Assembly (NCBI GenBank): GCA_028290705.1
Contig: JAQGJH010000147.1
Span: 1 to 52,013 of the forward strand
Direction: 5' to 3'
Length of the DNA: 52,013 bases
Source: Hyphomicrobiales bacterium
Lineage (GTDB): Bacteria; Pseudomonadota; Alphaproteobacteria; Rhizobiales; Beijerinckiaceae
Shown here piece by piece: positions 1 through 52,013 of the stretch. How positions within the stretch are numbered: position 1 is the stretch's first letter; each line of letters starts with the position of its first letter. A program made the position numbers and the translations under genes. The notes under the pieces are model-generated. The model saw nothing but the letters and a program-made list of their open reading frames with translations, was not told the origin of the DNA and searched no databases.

Positions 1-23
1 CGTGAAGGCGGCGGCCCTCCTGC

Positions 24-887
24 TCAACGCGGCCCTACTTCGCACCCGCCGCCATTCGCCTTGAGCGACGCACAAAGCTCCGAGGCGCGGGCTTGGCTCA
101 TGCCGCTCATCCGGACGCGATACAGTGTGGCATCGCCAACGCGCACACGCCGATAGGTCAACCGGCCGCCGGCGAGTTGCGCGCCATACTTCCTTTGAAC
201 TTCACCCAGGAGGTTGCGGGCCTCCTGCTCGTCCGGCGCGGCTTCGTCGAAGTAGACCGCATAGTCCTGACCATCGACCGTGTCCGTACCCGCGGGAGTC
301 GATGTCGGAAACGCCCCCGTGAGATCGACCGGTGCGCCGGTCCGCGCCGCTGAGCCGTCAGTCGTCGGGGGCGATTGCGGCACTGTGGAGGTCGCGGCAT
401 CCGACGCGCTCGAGTTCATCGAAGAACCCGAATCGACAGGCGTTTCAAAGAGCGATGCCGTCTGCTGCGGCTCGGAACGTTGCGGTATCGGGGCGAGCGG
501 CGTCGCGATCGAGGGCACGACCGTCGGGGGCGTCGAGGAAGCGGACGCTGCCGGTCCGCGCGGCGGGCTATCGGTCGGGGCTGACGGCGTGGTGCGGACA
601 TCGCGAACGGCTGGAGCCGGGGCTGCGACGAGCGGCTGCGACTGTTGGGCCTGGATCCGCGGCGGAATCGTCGCGACGGTTTCGCTCTCGCCCGCGGCCT
701 GGCGGGTCGTGCGGGAGCCTGATTTCGGCGCCATGTCGACGATCACGATCGCCAGCACGGCGATCAGCGCCAAGGGCGCCACCAGGATGATCAAACCCGG
801 GAATTTGCTTCTCCGGCGCCGGATGGGCGCCGGCGACAGCCAGAGAATCTCACCCTCCCGGGGAGAGGATCTTCGAAAGGGATTCAT
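24..887 (-). CDS. SPOR-domain membrane-anchored protein
   Basis: The 287-residue product has a basic cytoplasmic N-terminus, one hydrophobic segment at about residues 30-50, a long low-complexity linker rich in Pro, Ser, Thr and Ala (about 60-200), and a compact C-terminal domain (about 205-287). The last domain has the SPOR pattern: a Y-A-V-Y-F strand, a helix with a conserved LL-EVQ run, and a closing strand ending in G-G-G-C-E-V. SPOR domains bind denuded glycan strands of septal peptidoglycan, so a periplasmic, division-associated role is inferred from the architecture. It lies 88 bases downstream of the membrane-protein gene on the same strand and may be transcribed with it. The Shine-Dalgarno sequence is weak. 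The family assignment is good; the exact role is unknown. Confidence 0.75.
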   Translation of the reverse strand: MNPFRRSSPREGEILWLSPAPIRRRRSKFPGLIILVAPLALIAVLAIVIVDMAPKSGSRTTRQAAGESETVATIPPRIQAQQSQPLVAAPAPAVRDVRTTPSAPTDSPPRGPAASASSTPPTVVPSIATPLAPIPQRSEPQQTASLFETPVDSGSSMNSSASDAATSTVPQSPPTTDGSAARTGAPVDLTGAFPTSTPAGTDTVDGQDYAVYFDEAAPDEQEARNLLGEVQRKYGAQLAGGRLTYRRVRVGDATLYRVRMSGMSQARASELCASLKANGGGCEVGPR

Positions 888-975
888 TCAGAACTCGTCT
901 GGTTCAACTGCTGCTCGTCGGACTTTCGCTCCGTCGCGGAAAGCTCCGCGACCGAAGGTCCATCACCGGTCTCAC

Positions 976-2967
976 TCAGCGTGCAGGCCGCGCCGCATCT
1001 GCACAGGAGCGGACAGCGTAACGCGTCGTGCGCTTCCACTCCAACCCCCGTGCTGAAGTTTGCAGGGTAAAAGCCGGATACGGAGACTCGACTTCGACCG
1101 TACCCGGCCCTGCCAGATCGCCTTCCGATAATGGCGTCACGATGGCAACCGGCGCATCGCCTCGGGCGCAGACGGCGTCCAGCGCGTGCTGAGCAGGAGC
1201 CGCCGGCGTCGCCGGTTCCTGCAGTGGGTCTTGCTGGGAGGTCCACGGCCGCAGCAGTTTCGGTGTCTCCAGCCCGAGCGACACGAGGGTCTCGGCGCGC
1301 TCGCCCCAACGCATCGCGAAGGCTCGTGAAAACACCAGGCTGGATCCCTGTATGGCTGCGGCCCAGTTTGGATGGCCGGCCCAGTACCAAGTCTCCTTGC
1401 CGCCGCCGATCCAGAGCACCTCACCGCGTGACGGGAGAGCCGCCACGAGTCCGTCCGGCGCGCTGCCCGATTCGAAGGACTTCTGAAGGCGGGTGCGATC
1501 ATCGAACCAGAAAAGGGCCAAGGTCCCGAGCACCAGCGTCGGGGCGATGACGACGAGCGCCGTCCAGCGCTTCGGCGCCAGCGCCATCCAGATCGCCGCC
1601 ACCCCGGCTGGCAGCGCAAGTGGATGAACGCTCCACAGATAGGCGCGCTCAAATTCGAAGCCCGGCCCAGCATTCCGAGTCGAACGCCAAAGGGCTTCCA
1701 AGGGAAGGCCGATCCAGGCGAGCGCCGCGACCGCCACGAAAGCGAACAGGATGGGCGTCCAGATCCGCGACATGTGCGGCCGAAGTCTTTCGCTCTCGTT
1801 CAGCAGAAACCAGGCGGCTGCCACTGCCGGAAGAGCGATGGTCCAGGCGTCTCTGCAGATCCAGCCAAGGGCGAGAAAGGCCAGGCTAGCCCGCTCGGGC
1901 GTTCCCAGAGGCCAAAGTTTCAAGGCCGCGAGGGCCAAGGCGAGCGGCGCGAGCACGGCGGCGATCCACAGGACGCGCCAGGGCTGGATCTGAACGATGA
2001 GCAGGGAGGGCCAGAGATCACCCCAGGCGACGGCAAGCGCCAATCCGGCGAAACCGGCGAAGAGCGCAGACAGGAAAAGGCGTCTGGCTGGCCCTGAAAC
2101 CAGACGCGCCGTGATCAGCAGGGTGGCGGCCTGAACGCCCAGTCCCGTCCAGTGAGCCGTGGGCCAGAGAGTGGGAAAAAGATAGGCCGTGCGCCGGTCA
2201 AGCAGGCTACGCCAGTCCTGGTCCAGAGAGACCAGAAGATCGGCCGCCAAAGGCAAGCCCGCGACGGCCGCAGCGGCCAGCGCCGCGACGGCGGCCGGCG
2301 CGAGCCACCACAGGCGGGGCCTCTGCAGCGCCAGGTACATGAAGCCGACGCCGAAGCCAGCAAGCCCCATGATCGGATGAAACAAAAGCGCGAGAACGCC
2401 ACAGGCCGTCGCGACCGCGATGCGGTTGCGCAGCAGGAAGGCCAGCGCTGCGAGCACGCAGGCTTCCGCATAGGGGCGCGGCACCGCCATGGCTTCCGCG
2501 GCGGAGAGAACGTCGAAGGCGACATAGGACAGCGGACAGGTCGCCACGAAGACCAGCATGGCGAAGGTGGTGCGGTTCGTGTCTGACGGAAGTTGGGGCG
2601 ACAGCCGGTCGGCCACGACGCGCGCCAGGAAGGCCACGGCGGCAAACCACAGCACGAGCCCGCCGAGCGCGAGCACCATGGCGGCGGTGGCGGGCGGCAT
2701 GACGTCCAGAAATACCGACAGCATCGGCGTGAAGATCGTATAGCCGGTCTGCGTATCGGCGAGGAACATGGCGTCCTGCCCAAGCCCCTGCGGATCGCGC
2801 CGTGCGAGCTCGCGCGTCACGTAGATCAAGGCGTCGCCATTGATGCCGCGATAGGCCCGCGTCAGCACGAAAAGCGTGAAGGCCAGGCAGGCCGTCCAGA
2901 TGAAGGCCGTCGTGCGGGCCTTTTCACCACTGTCTTCACCAGTGCGGCTCGCTGCGCCCTTGGGCAC
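976..2967 (-). CDS. Polytopic membrane protein, possible glycosyltransferase-like envelope protein
   Basis: This 663-residue protein is dominated by hydrophobic segments (roughly a dozen membrane spans from residue 20 to 480), followed by a soluble, probably periplasmic C-terminal part. I do not recognise a named family with certainty. The overall shape, many spans and then a globular tail, resembles GT-C-fold membrane glycosyltransferases, but I cannot point to a catalytic motif. It starts at a GTG three bases after the GtrA stop codon, which implies translational coupling. The neighbours, a GtrA-like protein and a UDP-galactopyranose-mutase-like flavoprotein, suggest sugar or lipid-linked glycan modification at the cell surface. 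That role is inferred from context only. Confidence 0.6.
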   Translation of the reverse strand: MPKGAASRTGEDSGEKARTTAFIWTACLAFTLFVLTRAYRGINGDALIYVTRELARRDPQGLGQDAMFLADTQTGYTIFTPMLSVFLDVMPPATAAMVLALGGLVLWFAAVAFLARVVADRLSPQLPSDTNRTTFAMLVFVATCPLSYVAFDVLSAAEAMAVPRPYAEACVLAALAFLLRNRIAVATACGVLALLFHPIMGLAGFGVGFMYLALQRPRLWWLAPAAVAALAAAAVAGLPLAADLLVSLDQDWRSLLDRRTAYLFPTLWPTAHWTGLGVQAATLLITARLVSGPARRLFLSALFAGFAGLALAVAWGDLWPSLLIVQIQPWRVLWIAAVLAPLALALAALKLWPLGTPERASLAFLALGWICRDAWTIALPAVAAAWFLLNESERLRPHMSRIWTPILFAFVAVAALAWIGLPLEALWRSTRNAGPGFEFERAYLWSVHPLALPAGVAAIWMALAPKRWTALVVIAPTLVLGTLALFWFDDRTRLQKSFESGSAPDGLVAALPSRGEVLWIGGGKETWYWAGHPNWAAAIQGSSLVFSRAFAMRWGERAETLVSLGLETPKLLRPWTSQQDPLQEPATPAAPAQHALDAVCARGDAPVAIVTPLSEGDLAGPGTVEVESPYPAFTLQTSARGLEWKRTTRYAVRSCADAARPAR

Positions 2968-2970
2968 GTC

Positions 2971-3417
2971 TCAGGCCTTTGCCGAGAAGAGAGCGAGACG
3001 GCGCGCCGTGAAGTTGAACAAGAAGACGAAGCCCGCGGTCGGAATTTTTGCCACGCCGACCGCGAGGCCCGCGCGTTCAACCAAAAGATGAAGCAGAACC
3101 TGCGTAATGGCGAGACCGAGCATGCCGATGATCACGAAGCCGACGAACTCCGTACGCTGGTTCGTGAGGCGGCGCTGCTCGAAGACGTATCGCACGCTGA
3201 GTTCGTAGGCGACCAGCAGGCCGGCAGAAAACCCGAGCGCCGCCGCCAGCAGGTAGTGGACGCCGAGAAGATGATGTGCGGTGAGAAGGATGCCCATGTC
3301 GGTTGCGAGCGCCACCGCACTGCAGAGTCCATAGCGCCACAATTCGCCGACGATGATGCGCAGTCTTTGCCCGGACGTCTGTTCCGACTGCGCCAGTGCA
3401 ATCCGATCAGGCGGCAC
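2971..3417 (-). CDS. GtrA family membrane protein
   Basis: The 148-residue product has four closely spaced hydrophobic helices after a short polar N-terminus and ends with the F-N-F-x-x-R-R pattern typical of GtrA proteins. Members of this family are small four-span proteins thought to help move polyprenyl-phosphate-linked sugars across the cytoplasmic membrane for cell-surface polysaccharide modification. The GTG start overlaps the end of the upstream flavoprotein gene by 11 bases, and the stop is followed three bases later by the next start, so the three genes form a tightly coupled minus-strand operon. The family call is firm; the glycan handled is unknown. Confidence 0.8.
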   Translation of the reverse strand: MPPDRIALAQSEQTSGQRLRIIVGELWRYGLCSAVALATDMGILLTAHHLLGVHYLLAAALGFSAGLLVAYELSVRYVFEQRRLTNQRTEFVGFVIIGMLGLAITQVLLHLLVERAGLAVGVAKIPTAGFVFLFNFTARRLALFSAKA

Positions 3418-4900
3418 GGCGGGGAACCAGACGCACGCTGTTCAGAGCTTCCTGTGCGCCCGACGGCCCCTGCTCGCCATATTCGGCATCCTCGTTCACC
3501 TGCCAGACGTCATAGACGGTTTCACCCGCGAGGATGTTCATCGCGGTGAGCAGGCCCGTCATCATGGCGTGGTCCTGATTGTTGTACTTGTGCATGCCGT
3601 TGCGGCCGACGAGATGCAGCGTCGGATACCTGCTGGCGATTTCGCCCCGGATGAGCGCGACGTGGTCGGCATAGCTGTCATCGTAGACGGGATAGGCCTT
3701 GGGCTGACGCACGATGGTCGCGTCCACGACGTCTTCCGCACGCATCAAACCGATCTTGGCGATTTCCGTCTTGGCGAGTTCGATCAGATCGGCATCCGAC
3801 GACGTCCAGAGCCCGTCACCCTCGAAGCAGAAATACTCGAGTCCGAGGCAGGTCGACACGTCGTCGGGCAGCATTTCCGGCGACCATGACCGGAAGTTCT
3901 GGACGCGACCGACCTTGACGGACGGATCGTGGATATAAACCCAATTGTCGGGCAGGACGATGTCGGACCGGCCGATGAGGACCACGGTCAGGAAGTCGCG
4001 ATACTTCAGTTCGCGCGCATGCAGCAGGCTGAGCGGCGTCGGTTTGATGGCGCGCATGAGGTCGCGGATCGGAGCCGAGGAGATCACGCGCCGGGCCCGA
4101 TAGATCTGTTCGGAGCCCGAAGCGTCGCGTGTCGTGACGGTCCAGATCCGGGCTTCTTCGTTCCAGTCGAGCGCGACAACGCCGCGGTCCATGTCGATCT
4201 GGCCACCCAGATCGCGGATCTTCCTGGCCGCCGCATCCCACATCATGCCGGGACCGCGACGCGGATAGCGGAAGGATTCGATGAGGCTCTTGGCCGAACC
4301 CGATGCGCCCGACTTGCGGCCCAGCGAGCGGCGAAGGCCGTCCATCACGGCGGCCCAGAGATCGAGACCCTTGATGCGCTGCGCGGCCCAGTCGGCCGAG
4401 ATTTCGTCGCAGCCCATGCCCCACACCTTCTCGGTGTAGGTCTTGAAGAAGATCGAAAACAGCCGCTCGCCGAAGTTGTTTCGCACCCATTGATGGAAGG
4501 TGCGCGGCTTCTCGATCGGGAACAGCTTCGCCCAGCCGAAGGACGCGACGCAGGCCGCGCTTTGCAAGATGCCGAGGTTGCGCAGCGCCTCGAAGGCCTT
4601 CAGCGGATACGAATAGAACTTGCCGCGATAATAGATGCGGGACAGGCGCGGGCGTTCGATGAAATCGTCCGGCAGAATCTCGTTCCAGAGATCGACGATC
4701 TCCTTCGATTTCGAAAAAAAGCGATGGCCGCCGATGTCGAAGAGGAAGCCCTTGTAGCTTGCCGTCCGGCTGATGCCGCCGACATAGGTCGGATCCTGCT
4801 CGAGGACCACGACCTCATGGCCGGCCTTGGCCAGCGTATAGGCGGAGGTCAGCCCAGCCGGGCCGGCCCCAACAATCAAGGTCTCGTACAAATGCGTCAT
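3407..4900 (-). CDS. FAD-dependent oxidoreductase, UDP-galactopyranose mutase-like
   Basis: The protein (about 497 residues) opens with a dinucleotide-binding motif (VGAGPAGL), then E-Q-D and the G-G-I-S-R-T segment. A D-I-G-G-H-R-F-F block follows, as in UDP-galactopyranose mutase and protoporphyrinogen-oxidase-type flavoproteins. The family members in this context act on sugar nucleotides or polyprenyl-linked intermediates; the substrate here is unknown. The start was placed at the ATG at 4900 because a GGAG sits just upstream and the FAD motif begins within ten residues; a longer in-frame reading from 4978 would add an unconserved leader. It is the first gene of a minus-strand envelope cluster with GtrA and a polytopic membrane protein, and is divergent from the L-2-hydroxyglutarate oxidase-like gene. 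Confidence 0.75.
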   Translation of the reverse strand: MTHLYETLIVGAGPAGLTSAYTLAKAGHEVVVLEQDPTYVGGISRTASYKGFLFDIGGHRFFSKSKEIVDLWNEILPDDFIERPRLSRIYYRGKFYSYPLKAFEALRNLGILQSAACVASFGWAKLFPIEKPRTFHQWVRNNFGERLFSIFFKTYTEKVWGMGCDEISADWAAQRIKGLDLWAAVMDGLRRSLGRKSGASGSAKSLIESFRYPRRGPGMMWDAAARKIRDLGGQIDMDRGVVALDWNEEARIWTVTTRDASGSEQIYRARRVISSAPIRDLMRAIKPTPLSLLHARELKYRDFLTVVLIGRSDIVLPDNWVYIHDPSVKVGRVQNFRSWSPEMLPDDVSTCLGLEYFCFEGDGLWTSSDADLIELAKTEIAKIGLMRAEDVVDATIVRQPKAYPVYDDSYADHVALIRGEIASRYPTLHLVGRNGMHKYNNQDHAMMTGLLTAMNILAGETVYDVWQVNEDAEYGEQGPSGAQEALNSVRLVPRRAA

Positions 4901-5043
4901 TGTCGCTCCGCGTCCCGGAGCAGAATGACGACGCGGGGTTAACGCTGTATTTAAATGTGCAACACCCTGTAACTCCAACCTTTATACTTGCGACCGGCAG
5001 ATCCGGACGGGCGGCTTCGGCCAGAATCACTCGGGAACGCGTC
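4901..5043. promoter_or_regulatory. Divergent intergenic region with candidate promoter
   Basis: This 143-base gap separates two divergent flavoprotein genes and is visibly more A+T-rich than its surroundings around 4939-4990. A TATACT hexamer at 4983-4988 matches the -10 consensus at five of six positions for plus-strand transcription toward 5044. The matching -35 position carries only a poor match, so the assignment is tentative. I see no clear operator dyad. Confidence 0.3.
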
Positions 5044-6165
5044 ATGGATGAAGTGGAAGTCGTTGTCATCGGGGCGGGCGTCGTCGGGCTGGCGGTGGCG
5101 CGCGAACTGGCGATGCGCGGCCGCGAAGTCGTCGTGCTGGAAGCCGCGGACGCCATCGGGACGGGGACCTCCTCGCGCAACAGCGAAGTCATCCACGCCG
5201 GGATCTATTACCCGGCCGGAAGCCTCATGGCGCGGCTCTGCGTCGAGGGGCGCGCGGCCCTGTATGAGTTCTGCGAGACGCGTCACGTTCCACACCGGCG
5301 CTGCGGCAAGCTGATCGTCGCGACATCCGAAGCCGAGACACGGGACCTGGCGTCCATCGCCGCGCGGGCGGCGCGCAACGGCGTGGCCGACCTGGTGCAG
5401 CTCTCGCGAGCTGAGACGCTCGCGCTGGAGCCTGCTGTCGCCTGCGAAGGCGCCCTCCTGTCCCCTTCGACCGGCATCATCGACAGCCATGCCTATATGC
5501 TGGCGCTCCGGGGCGAGGCCGAGGCGCATGGCGCGGCCTTCGCCTTTCTGACGCCGGTCACCGAGGCGCGATGCTCTTCCCGTGGGTTCGTGGTCTCGAC
5601 CGGAGGAGAAACTCCGATGCAGATCGGCTGCCGCATGCTGGTCAACTCGTCCGGACTTGCCGCGCCGGACCTTGCCCGCCGCATCTCGGGCTTGCCGCAG
5701 GATGACTTGCCGACCGCCTATTATGCCCGCGGCAATTACTTCACGGTCAGCGGGCGCGCGCCCTTCTCGCGCCTGATCTACCCGGTCCCGGTCCCGGGAG
5801 GGCTCGGCATCCATCTGACGCTCGATCTCGGCGGGCAGGCGCGGTTCGGTCCGGACGTCGAATGGATCGACGCGATCGACTATCGGGTCGATCCAGCCCG
5901 GGCCGACGCGTTCGCGACCGCAATCCGGCGGTATTGGCCGGGGATCCAGGCCTCCGAGCTGCAACCGGCCTATTCCGGCATTCGTCCCAAGATCGTGCCG
6001 CCCTCGGTCGCCGCGCAGGACTTCTTCATTCAGGACAGTATCCGCCACGGGGTTCGGGGGCTGATCAACCTGTTCGGCATCGAGAGCCCCGGTTTGACCG
6101 CCTCGCTGGCGATCGGCGGGGAGGTAGCCGATCGTCTTGGCCGGGATCTCGCCGCGGCATCTTGA
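5044..6165 (+). CDS. lhgO: FAD-dependent oxidoreductase, L-2-hydroxyglutarate oxidase-like
   Basis: The 373-residue protein begins with an FAD-binding motif (VVIGAGVVGLAVA) and the following acidic residue of the GR2/DAO superfamily. It then shows the S-S-R-N-S-E-V-I-H-A-G-I-Y-Y block that is distinctive of L-2-hydroxyglutarate oxidase/dehydrogenase. These enzymes oxidise L-2-hydroxyglutarate to 2-oxoglutarate and pass electrons to the quinone pool or oxygen. The ATG at 5044 was chosen because the FAD motif begins eight residues later; an upstream in-frame TTG at 4900 would add 48 unconserved residues. The gene lies 51 bases before malate synthase G on the same strand, and the pair may be cotranscribed. 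The family call is strong; substrate specificity is inferred. Confidence 0.8.
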   Translation: MDEVEVVVIGAGVVGLAVARELAMRGREVVVLEAADAIGTGTSSRNSEVIHAGIYYPAGSLMARLCVEGRAALYEFCETRHVPHRRCGKLIVATSEAETRDLASIAARAARNGVADLVQLSRAETLALEPAVACEGALLSPSTGIIDSHAYMLALRGEAEAHGAAFAFLTPVTEARCSSRGFVVSTGGETPMQIGCRMLVNSSGLAAPDLARRISGLPQDDLPTAYYARGNYFTVSGRAPFSRLIYPVPVPGGLGIHLTLDLGGQARFGPDVEWIDAIDYRVDPARADAFATAIRRYWPGIQASELQPAYSGIRPKIVPPSVAAQDFFIQDSIRHGVRGLINLFGIESPGLTASLAIGGEVADRLGRDLAAAS

Positions 6166-6216
6166 ACCGAACCCCGCGACAGGGCATGGATCGCTCTGAA
6201 CAGCGGAGCACAACAT

Positions 6217-8361
6217 ATGAGCCGTCTCAGCATCGCGGGCCTCTCGGTCGACCCCACCCTGCACGATTTCATTCGCGACGAGGCCTTGCCGCGCACGGGG
6301 GTCACGTTGGACGGTTTCTTCGGCGGGCTGGCGGGCCTGGTGAAGGATCTGGCGCCCCGTAACCGCGAGCTGCTCGACGCGCGCGATGCGCTGCAAGCCA
6401 GGATCGACGACTGGCACAGGACCCACAAGGGCACACCCGATCCGGCCGCCTACGAGGCCATGCTGCGCGAGATCGGCTATCTGCGCGACGCCCCTGCCCG
6501 CTTCAGCATCAAGACCGAAAACGTCGATGCGGAGATCGCCAGCATGGCGGGGCCGCAGCTGGTGGTGCCCATGTCCAATGCGCGCTATGCGCTGAACGCC
6601 GCCAATGCGCGCTGGGGCAGCCTCTATGACGCGCTTTATGGCACCGATGCCGTCGTGCCCGAGCCGCCCGGCAAGGGCTATGACCAGATCCGCGGCGACG
6701 CCGTGATCGCGGTGGCGAAGGCCGCCCTCGATCGCATCGCGCCCCTGGCCGAGCACACGCACGTGCAGGCGACCGCCTATTCGATCCGCGACGGCCAGCT
6801 CGTCGTGACGCTCTCCACCGGCGAAACGGCTCTGGCCGACCCGTCCCGGTTCGCCGGCTGGCTCGGCGACCCGCGCGCGCCGAGCCTCGTGCTGCTGCGC
6901 CACAACGGCCTGCATGCCGAAATCCGGATCGATCGCGCCCATCCCATCGGCAAGGACGATGCGGCGGGCGTGTCCGACGTGGTCATCGAATCCGCCCTGT
7001 CGACCATCATGGACATGGAAGACAGCGTCGCGGCCGTGGACGCGCAGGACAAGGTCGACGTCTATCGCAACTGGCTTGGCCTGATGAACGGCACGCTGAC
7101 GGCTTCTTTTGAAAAGGGCGGCAGGACCGTCGAGCGGCGGCTCGAGCCCGACCGGGAATACGAGAGCGCAAGCGGAAAGCTGACCTTGGCGGGCCGCAGC
7201 CTGATGCTGGTGCGCAACGTCGGGCACCATATGTATACGGACGCGGTTTTGGACGGCGACGGACGCGAAATCCCCGAGGGAATTCTCGATGCGGCCGTGA
7301 GCGTGCTGATCGCCATGCACGATCTCGCCGGCAAGGGACCGATCCGCAACAGCCGCAAGGGATCGGTCTATATCGTCAAGCCGAAGATGCACGGCCCCGA
7401 CGAAGTCGCGTTCGCCAACGAGTTGTTCGCAAGGGTCGAAGACATGCTCGGGCTCAAGCGCAACGTCGTGAAGATGGGCATCATGGACGAGGAGCGCCGG
7501 ACAACGGTGAATCTCGCGGCCTGCATCGCGGCCGCAAGCGAGCGCGTCGTGTTCATCAACACGGGCTTTCTGGATCGCACCGGCGACGAGATCCACACTT
7601 CGATCGAAGCCGGCCCGGTGGTGCGCAAGAACGACATCAAGGCGACGCCCTGGATCAAGGCCTACGAAGACTCCAACGTCGACGTGGGCATGGCCTGCGG
7701 ATTGCCCGGGCATGCGCAGATCGGCAAAGGCATGTGGGCTGCGCCGGACCGCATGGCCGACATGATGAGCCAGAAGATCGGTCACCCGATGTCAGGCGCG
7801 TCGACCGCCTGGGTCCCCTCGCCCACGGCTGCGACCCTGCATGCGCTGCATTACCACGACGTCGACGTGTTCGCGCGACAGGGCGAACTGAAGTCGCGGC
7901 AGCCCGCGCGGCTCGGCGACATCCTGACCCTTCCGCTGGCGCACTCGAACTTCGCGCCGGAAGACGTGAAGCAGGAACTCGACAACAATTGCCAGGGCAT
8001 TCTGGGATACGTCGTGCGATGGGTGGACCAGGGCGTCGGCTGTTCGAAAGTGCCGGACATTCACGACGTCGGGCTGATGGAGGATCGCGCGACGCTGCGC
8101 ATTTCGAGCCAGCACATAGCCAATTGGCTGCTGCACGGCGTCGTCTCGCGCGAGCAGGTTCTTGAGGCCATGAAGCGCATGGCAGCCGTCGTCGATCGGC
8201 AGAACGCGGGCGATCCGCTGTACACGCCCATGGCCCCGGCTTTCGACGGACCGGCCTTCGAGGCCGCTTGCGACCTCGTGTTCAAGGGACGCGAGCAGCC
8301 GAACGGCTATACCGAGTGGATCCTCCACGCGCGCCGCCGCGAGGCCAAGGCGCGCGCCTGA
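6217..8361 (+). CDS. glcB: Malate synthase G
   Basis: The 714-residue protein has the full length expected of the monomeric isoform G, which condenses glyoxylate with acetyl-CoA to give malate in the cytoplasm. Conserved blocks include M-D-M-E-D-S at about residue 266, [10 protein letters not shown] at about 387 and G-I-M-D-E-E-R-R-T at about 428. The last two contain the Mg2+ and glyoxylate-binding acidic and basic residues of the family. No isocitrate lyase or glycolate oxidase gene lies in the window, so the glyoxylate source is not visible. It follows the lhgO-like gene by 51 bases and ends in a hairpin shared with a convergent dehydrogenase gene. Confidence 0.95.
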
Positions 8362-8366
8362 GTGTG

Positions 8367-8390
8367 CGGCGCGAGCCGGAGCTCGCGCCG
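8367..8390. terminator. Hairpin between convergent glcB and aldehyde dehydrogenase genes
   Basis: A perfect ten-base-pair G+C-rich stem (arms 8367-8376 and 8381-8390) closes a CGGA tetraloop. It starts five bases after the glcB stop and ends four bases before the stop of the convergent gene. There is only a short T-containing tail (tccttc), so it may work as a bidirectional terminator or an mRNA 3' end stabiliser. Confidence 0.55.
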
Positions 8391-8394
8391 TCCT

Positions 8395-9777
8395 TCATTG
8401 CTGCACCACGACGGTCTTCACGTTGACGAACTCGTGGATGCCGAAGCGTCCGCATTCGCGGCCATAGCCGGAATGCTTGACGCCTCCGAAGGGCAGCCTC
8501 GGGTCGGATTTGACGTTGGCGTTGACGAAGCTCAGGCCGGCCTCGAGCCGCTCCGCCGCAATCATCTCGCCGCGAGCGAGATCGCGTGTCAGCACGCCTG
8601 ATCCGAGACCGAAGTCGGAGGCATTCGCGATACGGATCGCATCCTCCTCGTCCCGCGCCTCGATGATCGCCGCGACGGGACCGAAGACTTCGTCGTCATG
8701 CGCGGGCTGGCCGGGCTTCACGTCGGTGAGGACCGTGGCCGGATAATACGCGCCTCGCCGATCCGGAGTCTCGCCCCCGAGCAGGATCCGCGCGCCGCCC
8801 TGCACGCTTTTCTCGACCTGTGCGTGGATCTCGTCGCGTGCCTTCACGCTCTGCATGGGCCCAAGCTTCGTGCCTTCGCGGGTGGGATCGCCCATCTCGT
8901 AGATCCGCATGGCTTCGACGAAGGCGCGTTCGAAGGCGTCGCGGATCTGCGACACGACGATGAACCGCTTGCCGGCGATGCAACTCTGCCCGCCATTGAC
9001 CATGCGGGCAGACGCCGCGACCTTGGCAGCCGCTTCGACGTCGGCATCGGCCAGCACGAGGTAGGCATCGGAGCCACCGAGTTCGAGCACAGTCTTCTTC
9101 AGCGCCTTGCCGGCAGCAGCGGCGACGGCCCGGCCGGCCGCGACGCTGCCCGTCAAAGTCACGGCAGCTATGTCGTCCGATTCGATCAAGCCTTCGATGT
9201 CTGAGCTCGGCAACAGCACGGTCCGGAACAGCGCGTCCGGAAAGCCGGCATCGCGGAAGATTTCCTCGATGGCCAGGGCGCAGCCAGGCACGTTGCTGGC
9301 ATGTTTCAGGATCGCGCCATTGCCCGCCATCAAGGCCGGGGCGGCGAAGCGGATGGCCTGCCAGAACGGGAAATTCCAGGGCATGATGGCCAGGACGACG
9401 CCCAGCGGATTGTAGGTCACGAAGGCGCGCGGGCCGCCGATGTCGACGACCTCTCGCGAGAGAAACACGGCAGCCTCTTCGGCGAAGAAATCGCAATGGC
9501 CGGCGCATTTGTCGATTTCGGCCCGGCCTTCGTCCACGGTCTTGCCCATTTCCTCCGTCATCAGCGCCGCGAGCGTGTCGCGCCGCGACCGCAACAGTTG
9601 GGCGGCCTTCTTCATGAAACGGGACCGCTCACCGAAGCTCGTGCTTCGCCATTTCTGCTGGGCCGCACGCGCGTCTTTGGCGAGGCTCAGCGCTCGCCGC
9701 AGGTCATGGGGCGCATAGGAACGCCCCTGCTCGCCCGTGGCGGGATTGGTCGTGGTCATGCGCCGATCAGACGACAT
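8395..9777 (-). CDS. NAD(P)-dependent succinate-semialdehyde dehydrogenase family protein
   Basis: This 460-residue aldehyde dehydrogenase oxidises short aldehydes, probably succinate semialdehyde to succinate. The N-P-A-T-G-E opening, P-W-N-F-P-F-W-Q (about 133-140), the catalytic glutamate in L-E-L-G-G (Glu232) and the nucleophile in G-Q-S-C-I-A (Cys266) are all present. The start at 9777 was chosen because AGGAG lies eight bases upstream; the reading frame extends further to 9942 but that leader looks non-coding and would run over the upstream region. The specificity call rests on overall resemblance to the GabD/Sad group, and related glutarate- or lactaldehyde-type enzymes cannot be excluded. 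It is convergent with glcB. Confidence 0.85.
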   Translation of the reverse strand: MSSDRRMTTTNPATGEQGRSYAPHDLRRALSLAKDARAAQQKWRSTSFGERSRFMKKAAQLLRSRRDTLAALMTEEMGKTVDEGRAEIDKCAGHCDFFAEEAAVFLSREVVDIGGPRAFVTYNPLGVVLAIMPWNFPFWQAIRFAAPALMAGNGAILKHASNVPGCALAIEEIFRDAGFPDALFRTVLLPSSDIEGLIESDDIAAVTLTGSVAAGRAVAAAAGKALKKTVLELGGSDAYLVLADADVEAAAKVAASARMVNGGQSCIAGKRFIVVSQIRDAFERAFVEAMRIYEMGDPTREGTKLGPMQSVKARDEIHAQVEKSVQGGARILLGGETPDRRGAYYPATVLTDVKPGQPAHDDEVFGPVAAIIEARDEEDAIRIANASDFGLGSGVLTRDLARGEMIAAERLEAGLSFVNANVKSDPRLPFGGVKHSGYGRECGRFGIHEFVNVKTVVVQQ

Positions 9778-9880
9778 CGGGTTTACTCCTGCGGCGGGTT
9801 CTGCCACAAACATGGGACGGACGCTGGAGAAGTCACTCGCGCCCGTTCCCGGACCCTCACAATAAAAATTCAGGATGCGC

Positions 9881-9905
9881 GGAACCGATTTCCCACGGCG
9901 ACGTT
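9881..9905 (+). promoter_or_regulatory. Candidate EcfG (general stress sigma) promoter
   Basis: A perfect GGAAC at 9881-9885 is followed, after exactly 16 bases, by CGTT at 9902-9905. This matches the published EcfG consensus GGAAC-N16/17-cGTT of alphaproteobacteria. It faces the histidine kinase gene that starts at 9975, leaving an expected leader of about 60 bases. No ecfG, nepR or phyR gene is in the window, so function is inferred from the motif alone. Confidence 0.55.
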
Positions 9906-9974
9906 TCGTTGTGACCCCGGGGTGCACTCTGGGCGCCGGCATGGCACTGAGATCCGCGAAAGAACCCCGAACAC

Positions 9975-12713
9975 ATGCCCTTTTCTGCCAAGCCTAAAGA
10001 GGGCAGCCATACGGCCCGGTGGCACCTAGCAACCTTCGCACTCGTACTCTGTCTCCCGGTCATCGCCTTCGTCGGCTTTCTGCTCTGGCAATATACCAGC
10101 GCGGAGCAAGCGCGGCTGGAAGGTCGCGCCACCGATCTCGCGGCCGACGTTTCGGTCTCGGTCGATCAGGATCTGACGGGCCTGCTGGGCGGACTTGAAG
10201 TGCTGTCTCTCTCTCGCTTCCTCGTCGAAGGAGATCTCGAGGGATTCTACGCCCAGGCCAAAGAGGTCGAAGTTCGGCAGGGTGTGATGGTCGTGCTGCG
10301 GGAATTGAACGGCCAGCAGATCGTCAATACGCGCGTGCCCTACCCGTCTGCTCTTCCGGTCACCCCTCTCGACGTCGATCAGCAGGTGGTCGCAACGTCG
10401 AAGGCGCATGTCACGAACATGTTCATCGGCGGGGTCGCCAAGGAGCCGCTGTTCGGCGTCGTTGTTCCAGTCACGATCGCCGGACAGATCCGGTATCTTC
10501 TTTCGCTCAGCCTGCCCATCGCGCGCGTCCAAGGTCTGATCGGGACGCAGGATATTCCGCCGGACTGGACACTCGCGATCGTGGATCGCAATGGCACGAT
10601 CCTCGCCCGAAACAACCGGCAGGCCGAGTTCGTCGGAAAAACCGCGACACCAGATCTTTTGGAAAACACCAAGGGACAGCGTGGAACCTGGATCGGCACC
10701 ACGCTCGATGGCGAGCGGGTTTTCGGCGCATATGCCCGAAGCCGCCTGTCGGACTGGCGTGTCGCCGTCGGCGTTCGGCAGGCCGCACTCAACCAGTCCA
10801 TGATGCGTTCGTTCTGGCTGCTGCTCGGCCTGGGCGTGACGCTGCTGCTCGCCTCCACACTTCTGGCAGTCGTGTTCGCGCGCCGCCTCACGCGACCCAT
10901 GCATGCGCTTTCGGAGCGGGCGGCGGCGCTCGGTCGCGGCGAAAGCGTCGAGCCGCTGGAGACGTCGTTGATCGAGGCCGATCGCGTGAGCCGCGTGCTC
11001 GCCGATGCGTCGTTCAACATGCGCGAACGCGAGCGTGAGCGTGACCGCGCGGTGCAGGCCTTGAGCGAAGAGACCCTTCGGCTCGACACGCTCAACCGGG
11101 CAGGAACGTCTCTCTCGGGCGAACTCGATCTCGGGCAGCTCGTCGAAGCCGTCACGAGTTCCGCGACGCGTCTGACCGGGGCGAAATACGGCGCGTTCTT
11201 CGAAAACGTCGCCGGGCCCAACGGCGACAAGGTCTGGCAGCTCGCCAGCCTGAGCGGGGCCGCGCCCGAGGCGTTCACCAGGTTCGGGCTTCCCCGGCCC
11301 ACGGCGCTCTTCGAGCCGAGCTTCAATGCCGAAGGCGTCGTCCGCTGCGATGACGTTCTCACCGATCCACGCTATGGCTCGATGGGCGGTATGCCTGAGG
11401 GTCATCTGCCGGTGCGCAGCTATCTCGCCGTGCCGGTGATCTCCCGCTCGGCGGAAACGCTCGGCGTGCTTCTGTTCGGCCATCCCGAGCCCGGGCGCTT
11501 CACCGAAAAGGAGGAGCGGCTCATCGTCGGGTTTGCCGGACAGGCTTCGGTCGCTCTGGACAACGCGCGGCTGTTCCGCTCCGTGCAACTCGAGCAGGAT
11601 CGGTTCAAGGCCGCAGTCAATGCCGTGCGAGGCGTGCTCTGGACGAACGACGCCGAAGGACGCATGACCGGCGAACAACCCGGCTGGGGCGCCCTGACGG
11701 GACAAACGCCCATCGAGTACAAAGGGTACGGCTGGGCGGAAGCCGTCCATCCCGAGGATCGCCAGGCGAGCGTCGAGGCCTGGAACGAAGCTGTGCGGGA
11801 GCGCCGCACGTTCATCTCGGAGCACAGGGTCCTGCGCCACGACGGCGTCTGGAGGACTTTTGCGATCCGGGCCGTGCCCGTCGTCGACGCGGATGGCTCG
11901 CTGCGAGAATGGGTCGGCGTCCACACCGACATCACCGAGCAGCGTGAAGCGGAAGCCGAGCTCAAGGAATCGAACGAAGAGATCCAGCGCTACGCATACA
12001 TCGTCAGTCACGATCTCCGCGCGCCGCTGGTCAACATCATGGGCTTCACCAGCGAACTCGAAGCGGTACGCGACGAGATCGTCGCGGCTCTGGGCCAGCA
12101 TCCCAAGGTCGCCGAGATCGAGAGCGACTTCGTCGAGTCGATCTCGTTCATCAAGGCGGCGATCAACAAGATGGATGGGCTGATCAACGCCATCCTGCGC
12201 CTCTCCCGAGAAGGCCGGCGGAACTTCCGTCCCGAGCCTCTCGCCATGGCGCCGCTGGTCCGCGGACTGGCGGACGCGCAGCGGCACCAGGCCGACGCCA
12301 TCGGCGCGGAAGTGATCGTGGGCGAGTTGCCCGAGATCGTTGCCGACCGTCTGGCGATCGAGCAGATCTTCGGAAACCTGATCGACAATGCCATCAAATA
12401 TCTGGCGCCCGGCCGGCCGGGGCGCATCGAAGTTTCGGGCGAGGCCATGGGGTCGCGGGTCCGTTTCGAGGTGCGCGACAACGGCCGCGGCATCGCTCCT
12501 CAGGACCACGCCCGCGTCTTCGAACTGTTCCGCCGGTCCGGCGTGCAGGACAAGCCGGGAGAAGGCATCGGGTTGGCGCATGTCCGCACGCTCGTTCGCA
12601 GTCTCGGGGGACGGATCGACCTTGCATCCGAGCTTGGAATCGGTACGACTTTCATCGTCATTCTTCCTCAGGCGCCATCGCGGGCAGCTACAGCTTCGCT
12701 TGCGGCTGAATGA
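9975..12713 (+). CDS. Transmembrane sensor histidine kinase (HAMP-GAF-PAS-HisKA-HATPase)
   Basis: The 912-residue kinase has a first membrane span at about residues 18-40, a large periplasmic sensory region (about 43-275), and a second span (about 279-302). HAMP (about 300-350), GAF (about 385-535) and PAS (about 545-658) domains follow, then a dimerisation/phosphoacceptor domain with S-H-D-L-R-A-P-L (His679) and a HATPase domain (about 780-905) with N-L-I-D-N-A-I-K-Y, D-N-G-R-G-I and G-E-G-I-G-L-A boxes. The region after the H box carries an insertion of about 20-30 residues relative to compact HisKA domains. The GAF domain shows no obvious bilin-attachment cysteine. Eighteen bases separate it from an Rcp1-type regulator, its likely phosphoryl acceptor. 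The ligand is unknown. A candidate EcfG promoter lies upstream. Confidence 0.88.
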   Translation: MPFSAKPKEGSHTARWHLATFALVLCLPVIAFVGFLLWQYTSAEQARLEGRATDLAADVSVSVDQDLTGLLGGLEVLSLSRFLVEGDLEGFYAQAKEVEVRQGVMVVLRELNGQQIVNTRVPYPSALPVTPLDVDQQVVATSKAHVTNMFIGGVAKEPLFGVVVPVTIAGQIRYLLSLSLPIARVQGLIGTQDIPPDWTLAIVDRNGTILARNNRQAEFVGKTATPDLLENTKGQRGTWIGTTLDGERVFGAYARSRLSDWRVAVGVRQAALNQSMMRSFWLLLGLGVTLLLASTLLAVVFARRLTRPMHALSERAAALGRGESVEPLETSLIEADRVSRVLADASFNMRERERERDRAVQALSEETLRLDTLNRAGTSLSGELDLGQLVEAVTSSATRLTGAKYGAFFENVAGPNGDKVWQLASLSGAAPEAFTRFGLPRPTALFEPSFNAEGVVRCDDVLTDPRYGSMGGMPEGHLPVRSYLAVPVISRSAETLGVLLFGHPEPGRFTEKEERLIVGFAGQASVALDNARLFRSVQLEQDRFKAAVNAVRGVLWTNDAEGRMTGEQPGWGALTGQTPIEYKGYGWAEAVHPEDRQASVEAWNEAVRERRTFISEHRVLRHDGVWRTFAIRAVPVVDADGSLREWVGVHTDITEQREAEAELKESNEEIQRYAYIVSHDLRAPLVNIMGFTSELEAVRDEIVAALGQHPKVAEIESDFVESISFIKAAINKMDGLINAILRLSREGRRNFRPEPLAMAPLVRGLADAQRHQADAIGAEVIVGELPEIVADRLAIEQIFGNLIDNAIKYLAPGRPGRIEVSGEAMGSRVRFEVRDNGRGIAPQDHARVFELFRRSGVQDKPGEGIGLAHVRTLVRSLGGRIDLASELGIGTTFIVILPQAPSRAATASLAAE

Positions 12714-12731
12714 GCAGTAAAGGTCAAGTTC

Positions 12732-13178
12732 ATGGAGAGTAACGTGCAGCCGGTTTGCATCGTGATGATCGAAGACGACGCCGGGCACGCGCGTCTGATC
12801 GAGCGGAATATTCGCCGCGCCGGCGTGAACAACAACATCATCCCGTTTACCAACGGTACGGAAGCGCTCACGTTCCTGTTTGGAGAAGACGGATCCGGCG
12901 AGGCCAGCAGCAATCGTCATCTCCTGATTTTGCTGGACCTGAACCTGCCGGACATGACCGGCGTCGACATTCTCCAGAAGATCAAGTCCAACGCGCACAC
13001 GAAACGGTCGCCCGTCGTGGTGCTCACCACGACCGATGACCAGCGCGAGATCCAGCGCTGCTATGATCTGGGCTGCAACGTCTACATCACCAAGCCGGTC
13101 AACTACGAGGGATTCGCCGCTGCGATCCGTCAGCTCGGGCTTTTCTTTACGGTCATCAAAGTCCCCGAGAATCCATGA
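12732..13178 (+). CDS. Single-domain response regulator, Rcp1 type
   Basis: The 148-residue protein is a lone receiver domain. It has the acidic triad E-D-D at residues 14-16, the phosphoacceptor Asp69 in L-L-D-L-N-L-P, a Thr at about 100, and Lys121 in I-T-K-P-V. The extended loop between beta-3 and the surrounding region, and the L-L-D-L-N-L-P-x-M-x-G sequence, are typical of Rcp1-like regulators that pair with phytochrome-like or GAF/PAS kinases. There is no output domain, so it acts as a phosphotransfer intermediate or by protein contact. Its stop codon overlaps the next gene's ATG by four bases. Confidence 0.9.
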   Translation: MESNVQPVCIVMIEDDAGHARLIERNIRRAGVNNNIIPFTNGTEALTFLFGEDGSGEASSNRHLLILLDLNLPDMTGVDILQKIKSNAHTKRSPVVVLTTTDDQREIQRCYDLGCNVYITKPVNYEGFAAAIRQLGLFFTVIKVPENP

Positions 13179-14218
13179 CCAAAGCGGCGCAGCCCGTTCG
13201 CATCCTCTATGTCGACGACGATCCGGGCATTGCGCGACTCGTGCAGCGGGCGCTCGAAGCGCGCGGCTATACGGTCTTCCTGGCTCAGGACGGCCATTCC
13301 GGGCTTGCGCGCATCAAGGAGGGCGGGATCGATCTGGTGGCGCTGGATCACCATATGCCGGGCCACACCGGCCTCGAAATCCTGCCGCTGATCCGCGAAC
13401 TTCCGAATGCACCGCCGGTCGTCTACGTGACCGGCTCCGAGGACAGCCGCGTGGCCGTCGCTGCCCTCAAGGCCGGCGCCATCGATTACGTCTGGAAGGA
13501 CGTCCAGGGACATTTCAGGGAATTGCTCGGCGAGGCGATCGCCACGGCGCTCGAACAGGACCGGTTGCGCCGCGAACGCGAGGAGGCCGAGCAGGCCGTG
13601 CGCGAGGCGCGCGACCGCGCCGAACTGCTGCTGATCGAGGTCAATCACCGCGTCGCCAACTCGCTCGCCATCGTGGCCGCCATGGCGCGCATGCAATCCA
13701 GCGCCGTGCGGGATCCCTCGGCGCGCGAAGCCCTTCAGGAGATGCAGGCGCGCATTGCCGCCATCGCGGGCATCCATCGTTCGCTTTACACGTCCGACGA
13801 CGTGCGGGTCGTCGACATGCGGGCCTATCTGGGCAAGCTGGTCGAGGAACTGGCCGAGGCCATGAAGGCTTCGGGCCGGGATCACCCGATCAAGCTCGAG
13901 GCGGAACGGTTGCAGGTGCCGACCGACAAGGCCGTGTCGGTCGGGGTCATCGTCACCGAACTGGTGACCAATGCATATAAATACGCCTATCCGGATGCCA
14001 CCGCCGGGGACGTCCGCGTGACGATTTCCGCCGACGGCGAGGGCAGCGCGCGGCTGGTGGTCGAAGACGACGGGGTGGGATGGTCGGAAGCCGACGCACC
14101 CAAGGGCACCGGCCTTGGAACCCGCATCATCAAGGCCATGGCGGCCAATCTGCGGTCGACGATCCAGTTCGAGCAGATGAAACCCGGCACCCGCGCGTCG
14201 ATCGACTTTCAGTTCTGA
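13175..14218 (+). CDS. REC-HisKA_2 hybrid histidine kinase
   Basis: The 347-residue protein begins with a receiver domain (acidic cluster V-D-D-D at about 13-16, phosphoacceptor Asp58 in A-L-D-H-H-M-P, Lys109), followed by a coiled-coil linker (about 128-150). A HisKA_2-type phosphoacceptor region carries His158 in E-V-N-H-R-V-A-N-S-L, and a HATPase domain contains E-L-V-T-N-A-Y-K-Y and E-D-D-G-V-G-W. HisKA_2 and HWE kinases are the group that feeds the alphaproteobacterial general stress response (PhyR) and related relays. It overlaps the Rcp1-like regulator by four bases, so the three signalling genes form one unit. It is probably controlled by phosphorylation of its own receiver. Confidence 0.9.
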   Translation: MTKAAQPVRILYVDDDPGIARLVQRALEARGYTVFLAQDGHSGLARIKEGGIDLVALDHHMPGHTGLEILPLIRELPNAPPVVYVTGSEDSRVAVAALKAGAIDYVWKDVQGHFRELLGEAIATALEQDRLRREREEAEQAVREARDRAELLLIEVNHRVANSLAIVAAMARMQSSAVRDPSAREALQEMQARIAAIAGIHRSLYTSDDVRVVDMRAYLGKLVEELAEAMKASGRDHPIKLEAERLQVPTDKAVSVGVIVTELVTNAYKYAYPDATAGDVRVTISADGEGSARLVVEDDGVGWSEADAPKGTGLGTRIIKAMAANLRSTIQFEQMKPGTRASIDFQF

Positions 14219-14343
14219 AGGCCGGAAAGTCCCCTCCCCCCGGAGTGCGGGATTGCGATGAGCGGCCTTGGAGGCTAGGACGATGACTTCGGCTCAGCCC
14301 GGTTCGGGCAGCCATCGTCGGGCGCCAGCCAGGGGATCGAGAC

Positions 14344-15363
14344 ATGACGAGGCAGATGGATCACGCGCCCGCCGGTCAGCCGGACATCCGGCACGACTGG
14401 ACCACGGAAGAGGCGCGCGCCCTCTATGACCTGCCGTTCAACGACCTCCTGCTGCGGGCGCAACTGACCCATCGGATGTATTTCGATCCGAATCGCATCC
14501 AGCGTAGCCAGTTGCTCAGCATCAAGACCGGCGGCTGTGCGGAAGACTGCGGCTATTGCAGCCAGTCGGCTCATCACAAGACCGGGCTCAAGGCGTCCAA
14601 GCTGATCGAGGTCGAGCGCGTGCTCGCCGAGGCGCGGAAAGCCCGTGAAGCGGGCTCGACCCGTTATTGCATGGGCGCGGCGTGGCGCAGCCCCAAGGAT
14701 CGCGACATGGATGCGATCTGCGCCATGGTGGAAGGCGTCAAGGCGATGGGCATGGAAACCTGCATGACGCTCGGCATGCTGACGCCGCAGGATACGCTTC
14801 GGCTGAAATCCGCCGGCCTCCACTATTATAACCACAACATCGACACGTCGGAGCGCCACTACGACAAGGTCATCACGACGCGCACTTTCGCGGATCGACT
14901 CGACACGCTGGCGAATGTGCGTGAAGCGGGCATCAAGGTCTGTTGCGGCGGCATCGTCGGCATGGGTGAGGAGAAGATCGACCGGGTCGACATGCTGGTG
15001 ACGCTCGCCAACCTTCCGCAGCATCCCGAGAGCGTGCCGATCAACTTGCTGATCCCCGTCAAGGGCACGCCGCTCGAGAACGAAGGCGAGATCGACCCGA
15101 TCGAATTCGTGCGCACCATTGCGCTGGCGCGACTGCTGATGCCGGCGTCCACGGTGCGGCTTTCCGCCGGCCGGACGGCGATGAGCGCTGAAATGCAGGC
15201 CTTGTGTTTCTTCGCCGGGGCGAATTCCGTCTTCGCCGGCGAGACCTTGCTCACCAAGGACAACCCGGGAGAAGACGAGGACGCGGCGCTCTTCCGCCGG
15301 CTCGGCCTCGAGACTCTGCAGCCGGGCGAGAGCTGCGAGAGAGCAGATGCAGAGCCGGTATGA
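14344..15363 (+). CDS. bioB: Biotin synthase
   Basis: The 339-residue radical-SAM enzyme inserts sulfur into dethiobiotin to form biotin. The CxxxCxxC cluster is seen as C-A-E-D-C-G-Y-C after K-T-G-G, and the [17 protein letters not shown] and N-x-L-x-P-x-x-G-T-P-L blocks are all conserved. It is the first gene of a five-gene biotin operon and overlaps bioF by 17 bases. The 125-base upstream gap contains no recognisable BioR or BirA operator, so the mode of control is not visible. Confidence 0.97.
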
Positions 15364-16477
15364 ACACGCGCTCGAGGCACTGAACAGACGCGGCCGGCTG
15401 CGGAGGCTGGAGGGCCGGGACGGCCTCGATTTCACGTCGAACGACTATCTCGGCTTCGCCGAGTCCGAAGCCCTGCGGAACGCCGTGCGGGAGGCGCTCG
15501 ATCGCGGCGTGCCCGTCGGCGCCGGCGGCTCGCGGCTGCTGCGCGGCAATCATCCCGAGCACGAAACGCTCGAGGTCGAAGCCGCGCGCTTTTTCGGCGC
15601 CGAGAGCGCCCTGTATTTCGGCTCGGGATTTGCCGCCAATGCCGCCTTGATGTCGACGCTGCCGCAGCGTGGCGACCTGGTGGTGCATGACGCGCTCATC
15701 CATGCCAGCGCCCGCGACGGACTGGCCGCTTCGAAGGCCGACGTGCGCGAGTGCCTGCACAATGACGCCGGGCAGATCGCCGACATCCTGTCGAGCTGGC
15801 GGGCCGATCATGCCGAGGGCCGCTGCTTCGTCGCCATCGAGAGCCTGTACAGCATGGATGGCGACGTCGCGCCGCTTCAGGACCTTGCGCGGGTCGCCAG
15901 CCGCTATGACGCAACGCTGCTGATCGACGAAGCCCATGCCACCGGCGTGCGCGGGCCGCAGGGTCGCGGCCTGGCGGCGCATCTGGAGGGAAACGCAAAC
16001 GTCGTCTCGCTGCACACATGCGGCAAGGCGCTGGGCGCATCCGGCGCACTGCTGCTGATGCCGGAGGTATTGCGGCGCTTCATGATCAATCGCTGCCGAT
16101 CGTTCATCTATGCGACCGCCCCCTCGCCGCTCATGGCCGCGACCGTGCGGGCCGCGTTGAAACTCTGCGCCGACGCGGACGACGCACGTGCCGCGCTCGA
16201 ACAGCGTGTCACGCATTTCTCGCAACATCTCGCACGGATGGGCCTGCCTTCGAGCAGCAGCCAAATTCAGCCGGTCCTGCTGGGGGCCGACCGCAGGGCC
16301 GTGGCGGCCGCTGCGGCGCTCGCGGCTGACGGGTTCGACGTCCGTGCCGTCCGGCCGCCAACCGTACCCGAGGGGACGTCGCGGTTGCGGATCACGCTCG
16401 GGACGCGACATGCCCTTTCCGACATCGACGCTCTCGCGGGCCGCCTCACGCATCATCTGCGGGATCTCGCGGCATGA
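15347..16477 (+). CDS. bioF: 8-amino-7-oxononanoate synthase
   Basis: The 376-residue pyridoxal-phosphate enzyme joins pimeloyl-ACP (or pimeloyl-CoA) with L-alanine to give 8-amino-7-oxononanoate. The fold-type I motifs are present: S-N-D-Y-L-G-F near residue 31, [10 protein letters not shown] at about 58-67, D-E-A-H-A-T-G at 194-200, and the Schiff-base lysine Lys227 in H-T-C-G-K-A-L-G. It begins inside the last codons of bioB and ends in a four-base overlap with bioD, which implies translational coupling. Confidence 0.95.
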
Positions 16478-17112
16478 GCGCCACGGCCGCGTTCGTCGTG
16501 ACAGGCACCGACACGGGCATCGGAAAGACGATGTTCTGCGCCGCACTCGCCGGGGCGTTGGGCGCGCATTACTGGAAGCCCGTGCAGTCCGGGCTCGATG
16601 CTGAGACGGACCGCGAGACGGTTGCGCGGCTGTCCGGCCTTCCTGCCGGGAACCTTCTGCCGGAGGCTTACCGTCTCTCATCCCCGCTTTCGCCTCACCG
16701 CTCCGCGGAGATCGACGGCGTTGCGATCTCGCGAGACGCGCTGCGACTGCCCGACGTTCGGCCGCTCGTGGTCGAGGGTGCGGGCGGGCTGATGGTCCCG
16801 CTGCGGCGCGACCTGCTGTTCATCGACATGTTCGTCGCATGGAACCTGCCGATGATCCTTTGTGCGCGCACGAGCCTCGGGACGATCAATCACACGCTCC
16901 TGTCGATCGAGGCTCTGCGACGCCGCGACGCTCCGTTACTCGGCGTGGCGTTCATCGGCGATGCCAACCCGGACAGCGAAGCCGCGATCGTCAATTTCGG
17001 CCAGACGCGCCGGCTCGGGAGATTGCCGCTGCTGAAAACGGTCGACGCCGACACGCTCGCGCGCGCCTTCTCGGATCATTTCGACATGCAGATGTTTGGG
17101 CCGGGCGCATGA
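16474..17112 (+). CDS. bioD: ATP-dependent dethiobiotin synthetase
   Basis: The 212-residue enzyme carboxylates 7,8-diaminopelargonate to dethiobiotin using ATP. The P-loop G-T-D-T-G-I-G-K-T spans residues 11-19, the substrate lysine is in W-K-P-V-Q-S-G, and the V-E-G-A-G-G-L-M-V-P-L motif is present near the middle. The length is slightly short of the usual 220-230 residues but nothing essential is missing. The gene overlaps both neighbours by four bases (ATGA). Confidence 0.95.
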   Translation: MSATAAFVVTGTDTGIGKTMFCAALAGALGAHYWKPVQSGLDAETDRETVARLSGLPAGNLLPEAYRLSSPLSPHRSAEIDGVAISRDALRLPDVRPLVVEGAGGLMVPLRRDLLFIDMFVAWNLPMILCARTSLGTINHTLLSIEALRRRDAPLLGVAFIGDANPDSEAAIVNFGQTRRLGRLPLLKTVDADTLARAFSDHFDMQMFGPGA

Positions 17113-18347
17113 GCCGTTCGCCGATCTGGCATCCCTTCACCCAGCATGCGCTGAGCCCCCCGCCGCTGAACATCGTGCGTGGCGAAGGCGCGTGGCTCGA
17201 GACGCGCGAAGGCGCGCGTCTCCTCGACATGATTTCGTCCTGGTGGGTGATCACGCATGGCCATCGGCATCCGCGCATCGTGCAGGCCATCAAGGACCAG
17301 GCGGATCGTCTCGACCAGGTCATCTTCGCGGGCTGCACACACGAGCCGGCCGAGGAACTGGCGCGCCGTCTCCTGGCGCGTGTGGGCGCGCCGCTGGCGC
17401 ATGTTTTCTATTCCGACAGCGGCTCGACGGCCGTCGAGGTCGCGTTGAAAATGGCGCTGGGCTATTGGCGCAACCGGGGCGAGACACGCACCAAGATTCT
17501 CGCGCTCGAACATTCCTATCACGGCGACACCGTGGGCACGATGTCGGCGGGCGCGCGCGGTCTGTTCAACGCCGCCTACGAGCCGCTTCTGTTCGACGTG
17601 ATCCGCATCCCCTTCCCGCAGGAAGGACACGAGAACGCGACACTCGACGCCATTCGAGCCCATCCCGACGCAGCCGCGCTGCTGGTCGAACCTCTCGTGC
17701 TGGGCGCGGGCGGCATGCTGGTCTATGCGCCCCAGGTGCTCGCCGACATGCGGGACGTCTGCCGAAAATCCGGCGCGCTCTTCATCGCCGACGAAGTCAT
17801 GACCGGCTTCGGCCGGACAGGCAGTTTCCTCGCGTGCGAGCAGGCCGGCATCGCGCCGGACATTCTGTGTCTCGCCAAAGGGATCACGGGCGGCTCGCTG
17901 CCGCTGGCCGCGACCCTTTGCATCCCGGAAATCTTCGATGCGCATTACTCCAGCGACCGTTCCAAGACCTTCTTCCACTCGAGTTCCTACACGGCCAATC
18001 CGATCGCCTGCGCGGCGGCTGTGGCCAATCTGGACGTGTGGGACAACGAGCCGGTCATCGAGCGCATCGGTGCGTTGACGGCCTGGCACCGTGAGATGCT
18101 CGAGCCGTTCCGCGCCGAGCCGCGCTTCGCGCGCGTCCGGCAGTGCGGGACCATCGCGGCCCTGGATCTGCGCGTGTCCGACGAGGGCTATCTTGCGGGC
18201 GTCGGGCCGGCGCTGATGGCGCAATTCATCGACAGGGGCTTCCTGATCCGGCCACTCGGCAACACGATCTACCTGATGCCGCCCTACGGGATCGGGAAAG
18301 ACGAACTCGCTGCAGCCTACGACGCCATTTCGCAGGTCACCGCATGA
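17109..18347 (+). CDS. bioA: Adenosylmethionine-8-amino-7-oxononanoate aminotransferase
   Basis: The 412-residue class III aminotransferase converts 8-amino-7-oxononanoate to 7,8-diaminopelargonate with S-adenosylmethionine as amino donor. It opens with I-W-H-P-F-T-Q, has S-S-W-W-V near residue 43 (BioA-specific aromatic site), H-S-Y-H-G-D at 135-140, D-E-V at 228-230 and the Schiff-base Lys257 in L-A-K-G-I-T-G-G. The start at 17109 gives an ATGA overlap with bioD and matches the family N-terminus; a longer in-frame reading upstream to 16839 lies inside bioD and was discarded. Confidence 0.95.
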   Translation: MSRSPIWHPFTQHALSPPPLNIVRGEGAWLETREGARLLDMISSWWVITHGHRHPRIVQAIKDQADRLDQVIFAGCTHEPAEELARRLLARVGAPLAHVFYSDSGSTAVEVALKMALGYWRNRGETRTKILALEHSYHGDTVGTMSAGARGLFNAAYEPLLFDVIRIPFPQEGHENATLDAIRAHPDAAALLVEPLVLGAGGMLVYAPQVLADMRDVCRKSGALFIADEVMTGFGRTGSFLACEQAGIAPDILCLAKGITGGSLPLAATLCIPEIFDAHYSSDRSKTFFHSSSYTANPIACAAAVANLDVWDNEPVIERIGALTAWHREMLEPFRAEPRFARVRQCGTIAALDLRVSDEGYLAGVGPALMAQFIDRGFLIRPLGNTIYLMPPYGIGKDELAAAYDAISQVTA

Positions 18348-19312
18348 GCACGCGGATCGTCGGTCTTGGCCACCATGCCCCGGAGCGCGTCGTGCGAAAC
18401 GACGAGATCGAGGCGCGGCTTGGTCTCGCGCCCGGATGGATTCTGGCCCGCGTCGGAATCGAGGAACGTCGCTATGCGCGTGCGGACGAGGCGCTGACCG
18501 ATCTCGCGTTCCCGGCCGCAGAACGGGCGCTTCAGGCCGCGGGGCGGCCCGACATCGGCTTCCTGCTTCTGGCGACGAGTACGCCCGATCACCTCCTGCC
18601 GCCATCGGCGCCGCTTCTGGCTCACAAGCTTGGCCTGACCTGCGGGGCGCTCGACGTCGCCGGGGCCTGCGCCGGCTTCCTGCACGCGCTGGTGCTGGCC
18701 GACGGTCTGGTGCGTACGAATGGCCGTGCCGTGCTCATCGTGGCGGCCAACATCCTCAGCCGACGCATCGATCCATCCGACCGTTCGACCTCGGCCCTGT
18801 TCGCGGACGCCGCCGGGGCGGTGGTGCTGTCGCCGTCGCCTGAGCCAGGGCACGGCGTCATCGGCGCGGATCTGGTTTCCGACGGCTCTGGTTACGACCT
18901 GATCCGCATCCCGGCGGGTGGCAGCCGCATGCCCTTCACGCAGGCCGCCTCCCCGGCCGACCTGTTCATGCAGATGCCGGACGGACGCGAGGTGTTCACC
19001 CGCGCGGTCGACACGATGGTGCGCACTTCCAGGACCGCGATGGAGTCGGCTGGCGTTCGGCCGGAAGCGGTCGAGCATTTCGTGCCCCACCAGGCGAATG
19101 CGCGGATCAGCGCCGCGGTCGAGCGCAGGCTGGGACTGAGGGCCGAGGCCTGCCTCTCGACGCTGTCGCATTTCGGCAATTCGTCCGCCGCGACCATTCC
19201 GTTCACATTGGCGCACGCCGCCGCGACCCGCGGCTACGCGCCGGGCGAGACGATGCTGTTCAGCGCCGTCGGGGCGGGTTTGTCGGGCGGCTCGGTGGTT
19301 TTCCGTTGGTGA
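18344..19312 (+). CDS. bioZ: Beta-ketoacyl-ACP synthase III-like pimeloyl precursor enzyme BioZ
   Basis: The 322-residue FabH-like protein has the complete Cys109-His249-Asn279 catalytic triad (G-A-C-A-G-F, V-P-H-Q-A-N, H-F-G-N-S-S). Its place as the fifth gene of a bioBFDA operon, with a four-base overlap with bioA, identifies it as BioZ rather than housekeeping FabH. In Agrobacterium, BioZ condenses glutaryl-CoA with malonyl-ACP to a five-plus-two carbon intermediate that is reduced to pimeloyl-ACP, replacing BioC/BioH. Whether the same substrate applies here is inferred from that work. No bioC or bioH is present in the window, which fits. Confidence 0.9.
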   Translation: MSTRIVGLGHHAPERVVRNDEIEARLGLAPGWILARVGIEERRYARADEALTDLAFPAAERALQAAGRPDIGFLLLATSTPDHLLPPSAPLLAHKLGLTCGALDVAGACAGFLHALVLADGLVRTNGRAVLIVAANILSRRIDPSDRSTSALFADAAGAVVLSPSPEPGHGVIGADLVSDGSGYDLIRIPAGGSRMPFTQAASPADLFMQMPDGREVFTRAVDTMVRTSRTAMESAGVRPEAVEHFVPHQANARISAAVERRLGLRAEACLSTLSHFGNSSAATIPFTLAHAAATRGYAPGETMLFSAVGAGLSGGSVVFRW

Positions 19313-19460
19313 CTGGCGGAACGGCTCTCCCGGCTCTGGAAATCGGCTCGAGGATGCCGCAGTGTGGAACGGGTTTCGCATGTCGTTGCGCGGCGCCCCC
19401 GGGGGCTGCCCCCTGCGTTTCGCCTCGTACAGGCGAGTTCCCAGACACGAGGATCGTGCC

Positions 19461-20531
19461 ATGAAGGGTCTTTTGAAGTATGCGCTCGCGGCTTTCGCGG
19501 CGGTTGGGTTTTCGGCGGCCGCGTCGGCGCAAGACAAATTGAAGGTCGGGTTCGTTTACGTCGGGCCGGTGGGCGATTTCGGCTATTCGTACCAGCATGA
19601 CCAGGGCCGCATCGCGATGCAGAAGGCGCTGGGTGACAAGGTCGAAACCACCTACCTCGAAAACGTCGCCGAGAACGACAGCGAGCGCGCCATCGAGCAG
19701 CTCGCGCGGTCCGGCCACCAGCTGATCTTCACCACGTCCTTCGGGTTCATGGAGCCGACGCTGCGCGTCGCCCGCAAGTTTCCGAAGGTCCGGTTCGAAC
19801 ATGCGACCGGCTTCAAGCGCGCCGCCAACGTGGCGACCTATTCGGCGCGCTTCTACGAAGGCCGCTACATCCTCGGCCAGATCGCCGGCAAAATGACCAA
19901 GAGCAACACGCTCGGCTATGTCGCGGCCTTCCCGATCCCGGAAGTGGTGTCGGGCATCAACTCGTTCTATCTCGGCGCGAAGTCGGTCAATCCGGACGTC
20001 AAGGTGAAGATCGTCTGGGCCAACACCTGGTTCGATCCGGGCAAGGAGGCGGACGCCGCCAAGGCGCTGATCGCCCAGGGCGCGGACATCATCAGCCAGC
20101 ACACCGACTCGGCCGCTCCCCTGCAGGAGGCCGAAAAGGGCGGCAAGTTCGCGTTCGGCCAAGCGTCGGACATGATCCGCTTCGCCCCCAAGGCGCAACT
20201 CACCTCCATCATCGACGACTGGAGCGGCTATTACATCGAGCGCGTGAAGGCGGCTCTGGCGGGAAGCTGGAAGTCCGACGACACGTGGGGCGGGCTGAAG
20301 TCCGGAATGGTCGTGATGGCGCCGTTCACCAACATGCCGGCTGACGTCAAGGACCTCGCGGAAAAGACCACGGCGTCCATCTCGGCCGGCACGCTCTTCC
20401 CCTTCGCCTGCCCGATCGTCGACCAGAGCGGCAAGACCGTCGAGTGCAAGGGCGGCAAGACCCTGTCGGACGAACAGATCCTCAGCATGAACTGGTACGT
20501 GCAGGGCATCGACGACAAGATCCCGCAGTAA
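19461..20531 (+). CDS. BMP family ABC transporter substrate-binding protein
   Basis: The 356-residue protein starts with a cleavable signal peptide (hydrophobic core about 7-20, A-S-A-Q-D cleavage region) and has the basic-membrane-protein fold: V-G-F-V-Y-V-G-P-V-G-D-F-G-Y near the mature N-terminus and later D-D-W-S-G-Y-Y. Relatives bind purine nucleosides or similar compounds in the periplasm. The ATG at 19461 was preferred over upstream in-frame starts because the signal peptide begins there and GAGG lies 8-11 bases upstream. No ATPase or permease gene follows, so it is an orphan receptor in this window. A hairpin terminator closes the gene. Confidence 0.88.
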   Translation: MKGLLKYALAAFAAVGFSAAASAQDKLKVGFVYVGPVGDFGYSYQHDQGRIAMQKALGDKVETTYLENVAENDSERAIEQLARSGHQLIFTTSFGFMEPTLRVARKFPKVRFEHATGFKRAANVATYSARFYEGRYILGQIAGKMTKSNTLGYVAAFPIPEVVSGINSFYLGAKSVNPDVKVKIVWANTWFDPGKEADAAKALIAQGADIISQHTDSAAPLQEAEKGGKFAFGQASDMIRFAPKAQLTSIIDDWSGYYIERVKAALAGSWKSDDTWGGLKSGMVVMAPFTNMPADVKDLAEKTTASISAGTLFPFACPIVDQSGKTVECKGGKTLSDEQILSMNWYVQGIDDKIPQ

Positions 20532-20553
20532 GCTTCGTCAAGCTTGGCGAAGA

Positions 20554-20580
20554 CGGCCCCGCGATCACCTCGCGGGGCCG
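20554..20580 (+). terminator. Hairpin terminator after BMP-family gene
   Basis: A perfect ten-base-pair stem (arms 20554-20563 and 20571-20580) encloses a seven-base loop and begins 23 bases after the stop codon. The stem is G+C-rich and is followed by a brief CTTTC tail, so termination is likely though the U tract is short. Confidence 0.65.
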
Positions 20581-20636
20581 CTTTCACGATCGGCCCTCAG
20601 CGGCGTCGCCGTGCCGGCGGGTCTCTTCCATTTGGG

Positions 20637-20666
20637 TTGTCAACGCGCCCCCGGAGCGGGTAGCTT
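20637..20666 (+). promoter_or_regulatory. Possible promoter of the dioxygenase gene
   Basis: TTGTCA at 20637-20642 matches the -35 consensus at five of six positions, and TAGCTT at 20661-20666 is a weak -10 after an 18-base spacer. It lies downstream of the BMP-gene terminator and about 40 bases before the dioxygenase start, so an independent promoter is expected in this stretch. The match is only moderate. Confidence 0.28.
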
Positions 20667-20703
20667 CTGGGGAGACAACAAGAATCCGAAATGGGAGGAC
20701 TAC

Positions 20704-21528
20704 ATGACTATTTCTGTGAAGCCGCTCGACGCCGCCTGCGGGGCCGAAGTGTCGGGACTGGACGTCCGCAACATTTCCGCGGAAGATTCCAAGGCTTTGC
20801 TCGACGCCTTCCTGAAGTATCACGTGCTGGTCGTGCATGGCCCGACGATCACCGACGACGAACTCGTCGAATTCGGCAAGTGCTTCGGCCCCATCGAGAA
20901 AGCGCGTGTGAAGTCGCCGCTCTCCGACCGCGACGACATCATGGTGATCTCCAACATCCGGCAGAACGGTGAGCTGGTGGGATCTTTGCCGGACGGAGAA
21001 ATGTCCTATCATTTCGACCGCATTCATCAGGCGCAGCCCTGCCTGGGCGCGGCGCTGCACGGCCTGGAGATTCCGCAGGAAGGCGGCGACACGCTGTTCG
21101 CCAACATGGTGCGAGCCTATGAGACGCTCCCGGAGAAGACCAAGCAGAAGCTCGAGGGTCTGAAAGCGCTCAACACGTTCACCTATGGGGCGACGAGCAA
21201 GGACGGAAAGCAGGCCGAAGCGGGTCCGCACGCCATCCATCCGGTGGTGCGCCGCATTCCCGAGACCGGGAAAAAATCACTCTATGTCTGCCGGCTGATG
21301 ACGGATCGCATCATCGACATGCCGGCGGACGAGAGCCGCGCGTTGATCGACGAGCTCTGCGACCACGTGGAGGCGACCGAACTGACCTACGCGCACAAAT
21401 GGAAAGTGGGCGACATCGTCGTCTGGGACAATCGCTGCACGAGCCATGCACGCACGGATTTCAGCGACAAGGAACGCCGCCTGATGAAGCGCGTCACCAT
21501 CGGGGACACGATGCCGCCCGTGCAGTGA
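20704..21528 (+). CDS. TauD/TfdA-family 2-oxoglutarate dioxygenase
   Basis: The 274-residue protein has the TauD/TfdA fold signature. It opens with the V-K-P-L-D-A-A-C-G-A-E-V-S-G-L strand, and an iron-binding H-x-D is seen as Y-H-F-D-R-I-H near residue 100. The distal part holds W-D-N-R-C-T-S-H-A-R-T-D-F, with the distal His ligand and the 2-oxoglutarate-binding Arg. Such enzymes hydroxylate small acids, sulfonates, herbicides or amino acids using Fe(II), O2 and 2-oxoglutarate; the substrate here cannot be told. The ATG at 20704 was chosen because GGGAGG lies eight bases upstream and the conserved N-terminal strand starts at once. Confidence 0.85.
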   Translation: MTISVKPLDAACGAEVSGLDVRNISAEDSKALLDAFLKYHVLVVHGPTITDDELVEFGKCFGPIEKARVKSPLSDRDDIMVISNIRQNGELVGSLPDGEMSYHFDRIHQAQPCLGAALHGLEIPQEGGDTLFANMVRAYETLPEKTKQKLEGLKALNTFTYGATSKDGKQAEAGPHAIHPVVRRIPETGKKSLYVCRLMTDRIIDMPADESRALIDELCDHVEATELTYAHKWKVGDIVVWDNRCTSHARTDFSDKERRLMKRVTIGDTMPPVQ

Positions 21529-21542
21529 GCGCCAGTTTGCAA

Positions 21543-21574
21543 GCGCGCGGCGGACCTGGTGGTCTTCCGCGCGC
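21543..21574 (+). terminator. Hairpin after the dioxygenase gene
   Basis: Arms 21543-21556 and 21561-21574 form a 14-pair stem with one mismatch and one wobble around a TGGT loop, 14 bases after the stop codon. There is no U tract, so it could be a rho-assisted terminator or a 3' stabiliser. Confidence 0.4.
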
Positions 21575-21637
21575 CCTGCCGCTCCTCCCCAAACACATTT
21601 TCGTGTCGCGTCCATCCCCGTTAGAAGAGTCTGGCCA

Positions 21638-21666
21638 CCTACACAGGATTTTAGAACTCGTATAAT
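21638..21666 (+). promoter_or_regulatory. Candidate promoter of the ior-fcc-sox operon
   Basis: A perfect TATAAT at 21661-21666 stands in a locally A+T-rich stretch of an otherwise G+C-rich gap, with CCTACA (three of six matches to TTGACA) 17 bases upstream at 21638-21643. Transcription would start near 21673 and leave a leader of about 80 bases before the iorA-like gene at 21756. The rest of the 227-base gap (21529-21755) shows only the hairpin at 21543 and no operator dyad that I can see. Confidence 0.45.
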
Positions 21667-21755
21667 CTCCGTCCGCGCCCGGGCATATGGCTTGGGGCAA
21701 CGGCATGGCGGCAATGCGCAAAGCATGTCCGCCTGACGCGAACGGGAGGGTTGGA

Positions 21756-22217
21756 ATGGCGCGCCTCAATATCAATGGAAAGATTCATGACGTCGAGGTT
21801 GAACCCGACACTCCGCTGCTTTGGGTGCTCCGCGAGCAGGTCGGGCTGACCGGCACGAAATACGGCTGTGGCGTCGCGGCCTGCGGCGCCTGCTCGGTTC
21901 ATGTCGACGGCGTCGTGACCCGCACCTGCACGATGCCGGTGAGCTCTTTCACGGCGGAACAGAAGATCGTCACGATCGAGGGTCTGTCCCCCGACGTTTC
22001 CCATCCGATCCAGAAAGCCTGGCTCGACCTCGACGTGCCGCAGTGCGGCTATTGCCAGTCCGGCCAGATCATGGCCGCTGCAGCGCTGCTCGCCGCCAAT
22101 CCGAATCCGAGCGACGCCGACATCAACGCAGAGATGTCGAACATCTGTCGTTGCGGCACCTACAATCGGATTCGCGCGGCCATCAAGCAGGCCGCCGACA
22201 CGACGAAGCGCGGCTGA
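21756..22217 (+). CDS. (2Fe-2S) subunit of molybdenum hydroxylase, IorA type
   Basis: The 153-residue small subunit carries both [2Fe-2S] clusters of the xanthine-oxidase family. Plant-type ferredoxin cysteines are at 38, 43, 46 and 58 ([11 protein letters not shown]), and the four-helix domain cysteines at 97, 100, 131 and 133 (Q-C-G-Y-C, C-R-C-G-T-Y). It passes electrons from the molybdenum cofactor in the adjacent large subunit. No FAD subunit gene is present, so electrons should leave through a cytochrome rather than NAD, as in isoquinoline 1-oxidoreductase and related aldehyde dehydrogenases. The ATG at 21756 was chosen for the GGGAGG just upstream. Confidence 0.92.
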
Positions 22218-22234
22218 ATTTCCGGGAGGATCAC

Positions 22235-24409
22235 ATGACGATTGCGCAGAATCTTTCGCGCCGCACTTTCCTCGCCGGCTCCGCTGCCGCGACGGGCGGC
22301 CTTTCACTCGGTTTCCACGTTCCCTTCGCGCAGGCGCAGGATGCGGCGACGACTCCGGAAATCAACGCCTGGGTGGTGATCAAGCCCGACGAGACGGTCG
22401 TGGTGCGCGTCGCCCGCGTCGAAATGGGCCAGGGCACGCTCACGGGTCTCGCCCAGCTCGTGGCCGAGGAACTCGACGCCGATTGGTCGAAGGTCACGAC
22501 CGAATATCCGACGCCCGGCCAGAACGTCGCGCGCAAGCGCATCTGGGGCGATTTCCAGACGGCCGGCAGCCGCGGTATTCGCGGGTCCGAGGATTACATG
22601 CGCAAGGGCGCGGTCGCGGCGCGGATGATGCTCGTCCAGGCCGCCGCCAATGAGTGGAAGGTGCCGGTCGGCGAGATCACGACCGCCAAGGGAGTCATCA
22701 CGCACAAGGGTTCGAACCGCACCACGACCTACGGCAAGGTCGCGGTCGCAGCCTCGAAGCTCGAAGCGCCGAAGGACGTGAAGCTTCGCGACCCGAAGGA
22801 CTGGACGATCGCCGGAAAGTCGGTGAAGCGTCTCGACACGGCCGAGAAGCTGAACGGCAAGCAGATCTACTCGATCGATCTGAAACTGCCGGGCATGCTC
22901 AACGCCGCGATCAAGGAAACGCCCTATCCGGGCGGCAAGGTGAAGAGCTTCGACGCCGCCAAGATCGAGAAGATGCCTGGCGTCAAGAAGGTGATGCAGC
23001 TCGAGGACACTGCCGTCGTGGTCGTCGCCGACACGTGGTGGCGCGCCAAGAACGCTCTGGATGCCTTGGAGATCGTGTGGGACGAGGGTCCGAACGCGAG
23101 CGTCTCGAGCGCGTCGATCGCCGCCATGCTGAAGGAAGGGCTCGACGCCAAGGAAGCCTTCGTGGGCAACAAGGCTGGCGACGTCGATGCGGCGCTGGCG
23201 GGCGCGGCCAAGAAGATCGAGGCCGTCTACAGCTATCCCTACCAGCACCACATGACCATGGAGCCGATGAACGCCACGGCTCAGTGGACACCCGAAAAGT
23301 GCATGGTCTGGACGGCGACGCAGAACGCCGAGGCCGCCCTCGCGACCGCGGTGGAAGCCGCGGGCCTGCCGCTCGACAAGTGTGACGTCACGCGTCTCAA
23401 CCTCGGCGGCGGTTTCGGCCGCCGCTCGTCGAGCCACGACTTCGTCAAGCAGGCCGTGCTGATCGCCAAGGAAATGCCCGGCACTCCGGTCAAGCTGATC
23501 TGGTCGCGCGAGCAGGACGTGCTGCACGGCACGTTCCATCCGACGACGCAGTGCAAGCTCGTCGGCGGTCTCGACGAGAAGGGCAACGTGACGGCGCTGC
23601 GCATGCGCATCTCGGGCCAGTCGATCCTGGCGGCGCTGCGCCCGCAGGCGCTGGTCAATGGTCGTGACCCGGCGCAATTCCAGGGCCTCAACGCCGAGGG
23701 TCCGGAAGGTCAGTTCGGGTATGAAATCCCGAACGTGCTGTTCGATCATGCGATGCGCAATCCGCCCTTCCGTCCGGGCTTCTGGCGCGGCGTGAACAAC
23801 AACCAGAACGCGATCTATCTGGAATGTTTCGTCGACGAGATGGCGCATGCGGCAGGTCAGGACCCGCTGGAATTCCGCCGGAAGATGATGGCGAAGTTCC
23901 CGAAACATCTCGCGGTTTTGAACACGGTCGCTGAGAAGGCGGGTTGGGGCAAGCCGGCGGCGCCGGGCGTCTATCGCGGCCTGGCCCAGCACATGGGCTA
24001 CGGCAGCTATGTGGCGGCCTGCGCGGAAGTGTCGGTCAGCGATGCGGGCGAGTTGAAGATCCACAGGATCGTAGCCTCGACCGATTGCGGACACGTCGTC
24101 AATCCGCAGCAGGTCGCGGCGCAGATTGAGGGCTCGTTCGCCTATGGACTGTCGGCGCTGCTGTTCGGCGAGATGACGGCCAAGAACGGCCGCATGGAGC
24201 AGGAGAACTTCGACACCTACGAAGTGGTGCGCATGGAGCACATGCCGGCCGTCGAATCCTACCCGATTCCGTCGGGCGGCTTCTGGGGCGGCGTCGGCGA
24301 GCCGACGATCTTCGTCGCCGCGCCGGCCGTGCTCAACGCCATCTTCGCGGCGACGGGCAAGCGCATCCGCGCCGTGCCGTTGAAGAACTCGGACCTGCGC
24401 AAGGCCTGA
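22235..24409 (+). CDS. Molybdopterin-binding subunit of xanthine dehydrogenase family, IorB type, Tat-exported
   Basis: The 724-residue large subunit starts with a twin-arginine signal (S-R-R-T-F-L at residues 8-13, then a hydrophobic stretch ending A-Q-A-Q), so the folded enzyme is exported with its partner subunit. Catalytic features include R-V-E-M-G-Q-G, G-G-G-F-G-R-R, and the C-terminal G-V-G-E-P that supplies the base glutamate of the family. The length and the lack of an FAD subunit match isoquinoline 1-oxidoreductase beta subunits and similar periplasmic aldehyde or N-heterocycle hydroxylases. It follows the small subunit by 17 bases with GGGAGGA before the start. The substrate is not known. 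The gene directly precedes a cytochrome c and sulfur-oxidation genes. Confidence 0.9.
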   Translation: MTIAQNLSRRTFLAGSAAATGGLSLGFHVPFAQAQDAATTPEINAWVVIKPDETVVVRVARVEMGQGTLTGLAQLVAEELDADWSKVTTEYPTPGQNVARKRIWGDFQTAGSRGIRGSEDYMRKGAVAARMMLVQAAANEWKVPVGEITTAKGVITHKGSNRTTTYGKVAVAASKLEAPKDVKLRDPKDWTIAGKSVKRLDTAEKLNGKQIYSIDLKLPGMLNAAIKETPYPGGKVKSFDAAKIEKMPGVKKVMQLEDTAVVVVADTWWRAKNALDALEIVWDEGPNASVSSASIAAMLKEGLDAKEAFVGNKAGDVDAALAGAAKKIEAVYSYPYQHHMTMEPMNATAQWTPEKCMVWTATQNAEAALATAVEAAGLPLDKCDVTRLNLGGGFGRRSSSHDFVKQAVLIAKEMPGTPVKLIWSREQDVLHGTFHPTTQCKLVGGLDEKGNVTALRMRISGQSILAALRPQALVNGRDPAQFQGLNAEGPEGQFGYEIPNVLFDHAMRNPPFRPGFWRGVNNNQNAIYLECFVDEMAHAAGQDPLEFRRKMMAKFPKHLAVLNTVAEKAGWGKPAAPGVYRGLAQHMGYGSYVAACAEVSVSDAGELKIHRIVASTDCGHVVNPQQVAAQIEGSFAYGLSALLFGEMTAKNGRMEQENFDTYEVVRMEHMPAVESYPIPSGGFWGGVGEPTIFVAAPAVLNAIFAATGKRIRAVPLKNSDLRKA

Positions 24410-24411
24410 CC

Positions 24412-24759
24412 GTGACAATGGCCGGGCGTGCATCGACGGTTTTGGGAGCGAGCGTTCTGGCGCTCGTCTCCCTGGCCGGCGCGCTCGCACAAACGCCGGC
24501 GGCTCCGACATCCGGAGCCGCCGCATTCATCACCTCTCCCCCGGGCGCGACGGCCTGCCTCGGCTGCCATGGCCCCGAGGCCACGGCCCTGCCCTCCCTT
24601 GCGCGTCTGTCGGCCCGTGACATCGAGACCGCGCTGGCGGAATTCCGTGAAGACAAGCGCGAACCGACCCTGATGAACCGCATCGCCAAGGGTTTCACCG
24701 CCGAAGAGAGCAAGGCGATCGCGGAATGGCTCGCGGCTCATGCGGGGAAAGCGCCATGA
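24412..24759 (+). CDS. Small monohaem cytochrome c, sulfide dehydrogenase cytochrome-like
   Basis: This 115-residue protein has a signal peptide (hydrophobic core about 10-24, cleavage near A-L-A-Q), one haem-binding C-L-G-C-H at about 49-53 and a likely distal Met in P-T-L-M-N-R. It resembles one half of the dihaem FccA/SoxE subunit of flavocytochrome c. It sits between the molybdenum hydroxylase and the FccB-like flavoprotein and could accept electrons from either. The GTG at 24412 has AAGG seven bases upstream; the ATG at 24418 is an alternative start. The stop overlaps the next ATG. Confidence 0.82.
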
Positions 24760-26021
24760 TCTCAGCGCCGACACGCAGGCATGTGCTGGCCGGGGCGGCT
24801 GCGCTCGCGGTGACGCCGATGGTTCGCCCAGCCTCTGCGCAAGCGAGCGCGCGAGTGGTGGTCATCGGCGGCGGTTTTGCGGGCGCGACCTGCGCGCGCA
24901 AACTCCACCGCGCCGGCTTGAAGGTGACGCTGGTCGAGCCGTCCGCGTCGTATATTTCCTGTCCGTTCAGCAATGCCGTCCTGGGCGGCTTGCGCGAGCT
25001 GAAGGACCAGACGTTCACATACGAAGCTCTGGTGCGCGAGGGCATCGCGCTCGCGCCGATCGAGGCGAAGGCGATCGACGGCGACGCCCGGCGCGTCACG
25101 CTCGGAGACGGCGCGTCCCTGCCCTACGACCGCCTCATCCTCGCACCCGGCATCGACATCCGGTTCGATGGATTGCAGGGTTACGATCAGGCCGCCAGCG
25201 AGGTGCTTCCGCATGCCTGGAAGGCCGGTCCGCAAACCAGCTTGCTGCGGCGACAACTCGAGGCGATGGACGATGGCGGCACGGTCGTCATCTCGGCTCC
25301 GAACAATCCATTCCGCTGCCCGCCCGGCCCTTACGAGCGGGCAAGTTTGATCGCCCATTACCTGAAAACCCACAAGCCTCGCTCGAAGGTGCTGATTCTC
25401 GACGCCAAGGATGCGTTTTCCAAGCAGAGCCTGTTCACGGCCGCCTGGAAGGAGCTTTACGGCGAGATGATTGAGTGGGTGGGGCTTTCGGCCGGCGGCA
25501 AGGTCACGGAAGTCGACCCGGGGTCCAAAACGTTCATCACCGAATTCGGCAAGCACCGTGCCGACGTCGGCAACGTCATTCCGCCCCAGCGCGCGGGCGC
25601 CATCGCGGTGACTTCGGGCATCGCCGACCAGACCGGCTGGTGCCCCATCGATCCGGTGACTTTCGAGGCACGGCAGCACGCCGGCATCCACGTCATCGGC
25701 GATGCGGCCATCGCGGGTGGCATGCCGAAATCCGCCTTTTCGGCGAACGCGCAAGGCAAGGCCTGCGCGCAAGCCGTGACGCTGATGCTGCGCGGAGAAG
25801 CGCCGCCCTCGCCGAAATTGATCAACAGCTGCTATTCGCTTGTGGCGCCGGACTATGGGATTTCCGTTGCAGGCGTCTACCAGCCCGCCAAAGGCCTGCT
25901 GGCCGACGTGGCGGGAGCCGGCGGCGTCAGCGCCGCCAAGGCGCCGGCCTCCGTGCGGGCGGCCGAGGCCTCCTATGCCGAAGCCTGGTTCAAGACGATC
26001 ACGCATGATGTTTTCGGTTGA
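24756..26021 (+). CDS. fccB: Flavocytochrome c sulfide dehydrogenase flavoprotein (FccB/SoxF)
   Basis: The 421-residue protein has an N-terminal export signal with T-R-R-H-V-L at about 6-11 (Tat-like), then a [13 protein letters not shown] motif. The three cysteines expected of FccB are present: Cys69 in Y-I-S-C-P-F-S-N (covalent FAD attachment in Allochromatium FccB), and Cys188 ([10 protein letters not shown]) and Cys296 (G-W-C-P-I), which form the redox disulfide at the sulfide site. It should oxidise sulfide or polysulfide in the periplasm and pass electrons to the cytochrome c encoded just before it. ATGA overlaps join it to the cytochrome, and its end overlaps soxX by 17 bases. Confidence 0.9.
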
Positions 26022-26496
26022 TCGCCCTGCCCTCGCTCTGGCGTCGCTGCTGCTTTCGGCGGGCTGCGCTTTTGCGGAGGATCCCGCGCGCTACGTCATC
26101 GAGAACGGCGCCATTGCGTCCCCGCTGACAGGTCAACCAGGGGATCCCGCCCGAGGCCGCAAGATCGTAGCGGAACGCCAGAAGGGACTCTGCCTGCTCT
26201 GCCATCAGGGGCCGTTTCCCGAGGAGCGCTTCCAGGGCGATCTCGCGCCAACGCTGGCTGGGGCCGGATCGCGCCTGAGCGAAGGCGAGTTGAGGCTGCG
26301 GCTGGTGGATGGCACGAAAGTGAACCCGGAGACGATCATGCCGTCCTATTATCGCACCGATCATCTTCAGCGCGTGCCTCCGGCTTTTGCGGGGCGCACG
26401 CTTCTGACCGCGGCAGAAATCGAAGACGTGGTCGCCTTCCTGTCGACGCTTCGCGACGAAGCCAAGGCGGGCAACCCGTCCAAGGAGGCGAAATGA
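26005..26496 (+). CDS. soxX: Sulfur oxidation c-type cytochrome SoxX
   Basis: The 163-residue protein has a signal peptide (hydrophobic core about 9-23), a single haem site C-L-L-C-H at 63-67, and the distal ligand Met112 in T-I-M-P-S-Y-Y, the characteristic SoxX motif. It pairs with SoxA to attach sulfur substrates oxidatively to the SoxY cysteine. The start is one of two tandem ATGs at 26005 and 26008, inside the end of fccB. It overlaps soxY by four bases. Confidence 0.93.
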
Positions 26497-26960
26497 ACGG
26501 TACACCAGGTCCGTCGTTGCTGACGCGCCGGCAGGCTCTCGCGACTGCGGCCGGCGGACTCGTGCTCGTGGTCGCGCGGCCGGCGCGCGCCACGCCCGAA
26601 GCGATGCAGGATGTCATCCGCACGTTCACGGGCGGCGCCAAGGTCACGGAAGGACGCGTCAAACTCGACGTGACGCTTCTGGTCGAGAACGGCAATTCGG
26701 TTCCCCTGAGCGTCAGCGTGGACAGCCCGATGACGGCGGCGGATCACGTCGTTCGCATCGGCGTGTTCAATGAGAAGAACCCTTTGCCGGACGTGGCGAT
26801 CTTCAATCTGACGCCGCGCTGCGGGCGGGCCACGGCGGCGACGCGCATCCGGCTCAACGATACGCAGATGATCACCGCCATCGCGCAGATGAAGGACGGC
26901 TCTTTCTGGTCCGACACCAGCGAGGTCATCGTCACCCTGCCTGCTTGCGTGGAGGGCTGA
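26493..26960 (+). CDS. soxY: Sulfur-carrier protein SoxY with unusual C-terminus
   Basis: The 155-residue protein begins with a Tat-like signal (T-R-R-Q-A-L at 11-16 plus a hydrophobic stretch) followed by the SoxY immunoglobulin-like domain (V-K-L-D-V-T-L-L-V-E-N-G and V-P-L-S-V-S-V-D-S-P-M are recognisable). SoxY carries sulfur intermediates on a cysteine of a flexible C-terminal arm, classically GGCGG. Here the arm ends L-P-A-C-V-E-G: the cysteine is kept at position 152, four from the end, but the flanking glycines are mostly lost. A second cysteine sits near residue 110. It is co-encoded with soxZ, two bases downstream. Confidence 0.92.
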   Translation: MNGTPGPSLLTRRQALATAAGGLVLVVARPARATPEAMQDVIRTFTGGAKVTEGRVKLDVTLLVENGNSVPLSVSVDSPMTAADHVVRIGVFNEKNPLPDVAIFNLTPRCGRATAATRIRLNDTQMITAIAQMKDGSFWSDTSEVIVTLPACVEG

Positions 26961-26962
26961 AC

Positions 26963-27283
26963 ATGGCGCGCGCATTGATCAACGTTCCGTCCAAGGCCAA
27001 GCGCGGTGACGTCGTCGAGATCAAGACGTTGATGTCGCATCCGATGGAAACCGGGTTCCGCACGGGCAGCGACGGGGCGCTGGTTCCGCGCAACATCATC
27101 AGCCGCTTCGCCTGCACCTATAATGGCGAAGTGGTTTTCAGCGCGGAACTGTTCCCGGCGATCTCGGCCAATCCGTTCATCTCCTTCACGACGGTCGCGA
27201 CGGAGAGCGGCACGCTCGTGTTCAGCTGGACGGATGACAAGGGGCAGACGCAGGTGCAGACCGCCGCCATCACCGTGGAATGA
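26963..27283 (+). CDS. soxZ: Sulfur-carrier complex subunit SoxZ
   Basis: The 106-residue protein has no signal peptide, as is usual because SoxZ is exported as a complex with Tat-carried SoxY. The family pattern is clear: A-K-R-G-D-V-V-E-I-K-T-L-M-S-H-P-M-E-T-G-F and the later F-S-A-E-L-F-P-A-I-S-A-N-P-F block. It starts two bases after the soxY stop and overlaps soxA by four bases (ATGA). Confidence 0.95.
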   Translation: MARALINVPSKAKRGDVVEIKTLMSHPMETGFRTGSDGALVPRNIISRFACTYNGEVVFSAELFPAISANPFISFTTVATESGTLVFSWTDDKGQTQVQTAAITVE

Positions 27284-28083
27284 CCATGGGTGGGCGCGCG
27301 TCGGCGTTTCTCTTGGTGGGCTTCGCCGCTCTTGGGCTCGGCCTGGCAAGCCTGTCCGCGCAGACCGCCGATGCGCCGCCATCGGACCGGAAGTCGGGCT
27401 TCGACTATATGGGGCCGGACAGCCAGGCGATGCAGAAGGACGACCTGTCCAATCCCGGCATGCTCGGCGTGCTCGATGGCGAAGCCATGTGGAATGCGCC
27501 GGCGGGCACGACGCAGAAGTCCTGCGCCGCCTGCCATGGCGATGCGCGCGAGAGCATGAAGGGCGTGGCGGCGAAATATCCCCTGCTCGACGAAGCGACC
27601 AAGACGCCGATTGATCTCGTGGGGCGGATCGACCAGTGCCGGGTGGACCGGCAACAGGCTGCGGCACTGCCGCGAGAGGGCCGCGAGAGTTTGGCGTTGA
27701 CGGCGTTTGTCGGCCTCCAATCGCGCGGCATGCCTCTGGCGCCCCCAGACGACGCGAGGCTCACCCCGTTCCGCAAAGCCGGCGAAGCGCTGTATACGCG
27801 GCGGATGGGGCAGCTCAACTTCTCCTGCGCGCAATGCCACGACGACAATGCGGGCGGCCACCTGGGCTCCGCGCCGATCCCGCAGGCACATCCGACCGGG
27901 TACCCGATCTACCGGCTGGAATGGCAGAGCCTCGGCTCGCTTCAACGGCGGCTGCGCAACTGCATGGTGGGCACGCGCGCCGAGCCTTTCGCCTATGGCT
28001 CACCCGAGTTCATCAATCTCGAGCTCTACCTCAACTGGCGCGCGCGCGGCATGGAAGTCGAGACGCCGGGGGTGCGTCCGTGA
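27280..28083 (+). CDS. soxA: Dihaem c-type cytochrome SoxA
   Basis: The 267-residue protein has an N-terminal signal peptide and two haem sites, C-A-A-C-H at 82-86 and C-A-Q-C-H at 183-187, so it is the dihaem form. Cys120 (D-Q-C-R) is a likely axial thiolate of the first haem, and Cys228 (R-N-C-M-V-G-T-R-A-E-P-F) is the active-site cysteine/persulfide ligand of the second haem. With SoxX it forms the enzyme that conjugates thiosulfate or similar to SoxYZ. It is the last gene of the sulfur block; no soxB, soxC or soxD follows. Confidence 0.95.
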   Translation: MTMGGRASAFLLVGFAALGLGLASLSAQTADAPPSDRKSGFDYMGPDSQAMQKDDLSNPGMLGVLDGEAMWNAPAGTTQKSCAACHGDARESMKGVAAKYPLLDEATKTPIDLVGRIDQCRVDRQQAAALPREGRESLALTAFVGLQSRGMPLAPPDDARLTPFRKAGEALYTRRMGQLNFSCAQCHDDNAGGHLGSAPIPQAHPTGYPIYRLEWQSLGSLQRRLRNCMVGTRAEPFAYGSPEFINLELYLNWRARGMEVETPGVRP

Positions 28084-28117
28084 CTTCGGCTGCTTCCTGA
28101 AGCTCCAGCCGCAATGC

Positions 28118-28123
28118 TATAAA
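28118..28123 (+). promoter_or_regulatory. Possible -10 element placing lysR on a leaderless transcript
   Basis: TATAAA at 28118-28123 ends eight bases before the lysR ATG, and no Shine-Dalgarno sequence is visible before that ATG. If it is a true -10 element, transcription would start at or very near the start codon. No convincing -35 box was found, so this is tentative. Confidence 0.25.
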
Positions 28124-28131
28124 TTTCCCCG

Positions 28132-29094
28132 ATGGAAAATCTCGAGGACATGGCGGTATTCGTTCGGGTGGTCGCGCGCGGCAGCTTTACGGCGGCCGGG
28201 CGTGAGCTGAGCAAGACCACGTCGGCGATCAGCAAGCATGTGGCGCGTCTCGAGAACGCAGTGTCGGCCAAGTTGCTGAACCGCTCGACCCACCATCTCG
28301 TACTGACGGAGGCTGGAGCGCGTTTCCACGACCGCTGCGTGCGCATTCTTGCCGAACTCGAGGAAGCGCGCGCCGACATCAGTTCCGCCAGCGCGGAAAT
28401 GAGTGGCGTGCTGCGGGTCCATTCGAGCCCCGGCATTGGGCAGAGCCTCGTGGCTCCGGCTGCGATCGAAATCGGCCGGCGTTATCCGGCGCTCGACGTA
28501 GAACTGACGGTGGGAGATTTCACCACCACGATCATGCGGCGCGGCATGGACGTGTTGATCGGCAGCCGCGCCTTCACCTCGGGCGAGGATTACTCGGCCA
28601 GCCTGATGGCGCAGGATCTCGGGCCGGTCCCCTACGTGGTCTGTGCATCGCCGACCTATCTGGCGCGCGCCGGCACGCCGGCGATGCCAGAAGAGCTCGC
28701 GGGACATTCCTGCCTGGTCCATGCGACGCAAAAAAAGGATCCACATGCCTGGCAGTTCAGCCGTGGCGCGATGCGGTCCATCGTCCGGGTCACGGCCAAG
28801 TTCCGGTCCGGTCTCGAGCATGCCGTGCTTCTCGCGGCGCAGCAGGGACTCGGCATCGCGCGGTTGCCGCTCTACTCGGTGAGGGATGCGCTGGCGCGCG
28901 GGGAACTGGTGTCGCTGTTTCCGGAGGCCGTCGTGTCCGACCGGACCATCAAGGCCTTCACGCCCCGCAGCGAACAACTTCCCGGCAAGGTAAAGGCTTT
29001 GCTCGAGGAAGTGCAGGCGCGCCTCCAGGCCACCGAGCCTCTCGGCACGCGGGCAAGCGAGGCCTCACCGGAACTCGCCAAGACGCTGCGCTGA
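28132..29094 (+). CDS. LysR-family transcriptional regulator
   Basis: The 320-residue protein starts with a canonical LysR winged helix-turn-helix (M-E-N-L-E-D-M-A-V-F, then S-F-T-A-A-G-R-E-L and S-A-I-S-K-H-V-A-R-L-E). A linker helix and a substrate-binding-like effector domain follow from about residue 90. It sits 48 bases after soxA on the same strand and 158 bases before a Bug receptor gene. It may regulate the receptor-bicupin pair downstream, the sulfur operon upstream, or both. No T-N11-A operator dyad was recognised nearby. Confidence 0.93.
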   Translation: MENLEDMAVFVRVVARGSFTAAGRELSKTTSAISKHVARLENAVSAKLLNRSTHHLVLTEAGARFHDRCVRILAELEEARADISSASAEMSGVLRVHSSPGIGQSLVAPAAIEIGRRYPALDVELTVGDFTTTIMRRGMDVLIGSRAFTSGEDYSASLMAQDLGPVPYVVCASPTYLARAGTPAMPEELAGHSCLVHATQKKDPHAWQFSRGAMRSIVRVTAKFRSGLEHAVLLAAQQGLGIARLPLYSVRDALARGELVSLFPEAVVSDRTIKAFTPRSEQLPGKVKALLEEVQARLQATEPLGTRASEASPELAKTLR

Positions 29095-29252
29095 GCCTCT
29101 GTGTCCCGCGAGGCACAGGCATGTTTCCATTTCCCGCACTACCCATTTGGGCCGGTCTGTGGCAGTCATGCCGCATGGGCTGGCGCTGGGCGGGATCGAA
29201 ATCCTGCCGCGCCGACAAGAGCCTCCTCTTTCCAGGAAACGCAGGGTTGCAC

Positions 29253-30287
29253 ATGAACGTCCGAATTGCCCTTCTCGCCGGCGTCGCGGGTCTCGTTGGC
29301 GGGCTGGCCAGCCACTCCGCCGCCGCGCAGCAGTCGGTGGAAGCCTTCTACAAGGGTAAGCAGATCGAATTCGTCATCGGCTATACGCCGGGCGGCGGCT
29401 ACGACACCTATGCGCGCATCGTCGCCAAGCACATGACGCGCTTCATCCCCGGCAACCCCAACATCGTGGCGCGCAACATGCCGGGCGGCGGCAGCCGCGT
29501 GGCCGCCAATTTCGTCTATCGCGTCGCCCCGAAGGACGGCACGATTCTGGCGACGGCCGATCAGTCGCTTTCGCTGCAGCAGGCGGTCGGCGACAAGACC
29601 ATCCAGTTCGACACGACCAAGTTCAACTACATCGGCAATCCGAGCGCCGAAAACAACGTGACGGCCGTCTGGCACACGTCGGGCATCAAGACCATCGAAG
29701 ACGCAATGAAGCAGGAAGTGCCCATGGGCGCGACCGGCGGCTCGACGTCCTCACAATACCCGAAGGCGATGAACGCGCTGCTCGGCACGAAATTCAAGAT
29801 CATCCTGGGCTATCCGGGTGGCAACGACATCAATCTCGCGATGGAGAAGGGTGAAGTCGCAGGCCGTGGTTCGAACAGCTGGGCGTCCTACAAGGCGACG
29901 CGTCCCGACTGGCTGCGGGACAAGAAGATCAACATGCTGGTCCAGATCGGCCTGACCAAGGCGCCTGACCTTCCCGACGTGCCGCTGCTGATCGATCTGG
30001 CCAAGAACGAGGCCGATCGCGCGGTGCTGCGCATGCTCTCCGCCCCAGCGACGATCGGCCGCCCGATCTTCACCACCCCGGACGTGCCTGCCGAGCGCGT
30101 CAAGGCGCTGCGCGACGCGTTCGACCAGGCCATGAAAGATCCGGCTTTCATCGAGGACGCCAAGAAGGCCGCCCTCGAACTCGATCCCGTGTCGGGCGAA
30201 GAGCTGCAGAAGATCGTTCAGGAAATCATCGCCACACCGAAGGAAACGGCCGATCGACTGGCCGAAATCATCGGCGAACTGAAATAA
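29253..30287 (+). CDS. Tripartite tricarboxylate transporter receptor (Bug/TctC family)
   Basis: The 344-residue protein has a signal peptide (about 1-25, ending A-A-A-Q-Q) and the Bug fold marks: F-V-I-G-Y-T-P-G-G-G-Y-D near the mature N-terminus, R-N-M-P-G-G-G-S and V-A-P-K-D-G-T. Bug receptors bind carboxylated aromatics, dicarboxylates or similar in the periplasm. No TctA/TctB membrane genes are present, which is common for this family. The start at 29253 was chosen by the signal peptide; an upstream in-frame start at 29121 would add an unlikely leader. It is followed 36 bases later by a bicupin gene, so the receptor may deliver or sense its substrate. Confidence 0.9.
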   Translation: MNVRIALLAGVAGLVGGLASHSAAAQQSVEAFYKGKQIEFVIGYTPGGGYDTYARIVAKHMTRFIPGNPNIVARNMPGGGSRVAANFVYRVAPKDGTILATADQSLSLQQAVGDKTIQFDTTKFNYIGNPSAENNVTAVWHTSGIKTIEDAMKQEVPMGATGGSTSSQYPKAMNALLGTKFKIILGYPGGNDINLAMEKGEVAGRGSNSWASYKATRPDWLRDKKINMLVQIGLTKAPDLPDVPLLIDLAKNEADRAVLRMLSAPATIGRPIFTTPDVPAERVKALRDAFDQAMKDPAFIEDAKKAALELDPVSGEELQKIVQEIIATPKETADRLAEIIGELK

Positions 30288-30323
30288 TCAACAGCCGAAC
30301 CATCCCGCGCGAAGGAGATTCAC

Positions 30324-31553
30324 ATGCCGCATGATCCCGACGACAAGACACAGCATTGGCACGAACCCGCGGGAACGCGGAAGGCCGGCTTCGGCGAGTT
30401 CAAGAAGCAGCCGACCCCCTACGACGCGTGGATGGAATCGGAAGGCATTCCGACCTTCCGGGGCATCGGCATCAGCAAGGTTCAGAACCTGCCGCTGTTC
30501 GACTGGAAGCGTCGCGGCGGAAAGGGCCACTTCATCCAGCTCTACGGCACGGAAACGAAGTGGGGCTGCTACGTCGTGGAAGTGCCGCCCGGTGGCGCGC
30601 TGAACCCCGAGAAGCACATGTACGAGGAGATCTTCCTCGTGGTGGAAGGCCGCGGCACGACGGAAGTCTGGCAGGAAGGCGACACCAAGAAGCACGTCTT
30701 CGAATGGCAGGCCGGCTCGATGTTCTCGATCCCGATGAACGCCTGGTATCGGCTCGTCAATGCGACCTCGGGCGGCGCGCTGCTGCTCGCCGGCACGACG
30801 GCGCCGAACGTTCTCAACCAGCTCAACAACGTCGAAGCGGTGTTCAACAACCCCTTCGTGTTCCGCGACCGCTTCAACGGTGACGAAGACTTCTTCAAGC
30901 CGAAGGACGAGATCTCGCCCGATCCGGTGCGCGGTCTGGCGCAGCGCAAGACGAACTTCATCCCGGACGTCATCAATTGCGAGCTGCCGCTCGACAACCG
31001 GCGTTCGGTCGGCTACCGCCGCGTCGAGCCCTCCATGACGAACAATGCGTTCTATTACTGGATCGGCCAGCCCGAGAACGGCCGTTATTCCAAGGGTCAC
31101 GCGCATACGTCGGCCGCGATCCTGATCTGCCTGAAGGGCAAGGGTTATACCTACAGCTGGCCCGAGCGCTGCGGCGAGACGCCGTGGAAGGATGGCTTTG
31201 CCGATCAGGTCAATCGCCTCGACTACGAGCCGGTGGGACTCGTGACGGCGGCGCCCGGCGGCGCGCGCTGGTATCACCAGCACTTCAGCGTGTCGAAGGA
31301 AGATTTCCGCCTGACGGCCTGGTTCGGCCCGCACAATCCGGGTCGCGATCCCGGCGCGCCCGGCGAGAAGCACACCGACTATACGGCGATCGACGTCAAC
31401 CAGGGCGGCACCGCGATTCCCTATTGGATGGAAGATCCCTACATCCGCCAGGAATATGAGGAAACGCTGCGCCAGAACGGCGTGCCGTGCCGCATGGATC
31501 CGAAATGGTACGAGAAATCGGCCGACGCGGACACCAAGAAGGAAGTGGTCTGA
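30324..31553 (+). CDS. Bicupin domain protein of unknown function
   Basis: The 409-residue protein has two cupin barrels. The first, about residues 70-155, contains a N-P-E-K-H-M-Y-E-E-I-F-L-V-V-E-G-R-G metal-site pattern. The second, about 240-335, contains G-H-A-H-T-S-A-A-I-L-I-C-L-K-G-K-G. A His-rich metal site in both halves suggests a metalloenzyme, such as a ring-cleaving dioxygenase or decarboxylase-like protein, but I recognise no specific subfamily. It has no signal peptide and so is cytoplasmic. It lies behind a Bug receptor and a LysR gene, as in small aromatic or organic-acid catabolic units, and ends in a strong terminator. Confidence 0.8.
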   Translation: MPHDPDDKTQHWHEPAGTRKAGFGEFKKQPTPYDAWMESEGIPTFRGIGISKVQNLPLFDWKRRGGKGHFIQLYGTETKWGCYVVEVPPGGALNPEKHMYEEIFLVVEGRGTTEVWQEGDTKKHVFEWQAGSMFSIPMNAWYRLVNATSGGALLLAGTTAPNVLNQLNNVEAVFNNPFVFRDRFNGDEDFFKPKDEISPDPVRGLAQRKTNFIPDVINCELPLDNRRSVGYRRVEPSMTNNAFYYWIGQPENGRYSKGHAHTSAAILICLKGKGYTYSWPERCGETPWKDGFADQVNRLDYEPVGLVTAAPGGARWYHQHFSVSKEDFRLTAWFGPHNPGRDPGAPGEKHTDYTAIDVNQGGTAIPYWMEDPYIRQEYEETLRQNGVPCRMDPKWYEKSADADTKKEVV

Positions 31554-31560
31554 CCACGGA

Positions 31561-31590
31561 AAAGCCCCCGGAAACGGGGGCTTTTTTTTG
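31561..31590 (+). terminator. Strong intrinsic terminator
   Basis: An 11-base-pair perfect stem (arms 31561-31571 and 31576-31586) with a GAAA tetraloop is followed by an eight-T run at 31583-31590. It begins seven bases after the bicupin stop and is a textbook rho-independent terminator. The A-run opposite gives partial function toward the convergent gene. Confidence 0.96.
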
Positions 31591-31611
31591 CTCGGGAGTT
31601 GAGGCGATCGC

Positions 31612-32913
31612 TTAGAAATCGCTGTCCTGAATCGAGACGGTCCGCATGTTACCGTTCTGCACCTTGTACAGAGTCATGGTGACGTTGCTGAACTCGCGTC
31701 CGTTCGGAACCAGTCGTTCCTCGAGCCGAAAGGGTTCGGTCTTCGAAAGCCCGCCGCTGTCCAGGTCCCGGTAGCGGATCTCGTACTGGCCCATCGTCAC
31801 GTTGGCGATCGTGAAGCGTTGATGCCCGGGAATGTAGAACGTCCGCACGGCAGATGGCTCGAAGGCATTCAACGAAAAGAGCTTCACGAGCACGTCCGAG
31901 GAGTTCCTCGTGTTGTCCACCGTGACGTTCGACAGCCCACGTTGACTGGCGGCATCGGCACTGCCGAGATATCCGGCGGTGGTGGGCCAAGGCTCGCCAT
32001 CCGGCGTTGTCGATGGACGCACATAAGCCGGTTTTCGTGTCACCTGCCCGGCATTGGCAGTCTGGACAGCACTGGCCGCTCGGCTCGGCGATGGAGTGCG
32101 CCGATCCGACAGCATTCCTTCTACGGTCGCCGCAAGTGTGACTGCGATCATGAGGCCGATGGCGGCCTGCCCCATCGAGAACTTGTTCCAGAAGCCCCAC
32201 TGGTCCGATCGCCTGCCGTCTTGGCGCAGGAGTGGATCGTCGTCGAAAAAGGCGCGCAGGTCCGAGCGGGTTTTTTCTTCCCGTTCGGGTCCAATTTTTC
32301 GCGCGAACCAGATCGCCTGCAGGGCCGCCGTTCGAGCCAGGTCCTTTCTCTGCATCGCCAGAAATGCCAGCGTCTGGCGCAGGGATACGCTGACGTTGAT
32401 CTCGGGCGGCTGGCGTCCGCCTTTGGCGTTCACGAAAAGAGCGTTCAGGGAATAGACGGGCCCCCAGGGAAATGCCCACCAGCCGAACAGCCATGTCATG
32501 ACTGAAGCACGGAGCGATTTGCTGCCCGCGCAGTCGCTGCAGTAAATGGCGGCCTTGGGCGTTCGCCGCGTGAGAACGAGAAAGCTCGTGACCTGCAGGT
32601 GAATGACCAGACGCGGCTTGGCGCAGATGCTCGCGCAGCATTCGCAACGCAGCGGACTCAGGTCGTTTGAGGATTTTTCGCGGGCTTGCGCGTTCTCGCG
32701 CAGTGCATCGAAGTCTCGACGCAGGCCGGCATCGGAAAGAACGCGATAGGCCTCGCTGGCGCGCTGAAACTTGTCGACCGATCCAAGGTCGCCACTGACG
32801 TCGGGATGATGTTCTTTCGCTGCCCGGCGGAACGCAGCCTTGATCTCGTCGAGCGAAGCACTCTTGGCGAGGCCCAGCGATGCGTAGTGATCGTCCGCGA
32901 CTTCGCCCTTCAT
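31612..32913 (-). CDS. J-domain membrane protein with cysteine motifs
   Basis: The 433-residue protein starts with a J domain (about residues 8-72) bearing the Hsp70-stimulating H-P-D at 36-38. Next comes a Cys-rich patch (C90, C92, C93, C97 and C125-x-x-C128) that could bind a metal, then a hydrophobic segment near 140-155 and a clear membrane span at about 246-266. The C-terminal region (about 330-433) lacks known motifs and is rich in beta-type sequence. The J domain must be cytoplasmic for DnaK, so the C-terminal part may lie in the periplasm. It is not canonical DnaJ: no G/F region or CxxCxGxG repeats. AAGGGG precedes the start. Confidence 0.8.
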   Translation of the reverse strand: MKGEVADDHYASLGLAKSASLDEIKAAFRRAAKEHHPDVSGDLGSVDKFQRASEAYRVLSDAGLRRDFDALRENAQAREKSSNDLSPLRCECCASICAKPRLVIHLQVTSFLVLTRRTPKAAIYCSDCAGSKSLRASVMTWLFGWWAFPWGPVYSLNALFVNAKGGRQPPEINVSVSLRQTLAFLAMQRKDLARTAALQAIWFARKIGPEREEKTRSDLRAFFDDDPLLRQDGRRSDQWGFWNKFSMGQAAIGLMIAVTLAATVEGMLSDRRTPSPSRAASAVQTANAGQVTRKPAYVRPSTTPDGEPWPTTAGYLGSADAASQRGLSNVTVDNTRNSSDVLVKLFSLNAFEPSAVRTFYIPGHQRFTIANVTMGQYEIRYRDLDSGGLSKTEPFRLEERLVPNGREFSNVTMTLYKVQNGNMRTVSIQDSDF

Positions 32914-33050
32914 GCCATCCCCTTATCGGCAAGCCTTCATTGCCGGGGCGGAAGTCGCCCGGAGCTTCAGCGAATAGAGCAAGACGGGGTGAAGTTGATA
33001 TTAATCAGATACTTAATTGTTTTAATGCTCGTTTTAGGCCCAACAAATCC
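32914..33050. other. A+T-rich intergenic segment
   Basis: Between the J-domain gene and the amidotransferase gene, bases 32996-33040 are strikingly A+T-rich for this genome. On the minus strand TTAAAA and TAATAT, 16 bases apart, could act as a weak promoter for the J-domain gene. No gene or hairpin is seen. Confidence 0.3.
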
Positions 33051-33824
33051 TTACCTGTCCCGTCGCTGGAGCGAGCCCGCGCGAAAGGTGGAAAGCTGGC
33101 CTAGCGGCAGTTCGCTCCATGTCTCGTCGCGCGTCAATGGATTGCTGGCCACGACGGCGACGCGATCGGTCGGAGTCGTTTCGTCCGAAAAATCGACCCG
33201 CAAGTCCTCGTCGACCAAAGTCGCCACACCGAATGGCGCGTGGCGCTCGATGTAGAACAGCTTCTTGTTGCAGAAGGCGAAGAGCGAGCGTCCTTCGCTG
33301 AGCAGGATGTTGAAAATCCCCAGATCGCCCAAGTCGCGGCACAGCGAGCCAAGAGCGCGCTCGAGAGCCGCCTCGGCCGGCAGGTTCTCGAATCTCGCGC
33401 GCAATTGCCCGAGTAGCCAGCAGAAGGCGTGCTCGCTGTCGGTCGTACCGATGGGATGGAAAAGATCGAGCGGGCGACGCTTGACGCCCTTGAGCTGGCC
33501 GTTGTGCGCGAAGGTCCAGGCGCGGCCCCAAAGCTCGCGCGTGAACGGATGTGTGTTCTCCAGCGCCACCCTGCCCCTGTTGGCGCGGCGAACGTGCGCG
33601 ATGACGATCTCGCTCTTGAGCGGATAGCTTCGGAGCAACCGGGCGATTTCGGACTCGGCGCTCGGCTGGGGATCGTGAAAGGCTCGCGCGCCGCGGCCCT
33701 CGTAGAAGGCAATTCCCCAGCCGTCCCGATGCGGACCCGTCCCGCCGCCGCGACGAGACAGCGCCGAAAAGCTGAAGCGAACGTCCGTCGGCACGTTCGC
33801 GCTCATGCCCATCAGCTCACACAT
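33051..33824 (-). CDS. Class II glutamine amidotransferase, YafJ-like
   Basis: The 257-residue protein is an Ntn hydrolase of the class II glutamine amidotransferase family. The start is fixed by chemistry: Met1-Cys2-Glu-Leu, where Cys2 becomes the N-terminal nucleophile after Met removal. D-G-W-G-I-A-F-Y, A-H-V-R-R-A-N-R-G, F-A-H-N-G-Q-L-K-G and T-T-D-S-E-H-A-F are the conserved glutamine-site elements. The protein has the amidotransferase domain alone, as in YafJ, so the acceptor of the released ammonia or glutamyl group is unknown. It is transcribed alone on the minus strand. Confidence 0.88.
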   Translation of the reverse strand: MCELMGMSANVPTDVRFSFSALSRRGGGTGPHRDGWGIAFYEGRGARAFHDPQPSAESEIARLLRSYPLKSEIVIAHVRRANRGRVALENTHPFTRELWGRAWTFAHNGQLKGVKRRPLDLFHPIGTTDSEHAFCWLLGQLRARFENLPAEAALERALGSLCRDLGDLGIFNILLSEGRSLFAFCNKKLFYIERHAPFGVATLVDEDLRVDFSDETTPTDRVAVVASNPLTRDETWSELPLGQLSTFRAGSLQRRDR

Positions 33825-33894
33825 GCCATGCCCGCCTTTTCATCGCTCGGGGCCGAACGCCCCGAACGATTCCCCGGCGGTCATCATGTCAGGT

Positions 33895-34161
33895 TCAAAT
33901 CCGATCCGCGCCGCGCCGGGCGAAGATCATGTTCCAGACGAACAGGACGATGAGCGCACCCACGACCGCGCCGATCAGTCCCGCGCCCTCACCCGGCCTG
34001 TACCAGCCGACCGCCTGGCCGAGCCAGGTCGCCACAACTGCGCCGACAACACCAAGCAGCGCCGTCATGATGAAGCCGCTCGGCTCCTTCGGGGCGCTGG
34101 AGATCCAGCGCGCGATCAGTCCCGCGATGAGCCCGATGATGATTGTCCAGATGAAGCCCAT
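33895..34161 (-). CDS. GlsB/YeaQ/YmgE family stress membrane protein
   Basis: The 88-residue protein has three hydrophobic helices rich in Gly, starting with I-I-I-G-L-I-A-G-L-I-A-R and then G-V-V-G-A-V-V-A-T-W and a closing G-A-V-V-G-A-L-I-V-L-F. This is the small transglycosylase-associated family, whose members are induced by stress in many proteobacteria. The molecular role is unknown. A candidate EcfG promoter sits 48 bases upstream, which fits stress induction. Confidence 0.88.
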   Translation of the reverse strand: MGFIWTIIIGLIAGLIARWISSAPKEPSGFIMTALLGVVGAVVATWLGQAVGWYRPGEGAGLIGAVVGALIVLFVWNMIFARRGADRI

Positions 34162-34208
34162 GCTCAGTCCCCTGTCAGCGGGCGACCCGGCGCCGCCCTC
34201 ATCTCCGT

Positions 34209-34233
34209 AACGATTGAGCTTGGCAGTGGTTCA
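34209..34233 (-). promoter_or_regulatory. Candidate EcfG promoter of the GlsB-like gene
   Basis: Read on the minus strand, TGAAC (34233-34229) is followed after exactly 16 bases by CGTT (34212-34209). This differs from the EcfG consensus GGAAC-N16-CGTT only in the first base. It overlaps the last codon of glpD by three bases and would give a leader of about 40 bases before the ATG at 34161. Confidence 0.45.
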
Positions 34234-35763
34234 ATCGTCGCGTGAACTCAATTCGTCGGCGCGGTTCAGCGCATGGGCGACACGCGCCTGCGCGGACGCT
34301 TCCAGATGCAGGCCGAGCTTCGAGCGACGCCAGAGGATGTCCTCCACCCTCTGCGCCGCCTCGATGTCTCGCAGATAGGCGAGTTCGGCGGCCGAGAACC
34401 CGTGCCCGAATTGCTCCCCGAGGTCCTCGACGCACTTGGCCCGACCCAGGAAGTCGTGTGCGCGGGACCCGTAAGATCGGGCCAGCCGACGGGCGACTGC
34501 GGGTCCGAGAAACGGGTAGTCGGCTTGCAGTCGCGTTTCGAAGGCTGCGATGTCGCATCCGGGTAAATCGCCGCCGGGGAGCGTGGCTCGGGCGGTCCAT
34601 GCGGAACGCATGTCAGGGAAGACGGGAGACAATTCGTCGAGCGCCTGTTCCGCAAGGCGCCGGAACGTCGTGATCTTGCCGCCGAATACCGACAAGACCG
34701 GAGCCGCCGTCTGATCCAGTTCGAGGACGTAGTCCCGTGTCACGCGCGAGGGAGCCGCCTTCCCGTCGTCAAAGAGCGGCCGCACGCCGGAATACGAATG
34801 GCGCACGTCTGCCGGCCCGAGGCTTACGCGCAGGTGACGCGCGGCGCTGGCGATCAGGTATTCGACTTCTGCACGCGAGATGGCCGCGCTCCGAGGATCC
34901 CCGTGGAATGGTTCGTCGGTGGTGCCGATCAGCGAGAAGCGCTCTTCGTACGGAATGACGAAGACGATCCGTCCGTCGGAGTTCTGGAACACGTAGGCCT
35001 GCTCGCCATCATGCAGTCTGTCGACGATGATGTGGCTTCCCTTCACGAGACGAATCCGGCTGCGCGTCGCGACTTTCAGCGTGTTTGCCAGAACGTCAGC
35101 CACCCAGGGTCCTGTGGCATTGACGATGGCGCGTGCCTGCACGGTGCGCGTCGACCCGTCGGACGCTCGAAGCGTGGCCAGCCATCGCTCACGCGATCGT
35201 TCGGCCGACACCAGCGCTGTCCGCAGCAGGATCTGCGCGCCGCGCTCGCGAGCGTCCAGCGCCAGCAGCGACACGAGACGGCTGTCGTCGACCCAGCAGT
35301 CCGAATAGACGAACGCGCGCCGCACCCATTTTTGAAGGGGTTCGCCGAAGTCATGACGCGCCACGTCGATCATGGAAGACGGCGGCAGCCTGCGCCGTCC
35401 TGCGAGCCGGTCGTAGATGAACAAACCGATCCGGACGAGCAGCGCCGATCGAATGTTCGGATCGTGCGGCAGGACGAAACGGAGCGGCCAGATGATGTGC
35501 GGCGCCTGCGAGAGCAGAAGCTCCCGCTCCTGCAAAGCCTCTCGCACGAGGCGGAACTCGAGGAATTCGAGATAGCGCAGTCCGCCATGGATCAGCTTGG
35601 TGGATGCCGAAGACGTGGCGGACGCAAGATCGTCGGCCTCGACGAGCAAGACCTTCAGGCCACGGCCCGCGGCATCACGCGCGATGCCGCAGCCGTTGAC
35701 GCCGCCGCCGACAACGAGAAGATCGTAAATTTGGCCCCGTTCGCCGGTCCGCAGAGTCGCCAT
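34231..35763 (-). CDS. glpD: Glycerol-3-phosphate dehydrogenase, aerobic type
   Basis: The 510-residue FAD enzyme oxidises sn-glycerol-3-phosphate to dihydroxyacetone phosphate and reduces the membrane quinone pool. Visible marks are the FAD motif V-V-G-G-G-V-N-G-C-G-I-A, S-S-A-S-T-K-L-I-H-G-G-L-R-Y-L-E, N-A-T-G-P-W-V and the late Y-S-G-V-R-P-L and F-G-G-K-I-T-T-F. A C-terminal helical domain of about 120 residues matches the family. The ATG at 35763 was preferred; an upstream ATG at 35817 adds residues before the FAD motif with no ribosome site. No glycerol kinase or transporter gene is nearby. Confidence 0.93.
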   Translation of the reverse strand: MATLRTGERGQIYDLLVVGGGVNGCGIARDAAGRGLKVLLVEADDLASATSSASTKLIHGGLRYLEFLEFRLVREALQERELLLSQAPHIIWPLRFVLPHDPNIRSALLVRIGLFIYDRLAGRRRLPPSSMIDVARHDFGEPLQKWVRRAFVYSDCWVDDSRLVSLLALDARERGAQILLRTALVSAERSRERWLATLRASDGSTRTVQARAIVNATGPWVADVLANTLKVATRSRIRLVKGSHIIVDRLHDGEQAYVFQNSDGRIVFVIPYEERFSLIGTTDEPFHGDPRSAAISRAEVEYLIASAARHLRVSLGPADVRHSYSGVRPLFDDGKAAPSRVTRDYVLELDQTAAPVLSVFGGKITTFRRLAEQALDELSPVFPDMRSAWTARATLPGGDLPGCDIAAFETRLQADYPFLGPAVARRLARSYGSRAHDFLGRAKCVEDLGEQFGHGFSAAELAYLRDIEAAQRVEDILWRRSKLGLHLEASAQARVAHALNRADELSSRDD

Positions 35764-35882
35764 GCCTGGGCATGCTGCCAGTCCGGCAGGCGGATGACCA
35801 GCGGCAGGGTCACCCATTCGTGAGTTGGTTCGCAGCGCAGCCGGTCGTCCGAGCGCCTATATTGTCAGCAGAGGAGACGCTC

Positions 35883-36383
35883 ATGACCACTCGACGCAAT
35901 GTCCTGACGAAAGGTGCGACCGTGTTCGGCATGTCCTGGTTTGCAAGCTCGTCGCTCGCCAGCGCCGCGACGGAGACGTTCGAGATCACGCGACCGGAGG
36001 CCGAGTGGCGCAAGCAATTGTCGCCGGCCGCCTTCAACGTTCTGCGCAAGGAAGGCACGGAACGGCCCTATTCCAGCCCGCTGAACGACGAGAAACGCAG
36101 CGGACTGTTTCACTGCGGCGGTTGCGACCTGCCGATCTACTCGTCCAAGACGAAATATGAGAGCGGCACAGGCTGGCCGAGCTTCTGGGCCTCGCTCGAC
36201 GGCGCCGTCGGAACCAAGGTCGACCGTGGTTTCCTCATGACGCGCACGGAGGTGCATTGCCGGCGCTGCGGCGGGCACCTGGGGCACGTGTTCGATGATG
36301 GGCCCAAGCCCACCGGCAAGCGGCATTGCCTCAATGGAGTGGCGCTGACCTTCGTCCCAGGCACGGGAGAGGCAAGCGGTTGA
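35883..36383 (+). CDS. msrB: Exported peptide-methionine (R)-S-oxide reductase
   Basis: The 166-residue protein carries a Tat-like signal (T-T-R-R-N-V-L at 2-8, hydrophobic segment to about 28), unlike cytoplasmic MsrB. The MsrB core is complete: zinc cysteines 78, 81, 126 and 129 (C-G-G-C, C-R-R-C), the S-G-T-G-W-P-S-F-W substrate loop, and the catalytic Cys149 in R-H-C-L-N-G. It repairs methionine-R-sulfoxide, here presumably in periplasmic proteins. AGAGGAG precedes the ATG at 35883; an in-frame upstream start at 35772 was discarded because it would bury the Tat signal. It overlaps the next gene by four bases. Confidence 0.92.
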   Translation: MTTRRNVLTKGATVFGMSWFASSSLASAATETFEITRPEAEWRKQLSPAAFNVLRKEGTERPYSSPLNDEKRSGLFHCGGCDLPIYSSKTKYESGTGWPSFWASLDGAVGTKVDRGFLMTRTEVHCRRCGGHLGHVFDDGPKPTGKRHCLNGVALTFVPGTGEASG

Positions 36384-36781
36384 GCACTGCGGCCGAGCGG
36401 CGTTGGCTGCAGGCCGCTGTTCTGCTCGCGATCTGCGTGCCGATCGGCGCGGGGGGCGCAGGCGCGCTCCTCGGTCCCGGCTTCATCGAGGGATGGACGG
36501 CGACGGCGTCGCAGGACAGTCACTTCCGCTACCTGTCCGGGCTGTTGCTCGGTATAGGGCTCTGCTTCGGCGCTGCCGTTCCGCACCTCGAGGCGCATGC
36601 GGCGCGGTTCCGGCTGCTCACCTTGATCGTCTTCGTGGGCGGACTGGCGCGTCTGGGCGGCCTGTTGGCTGCCGGCACACCGTCGGGCGGCATGATCTTC
36701 GGACTCGCGATGGAACTGGCCGTCACGCCAGCGATCTGCCTATGGCAGAACGGGTTCGCGCGACGGCATGGCTCGGGCTGA
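36380..36781 (+). CDS. DUF4345-like four-span membrane protein
   Basis: The 133-residue protein has four predicted membrane helices (W-L-Q-A-A-V-L-L-A-I near the start, then G-L-L-L-G-I-G-L, L-L-T-L-I-V-F-V-G-G-L-A-R, and a final G-L-A-M-E-L-A). The spacing and the R-L-G-G-L-L motif resemble DUF4345 proteins. The likely start is TTG at 36380, giving a TTGA overlap with the msrB stop; an ATG at 36326 lies inside msrB and gives a polar leader. The function is unknown; coupling to msrB suggests a shared redox or envelope role. Confidence 0.6.
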   Translation: MSTAAERRWLQAAVLLAICVPIGAGGAGALLGPGFIEGWTATASQDSHFRYLSGLLLGIGLCFGAAVPHLEAHAARFRLLTLIVFVGGLARLGGLLAAGTPSGGMIFGLAMELAVTPAICLWQNGFARRHGSG

Positions 36782-36787
36782 GACGGA

Positions 36788-38563
36788 TCAGGCCTGTTCC
36801 TTGCGGAACTTCGTGCGCGCCTTGTCGCCAGGCTTCGGCTTCCCGAATTCATCTTTCTTCTTGCCCTTGTTGAACTTCGGCGGCGGCGGCACCGGCGCGC
36901 CGGCGTCCAGGCGTGAGAAGTTCAGGGGCGTCTGACCTTCCTTCGTGTCTTTGCCGGGCCGCAGCATCGCGACCGCGAAGCCTTCCGCGGCATCGGCCGA
37001 GATCTCGAACTTGGTCTCACGATCGAAGATGCGGATGGCGCCGATCTGCTCGCGCGTGACCTTGCCGCGCTTGCAGATCATCGGCAGGAGCCAGCGCGGA
37101 TCGGCGTTGTTCTGGCGTCCGATGTCGAGCCGGAACCAGACGCCTGGACCGCGACCGCCGGAGCGCTGGCCACGCTCCTTGGGGGCAACACCCGGCTTCT
37201 CCGCGTAGGGTCCGGTGCGCTCGGTGCGAAGCGGGCGCGTCTCGCGGCCGAAGCCCGGGTCGGTGACGTCCTCGGGCGACGGCAGGCGCGAGCGATAGAT
37301 GCGCACGAGAGCCGCGGCAATGTCCTCGGCCGAGCGCTCGGCGAGAAGCGCACGCGCGAGGCCCAGATCTTCCTCGTTGTTCTCTTCGGTGAGGATGTCG
37401 TCCCGCATCAGGCGTTCCTGATCGAGCTTGCGGATCTCTTCCGCGGTCGGCGGGCCGCCCCAGCTCGGCTGGATGCCCGCGTCGACCAGCAGTCGCTCGG
37501 CTTTGCGCCTACGGGATGTCGGCACGAGCAGCACCGCAATGCCCTTGCGCCCGGCACGGCCGGTGCGCCCGCTGCGATGCTTCAGGATCTCGGAGTCGGT
37601 CGGCAGCTCGGCGTGGATCACGAGGCCGAGGTTCGGCAGGTCGATGCCGCGCGCCGCGACATCGGTCGCCACGCAGATGCGGGCGCGGCCGTCGCGCAGG
37701 GATTGCAGCGCATGCGTGCGCTCGTTCTGGCTGAGTTCGCCAGACAGCGCCACGGCGTTGAAGCCGCGCTCCAACAGCGCGGTCTGCATGTGCCGAACGG
37801 CGTCTCGCGTGTTGCAGAACACAATGGCGCCGGGTGAGTCGTAGAAGCGCAGCAGGTTGACGACGACGTGGTCGATTTCGTTGGGAAGCACGCGCAGGGC
37901 TCGATAGTCGATGTCCGCATGCGCCGTCTCGCCATCGCCGACCTCGATGCGCAAAGCATCGTTCTGGAAATCGCGCGCCAGATTGACGATTCCGCGCGGA
38001 AGCGTGGCGGAAAACAACAGCGTGCGACGATCTTCCGGCGTGGTCTTGAGGATGAACTCGAGATCTTCGCGGAAGCCGAGATCGAGCATCTCGTCGGCTT
38101 CGTCGAGCACGACAGCCTTGAGGCGCGACACGTCCAGTCCACGCCGCTCGAGATGGTCGCGCAGGCGGCCGGGCGTCCCGACGACGATGTGGGCGCCCTC
38201 GGCCAGCAGCATGCGCTCGCGCCGCGGGTCCATGCCGCCGACGCAGGAGACCACGCGGGCCCGCGCACCGGCATAGAGCCAGGCGAGTTCGCGATGCACC
38301 TGCAGGGCGAGTTCGCGCGTGGGAGCGATCACGAGGGCCAGCGGCGACGTCGCCTTCTCCAGCACCTCGGCCTCCCCCAGGAGAGTCTCGGCGAATGCGA
38401 GGCCGTAGGCCACGGTCTTGCCGGAGCCGGTTTGCGCCGAGACCAGCAGGTCGCGCCCGCTGGCGGCAGGATCCAGCACGGCGAGCTGGACGGGGGTGGC
38501 CTCGTGATAGTCACGCTGCGCAAGGGCGCGCGCGAGGGTCGGGATCGTCGCGGGAAAAGCCAA
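36788..38563 (-). CDS. DEAD-box RNA helicase with DbpA-type C-terminal domain
   Basis: This roughly 591-residue helicase has the ordered DEAD-box motifs: the Q motif (T-P-V-Q), A-Q-T-G-S-G-K-T, P-T-R-E-L-A, G-T-P-G-R, D-E-A-D, S-A-T, A-T-D-V-A-A-R-G-I-D and H-R-S-G-R-T-G-R. Beyond the helicase core lies a domain with W-F-R-L-D-I-G-R and I-G-A-I-R-I-F that fits the DbpA RNA-recognition fold, then a basic Lys-rich tail. It probably acts in ribosome assembly or RNA decay. The start is uncertain: TTG at 38563 has GAAGG upstream and begins at the conserved F-P-A-T-I-P segment, whereas GTG at 38704 would add 47 residues. Confidence 0.9.
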   Translation of the reverse strand: MAFPATIPTLARALAQRDYHEATPVQLAVLDPAASGRDLLVSAQTGSGKTVAYGLAFAETLLGEAEVLEKATSPLALVIAPTRELALQVHRELAWLYAGARARVVSCVGGMDPRRERMLLAEGAHIVVGTPGRLRDHLERRGLDVSRLKAVVLDEADEMLDLGFREDLEFILKTTPEDRRTLLFSATLPRGIVNLARDFQNDALRIEVGDGETAHADIDYRALRVLPNEIDHVVVNLLRFYDSPGAIVFCNTRDAVRHMQTALLERGFNAVALSGELSQNERTHALQSLRDGRARICVATDVAARGIDLPNLGLVIHAELPTDSEILKHRSGRTGRAGRKGIAVLLVPTSRRRKAERLLVDAGIQPSWGGPPTAEEIRKLDQERLMRDDILTEENNEEDLGLARALLAERSAEDIAAALVRIYRSRLPSPEDVTDPGFGRETRPLRTERTGPYAEKPGVAPKERGQRSGGRGPGVWFRLDIGRQNNADPRWLLPMICKRGKVTREQIGAIRIFDRETKFEISADAAEGFAVAMLRPGKDTKEGQTPLNFSRLDAGAPVPPPPKFNKGKKKDEFGKPKPGDKARTKFRKEQA

Positions 38564-38716
38564 TGTCTCGATAACCTTCAGAACGGGAATGGCGGCGAGG
38601 GCTCGAGGCGGCTGGCCCCGGCTCGCGCTCTTACATGGACGGATCAACCGTCTCCATTGCTGCCGAAGCTCAGGGTCATACGCTGGTTTGGCCCGGCGCG
38701 CCACCGGAAGATGAGG

Positions 38717-39373
38717 CTAGCCCTGCGGGAAGGGCGGCTGCTGCGCCCGCGCATAGGCCGCCTGGACCGCCGGTCGGGCGGACATGCGGTCGATGTAGGC
38801 GGCCACCGAGGCGAAAGGCGCAAAATCGTCGCCATACTTCCGGGCCGTGAATAGCCACGGGTAAATGGCCATGTCGGCAATGGAATAGTCCCCAGCTACG
38901 AAGTCCTGCCCGGCCAGTTCGCGGTCGAGCACGCCATAGAGGCGCTGGGCTTCCTTGACATAGCGGTCGACCGCATAAGCCCTTCCCTTTTCGTCCATTC
39001 CTTCCAGCGCCTTGCGCTTGAAATGGTTTTTCTGGCCGAGCATGGGGCCGAGCCCTCCAACCTGCCAGAACAACCATTGGAGAACGCGTTCACGGCCTCG
39101 CTTGTCGGACGGGAGGTATCGGCCGGTTTTTTCGGCGAGATAGATGAGGATCGCGCCACTCTCGAAGATCGAGAGGGGTCCGCCGCCGTCCGCGGGCTCG
39201 TGATCGACGATGGCGGGCATGCGGTTGTTGGGCGAAATCGCCAGAAACTCGGGTTTGAACTGCTCGTCCTTGTGGATATCCACCGGGCACAGCCTGTAGG
39301 GCAAACCGGTCTCTTCCAGAAAGATCGTGATCTTGTGCCCGTTGGACGTCGGCCAATAGTGCAGATCGATCAT
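38717..39373 (-). CDS. Glutathione S-transferase family protein, YfcG/Ure2p-like
   Basis: The 218-residue protein has the N-terminal thioredoxin fold with a P-T-S-N-G-H-K motif at residues 8-14, as in the nu-class YfcG/YghU and Ure2p group. Those enzymes use Thr/Asn rather than Tyr or Cys and act as disulfide-bond reductases with glutathione. The M-P-A-I-V-D-H cis-proline, the F-E-S-G-A-I-L-I-Y-L-A block and an all-helical C-terminal domain with A-D-M-A-I-Y-P-W follow. AAGGAG lies five bases before the ATG at 39373. It begins two bases after the alpha/beta hydrolase stop, so the two genes form an operon. Confidence 0.9.
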   Translation of the reverse strand: MIDLHYWPTSNGHKITIFLEETGLPYRLCPVDIHKDEQFKPEFLAISPNNRMPAIVDHEPADGGGPLSIFESGAILIYLAEKTGRYLPSDKRGRERVLQWLFWQVGGLGPMLGQKNHFKRKALEGMDEKGRAYAVDRYVKEAQRLYGVLDRELAGQDFVAGDYSIADMAIYPWLFTARKYGDDFAPFASVAAYIDRMSARPAVQAAYARAQQPPFPQG

Positions 39374-39375
39374 GC

Positions 39376-40329
39376 TCACTCCTTCGGGGAACTGGTTGAG
39401 GCCGGCAGGCCGCACGTCTTGCGGACGAAGTCGATCATCGCGCTGCCCAGGACGTCGTCCGCCGTGTTGACGTGCGCGATGGCCGAGGTGTGATTGTGGC
39501 CCGGCAGGTAGACGACCGGAGGCGTTTTTCGCTTGGCTAGCCCGATGCGGTAAACGAGTTCGGCGCAATACAGGTCGATCAGCGGGTTCTCGTATTCCGC
39601 CCAGGCCACGAAGGTCGGCGGGCTGTCGGCATCGACGTGCGTAACCGGCGACCGGTCCTCGAAGGTCGAGGCATCGGTCCCAAAATAGGCTTCGACTTTC
39701 CGCGCATTGGGATTCTCCGGCAGGTTGTCGGCCCGCATGCGGCCGCTGACGATGATGACGCCCGCCAGCCCGTGACCGCCCTCCGGCTGCCAGCGGCGAT
39801 CATACGCATAGGTGCCGACATGGCAGCCGCCGGCGGAATGCCCCATCAAGAACACCCGTGACGGATCGATGCCCAGGTCGCCTGCGTGCTGCTTGCACCA
39901 CCCGACCACCGAGGCGATGTCTTCGGCGGCCTGCGGGTAGACGGCGTCGGGAGCCAGACGGTAGCCCATGTTGACCGCGACGATGCCGTGGCGGGCGAAA
40001 TAGATGCAGACGTTCGAATAGACTTCGCTGGTGCGATTTCGATCTCCTTCGACGAAGGCGCCGCCATGGACGAAGATCACCACCGGCCGGTCGCGAGCTT
40101 CCCCCTGCCCCGGCGGCATGAACAGTTCGAAGACCTGCCGTGGATGCGGCCCGTAGCGATGCCCCTCGGTGACCGCCACGCCATCGCGAGGCGCGAGAGC
40201 CAGCACTTCGGAAAAGCGCTCGCAGATCAGTTTGACGTTGGCGGCAACGCTTTCGCGCCAACGCGGCCCGATCTCCGCCATCAGCGCGCGCAGCTCGGGC
40301 GGGATCGGCGGCAAACTGGAACTCGGCAT
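39376..40329 (-). CDS. Alpha/beta hydrolase, hormone-sensitive-lipase-like carboxylesterase
   Basis: The 317-residue protein has the H-G-G-A-F oxyanion motif at about residue 91-95 and the nucleophile elbow G-H-S-A-G-G at about 163-168. A conserved Asp and a His near the C-terminus (G-H-N-H-T-S) complete the triad. There is no signal peptide, so it is cytoplasmic. The family hydrolyses short-chain esters or amides; the substrate is unknown. It is cotranscribed with the glutathione transferase, which hints at detoxification. It is divergent from the SnoaL-like gene across 224 bases in which I see no clear promoter or operator. Confidence 0.85.
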   Translation of the reverse strand: MPSSSLPPIPPELRALMAEIGPRWRESVAANVKLICERFSEVLALAPRDGVAVTEGHRYGPHPRQVFELFMPPGQGEARDRPVVIFVHGGAFVEGDRNRTSEVYSNVCIYFARHGIVAVNMGYRLAPDAVYPQAAEDIASVVGWCKQHAGDLGIDPSRVFLMGHSAGGCHVGTYAYDRRWQPEGGHGLAGVIIVSGRMRADNLPENPNARKVEAYFGTDASTFEDRSPVTHVDADSPPTFVAWAEYENPLIDLYCAELVYRIGLAKRKTPPVVYLPGHNHTSAIAHVNTADDVLGSAMIDFVRKTCGLPASTSSPKE

Positions 40330-40553
40330 ACTGGCCTCTGTGTCGGGACATGGTGGAAGACCGGCGAGCTACGGACTGCTCGCGCTGCGGCAACCGAGTG
40401 TCGGCGATCTGGACGATGTGCGCAATCGCCGCAGCAGGCAGCTTCGCTGTGGAGAAGTTCGGCAAAGGCGCGGTCGGCTCAAATTGTAACGATCTCAGAC
40501 AGCTTCCATTCATTCCCGAATGTTTGAAAAGAGGCAGTGCAAGTGAGGTCCAA

Positions 40554-40928
40554 ATGGCCGGAATTCTCAGCCCAGAAATCGCGTCGCGGATACGTCAGGC
40601 TGTTGAAAGCTGGAACCGCGGGGACCACGCCGCCGTACTGGCGCATTATGCCGACGATGCGCAGATCGCCTCGGTTGTGGCTGGCGCGTGGATGCAGATC
40701 GGTGACTCGCTGAGCGCAGCCTGCATCGACTTTGCGCGCCTGAACCGCAAGATCGAACTCATCGACATTCTCGACGGTCTGAACCACGTCACCGTGCTGC
40801 TGCACGACGGCAAGCGCTATTTCAGCATGACGATCGAAGCCGGCGAGGATCTGCTGGCGCGTCGCGTCATCATCTGCCGTGGTCAGAAGCGACTGCCGCA
40901 AGCGCCTCTCTCGAAAAGCGCCGCCTAG
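40554..40928 (+). CDS. SnoaL/NTF2-like domain protein
   Basis: The 124-residue protein has the NTF2-like cone fold signature: an N-terminal helix with V-E-S-W-N-R-G-D-H-A-A-V-L-A-H-Y-A-D-D-A, followed by beta strands through V-T-V-L-L-H-D-G-K-R-Y-F. Such proteins bind or transform small hydrophobic ligands, but many are uncharacterised. GAGG lies eight bases before the ATG at 40554; earlier in-frame starts give a low-complexity leader. Its last four bases overlap the end of the convergent msrQ-like gene. Confidence 0.7.
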   Translation: MAGILSPEIASRIRQAVESWNRGDHAAVLAHYADDAQIASVVAGAWMQIGDSLSAACIDFARLNRKIELIDILDGLNHVTVLLHDGKRYFSMTIEAGEDLLARRVIICRGQKRLPQAPLSKSAA

Positions 40929-41797
40929 CCGACGCGCAACGGCCGCGCGTCGGTGCGCCGTCCGGACGATGCTCTCATGCGCCCGACGAGCCGCAACGGG
41001 GCCAGCGCCAGCACGATGACGAAGACCCACAGCGAGGGCCTGATCGACACGTCGACGTTCAGGTTTGCGGCGAGCACGCGGCTCGCATCGACGCCGGTTT
41101 TGGCCGCATACCAGCCGGCTTCAAGAAAGGCCGTGCACAGGCCGGCGACGATGGCCAGACCGACGAGCGCGACCGGGCCGCGCAGGCCGCGTGCATGCAT
41201 CGCGCGATAACCCATCAAGGCGAGGAAGAGGCCGCTCATCAGGACGGGCTCGGAGACGTCGAGCCGCGCCTGCAGGAAGGCATGAAACAGGCTCAGCACC
41301 ATGATGACGTAGATCGTGCGATGCAGCCGGTTCCAGCGCGGGGCGCCGAGGCGGCGGATCATGCCGTCGGTCGAGGTGGCTCCGAGAACCGCCAATCCCA
41401 GAAGCGCGACGAAGCCGATGGTGAGATAGAAGCGCAGGACGATCTCACTCGCCACGCGCCAGAGATCGTATTTCTGGTCGACGACATAGAGCCCGAAATG
41501 GATCAGCACGTAGGCGAGGCCGCCGAGTCCGACCATGCGGCGCACGTCCACCAGGCGCGGCCAGTGTGCGATGGACCTCAGGGGCGTGATCGCCAGCGAC
41601 AGAAGGAGCAGCCGCACCGTCCAGGCGCCCGTCTGGTGCAACGCCTCGGTGACGGGCTTGGGCGCGAGGTCACCCTGCCACCATTGCCAGGCAATCCACG
41701 CGCCCGGGACGAACAAGGCGACGAAGACGGCCAATTTCAGCAGGACGAGGTTGCCCTTGCGGTCGTTCCAGGGAAACAAGGCAGTCTCCAGTCTCAA
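40925..41797 (-). CDS. msrQ: MsrQ-like haem-binding membrane protein with extended C-terminus
   Basis: The 290-residue protein has the ferric-reductase-type transmembrane core: about six spans with paired histidines (L-H-Q-T-G-A-W near residue 55, I-H-F-G-L-Y-V near 100, R-L-H-R-T-I-Y and L-F-H-A-F-L near 155-170) that hold b-type haem, and the R-R-x-x-G-L-G motif. MsrQ passes quinol electrons to the periplasmic reductase MsrP. It exceeds the usual length of about 200 residues by a C-terminal pair of additional hydrophobic segments. No msrP gene is adjacent, so the partner is not visible; exported MsrA and MsrB in the window are alternative repair enzymes but are not known MsrQ partners. Confidence 0.8.
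   Translation of the reverse strand: MRLETALFPWNDRKGNLVLLKLAVFVALFVPGAWIAWQWWQGDLAPKPVTEALHQTGAWTVRLLLLSLAITPLRSIAHWPRLVDVRRMVGLGGLAYVLIHFGLYVVDQKYDLWRVASEIVLRFYLTIGFVALLGLAVLGATSTDGMIRRLGAPRWNRLHRTIYVIMVLSLFHAFLQARLDVSEPVLMSGLFLALMGYRAMHARGLRGPVALVGLAIVAGLCTAFLEAGWYAAKTGVDASRVLAANLNVDVSIRPSLWVFVIVLALAPLRLVGRMRASSGRRTDARPLRVG
40929..40953 (+). terminator. Hairpin at the SnoaL-like/msrQ convergence
   Basis: A perfect nine-base-pair stem (arms 40929-40937 and 40945-40953) encloses a seven-base loop directly after the SnoaL-like stop. It lies inside the last codons of the convergent msrQ-like gene and lacks a U tract, so termination is possible but unproven. Confidence 0.4.
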
Positions 41798-41921
41798 GGC
41801 GGCGTCGCGTGAGTGTCACGGATCGGGTCACGAGAAAATGCACAGTCGGGTGATTGCGCCACAAGGGCGACCTGCGCCAGTGTCCGACCAATATTTTCTC
41901 CCACGTCCCGTGAGCCGCTCG

Positions 41922-42803
41922 ATGATTCCGCCGAATTCGACGACCCGCCTGCTCTCGTATGTCGCGGGTATCGGCCTGGCGGTGTTGGCCACGATCACCC
42001 CGGTGGCGGCCCAGCAGGCAGGCAAGATCCGTTTCGCCGTAGGGCCTTTCCAGGCCACACCGGGCGACACCCGGAACGCGTACGAGCCTTTCTTCCGACA
42101 TCTGGCGGCGGCGGCGGGGCGAGATTTCGACCTCGTCGTCACGACGGATTGGGCCGGCATCGCGACTGCGCTGGCGAACGGCCAGGCGGACGCCGCCTGG
42201 ATGGGCCCCTGGGGCTACGTGCTGGCCAACAAGGAAGGCCAGGCGCAGGCCATCGCAACGGTCAAATATGACGGAAAGCCGTTCTATCATGCGATCATCG
42301 TGGCGCGCCCGTCGCTGACCCTCGCCAAATGGCCGGAAGACGCGAAGGGGCTGAGCATCTCTTTCGCGGACCGGGGATCGACGTCCGGCTGGCTCATCCC
42401 GACGTTCTGGTTCAAATCGCGTGAGATCGATCCCAAAAGCTATTTCAAGTATCGCGAAGGCGCCTCGCATCCTGCGAACGAGATCGCGGTGGCCAACGGG
42501 CAGGTCGATCTCGCGACCGATTACGACCGGAACCTGCGTAGCATGATCGAGCGCAAGCTGATCGCCGCGGATGCCGTGAAGGTCGTGTGGACGTCGGAAC
42601 CGCTCCCCAACGATGCGCTGGTGGCGCGGGCCGGCCTCGACCCTGCCCTGACGGAGAAGTTGCGTGAGGCGGCGCTCGGCATCGACGAGACCGCCGCCAA
42701 GACGCTGCTGCCACCACATTACACCGGCTGGGTGCCGGCGACGCACAAGAGTTACGAGTTGATCGAACAGGCCGGCGCGTCGCTCGGCATCATCAAGCGC
42801 TGA
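41922..42803 (+). CDS. phnD: Phosphonate/phosphite-type ABC transporter substrate-binding protein PhnD
   Basis: The 293-residue periplasmic receptor has a signal peptide (about 8-30, ending V-A-A-Q-Q) and the PhnD fold: I-R-F-A-V-G-P near the mature N-terminus, N-G-Q-A-D-A-A-W-M-G-P-W-G-Y and D-R-G-S-T-S-G-W-L-I-P. The last block lines the phosphonate site in relatives. Several in-frame starts exist (GTG 41910, ATG 41838); 41922 best fits a normal signal-peptide length. It is followed by phnE and phnC; no C-P lyase genes are in the window, so the ligand may be a phosphonate, phosphite or phosphate. Confidence 0.88.
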   Translation: MIPPNSTTRLLSYVAGIGLAVLATITPVAAQQAGKIRFAVGPFQATPGDTRNAYEPFFRHLAAAAGRDFDLVVTTDWAGIATALANGQADAAWMGPWGYVLANKEGQAQAIATVKYDGKPFYHAIIVARPSLTLAKWPEDAKGLSISFADRGSTSGWLIPTFWFKSREIDPKSYFKYREGASHPANEIAVANGQVDLATDYDRNLRSMIERKLIAADAVKVVWTSEPLPNDALVARAGLDPALTEKLREAALGIDETAAKTLLPPHYTGWVPATHKSYELIEQAGASLGIIKR

Positions 42804-42816
42804 GGATACGTCGATC

Positions 42817-43608
42817 CTGCCTCGATCCACGCCGCTCCGCCCGCCATTTCGATGGCGACCGCTTCGTTTCAGCCTCATCCTGCTCGCCGTCGCGTCGTTC
42901 TATGCGTTCTGTCTGTCGTATGCAGACATCGATCTCGCACGACTTTGGGCAGGACTTCCCCGCCTCGGCGCATGGGCGGCGCGTGCCTGGCCGCCGGATT
43001 TTTCCGATTTTACGACCTTGCTCGAGCGCGCGGCGGAAACCATCTCGATGGCGACGCTGGGTACGACCGCGGGAGCCATGATCGCCGCGCCGCTCTGCCT
43101 CCTCGCCGCGCGGAATACCGCGCCTGTGCCGATGCTGCATGCGCCGGCGCGATGGCTGCTGGATGCCCTCCGGGGCATCGACTCCTTCGTCTTCGCGCTG
43201 CTCTTCGTCGCCGCAGTCGGGCTGGGCCCTTTCGCCGGCGTCTTGGGCATCGCCCTGCATTCCGCCGGGTCCATCGCGAAACTCTGGTCGGAGGCCATCG
43301 AAACCGTCGAACGCGGGCCGATCGAGGCGGCGGCGATGAGCGGCGCGGGGCGCTTGCGCGTGATCGTCCACGCCCTGCTTCCCGACGTCTCGCCCTCGCT
43401 CGCATCGACCATGCTGTATGTCTGGGAGTTCAACCTGCGCGCCTCGACCGTGCTGGGACTGGTCGGCGCGGGAGGCATCGGACAGGAGTTGAAGAGCAGC
43501 ATCGATCTTCTCGATTTTCCGCGCGTGTTCGCCATCCTGCTGATCATCATGGCGATGGTGACGATGGTCGATCAGGTGAGCTCTCTTGTGCGGAGACGGC
43601 TCGCGTGA
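42817..43608 (+). CDS. phnE: Phosphonate-type ABC transporter permease PhnE with non-canonical start
   Basis: The permease has the expected domain with an inner-membrane E-A-A loop (I-E-A-A-A-M-S-G-A-G) and closing V-G-A-G-G-I-G-Q-E-L. PhnE proteins begin with a membrane span and an R-L-x-x-G-L-P segment; both are encoded here from about 42870, but no ATG, GTG or TTG occurs in this frame between the upstream stop at 42760 and a TTG at 43018. GAGGA at 42802-42806 points to CTG 42817 (spacing 10) or ATC 42814 as the start, giving about 263 residues, the usual length. A TTG start at 43018 would lose about 67 residues including the first span. It overlaps phnC by four bases. Confidence 0.75.
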   Translation: MPRSTPLRPPFRWRPLRFSLILLAVASFYAFCLSYADIDLARLWAGLPRLGAWAARAWPPDFSDFTTLLERAAETISMATLGTTAGAMIAAPLCLLAARNTAPVPMLHAPARWLLDALRGIDSFVFALLFVAAVGLGPFAGVLGIALHSAGSIAKLWSEAIETVERGPIEAAAMSGAGRLRVIVHALLPDVSPSLASTMLYVWEFNLRASTVLGLVGAGGIGQELKSSIDLLDFPRVFAILLIIMAMVTMVDQVSSLVRRRLA

Positions 43609-44351
43609 CGCACCAGCGGCGATTGCAGATCAGGAATCTCGGCAAATCTTTCGACGACGCCCTCGTGCTCGATGGGTTTTCGCTCGATGTGGCGGCAGGA
43701 GAGTTCGTCGCGCTGCTGGGACCGAGCGGGGCCGGCAAGACGACGCTGCTGCGCTGCGTTTCCGGGCTGGCGCAGCCCGACGCCGGGGAGATCCTGCTGG
43801 GCGACCATGCCATGCACCGGCTCCGCGGCGCGGCCCTGCGGCGGGCACAGAGGGAGATCGGCTTCGTTTTCCAGCAGTTCAACCTCATCGGACGCCGCTC
43901 GGCGCTGGCCAACGTGCTGACTGGACGGTTGCCCGATGTTGCGCTCTGGCGGGTCGTCCTCGGCCGTTTTCCGGAGGCCGATCGGCGGGACGCATTTGCG
44001 GCGCTCGAACGTGTCGGCCTGCTGCCCCAGGCTTGGCAGCGCGCCGACCTGCTCTCCGGCGGGCAGCAGCAGCGGGTCGCCATCGCGCGTGCGCTCGTGC
44101 AGAGGAGCCGCCTGCTGCTGGCCGACGAGCCCGTCGCGAGCCTCGACCCTGAGGCGGCTGAAAATGTTCTTTCGCTGATCCGCGAGATTGCCCGCGAGGA
44201 AAACATGAGTGTGTTGTGCAGCCTTCACCAGCCGGCGCTGGCCGCCCGCTTCGCCGACCGGATCTGCGTGCTCGCAGGGCCCGAGGAAGCGCCGCTCACG
44301 AATCGAGGAGCCCCGCGGATCGACGCATCCGCAGAGGCGCGACCGGTGTAG
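43605..44351 (+). CDS. phnC: Phosphonate-type ABC transporter ATP-binding protein PhnC
   Basis: The 248-residue ATPase has Walker A (G-P-S-G-A-G-K-T at 39-46), the Q loop (V-F-Q-Q-F-N-L-I), the signature L-S-G-G-Q-Q-Q-R-V-A-I-A-R-A-L near 150, Walker B (L-L-L-A-D-E-P-V-A-S-L-D), and a switch His in S-L-H-Q-P. V-F-Q-Q-F-N-L-I is typical of the PhnC group. The GTG start at 43605 overlaps the phnE stop by four bases (GTGA). The gene order is D-E-C, whereas C-D-E is usual in enterobacteria. Confidence 0.9.
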   Translation: MTHQRRLQIRNLGKSFDDALVLDGFSLDVAAGEFVALLGPSGAGKTTLLRCVSGLAQPDAGEILLGDHAMHRLRGAALRRAQREIGFVFQQFNLIGRRSALANVLTGRLPDVALWRVVLGRFPEADRRDAFAALERVGLLPQAWQRADLLSGGQQQRVAIARALVQRSRLLLADEPVASLDPEAAENVLSLIREIAREENMSVLCSLHQPALAARFADRICVLAGPEEAPLTNRGAPRIDASAEARPV

Positions 44352-44382
44352 ACTGAGGCTCAGAGAACTCCGGGAGGTTACG

Positions 44383-45003
44383 ATGAATGATCTGAAGATG
44401 GGACTGGCCGGCCTGGCCATGGCGGCGAGCTTCGTGTTGCCGTCGAGCCAGGCGAGTGCACAGCGTGTGGAGGCCTCGGCGGTCTTCGCGGCAGGGTGTT
44501 TCTGGTGCCTCGAGTCCGACATGGACAAAGTGAAGGGCGTCCGTTCCACCACGTCGGGTTATTCCGGCGGGAAAGTGGCCAATCCGACCTACCAGCAGGT
44601 TTCGGCAGGACGCACCGGCCACACCGAAGTGGTGAAGGTCGTGTACGATCCCAACGTCGTCACTTACGCGCAATTGCTGCACGTTTTCTGGCGCAACGTC
44701 GACCCCGTCACCGCCAATGCGCAGTTCTGCGATCAGGGAAGCCAATATCGCGGCGCGGTATTCTACGGAAATGCCGAAGAGAAGAAGCTGGCGGAGGCCT
44801 CGCGCGCCGAAATCGCCGGACGGTTCGACAAGCCCATCGTCACAGAAATCCTGCCTGCCGCGACCTTCTATCCGGCGGAGGAGTATCACCAGGATTACTA
44901 CCTGAAGAATCCCATCAAATATAAGTACTACCGCTATTCCTGCGGACGCGATGCGCGCCTGCAGGAACTCTGGGGCAGCGAAGCGGGCGGGCACGGATCG
45001 TAA
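44383..45003 (+). CDS. msrA: Exported peptide-methionine (S)-S-oxide reductase
   Basis: The 206-residue MsrA has an N-terminal signal peptide (hydrophobic core about 6-20, A-S-A-Q cleavage region) ahead of the catalytic domain, so it acts outside the cytoplasm. The active site is A-A-G-C-F-W-C with catalytic Cys39, followed by S-G-Y-S-G-G, T-G-H-T-E-V-V and Y-H-Q-D-Y-Y. Resolving cysteines are likely in Q-F-C-D-Q and S-C-G-R-D. GGGAGG lies eight bases before the ATG. It repairs methionine-S-sulfoxide, complementing the exported MsrB at 35883. It is 31 bases downstream of phnC and convergent with an SDR gene. Confidence 0.93.
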   Translation: MNDLKMGLAGLAMAASFVLPSSQASAQRVEASAVFAAGCFWCLESDMDKVKGVRSTTSGYSGGKVANPTYQQVSAGRTGHTEVVKVVYDPNVVTYAQLLHVFWRNVDPVTANAQFCDQGSQYRGAVFYGNAEEKKLAEASRAEIAGRFDKPIVTEILPAATFYPAEEYHQDYYLKNPIKYKYYRYSCGRDARLQELWGSEAGGHGS

Positions 45004-45018
45004 TCCGCGCCTGATCGT

Positions 45019-46080
45019 TCAATCGGGCTGCATGCGGTTCGCGAGCCGGGATAGCGGGCGTCGCGCATCGTCCGACATCATGCCTTTGGCGGCGAGGCCC
45101 ACGGCCATGCCGGCGGCCAGAACGAGGGCGCTGGTCGCCATGGGGTTCAGCGTCGCGCGCGTGTAATAGCTCGCGCGCATGCTGCGTCCTTCCGGATCGC
45201 GCAGGTGGACACGGCCGCCGCCGGGTCCCGCCGCATGAAGGTTGTCGCGACGCGGGCGCGCGTCCGTCTCGCTCTTTTGCGAGCGCCAGAGCAGCCCCTC
45301 TCCGGCAATGTCCGTCAGGCGAGGCGCCTGGGTGCCGAAGGCGCTGAGGATGCGGCCGGCGGACCCCACGTAGATGTCACGTTCGGGCTTTTCGGCGGCA
45401 TGCAGGATGGCATAGGCGACCTCTTCGGGAGCGTAGAGGGGCGACGGCAAACGCACCTCCTTGTCCATGAAATTTTTGGCCTGCTCCTGCAGCGGCGTGG
45501 CGATGGAGGCCGGCTTGATGAGCGTGACCGACACGGGAGCGCCGTCGTGTTCCAGCTCCATGCGCAGCGCGTCGGTGAATGCCTTCACCGCGTGCTTGCT
45601 GGCGCAATAAATTCCCTGCAGCGGAAAGGCGCGATCAGACGCGACACTGCCGACGTTGATCAGTGCCCCGCCCCGCTGCCGAAGATGACGCGCCGCGACC
45701 TTCGAGCCGTAGACCAAGCCCCAGAAATTGGTTTCGAAGAGACGCCGGCTGTCTTCGTCGGGGATCTCCTCGATGCGGCCCCACATGTCGACGCCTGCGT
45801 CGTTCACCCAGGTGTCGAAGCCGCCGAACCTGGTTAGCGCGGCAGCGACGATGCGTTCGACGTCTTCGGGTTTGCCGACATCCGCCGCGACATGCGTCGC
45901 AGAACCGCCCGCCTGGACGATGTCCTGTGCTGCCTGCCGCAGGGCCTCCTCGTTCCGGGCCGCGAGCACGACGTTGGCGCCGCGACGACCCGCCTCCTGG
46001 GCGGTCGCCAGGCCGATGCCGCTCGACGCTCCGGTGATGACGATGGTTTGCTGTGAAAGTGGCTTCAGGGTGACGGCCAT
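45019..46080 (-). CDS. Short-chain dehydrogenase/reductase with C-terminal membrane tail
   Basis: The 353-residue protein has a classical SDR core: T-G-A-S-S-G-I-G at about 16-23, V-N-D-A-G-V-D near 90, and the catalytic Y-C-A-S-K motif near 155. The canonical NNAG is changed to V-N-D-A-G. After the core, a linker rich in Arg and Gly leads to a hydrophobic helix near residue 315-335 (A-L-V-L-A-A-G-M-A-V-G-L-A-A) and a short polar tail, so the enzyme is probably tethered to the membrane. The substrate is unknown. GGAGAG precedes the ATG at 46080. It is divergent from the phosphopantetheinyl transferase gene across a region holding a perfect palindrome. Confidence 0.85.
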   Translation of the reverse strand: MAVTLKPLSQQTIVITGASSGIGLATAQEAGRRGANVVLAARNEEALRQAAQDIVQAGGSATHVAADVGKPEDVERIVAAALTRFGGFDTWVNDAGVDMWGRIEEIPDEDSRRLFETNFWGLVYGSKVAARHLRQRGGALINVGSVASDRAFPLQGIYCASKHAVKAFTDALRMELEHDGAPVSVTLIKPASIATPLQEQAKNFMDKEVRLPSPLYAPEEVAYAILHAAEKPERDIYVGSAGRILSAFGTQAPRLTDIAGEGLLWRSQKSETDARPRRDNLHAAGPGGGRVHLRDPEGRSMRASYYTRATLNPMATSALVLAAGMAVGLAAKGMMSDDARRPLSRLANRMQPD

Positions 46081-46111
46081 GCTGCTCTCCAATCCGCGGG
46101 TCATGGCCGCA

Positions 46112-46136
46112 AATGGCGGGAGGCGAACAGGGTTCC
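46112..46136 (-). promoter_or_regulatory. Weak EcfG-like promoter upstream of the SDR gene
   Basis: On the minus strand GGAAC (46136-46132) is followed after 16 bases by CATT (46115-46112). The -35 part is perfect, but the -10 part differs from CGTT in one base. The site lies 32-56 bases before the SDR start. Confidence 0.3.
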
Positions 46137-46152
46137 GCAGGCGTCGATCACA

Positions 46153-46172
46153 TGGCGTGAAGCTTCACGCCA
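46153..46172. promoter_or_regulatory. Perfect 20-bp palindrome, candidate operator
   Basis: The half-site TGGCGTGAAG is followed directly by its exact reverse complement, giving an uninterrupted 20-bp dyad with AAGCTT at its centre. It lies between divergent genes, 28 bases before the phosphopantetheinyl transferase start and 73 bases from the SDR start. A loopless perfect dyad in this place suits a dimeric repressor better than an RNA hairpin. I do not recognise the cognate regulator. Confidence 0.5.
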
Positions 46173-46199
46173 GCCTTGGCCGTGCTATGTGATGGCGGC

Positions 46200-46949
46200 A
46201 TGAACAGCCAGGCCATCACTTTCGCCGAAGTCGAACCGCAGGACGAGCCGGAACTCGCCGAGGATGAAGTCCATGTGTGGCGCTTCAGGATCCAGAAGCC
46301 GGAACTCGTCCCGGAATCGCTGATGGCGACGCTCGACGTCGGCGACCGCAACCACGCCGAAACGTTCGGGGATGCTGCATCCAAGCGCGTTTTCATGACG
46401 GCACGCGGAGCGACGCGCTTCATCCTGTCGCTCTACACCGAGGTCGCGCCGCGCATGCTGCGCTTCGGGCGCGGGGAGCATGGCAAGCCTTTCCTCAAGA
46501 TGGACGACGCTCCGCAGTTCAACGTCGCCCATACGTTCGAGTGGGGCGTGGTCGCCGTGACGCGCAGCGTTCAGATCGGGGTCGATCTGGAGCGCATCAG
46601 GCCGATGCCGGACCTTTCGCGCGTCGCACGCGATCATTTTTCGCGGCAGGAATATGCCCATCTGTTCAGCCTTCCCGAAGACGTGCGGACCGAGGCTTTT
46701 CATGCCTGCTGGACCCGCAAGGAGGCCTACATCAAGGCGCTGGGCGGCGGCGTTGCCATCCCGTTGAAGAGCTTCGATGTCTCGCTCGAGCCGGGAGCAC
46801 CCGCGGAAATTCTTGGCATCGAGGGATCATCAGAGGCGACGCGAGACTGGACGATGCTTGCCTTCGAGCCGGCGCCGGACCATTGCGGCGCAGTGGCGAT
46901 CGCGCGCGGCGGAATGCGCGCGCGCGGTTTTCATTTCCCGCCCGGCTGA
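46200..46949 (+). CDS. 4'-phosphopantetheinyl transferase, Sfp type
   Basis: The 249-residue enzyme transfers phosphopantetheine from coenzyme A to a carrier-protein serine. The family motifs are F-N-V-A-H-T (near 100), G-V-D-L-E-R-I at about 127-133 with the Mg2+-binding Asp and Glu, and C-W-T-R-K-E-A-Y-I-K-A near 169. The two-fold pseudo-dimer length fits the Sfp group, which serves polyketide, peptide-synthetase or other secondary-metabolism carriers, rather than AcpS. No such synthase gene is in the window. The ATG at 46200 is chosen; in-frame TTG at 46176 and GTG at 46182 add only eight or six residues. Confidence 0.88.
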   Translation: MNSQAITFAEVEPQDEPELAEDEVHVWRFRIQKPELVPESLMATLDVGDRNHAETFGDAASKRVFMTARGATRFILSLYTEVAPRMLRFGRGEHGKPFLKMDDAPQFNVAHTFEWGVVAVTRSVQIGVDLERIRPMPDLSRVARDHFSRQEYAHLFSLPEDVRTEAFHACWTRKEAYIKALGGGVAIPLKSFDVSLEPGAPAEILGIEGSSEATRDWTMLAFEPAPDHCGAVAIARGGMRARGFHFPPG

Positions 46950-47019
46950 GGGTTCATCATCCTGTCATGCAGGCACACTAGCGCATCACTCACGATGCAG
47001 CTTTCCGTGAGATTGCCTG

Positions 47020-48498
47020 ATGAACAAAACCGCCGCCGTTCTCGTCGCTCTCGCCTGCGCGTGCGCGCCCGCTCACGTCATGGCCGAAAACAGCGTCATG
47101 GTGCGTGACCAGCGCTTCGTCAACCACGGCCTCGTCGCCGTCGGCCGATTGCCCGCCGATCTGCGCGACCGGTTCGGCGAAACATTCGGCTCAGGCTCCG
47201 GCATGACGCTCGATCCCGCCAGTTGGCGGCGAACTGCCGACGGGTACGAAGGGTCGATCTACCTGCTGCCGGACCGCGGCTACAACGTCGAAGGAACCAC
47301 CGATTATCGCGCCCGGCTCAACCGCCTGACGCTGAGGATCACGCCTGTCGAGCCCGGCCGGACGCCCCCTGCGGAACAACGCCAGACCGGCGTTCGCGCA
47401 GAACTCACCGAGACCATTCTGCTCATCGACGGGAATGGCGTGCCCATGAGCGGCCTCGATCCCGAGCGTGTGAGTCCGGCGGAAAACGGTCTTCCGCGAC
47501 TGCCCATGACGAAGGACGGCAAGGTGAGCCTCGATCCGGAGGCCATCGTGCGGATGCCGGACGGCAGTTTCTTCATCAGCGACGAATATGGGCCGGGCAT
47601 CTATCGGTTCTCGCCCGAAGGCCGGCTGCTGTCTTCCCTCTTCCCGCCCGAAGCCCTGTTGCCGGTCCGCAAAGGCGAGCTGAATTTCTCGTCGAGCAAT
47701 CCCGGCCCGGGAGCCAAGCGGCCCGACCCGGTGCATCCGGAGCGCGGACGGCAGAACAACCAGGGCTTCGAGGGCATGGCGCTCACGCCCGACGGCGGCC
47801 TTCTGGTCACGATCCTGCAAAGCGCGACACGGCAGGATGGTGGCGACGCCCCCGCCACGCGGCGGCACACACGCGTCTTCGCGTATGACGTCAGCAGCCC
47901 GGCCGCGCCGAAACTTTTGCGGGAACACGTGGTCCCTCTGCCGGTCTTCACCGGCGCCAAAGGCGAGAAGCTCGTTGCGGCTCAGAGCGAACTCACGGCT
48001 CTGGGAAACGACATGTTCCTGCTGCTGAGCCGCGACAGCAACAATGGCCACGGCCTCAAGGGCACGACGTCGCTCTATCGCGGCATCGACCTGCTCGACC
48101 TCCGCGACGCCACCAACATTGCCGGGACCGAATTCGACGGCAGCAAGCCGGTCGCGCCCCGCGGGGAGCTCGACCCCGCAGTGAGGCCGGCATCGCTCGC
48201 ACGGTTCATCGACATGAACGACAATGTCGAACTGGAGCGCTTCGGCTTGCGCAACGGCCCGCCCAACGATCGCGACAATCTTTCGGAGAAATGGGAGGCG
48301 ATGAGCCTGGTCAGCGTGATGGATCCTGCACGCCCGGAGGATTATTTCCTGCTGGTGGCGAACGACAACGATTTCATGACCCGCAAGGGGCATCAGGTCG
48401 GGACAGATTATGCCGCCGAGGAAGACGTCGACACCATGTTCCTCGTCTACAGGTTGACGCTCCCGGGCCAGGCCCTGCGGGCGCAAGCCAGGCACTAG
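47020..48498 (+). CDS. Secreted phytase-like esterase-family protein
   Basis: The 492-residue protein has a signal peptide (about 1-22, ending V-M-A-E-N) and belongs to the 'esterase-like activity of phytase' family. Supporting segments are S-G-M-T-L-D-P, Y-L-L-P-D-R-G-Y-N, F-F-I-S-D-E-Y-G-P-G-I-Y, N-N-Q-G-F-E-G-M-A-L-T-P-D-G and W-E-A-M-S-L-V, all consistent with a beta-propeller. Characterised members are few, so phosphatase or esterase activity is only possible. It is transcribed alone with a 70-base upstream gap that shows no striking motif. Confidence 0.78.
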   Translation: MNKTAAVLVALACACAPAHVMAENSVMVRDQRFVNHGLVAVGRLPADLRDRFGETFGSGSGMTLDPASWRRTADGYEGSIYLLPDRGYNVEGTTDYRARLNRLTLRITPVEPGRTPPAEQRQTGVRAELTETILLIDGNGVPMSGLDPERVSPAENGLPRLPMTKDGKVSLDPEAIVRMPDGSFFISDEYGPGIYRFSPEGRLLSSLFPPEALLPVRKGELNFSSSNPGPGAKRPDPVHPERGRQNNQGFEGMALTPDGGLLVTILQSATRQDGGDAPATRRHTRVFAYDVSSPAAPKLLREHVVPLPVFTGAKGEKLVAAQSELTALGNDMFLLLSRDSNNGHGLKGTTSLYRGIDLLDLRDATNIAGTEFDGSKPVAPRGELDPAVRPASLARFIDMNDNVELERFGLRNGPPNDRDNLSEKWEAMSLVSVMDPARPEDYFLLVANDNDFMTRKGHQVGTDYAAEEDVDTMFLVYRLTLPGQALRAQARH

Positions 48499-48615
48499 GC
48501 CTGCAAGCCGGCTTCACAGATCCGTGCGCGGCTCGCCGCCCTCCCCTGGCGGGCATTCCCAAGGGCAGCCGTCCATGCGACGCTGCGGGGACATTGGCGA
48601 GCGGAGTCGAACTGG

Positions 48616-49923
48616 ATGCAGGGAAACTGGGAGAAGCGGGTAGCTCGCCTGGTCGATCTGCGCCCCGGCGAGACCAAGGCGGTCGTTTGGTCCTTCCTGT
48701 ATTTCTTCTGCCTGCTCGCGTCCTATTTCATCTTGCGGCCGCTGCGCGACGAAATGGGCGTCGCGGCGGGACGGGATTATCTGCAGTACCTTTTCACCGC
48801 GACATTCTTCGTCATGCTGGTGGCGTCGCCCATCTATGCCGCGGCCATCGCGCGCCTGCCGCGGGCCACATTCATTCCGCTGATCTACCGCTTCTTCATC
48901 CTCAATCTCGCGCTGTTCTGGGCCGTACTCACCTTCGGGGGCCCGGTGGCGGAAACCGCGCGGGTCTTCTTCGTCTGGGTGAGCGTATTCAACCTGTTCG
49001 CCGTTTCGGTCTTCTGGTCGTTCATGGCAGACCTGTTCGCTACCGAACAGGGAAAGAGACTGTTCGGCTTCATTGCCGCGGGCGGTACCGCCGGAACGTT
49101 GCTGGGATCCGGAATCACGGTGTTCGTGACGGGACTCATCGGGCCAACAAACCTTTTGATCGTCGCGGCAGTCCTCCTCGAAATCGCGGTCTTCTGCTCT
49201 GCACGGCTCGAGCGCGCCGCAAAAGCGCAGAGCCGCACGCCCGAAGCCAGGCCAAAGGCCGCGCGGACCGAAGTGGGCGGCGGCATGTTCGAGGGATTCT
49301 CGCTGCTGTTCCGCTCGCCCTACCTCGGCGGCATCGCCCTCTGGGTGGCGCTGCTTTCACTGGCCGGGACCTTCCTGTACTTCATCCAGCAGGACGTCGT
49401 CCGGGCCGCCTCGGCTGATCCAGCCGTGCGCACACGCATCTTCGCCGCGATGGACCTCACGGCCAATCTGCTGACGCTCGCCCTGCAATTCGCCGCCACC
49501 GGGGCGCTGATCAAGCGATTGGGAGCCGGACCCGCGGCGGCTGTTCTGCCGCTCGTCTTCGCGGGAGGATTCGCCGTGCTGGCGCTGGCTCCGGGCCTCA
49601 TCGCCGTCGTCATTTTCCAGGCGCTGCAACGGACGGCCAATTTCGCGTTCTCGAACCCCGCCCGCGAGATCCTCTTCACCTCCGTGGCGCGTGAAGAGAA
49701 ATACAAGGCCAAGAACCTCATCGACACGGCCGTCTTCCGCGGCGGCGACGTCGTGTGGAGCTGGGCCTTCGCCGGGCTGATGCGATTTGGCGCCGGTCCG
49801 CTCCTCATTGCCGGGCTGGCAGTCCCGCTCATGCTCGGCTGGGCGGCTCTGGCGCTGGCGCTCGGGCGCAGCCAGGAGCGCCGCGCCGCCCTCACATCCC
49901 CTCAACCAGGAGTTTCGACATGA
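48616..49923 (+). CDS. MFS-type transporter related to NTP/NDP exchangers
   Basis: The 435-residue protein has about twelve membrane helices. The N-terminal S-Y-F-I-L-R-P-L-R-D-E-M-G segment is shared with the Npt1/Tlc nucleotide exchanger group and with related MFS proteins of free-living bacteria. F-W-S-F-M-A-D-L-F lies near residue 135 and a G-T-A-G-T-L-L-G-S motif follows. Classical Npt proteins exchange ATP for ADP in intracellular bacteria; in a free-living alphaproteobacterium the substrate is probably different and is not known. It overlaps the next gene's ATG by four bases. Confidence 0.78.
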   Translation: MQGNWEKRVARLVDLRPGETKAVVWSFLYFFCLLASYFILRPLRDEMGVAAGRDYLQYLFTATFFVMLVASPIYAAAIARLPRATFIPLIYRFFILNLALFWAVLTFGGPVAETARVFFVWVSVFNLFAVSVFWSFMADLFATEQGKRLFGFIAAGGTAGTLLGSGITVFVTGLIGPTNLLIVAAVLLEIAVFCSARLERAAKAQSRTPEARPKAARTEVGGGMFEGFSLLFRSPYLGGIALWVALLSLAGTFLYFIQQDVVRAASADPAVRTRIFAAMDLTANLLTLALQFAATGALIKRLGAGPAAAVLPLVFAGGFAVLALAPGLIAVVIFQALQRTANFAFSNPAREILFTSVAREEKYKAKNLIDTAVFRGGDVVWSWAFAGLMRFGAGPLLIAGLAVPLMLGWAALALALGRSQERRAALTSPQPGVST

Positions 49924-50855
49924 AGCGCGTGATCGATCGTTTGACCCGGCGTGACGCCATGACTTTCGCAGCCGCCACGGCCGCGGCCGCGGTCCTGCCA
50001 GCGCTCCCCGCCGGCGCGCAGACGACGGCGCTGCTCGCGCGCAAGATTCCGAGCAGCGGCGAAATGCTGCCGTGCGTCGGCATCGGCACTGCGATCATTT
50101 TCGATTTCGAGAACGACAAGGCGAAGTTCGACGAACGAGCCGAGGTGCTCAAGACATTGGTGGGCGGCGGCGGCCGCCTCGTCGACACGGCGCCCTCGTA
50201 CGGCAAGGCGGAAGACAGGCTCGGCGAATTGTTCGCCGCCACCGGATTGCGCGACAAGATCTTCCTGGCCACGAAGGTGCGGGTTGCGCCGCAGGACGCG
50301 ACGGTTGCGGAAATGAAGGGTGCGCTGGCCCGATTGAAGACCGACAAGGTCGAACTCATGCAATTGCATAATGTCCGGGACCCGAACCAGAGCCTGTCGC
50401 TTCTGCGCGACTGGAAGGCCCAGGGCATCTGCAAGTATTACGGCATCACCTCGTCGTTCGACCGCGATTACGAGGCCGTCGAGGCGTGCCTGAAAAAAGA
50501 AAAGCCGGACTTCTTTCAGATCGACTATTCGATGGTCGATCGCAACTCGGAGCAGAGGCTGATCCCCGCCGCGGCGGATGCCGGATGCGCCATCCTGACC
50601 AACCTCCCCTTCGGGCGAGGCAAGTTCTTTCAGCAGACATCCGGCAAACCGCTTCCGGATTTCGCCAAGGAGATCGACTGCACGAGTTGGGCGCAGTTCG
50701 CCCTGAAATGGCTGCTCGGCCACCCGGCCATCACGGCGGTCATCCCCGGGACCGATCGCCCGCAATACATGGTCGACAATCTGAAAGCCGGTCAGGGCCG
50801 CCTCCCCGACGCCGACATGCGCAAGCGCATGCTGGCGGCCTTCGAGGCGCTCTGA
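49920..50855 (+). CDS. Tat-exported aldo/keto reductase
   Basis: The 311-residue protein begins with a twin-arginine type signal (L-T-R-R-D-A-M at 8-14 and a long Ala-rich stretch to about 34, ending A-G-A-Q). The aldo/keto reductase barrel follows with a plausible catalytic tetrad: Asp89 and Tyr94 in V-D-T-A-P-S-Y, Lys119 in A-T-K-V-R, and His150 in M-Q-L-H-N. Export through Tat would let the cofactor-loaded enzyme act in the periplasm, which is unusual for this NADPH-dependent family. ATGA overlap with the transporter suggests a functional link. The substrate is unknown. Confidence 0.87.
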   Translation: MKRVIDRLTRRDAMTFAAATAAAAVLPALPAGAQTTALLARKIPSSGEMLPCVGIGTAIIFDFENDKAKFDERAEVLKTLVGGGGRLVDTAPSYGKAEDRLGELFAATGLRDKIFLATKVRVAPQDATVAEMKGALARLKTDKVELMQLHNVRDPNQSLSLLRDWKAQGICKYYGITSSFDRDYEAVEACLKKEKPDFFQIDYSMVDRNSEQRLIPAAADAGCAILTNLPFGRGKFFQQTSGKPLPDFAKEIDCTSWAQFALKWLLGHPAITAVIPGTDRPQYMVDNLKAGQGRLPDADMRKRMLAAFEAL

Positions 50856-50862
50856 CGCAAGC

Positions 50863-50894
50863 GGAGTAGATCGCCGCGGCGCGATCCAGACTCC
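50863..50894 (+). terminator. Hairpin after the aldo/keto reductase gene
   Basis: A two-part stem (outer arms 50863-50867 with 50890-50894, inner arms 50869-50874 with 50881-50886) lies eight bases after the stop and before the next gene. The stem is interrupted by an internal bulge and there is no U tract. Confidence 0.3.
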
Positions 50895-50946
50895 GGCATG
50901 CAAATTGCTGACATCCGCTGATCAGGCTGCAGAAGGGGCGATGATC

Positions 50947-51966
50947 ATGAAATGCAAGCAATGGTCTGCGGTTGCGGTGTTCGCCGTCTCGCTTGCGGCG
51001 GCGCCGGCGCGTGCGGCTGACTTTTACGAGGGCAAGACCGTCACGATGATCGTCGGCAGCGACGTCGGTGGCGGCTTCGACATTTTCGCCCGGCTCTTCG
51101 CGCGCCATCTCGGCCGCTTCATTCCGGGTTCGCCGGCCATCGTGGTGCAGAACATGCCGGGCGCGGGAAGCGCCAAGGCAGCCGGCTACATTTATTCCGC
51201 CGCTCCCAAGGACGGCACGGTCATCGGAGCGCTGAACCCAGGCGGCTTGATTGCGCCGTTGTTCGAAGGGCGCAACATGGGCTACGAGGCCGCGCGCTTT
51301 CAATATCTGGCCAGCGCCGACACCACGGCGCGAGTCTGCTTCACGATGAAGGGCACGAAGGTCAGATCCTTCGCGGAAGCCCAACGCGAACCGCTCGTCG
51401 TAGGCGCAGGCGCGGTGGGCAGTTCGTCCTTTGATTACGCCTATCTGCACAAGAACCTGAATGGCGGACAGTTCAAGATTGTCGCCGGCTACAAGGGAAT
51501 GGCCGACATTCTGCTGGCCCTGGAGCGGGGCGAAGTCGAGGCCGTCTGCGGCTATGACTGGTCTGGCCTCAAAGCCGCCAAGCCACAACAGGTGCGGGAT
51601 GGAAGCTTCAACCTCCTGCTGCAACTTCCGGTGCAGCCCGTGAAGGAACTTGACGACAGGGGTGTGGTCAAGGCAGCGAGCTTTGCGGCCAACGCCGATG
51701 ACCTCGCAGCGCTCGAACTGGTGGCCGCCCAGCAGCTTTTCGGTCGGCCTTACCTGGTGGCGCCCGAGGTGCCGGCAGAACGGGTCGCCATTCTACGAAA
51801 GGCTTTTGACGACACGATGCAGGATGCGGAGTTTCTCTCGGAAGTCGAACGCCTGCGATTGAGCGTTTCGCCTGCCGGTGGCGGGGAGGTGCAGAAGCTG
51901 ATGGTGCAGATGTACGCCGCCCCCAAGCACATCGTTCAACGCGCCAAGGAAGCCATCCGGCCCTGA
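50947..51966 (+). CDS. Tripartite tricarboxylate transporter receptor (Bug/TctC family), second copy
   Basis: The 339-residue protein has a signal peptide (about 1-20, ending A-R-A-A-D) and the Bug pattern: Y-E-G-K-T-V-T-M-I-V-G-S-D-V-G-G-G-F-D, Q-N-M-P-G-A-G-S and A-P-K-D-G-T-V-I. The family binds organic acids in the periplasm. The start is set at ATG 50947 because AAGGGG lies eight bases upstream; ATG 50941, two codons earlier, would have only two bases of spacing. It shares the fold of the receptor at 29253 but is clearly diverged. No TctA/TctB genes are seen. Confidence 0.88.
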   Translation: MKCKQWSAVAVFAVSLAAAPARAADFYEGKTVTMIVGSDVGGGFDIFARLFARHLGRFIPGSPAIVVQNMPGAGSAKAAGYIYSAAPKDGTVIGALNPGGLIAPLFEGRNMGYEAARFQYLASADTTARVCFTMKGTKVRSFAEAQREPLVVGAGAVGSSSFDYAYLHKNLNGGQFKIVAGYKGMADILLALERGEVEAVCGYDWSGLKAAKPQQVRDGSFNLLLQLPVQPVKELDDRGVVKAASFAANADDLAALELVAAQQLFGRPYLVAPEVPAERVAILRKAFDDTMQDAEFLSEVERLRLSVSPAGGGEVQKLMVQMYAAPKHIVQRAKEAIRP

Positions 51967-52013
51967 GCACGAAGCATCGAAGGGGTGTGGGAACCTCTCC
52001 ACCTCTACGAGCT

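Follow-up and report, generated by a model that had tools for sequence, protein, structure and literature searches.

Evidence for a Distinct Class of SoxB-Independent sox Loci Linked to a Molybdenum Hydroxylase

Organization of the Operon

We analyzed a stretch of 52,013 nucleotides (the window) from a Hyphomicrobiales bacterium (contig JAQGJH010000147.1), which contains an eight-gene operon at positions 21756–28083 of the forward strand. Gene assignment with Pfam and NCBIfam upheld what an earlier note on this DNA had read there, namely, eight genes on one strand:

21756..22217 (+): MoFeS, 2Fe-2S subunit of a xanthine-oxidase-family molybdenum (Mo) hydroxylase of the IorA/AldH type (Pfam Fer2, Fer2_2)
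22235..24409 (+): MoCo, molybdopterin-binding subunit with a Tat-type signal, SRRTFL (MoCoBD_1, MoCoBD_2)
24412..24759 (+): FccA-like monoheme cytochrome c subunit (one CxxCH; match to 5n1t_B)
24756..26021 (+): FccB/SoxF, flavoprotein of flavocytochrome c sulfide dehydrogenase, with a Tat-type signal (FCSD_central, FCSD-flav_bind)
26008..26496 (+): SoxX, monoheme cytochrome of SoxXA (TIGR04485, 73.5 bits; cut-off 61)
26493..26960 (+): SoxY', sulfur carrier in which the arm PACVEG replaces GGCGG (TIGR04487, 202 bits)
26940..26957 (+): codons of the SoxY' C-terminal arm, P-A-C-V-E-G, diagnostic against the thiosulfate SoxY (arm type compared with neighbors)
26963..27283 (+): SoxZ, partner of SoxY' (TIGR04490, 101 bits; cut-off 76)
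27280..28083 (+): SoxA, catalytic diheme cytochrome subunit of SoxXA carrying active-site Cys228 (TIGR04484, 215 bits; cut-off 110)

The intergenic spacings, in gene order, are +17, +2, −4, −14, −4, +2, and −4; the genes from the small cytochrome to SoxA thus overlap or lie at most two bases apart, as had been noted before. SoxX has no Pfam match and was recognized by NCBIfam only. Pfam found neither SoxB nor SoxCD among the eight genes, which include no member of the sulfite-oxidase family. The earlier claim that SoxB and SoxCD are absent is therefore correct for the operon but not for the genome, which encodes SoxB, SoxC, and true SoxYZ on contig C61.

The Molybdenum Hydroxylase

The first two genes encode a xanthine-oxidase-family enzyme of the aldehyde dehydrogenase (IorAB/AldH) type, as indicated by the MoCoBD domains, the eight 2Fe-2S cysteines, and a conserved glutamate. 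The eight cluster cysteines of MoFeS are kept in 153/153 aligned sequences from 158 loci in which the sox genes adjoin the Mo enzyme (Mo-linked loci, described below), and Glu689 of MoCo, which we take to be the catalytic glutamate of the family, in 157/157. Among solved structures, MoCo best matches an aldehyde dehydrogenase large subunit (8gy3_C; residues 4–723 of 724, 258.6 bits). This periplasmic enzyme resembles the operon-encoded pair in its Mo subunit, which matches over nearly its full length, in its 2Fe-2S subunit, and in its Tat-type signal. It also possesses a membrane-bound, multiheme cytochrome subunit, whereas the operon contains no dedicated subunit of this kind and has adjoining Sox genes; the FccA-like monoheme protein is its only cytochrome apart from SoxX and SoxA. 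The start codon of MoFeS is preceded by GGGAGGG, and no export signal is found at this likely start (MARLNINGK...). The earlier statement that all products except SoxZ carry export signals thus fails for MoFeS, which is probably exported together with the Tat-signal-bearing Mo subunit.

The Flavocytochrome c Subunits

FccB matches 5n1t_A with 468.5 bits, and its residues Cys69, Cys188, and Cys296, presumably the FAD-linking and redox cysteines, are invariant where aligned (134, 136, and 136 copies, respectively). Together with a heme subunit, these are the features of a flavocytochrome c sulfide dehydrogenase. The best solved relative of the small cytochrome is the cytochrome subunit of such an enzyme (5n1t_B, 40.3 bits), and it occurs in 0/22 Mo-linked loci without FccB. 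On these two grounds, the cytochrome is assigned by sequence as the heme subunit of FccB rather than the exit of the Mo enzyme. As 83 or 84 of the 155 distinct Mo-linked loci also lack it, the earlier idea that all enzymes drain to one c-type cytochrome is not supported. FccB itself is missing in 22/155 distinct Mo-linked loci in which SoxX, SoxY, and SoxZ persist, making sulfide oxidation by FccB, once proposed as the origin of the carried sulfur, unlikely as an obligatory source.

SoxXA and the SoxY'/SoxZ Carrier

SoxY' ends in LPACVEG and belongs to the NCBI family ‘SoxY-related AACIE arm protein’ (TIGR04487; 202 bits against a cut-off of 172). It lacks the GGCGG arm and scores 98 bits with the true SoxY model TIGR04488, below the cut-off of 125; judged by NCBI's own models, SoxY' is not a thiosulfate carrier. 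Nor do the two separate carrier genes fit the fused SoxYZ model TIGR04557 (SoxY' 54.8 bits and SoxZ 47.1 bits; cut-off 140).

SoxXA retains the active-site cysteine and hemes of classical Sox systems. SoxX matches 1h31_B with 86.7 bits, and SoxA matches 1h31_A with 157 bits. The SoxX CxxCH motif and the SoxY' arm Cys152 are each kept in 158/158 Mo-linked loci and SoxA Cys228 in 152 of 153 aligned sequences, a near-invariance indicating that disulfide chemistry is under selection. The operon genes are under purifying selection, with dN/dS values for each gene between 0 and 0.32 in the 17 pairs that allowed computation. In phylogenetic trees, Mo-linked and SoxB-linked proteins split at a single branch for SoxX (support 99; only 16/24 classical SoxX rows usable), SoxY (97), and SoxZ (98), while two changes are needed to separate both types in the SoxA tree.

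Distribution and Linkage

We surveyed SoxY' loci with xACxE-type arms (xAC/ASC arms) in related and distant genomes. The Mo hydroxylase adjoins SoxY' in 155/167 distinct loci, an adjacency far beyond chance (the 158 Mo-linked loci include three contigs counted twice, leaving 155 distinct). Ten of the 12 loci without it are cut by a contig end; among distinct loci with room upstream, the Mo enzyme is present in 155/157, and the genomes of both exceptions (L044 and L053) encode it elsewhere. Three family genomes with a SoxY' locus truncated at a contig end (G053, G127, and G199) yielded no Mo subunit at E-values up to 1e-200. SoxB, whose proximity to the block the earlier note had weighed, was found within 6 kb of 0/167 distinct xACxE-type loci, whereas control loci with the GGCGG arm had SoxB in 24/24 cases and the Mo enzyme in 0/24. 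Genome-wide, SoxB was not found at E-values up to 1e-80 in 41 of 72 good-quality genomes with SoxY', and it is present in 34 of the 80 SoxY' genomes searched.

The gene order is kept across two classes, and the linkage extends to both related and distant genomes; three loci (L038, L040, and L042) have no SoxA next to SoxZ. Among genes beyond the operon, no cluster recurs in more than 17/87 loci, and this largest one resembles a shadow frame. The operon components show a nested distribution: the FccA-like cytochrome accompanies FccB only, some Mo-SoxXYZ loci lack FccB, and the Mo pair is also found without Sox (17 clean cases retrieved), which makes the Mo enzyme look like the first, constant step. 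A distinct, widespread, SoxB-independent class of Sox locus thus almost certainly exists, and the tie of its Sox genes to the Mo enzyme points to a second use of the Sox sulfur carrier.

Relationship to Known Systems

The arrangement itself is not new. According to the accessible part of a 2013 report (PMC3797975), Starkeya novella has a second sox cluster, soxX2Y2Z2A2F2, with a xanthine-oxidase-family Mo enzyme (Snov_1975–1982). By this description, it has the same parts and likewise lacks SoxB and SoxCD, and its locus-tag order fits the eight-gene order, with two tags for the SoxF-like flavocytochrome. The same text describes poor expression on thiosulfate, SoxAX2 and SoxYZ2 proteins undetected under every condition tried, and one SoxF2 subunit at a low level, and suggests no functional significance for the cluster (PMC3797975). 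As far as that text goes, the report differs from ours in covering one species, without a survey or arm analysis, and in doubting function; the wide SoxB-independent class emerges from the present survey.

Of the 80 best SoxY' relatives from named genomes, 76 carry a Bradyrhizobium title; the Mo subunit lies beside the carrier in 76/80, and the remaining four loci are truncated upstream. Bradyrhizobium reportedly carries four sox loci, according to a 2010 paper, and in the searched genomes of Bradyrhizobium type (genus label g77), SoxB is encoded elsewhere in the genome. In B. diazoefficiens, soxY1 alone, and not soxY2, was essential for thiosulfate oxidation, as stated in the accessible text (PMC5748708); the genus suggests that soxY2 encodes an xACxE carrier.

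Compared with classical Sox (SoxXA, SoxYZ, SoxB, and SoxCD), the operon keeps the SoxXA catalytic residues and the carrier cysteine but lacks SoxB and SoxCD, has a replaced GGCGG arm, and belongs to a separate Sox lineage tied to a Mo hydroxylase. A further related system is the quinoprotein-associated fused SoxYZ (TIGR04557) of the Pseudomonas ped cluster, where a SoxYZ-like carrier lies beside a periplasmic alcohol dehydrogenase (PMC12997753); as described in the accessible portion of that source, SoxY and SoxZ are fused, the hydrolase is of the SoxH type, and no SoxXA is named, whereas the operon studied here has separate genes.

A Model for the Operon and Its Alternatives

The organosulfur or aldehyde-type substrate suggested in the earlier note remains the best idea available. 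In our leading model, which we rate at slightly more than one chance in three (about 0.37), such a compound is oxidized at its carbon by the Mo enzyme, and SoxXA places the resulting sulfur product on the SoxYZ' arm. The Mo enzyme would act first, in the periplasm, on an aldehyde-like or heterocyclic compound, itself sulfur-bearing or occurring together with sulfur; SoxXA would then couple the sulfur-bearing product to SoxY' Cys152 as a disulfide; FccAB, where present, would oxidize sulfide or sulfane sulfur coming free; and electrons would exit to general c-type cytochromes. Thiosulfate would not be the main substrate, and the SoxY' branch would involve no sulfate release by SoxB. Thiosulfate is disfavored because B. 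diazoefficiens needs soxY1 and not soxY2 and because this compound elicits hardly any expression of the S. novella cluster, as far as the accessible texts describe (PMC5748708, PMC3797975). A more ambitious version, in which the cargo of the SoxYZ' xACxE arm is a carbon-containing sulfur adduct and the Mo hydroxylase stands in for SoxB and SoxCD as its oxidizer, the Sox swinging arm thereby serving as a carrier for organosulfur oxidation in alphaproteobacteria and one or more further proteobacterial classes, is doubtful.

Alternatively, the two halves of the operon might share regulation only, with an upstream enzyme encoded elsewhere splitting an organosulfur compound into an aldehyde, removed by the Mo enzyme, and sulfide, removed by SoxXA, SoxYZ', and FccAB. 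The aldehyde dehydrogenase kinship of the Mo subunit fits this explanation, as do the intact FccB and its cysteines where present and the one genome (G228) that has both halves on separate contigs. The Mo enzyme is also nearly unchanged whether Sox-linked or not: only 2 of 224 conserved positions are special to Sox-linked copies, an observation that weighs against the Mo subunit touching SoxYZ' directly. Yet independent halves should part more often than in 2/157 distinct loci with room upstream, and FccB is missing in 22/155. Methanethiol oxidase (PF05694), the one upstream enzyme tested, is found in 18/298 family genomes, and 4 of those 18 (G093, G189, G202, and G291) carry the operon, approximately the chance level estimated from a hand count of ~78/298 operon carriers. 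We consider this explanation unlikely, although the likeliest of the alternatives.

Less probable still is an isoenzyme set for inorganic sulfur, which would oxidize sulfide or thiosulfate using SoxB and SoxCD in trans from the main sox cluster, with the Mo enzyme as a hitch-hiker. SoxB, SoxC, and true SoxYZ in the source genome, and SoxB in 34/80 searched genomes, would permit this. Against it stand the 41/72 good genomes without detected SoxB, the partition of SoxB by arm type (beside 0/167 xACxE-type loci and 24/24 GGCGG loci), the Mo enzyme in 155/157 distinct loci with room upstream, and the thiosulfate data from B. diazoefficiens and S. novella cited above.

Sulfur could also flow in the opposite direction: SoxXA and SoxYZ', with FccAB, might form a periplasmic persulfide relay that renews the labile sulfido ligand of the Mo cofactor once the enzyme is exported, a repair beyond the reach of cytoplasmic XdhC-type sulfurases. 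This would account for the one-way dependence, since Sox' goes with the Mo enzyme and the Mo enzyme survives without Sox', and XdhC-like, ModE-like, or MoaA-like genes adjoin the operon, as judged by eye, in three loci (L133, L246, and L248). We know of no such relay for the Mo cofactor; exported Mo hydroxylases, including the 17 close relatives, manage without Sox, and the sulfide dehydrogenase is left unexplained, which makes this role rather improbable. Finally, a functionless relic, as proposed for S. novella from undetected SoxAX2 and SoxYZ2 and very low transcripts in the accessible part of that report (PMC3797975), is very improbable given nearly invariant catalytic residues in Mo-linked loci, dN/dS values of at most 0.32 in 17 pairs, and the same gene order in two classes.

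Concluding Remarks

A lone soxY or soxA match invites the label ‘sulfur oxidizer’, and duplicate sox genes have been discussed as thiosulfate isoenzymes or as functionless, as in the accessible text on S. novella (PMC3797975). As the SoxY arm separates two systems with different partners in our survey, an xACxE-type SoxY should not be taken as a sign of thiosulfate oxidation. If the coupling to the Mo hydroxylase is functional, it would be a second instance, next to the fused carrier of the quinoprotein clusters, in which a Sox carrier works for an organic dehydrogenase, and would offer Bradyrhizobium and other proteobacteria a testable route from organic sulfur or aldehydes into electron transport in the periplasm.

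The operon and the sox genes of its genome

The window is contig C15 of a 3.02 Mb assembly in 148 contigs that is 73.9% complete. The eight genes of the operon lie head to tail, with spacings of +17, +2, -4, -14, -4, +2, and -4, and were identified using Pfam and NCBIfam, SoxX being named by NCBIfam only.

Features of the window
14344-19312: biotin-synthesis set (Pfam), namely a radical SAM protein with a BATS domain, class I/II and class III aminotransferases, and a FabH-like synthase; perhaps bioB-bioF-bioA-bioZ, judging by domain content
19362-21528 and 29121-31553: operon flanks, with a Bmp-type binding protein, a TauD-family dioxygenase, a TctC-type receptor, and a cupin protein
21756-28083, + strand: operon, in the order 2Fe-2S subunit, molybdopterin subunit, cytochrome c, FccB, SoxX, SoxY, SoxZ, and SoxA

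The earlier note had the gene set right but gave the 2Fe-2S subunit an export signal, which is absent when the protein is read from its likely start. It also had all enzymes draining to one shared cytochrome. The small cytochrome is instead most likely the heme subunit of sulfide dehydrogenase, since its best match among solved structures is 5n1t_B (40.3 bits) and that of FccB is 5n1t_A (468.5 bits). SoxX, SoxZ, and SoxA pass their curated NCBIfam cut-offs. The operon SoxY clears the threshold of TIGR04487, ‘SoxY-related AACIE arm protein’ (202 bits, with 172 required), and falls short of that of the thiosulfate-carrier model TIGR04488 (98 bits, with 125 required); we call this carrier SoxY', as distinct from the classical SoxY, which has a GGCGG arm and is the partner of SoxB.

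SoxB was said to be absent, which is untrue for the organism. Contig C61 encodes SoxB (849 bits, cut-off 550), SoxC (631.7 bits, cut-off 420), a true SoxY (151.6 bits, cut-off 125), and SoxZ, all four together. The organism therefore holds, besides the operon, the core of a classical sox cluster; these are two separate clusters, known here on different contigs (C15 and C61). The claim that the operon is not an ordinary Sox system was correct. At the end of C61, near the classical sox genes, a partial YedE/YeeE-like frame (locus L004, 13847-14203; 23.8 bits to NF033796) is perhaps a SoxT-type transporter.

Linkage between carrier arm and neighboring genes

Three overlapping genome sets were searched with TIGR04487, and scores exceeded its cut-off in 56 of the 298 from the window's own family, 28 of the 397 from its order, and 16 of the 397 from its phylum. 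Up to 19 kb was compared around every family hit but the window itself (55 of 56) and around five family places below cut-off; 17 of 24 new above-cut-off order hits and three below; 12 further order or phylum places, four of them above cut-off; 20 below-cut-off controls picked by score with their arms unseen beforehand; and, as named relatives, the best 80 of 565 (76 titled Bradyrhizobium, four bearing no more than an order, class, or family name). Including the window and C61, this gave 194 loci, 191 of them distinct, as three contigs occur twice (L124/L160, L122/L191, L127/L200).

The arm reads xACx, or once ASCLE, in 170 loci (167 distinct). A molybdenum (Mo) subunit encoded by the same strand is found no more than 6 kb away in 158 of these (155 of 167 distinct), so that the linkage supposed by the earlier note is conserved across related genomes, and SoxB adjoins the carrier in none (0/170; 0/167 distinct). 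In ten of the 12 loci lacking a Mo subunit, the contig breaks off no more than 1.9 kb upstream; the true exceptions are L044 (genome G256) and L053 (genome G228), and in both the Mo enzyme is on another contig. Conversely, all 24 GGCGG-arm loci have SoxB, and none has a Mo subunit. Sampling was uneven, with more than 80 Bradyrhizobium-like loci; leaving out the named relatives, Mo linkage held in 82 of 90 xACx-type loci and 0 of 24 GGCGG loci. By hand count, Mo-linked loci come from 28 genera and 10 families by label; the family labeled f111 (genomes of 1.7-2.1 Mb) is outside the class. A 2012 paper describes Polynucleobacter sox genes as resembling those of Bradyrhizobium (PMC3308952).

A separate Sox lineage

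In FastTree trees of SoxX, SoxY, and SoxZ, one branch parts Mo-linked from SoxB-linked rows (support 99, 97, and 98), while the SoxA tree calls for two changes between them, one change also being possible; these small proteins offer few columns, and usable classical rows number 16 of 24 for SoxX and 23 of 24 for SoxA. Cys51 of SoxZ was rejected as a mark of the class, as it also occurs in 12 of 24 classical SoxZ. Over 80 loci, Mo subunit distances correlate with those of SoxY' (r 0.77, a value reached in none of 999 permutations), as expected if the two were inherited together, although shared ancestry of the hosts accounts for part of this agreement.

Eighty genomes carrying a SoxY' locus were searched, seven of which (five family-level, two order-level) score below the TIGR04487 cut-off; SoxB is present in 34 of the 80 (E up to 1e-80). 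Among the 72 good genomes (at least 90% complete, at most 5% contaminated), it was found in 31 and not found in 41 at the same threshold. SoxC-family proteins occur in 46 of the 80, part of them probably unrelated sulfite dehydrogenases.

Order of dependence within the unit

The 158 Mo-linked loci (155 distinct) differ in how much of the operon they hold. The full set of SoxX, SoxZ, and SoxA occurs in 154, with L151 cut; the three related loci L038, L040, and L042 keep SoxX, SoxY', and SoxZ with no SoxA behind SoxZ. L042 also has a second Mo hydroxylase downstream. FccB is nearby in 136 (133 distinct), having moved behind SoxA in one locus (L140). In 72 (71 distinct), an FccA-like cytochrome separates the Mo subunit from FccB; FccB stands without it in 63 (61 distinct), all from Bradyrhizobium or near relatives; and neither is found in 22 (22 distinct). 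The cytochrome without FccB was never found among the 158.

The Mo pair itself (E up to 1e-200) occurs in 97 of 298 family genomes. Twenty loci were picked for a missing Sox half, and 17 are clean cases of a Mo pair without Sox; the doubtful ones are L239 and L241, cut by contig ends, and L240, which retains the cytochrome and FccB. In the Mo tree, which takes in these three doubtful rows, unlinked rows are scattered among Sox-linked ones with seven label changes, at least five of them forced by well-supported branches. Genome G228 carries the operon in two halves, with the Mo pair, cytochrome, and FccB on the contig of L240 and SoxXYZA on that of L053; by eye, a PQQ-type dehydrogenase lies upstream of the Mo half. 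The pattern of co-occurrence therefore gives an order of dependence within the unit, from the Mo pair through SoxXYZ(A) and FccB to the cytochrome, from which the Mo enzyme would be the first and constant step of the pathway.

Signs of selection

Functional residues are retained throughout, in counts that take in three contigs twice: the SoxY' arm cysteine (158/158), the SoxA active-site cysteine (152 of 153 aligned), the Mo subunit glutamate (157/157), and, in every aligned copy, the SoxX and SoxA heme motifs, the eight 2Fe-2S cluster cysteines, and three cysteines of FccB. In 17 close locus pairs, dN/dS was 0 to 0.32 for every computable gene, with two L242/L243 values saturated and FccB or SoxA absent from four pairs. 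Low dN/dS together with conserved residues speaks against decay. The observation made in the earlier note is sound, and selection acts on the Mo-Sox linkage, which is both real and widespread.

Between the Bradyrhizobium-like L123 and L124, only one of which has the cytochrome, FccB has diverged much further than the other operon genes, as if it had been exchanged. In L115/L135 (genome G525), the SoxY' match holds one in-frame TGA, which may be an assembly error or a sign of decay.

Mo enzyme chemistry and possible substrates

The Mo enzyme is of the aldehyde-dehydrogenase type within the xanthine-oxidase family; the nearest solved relative of its Mo subunit is the aldehyde dehydrogenase large subunit 8gy3_C (residues 4-723 of 724, 258.6 bits). 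In a comparison that includes the doubtful rows L239, L240, and L241, 186 of 224 positions conserved in Sox-linked Mo subunits are equally so in unlinked copies. Only two are special, which was not convincing as a residue signature of linkage, and because of this sharing the chemistry of the enzyme is probably unaltered by the presence of Sox. A Mo enzyme nearly unchanged by linkage makes direct contact with SoxYZ' less likely. The enzyme may still make the compound that SoxXA then loads, which is compatible with the residue comparison.

Methanethiol was rejected as a source: PF05694 methanethiol oxidase occurs in 18 of 298 family genomes, and four of these (G093, G189, G202, G291) have the operon, no more than chance. 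A shared flanking gene was likewise rejected as a substrate clue, since no cluster outside the operon occurs in more than 17 of 87 compared loci and no transporter or catabolic gene recurs in most of them. TauD and cupin genes adjoin the operon in four close relatives of the window (L075, L080, L081, L087; 83-84% and 90-91% identity), two of which keep the TctC-type receptor; among 60 family loci, the TauD and cupin neighbors are found only in such close relatives. TauD-type sulfonate dioxygenases can yield an aldehyde and sulfite, which would fit the operon; the TauD-family protein of the window matches phenoxypropionate dioxygenases with an equally high score. By eye, a gene for a DsbA-like periplasmic thiol protein adjoins SoxA in L072, L073, L090, and L091; its product could keep SoxY' reduced. 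The likeliest mechanism is an organosulfur or aldehyde-linked one, to which we tentatively give somewhat better than one chance in three (about 0.37).

Relation to known systems

The TIGR04487 model shows that the carrier family is known to NCBI curators. The parts of the open-licence literature consulted contain no survey of Mo-Sox linkage and no claim that the SoxY arm separates this linkage from SoxB clusters. In a 2010 report on four sox loci, a soxY2 mutant was reportedly like the wild type. Of the two soxY genes of Bradyrhizobium diazoefficiens, only soxY1 is described as essential for thiosulfate oxidation (PMC5748708). One paper on SAR324 bacteria places flavocytochrome c beside SoxY and SoxZ with other sox genes absent (PMC4782131), an arrangement that may be related to the operon class.

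The arrangement of the operon is already in print by description for Starkeya novella, where a 2013 paper reports a second cluster, soxX2Y2Z2A2F2, that lacks SoxB and SoxCD and includes a Mo enzyme of the xanthine-oxidase family (PMC3797975). In that paper, cultures on glucose, methanol, or thiosulfate contained very little transcript of this cluster, its SoxAX and SoxYZ proteins were not detected, and one subunit of the SoxF-like protein was present at a low level, except on glucose; the authors held that the cluster may lack functional significance or matter under other conditions (PMC3797975). The SoxY arm is a diagnostic mark of the Mo-Sox class, the arrangement itself having been glimpsed earlier in one species. 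What was known from a single species thus becomes, through the survey, a class with a diagnostic arm.
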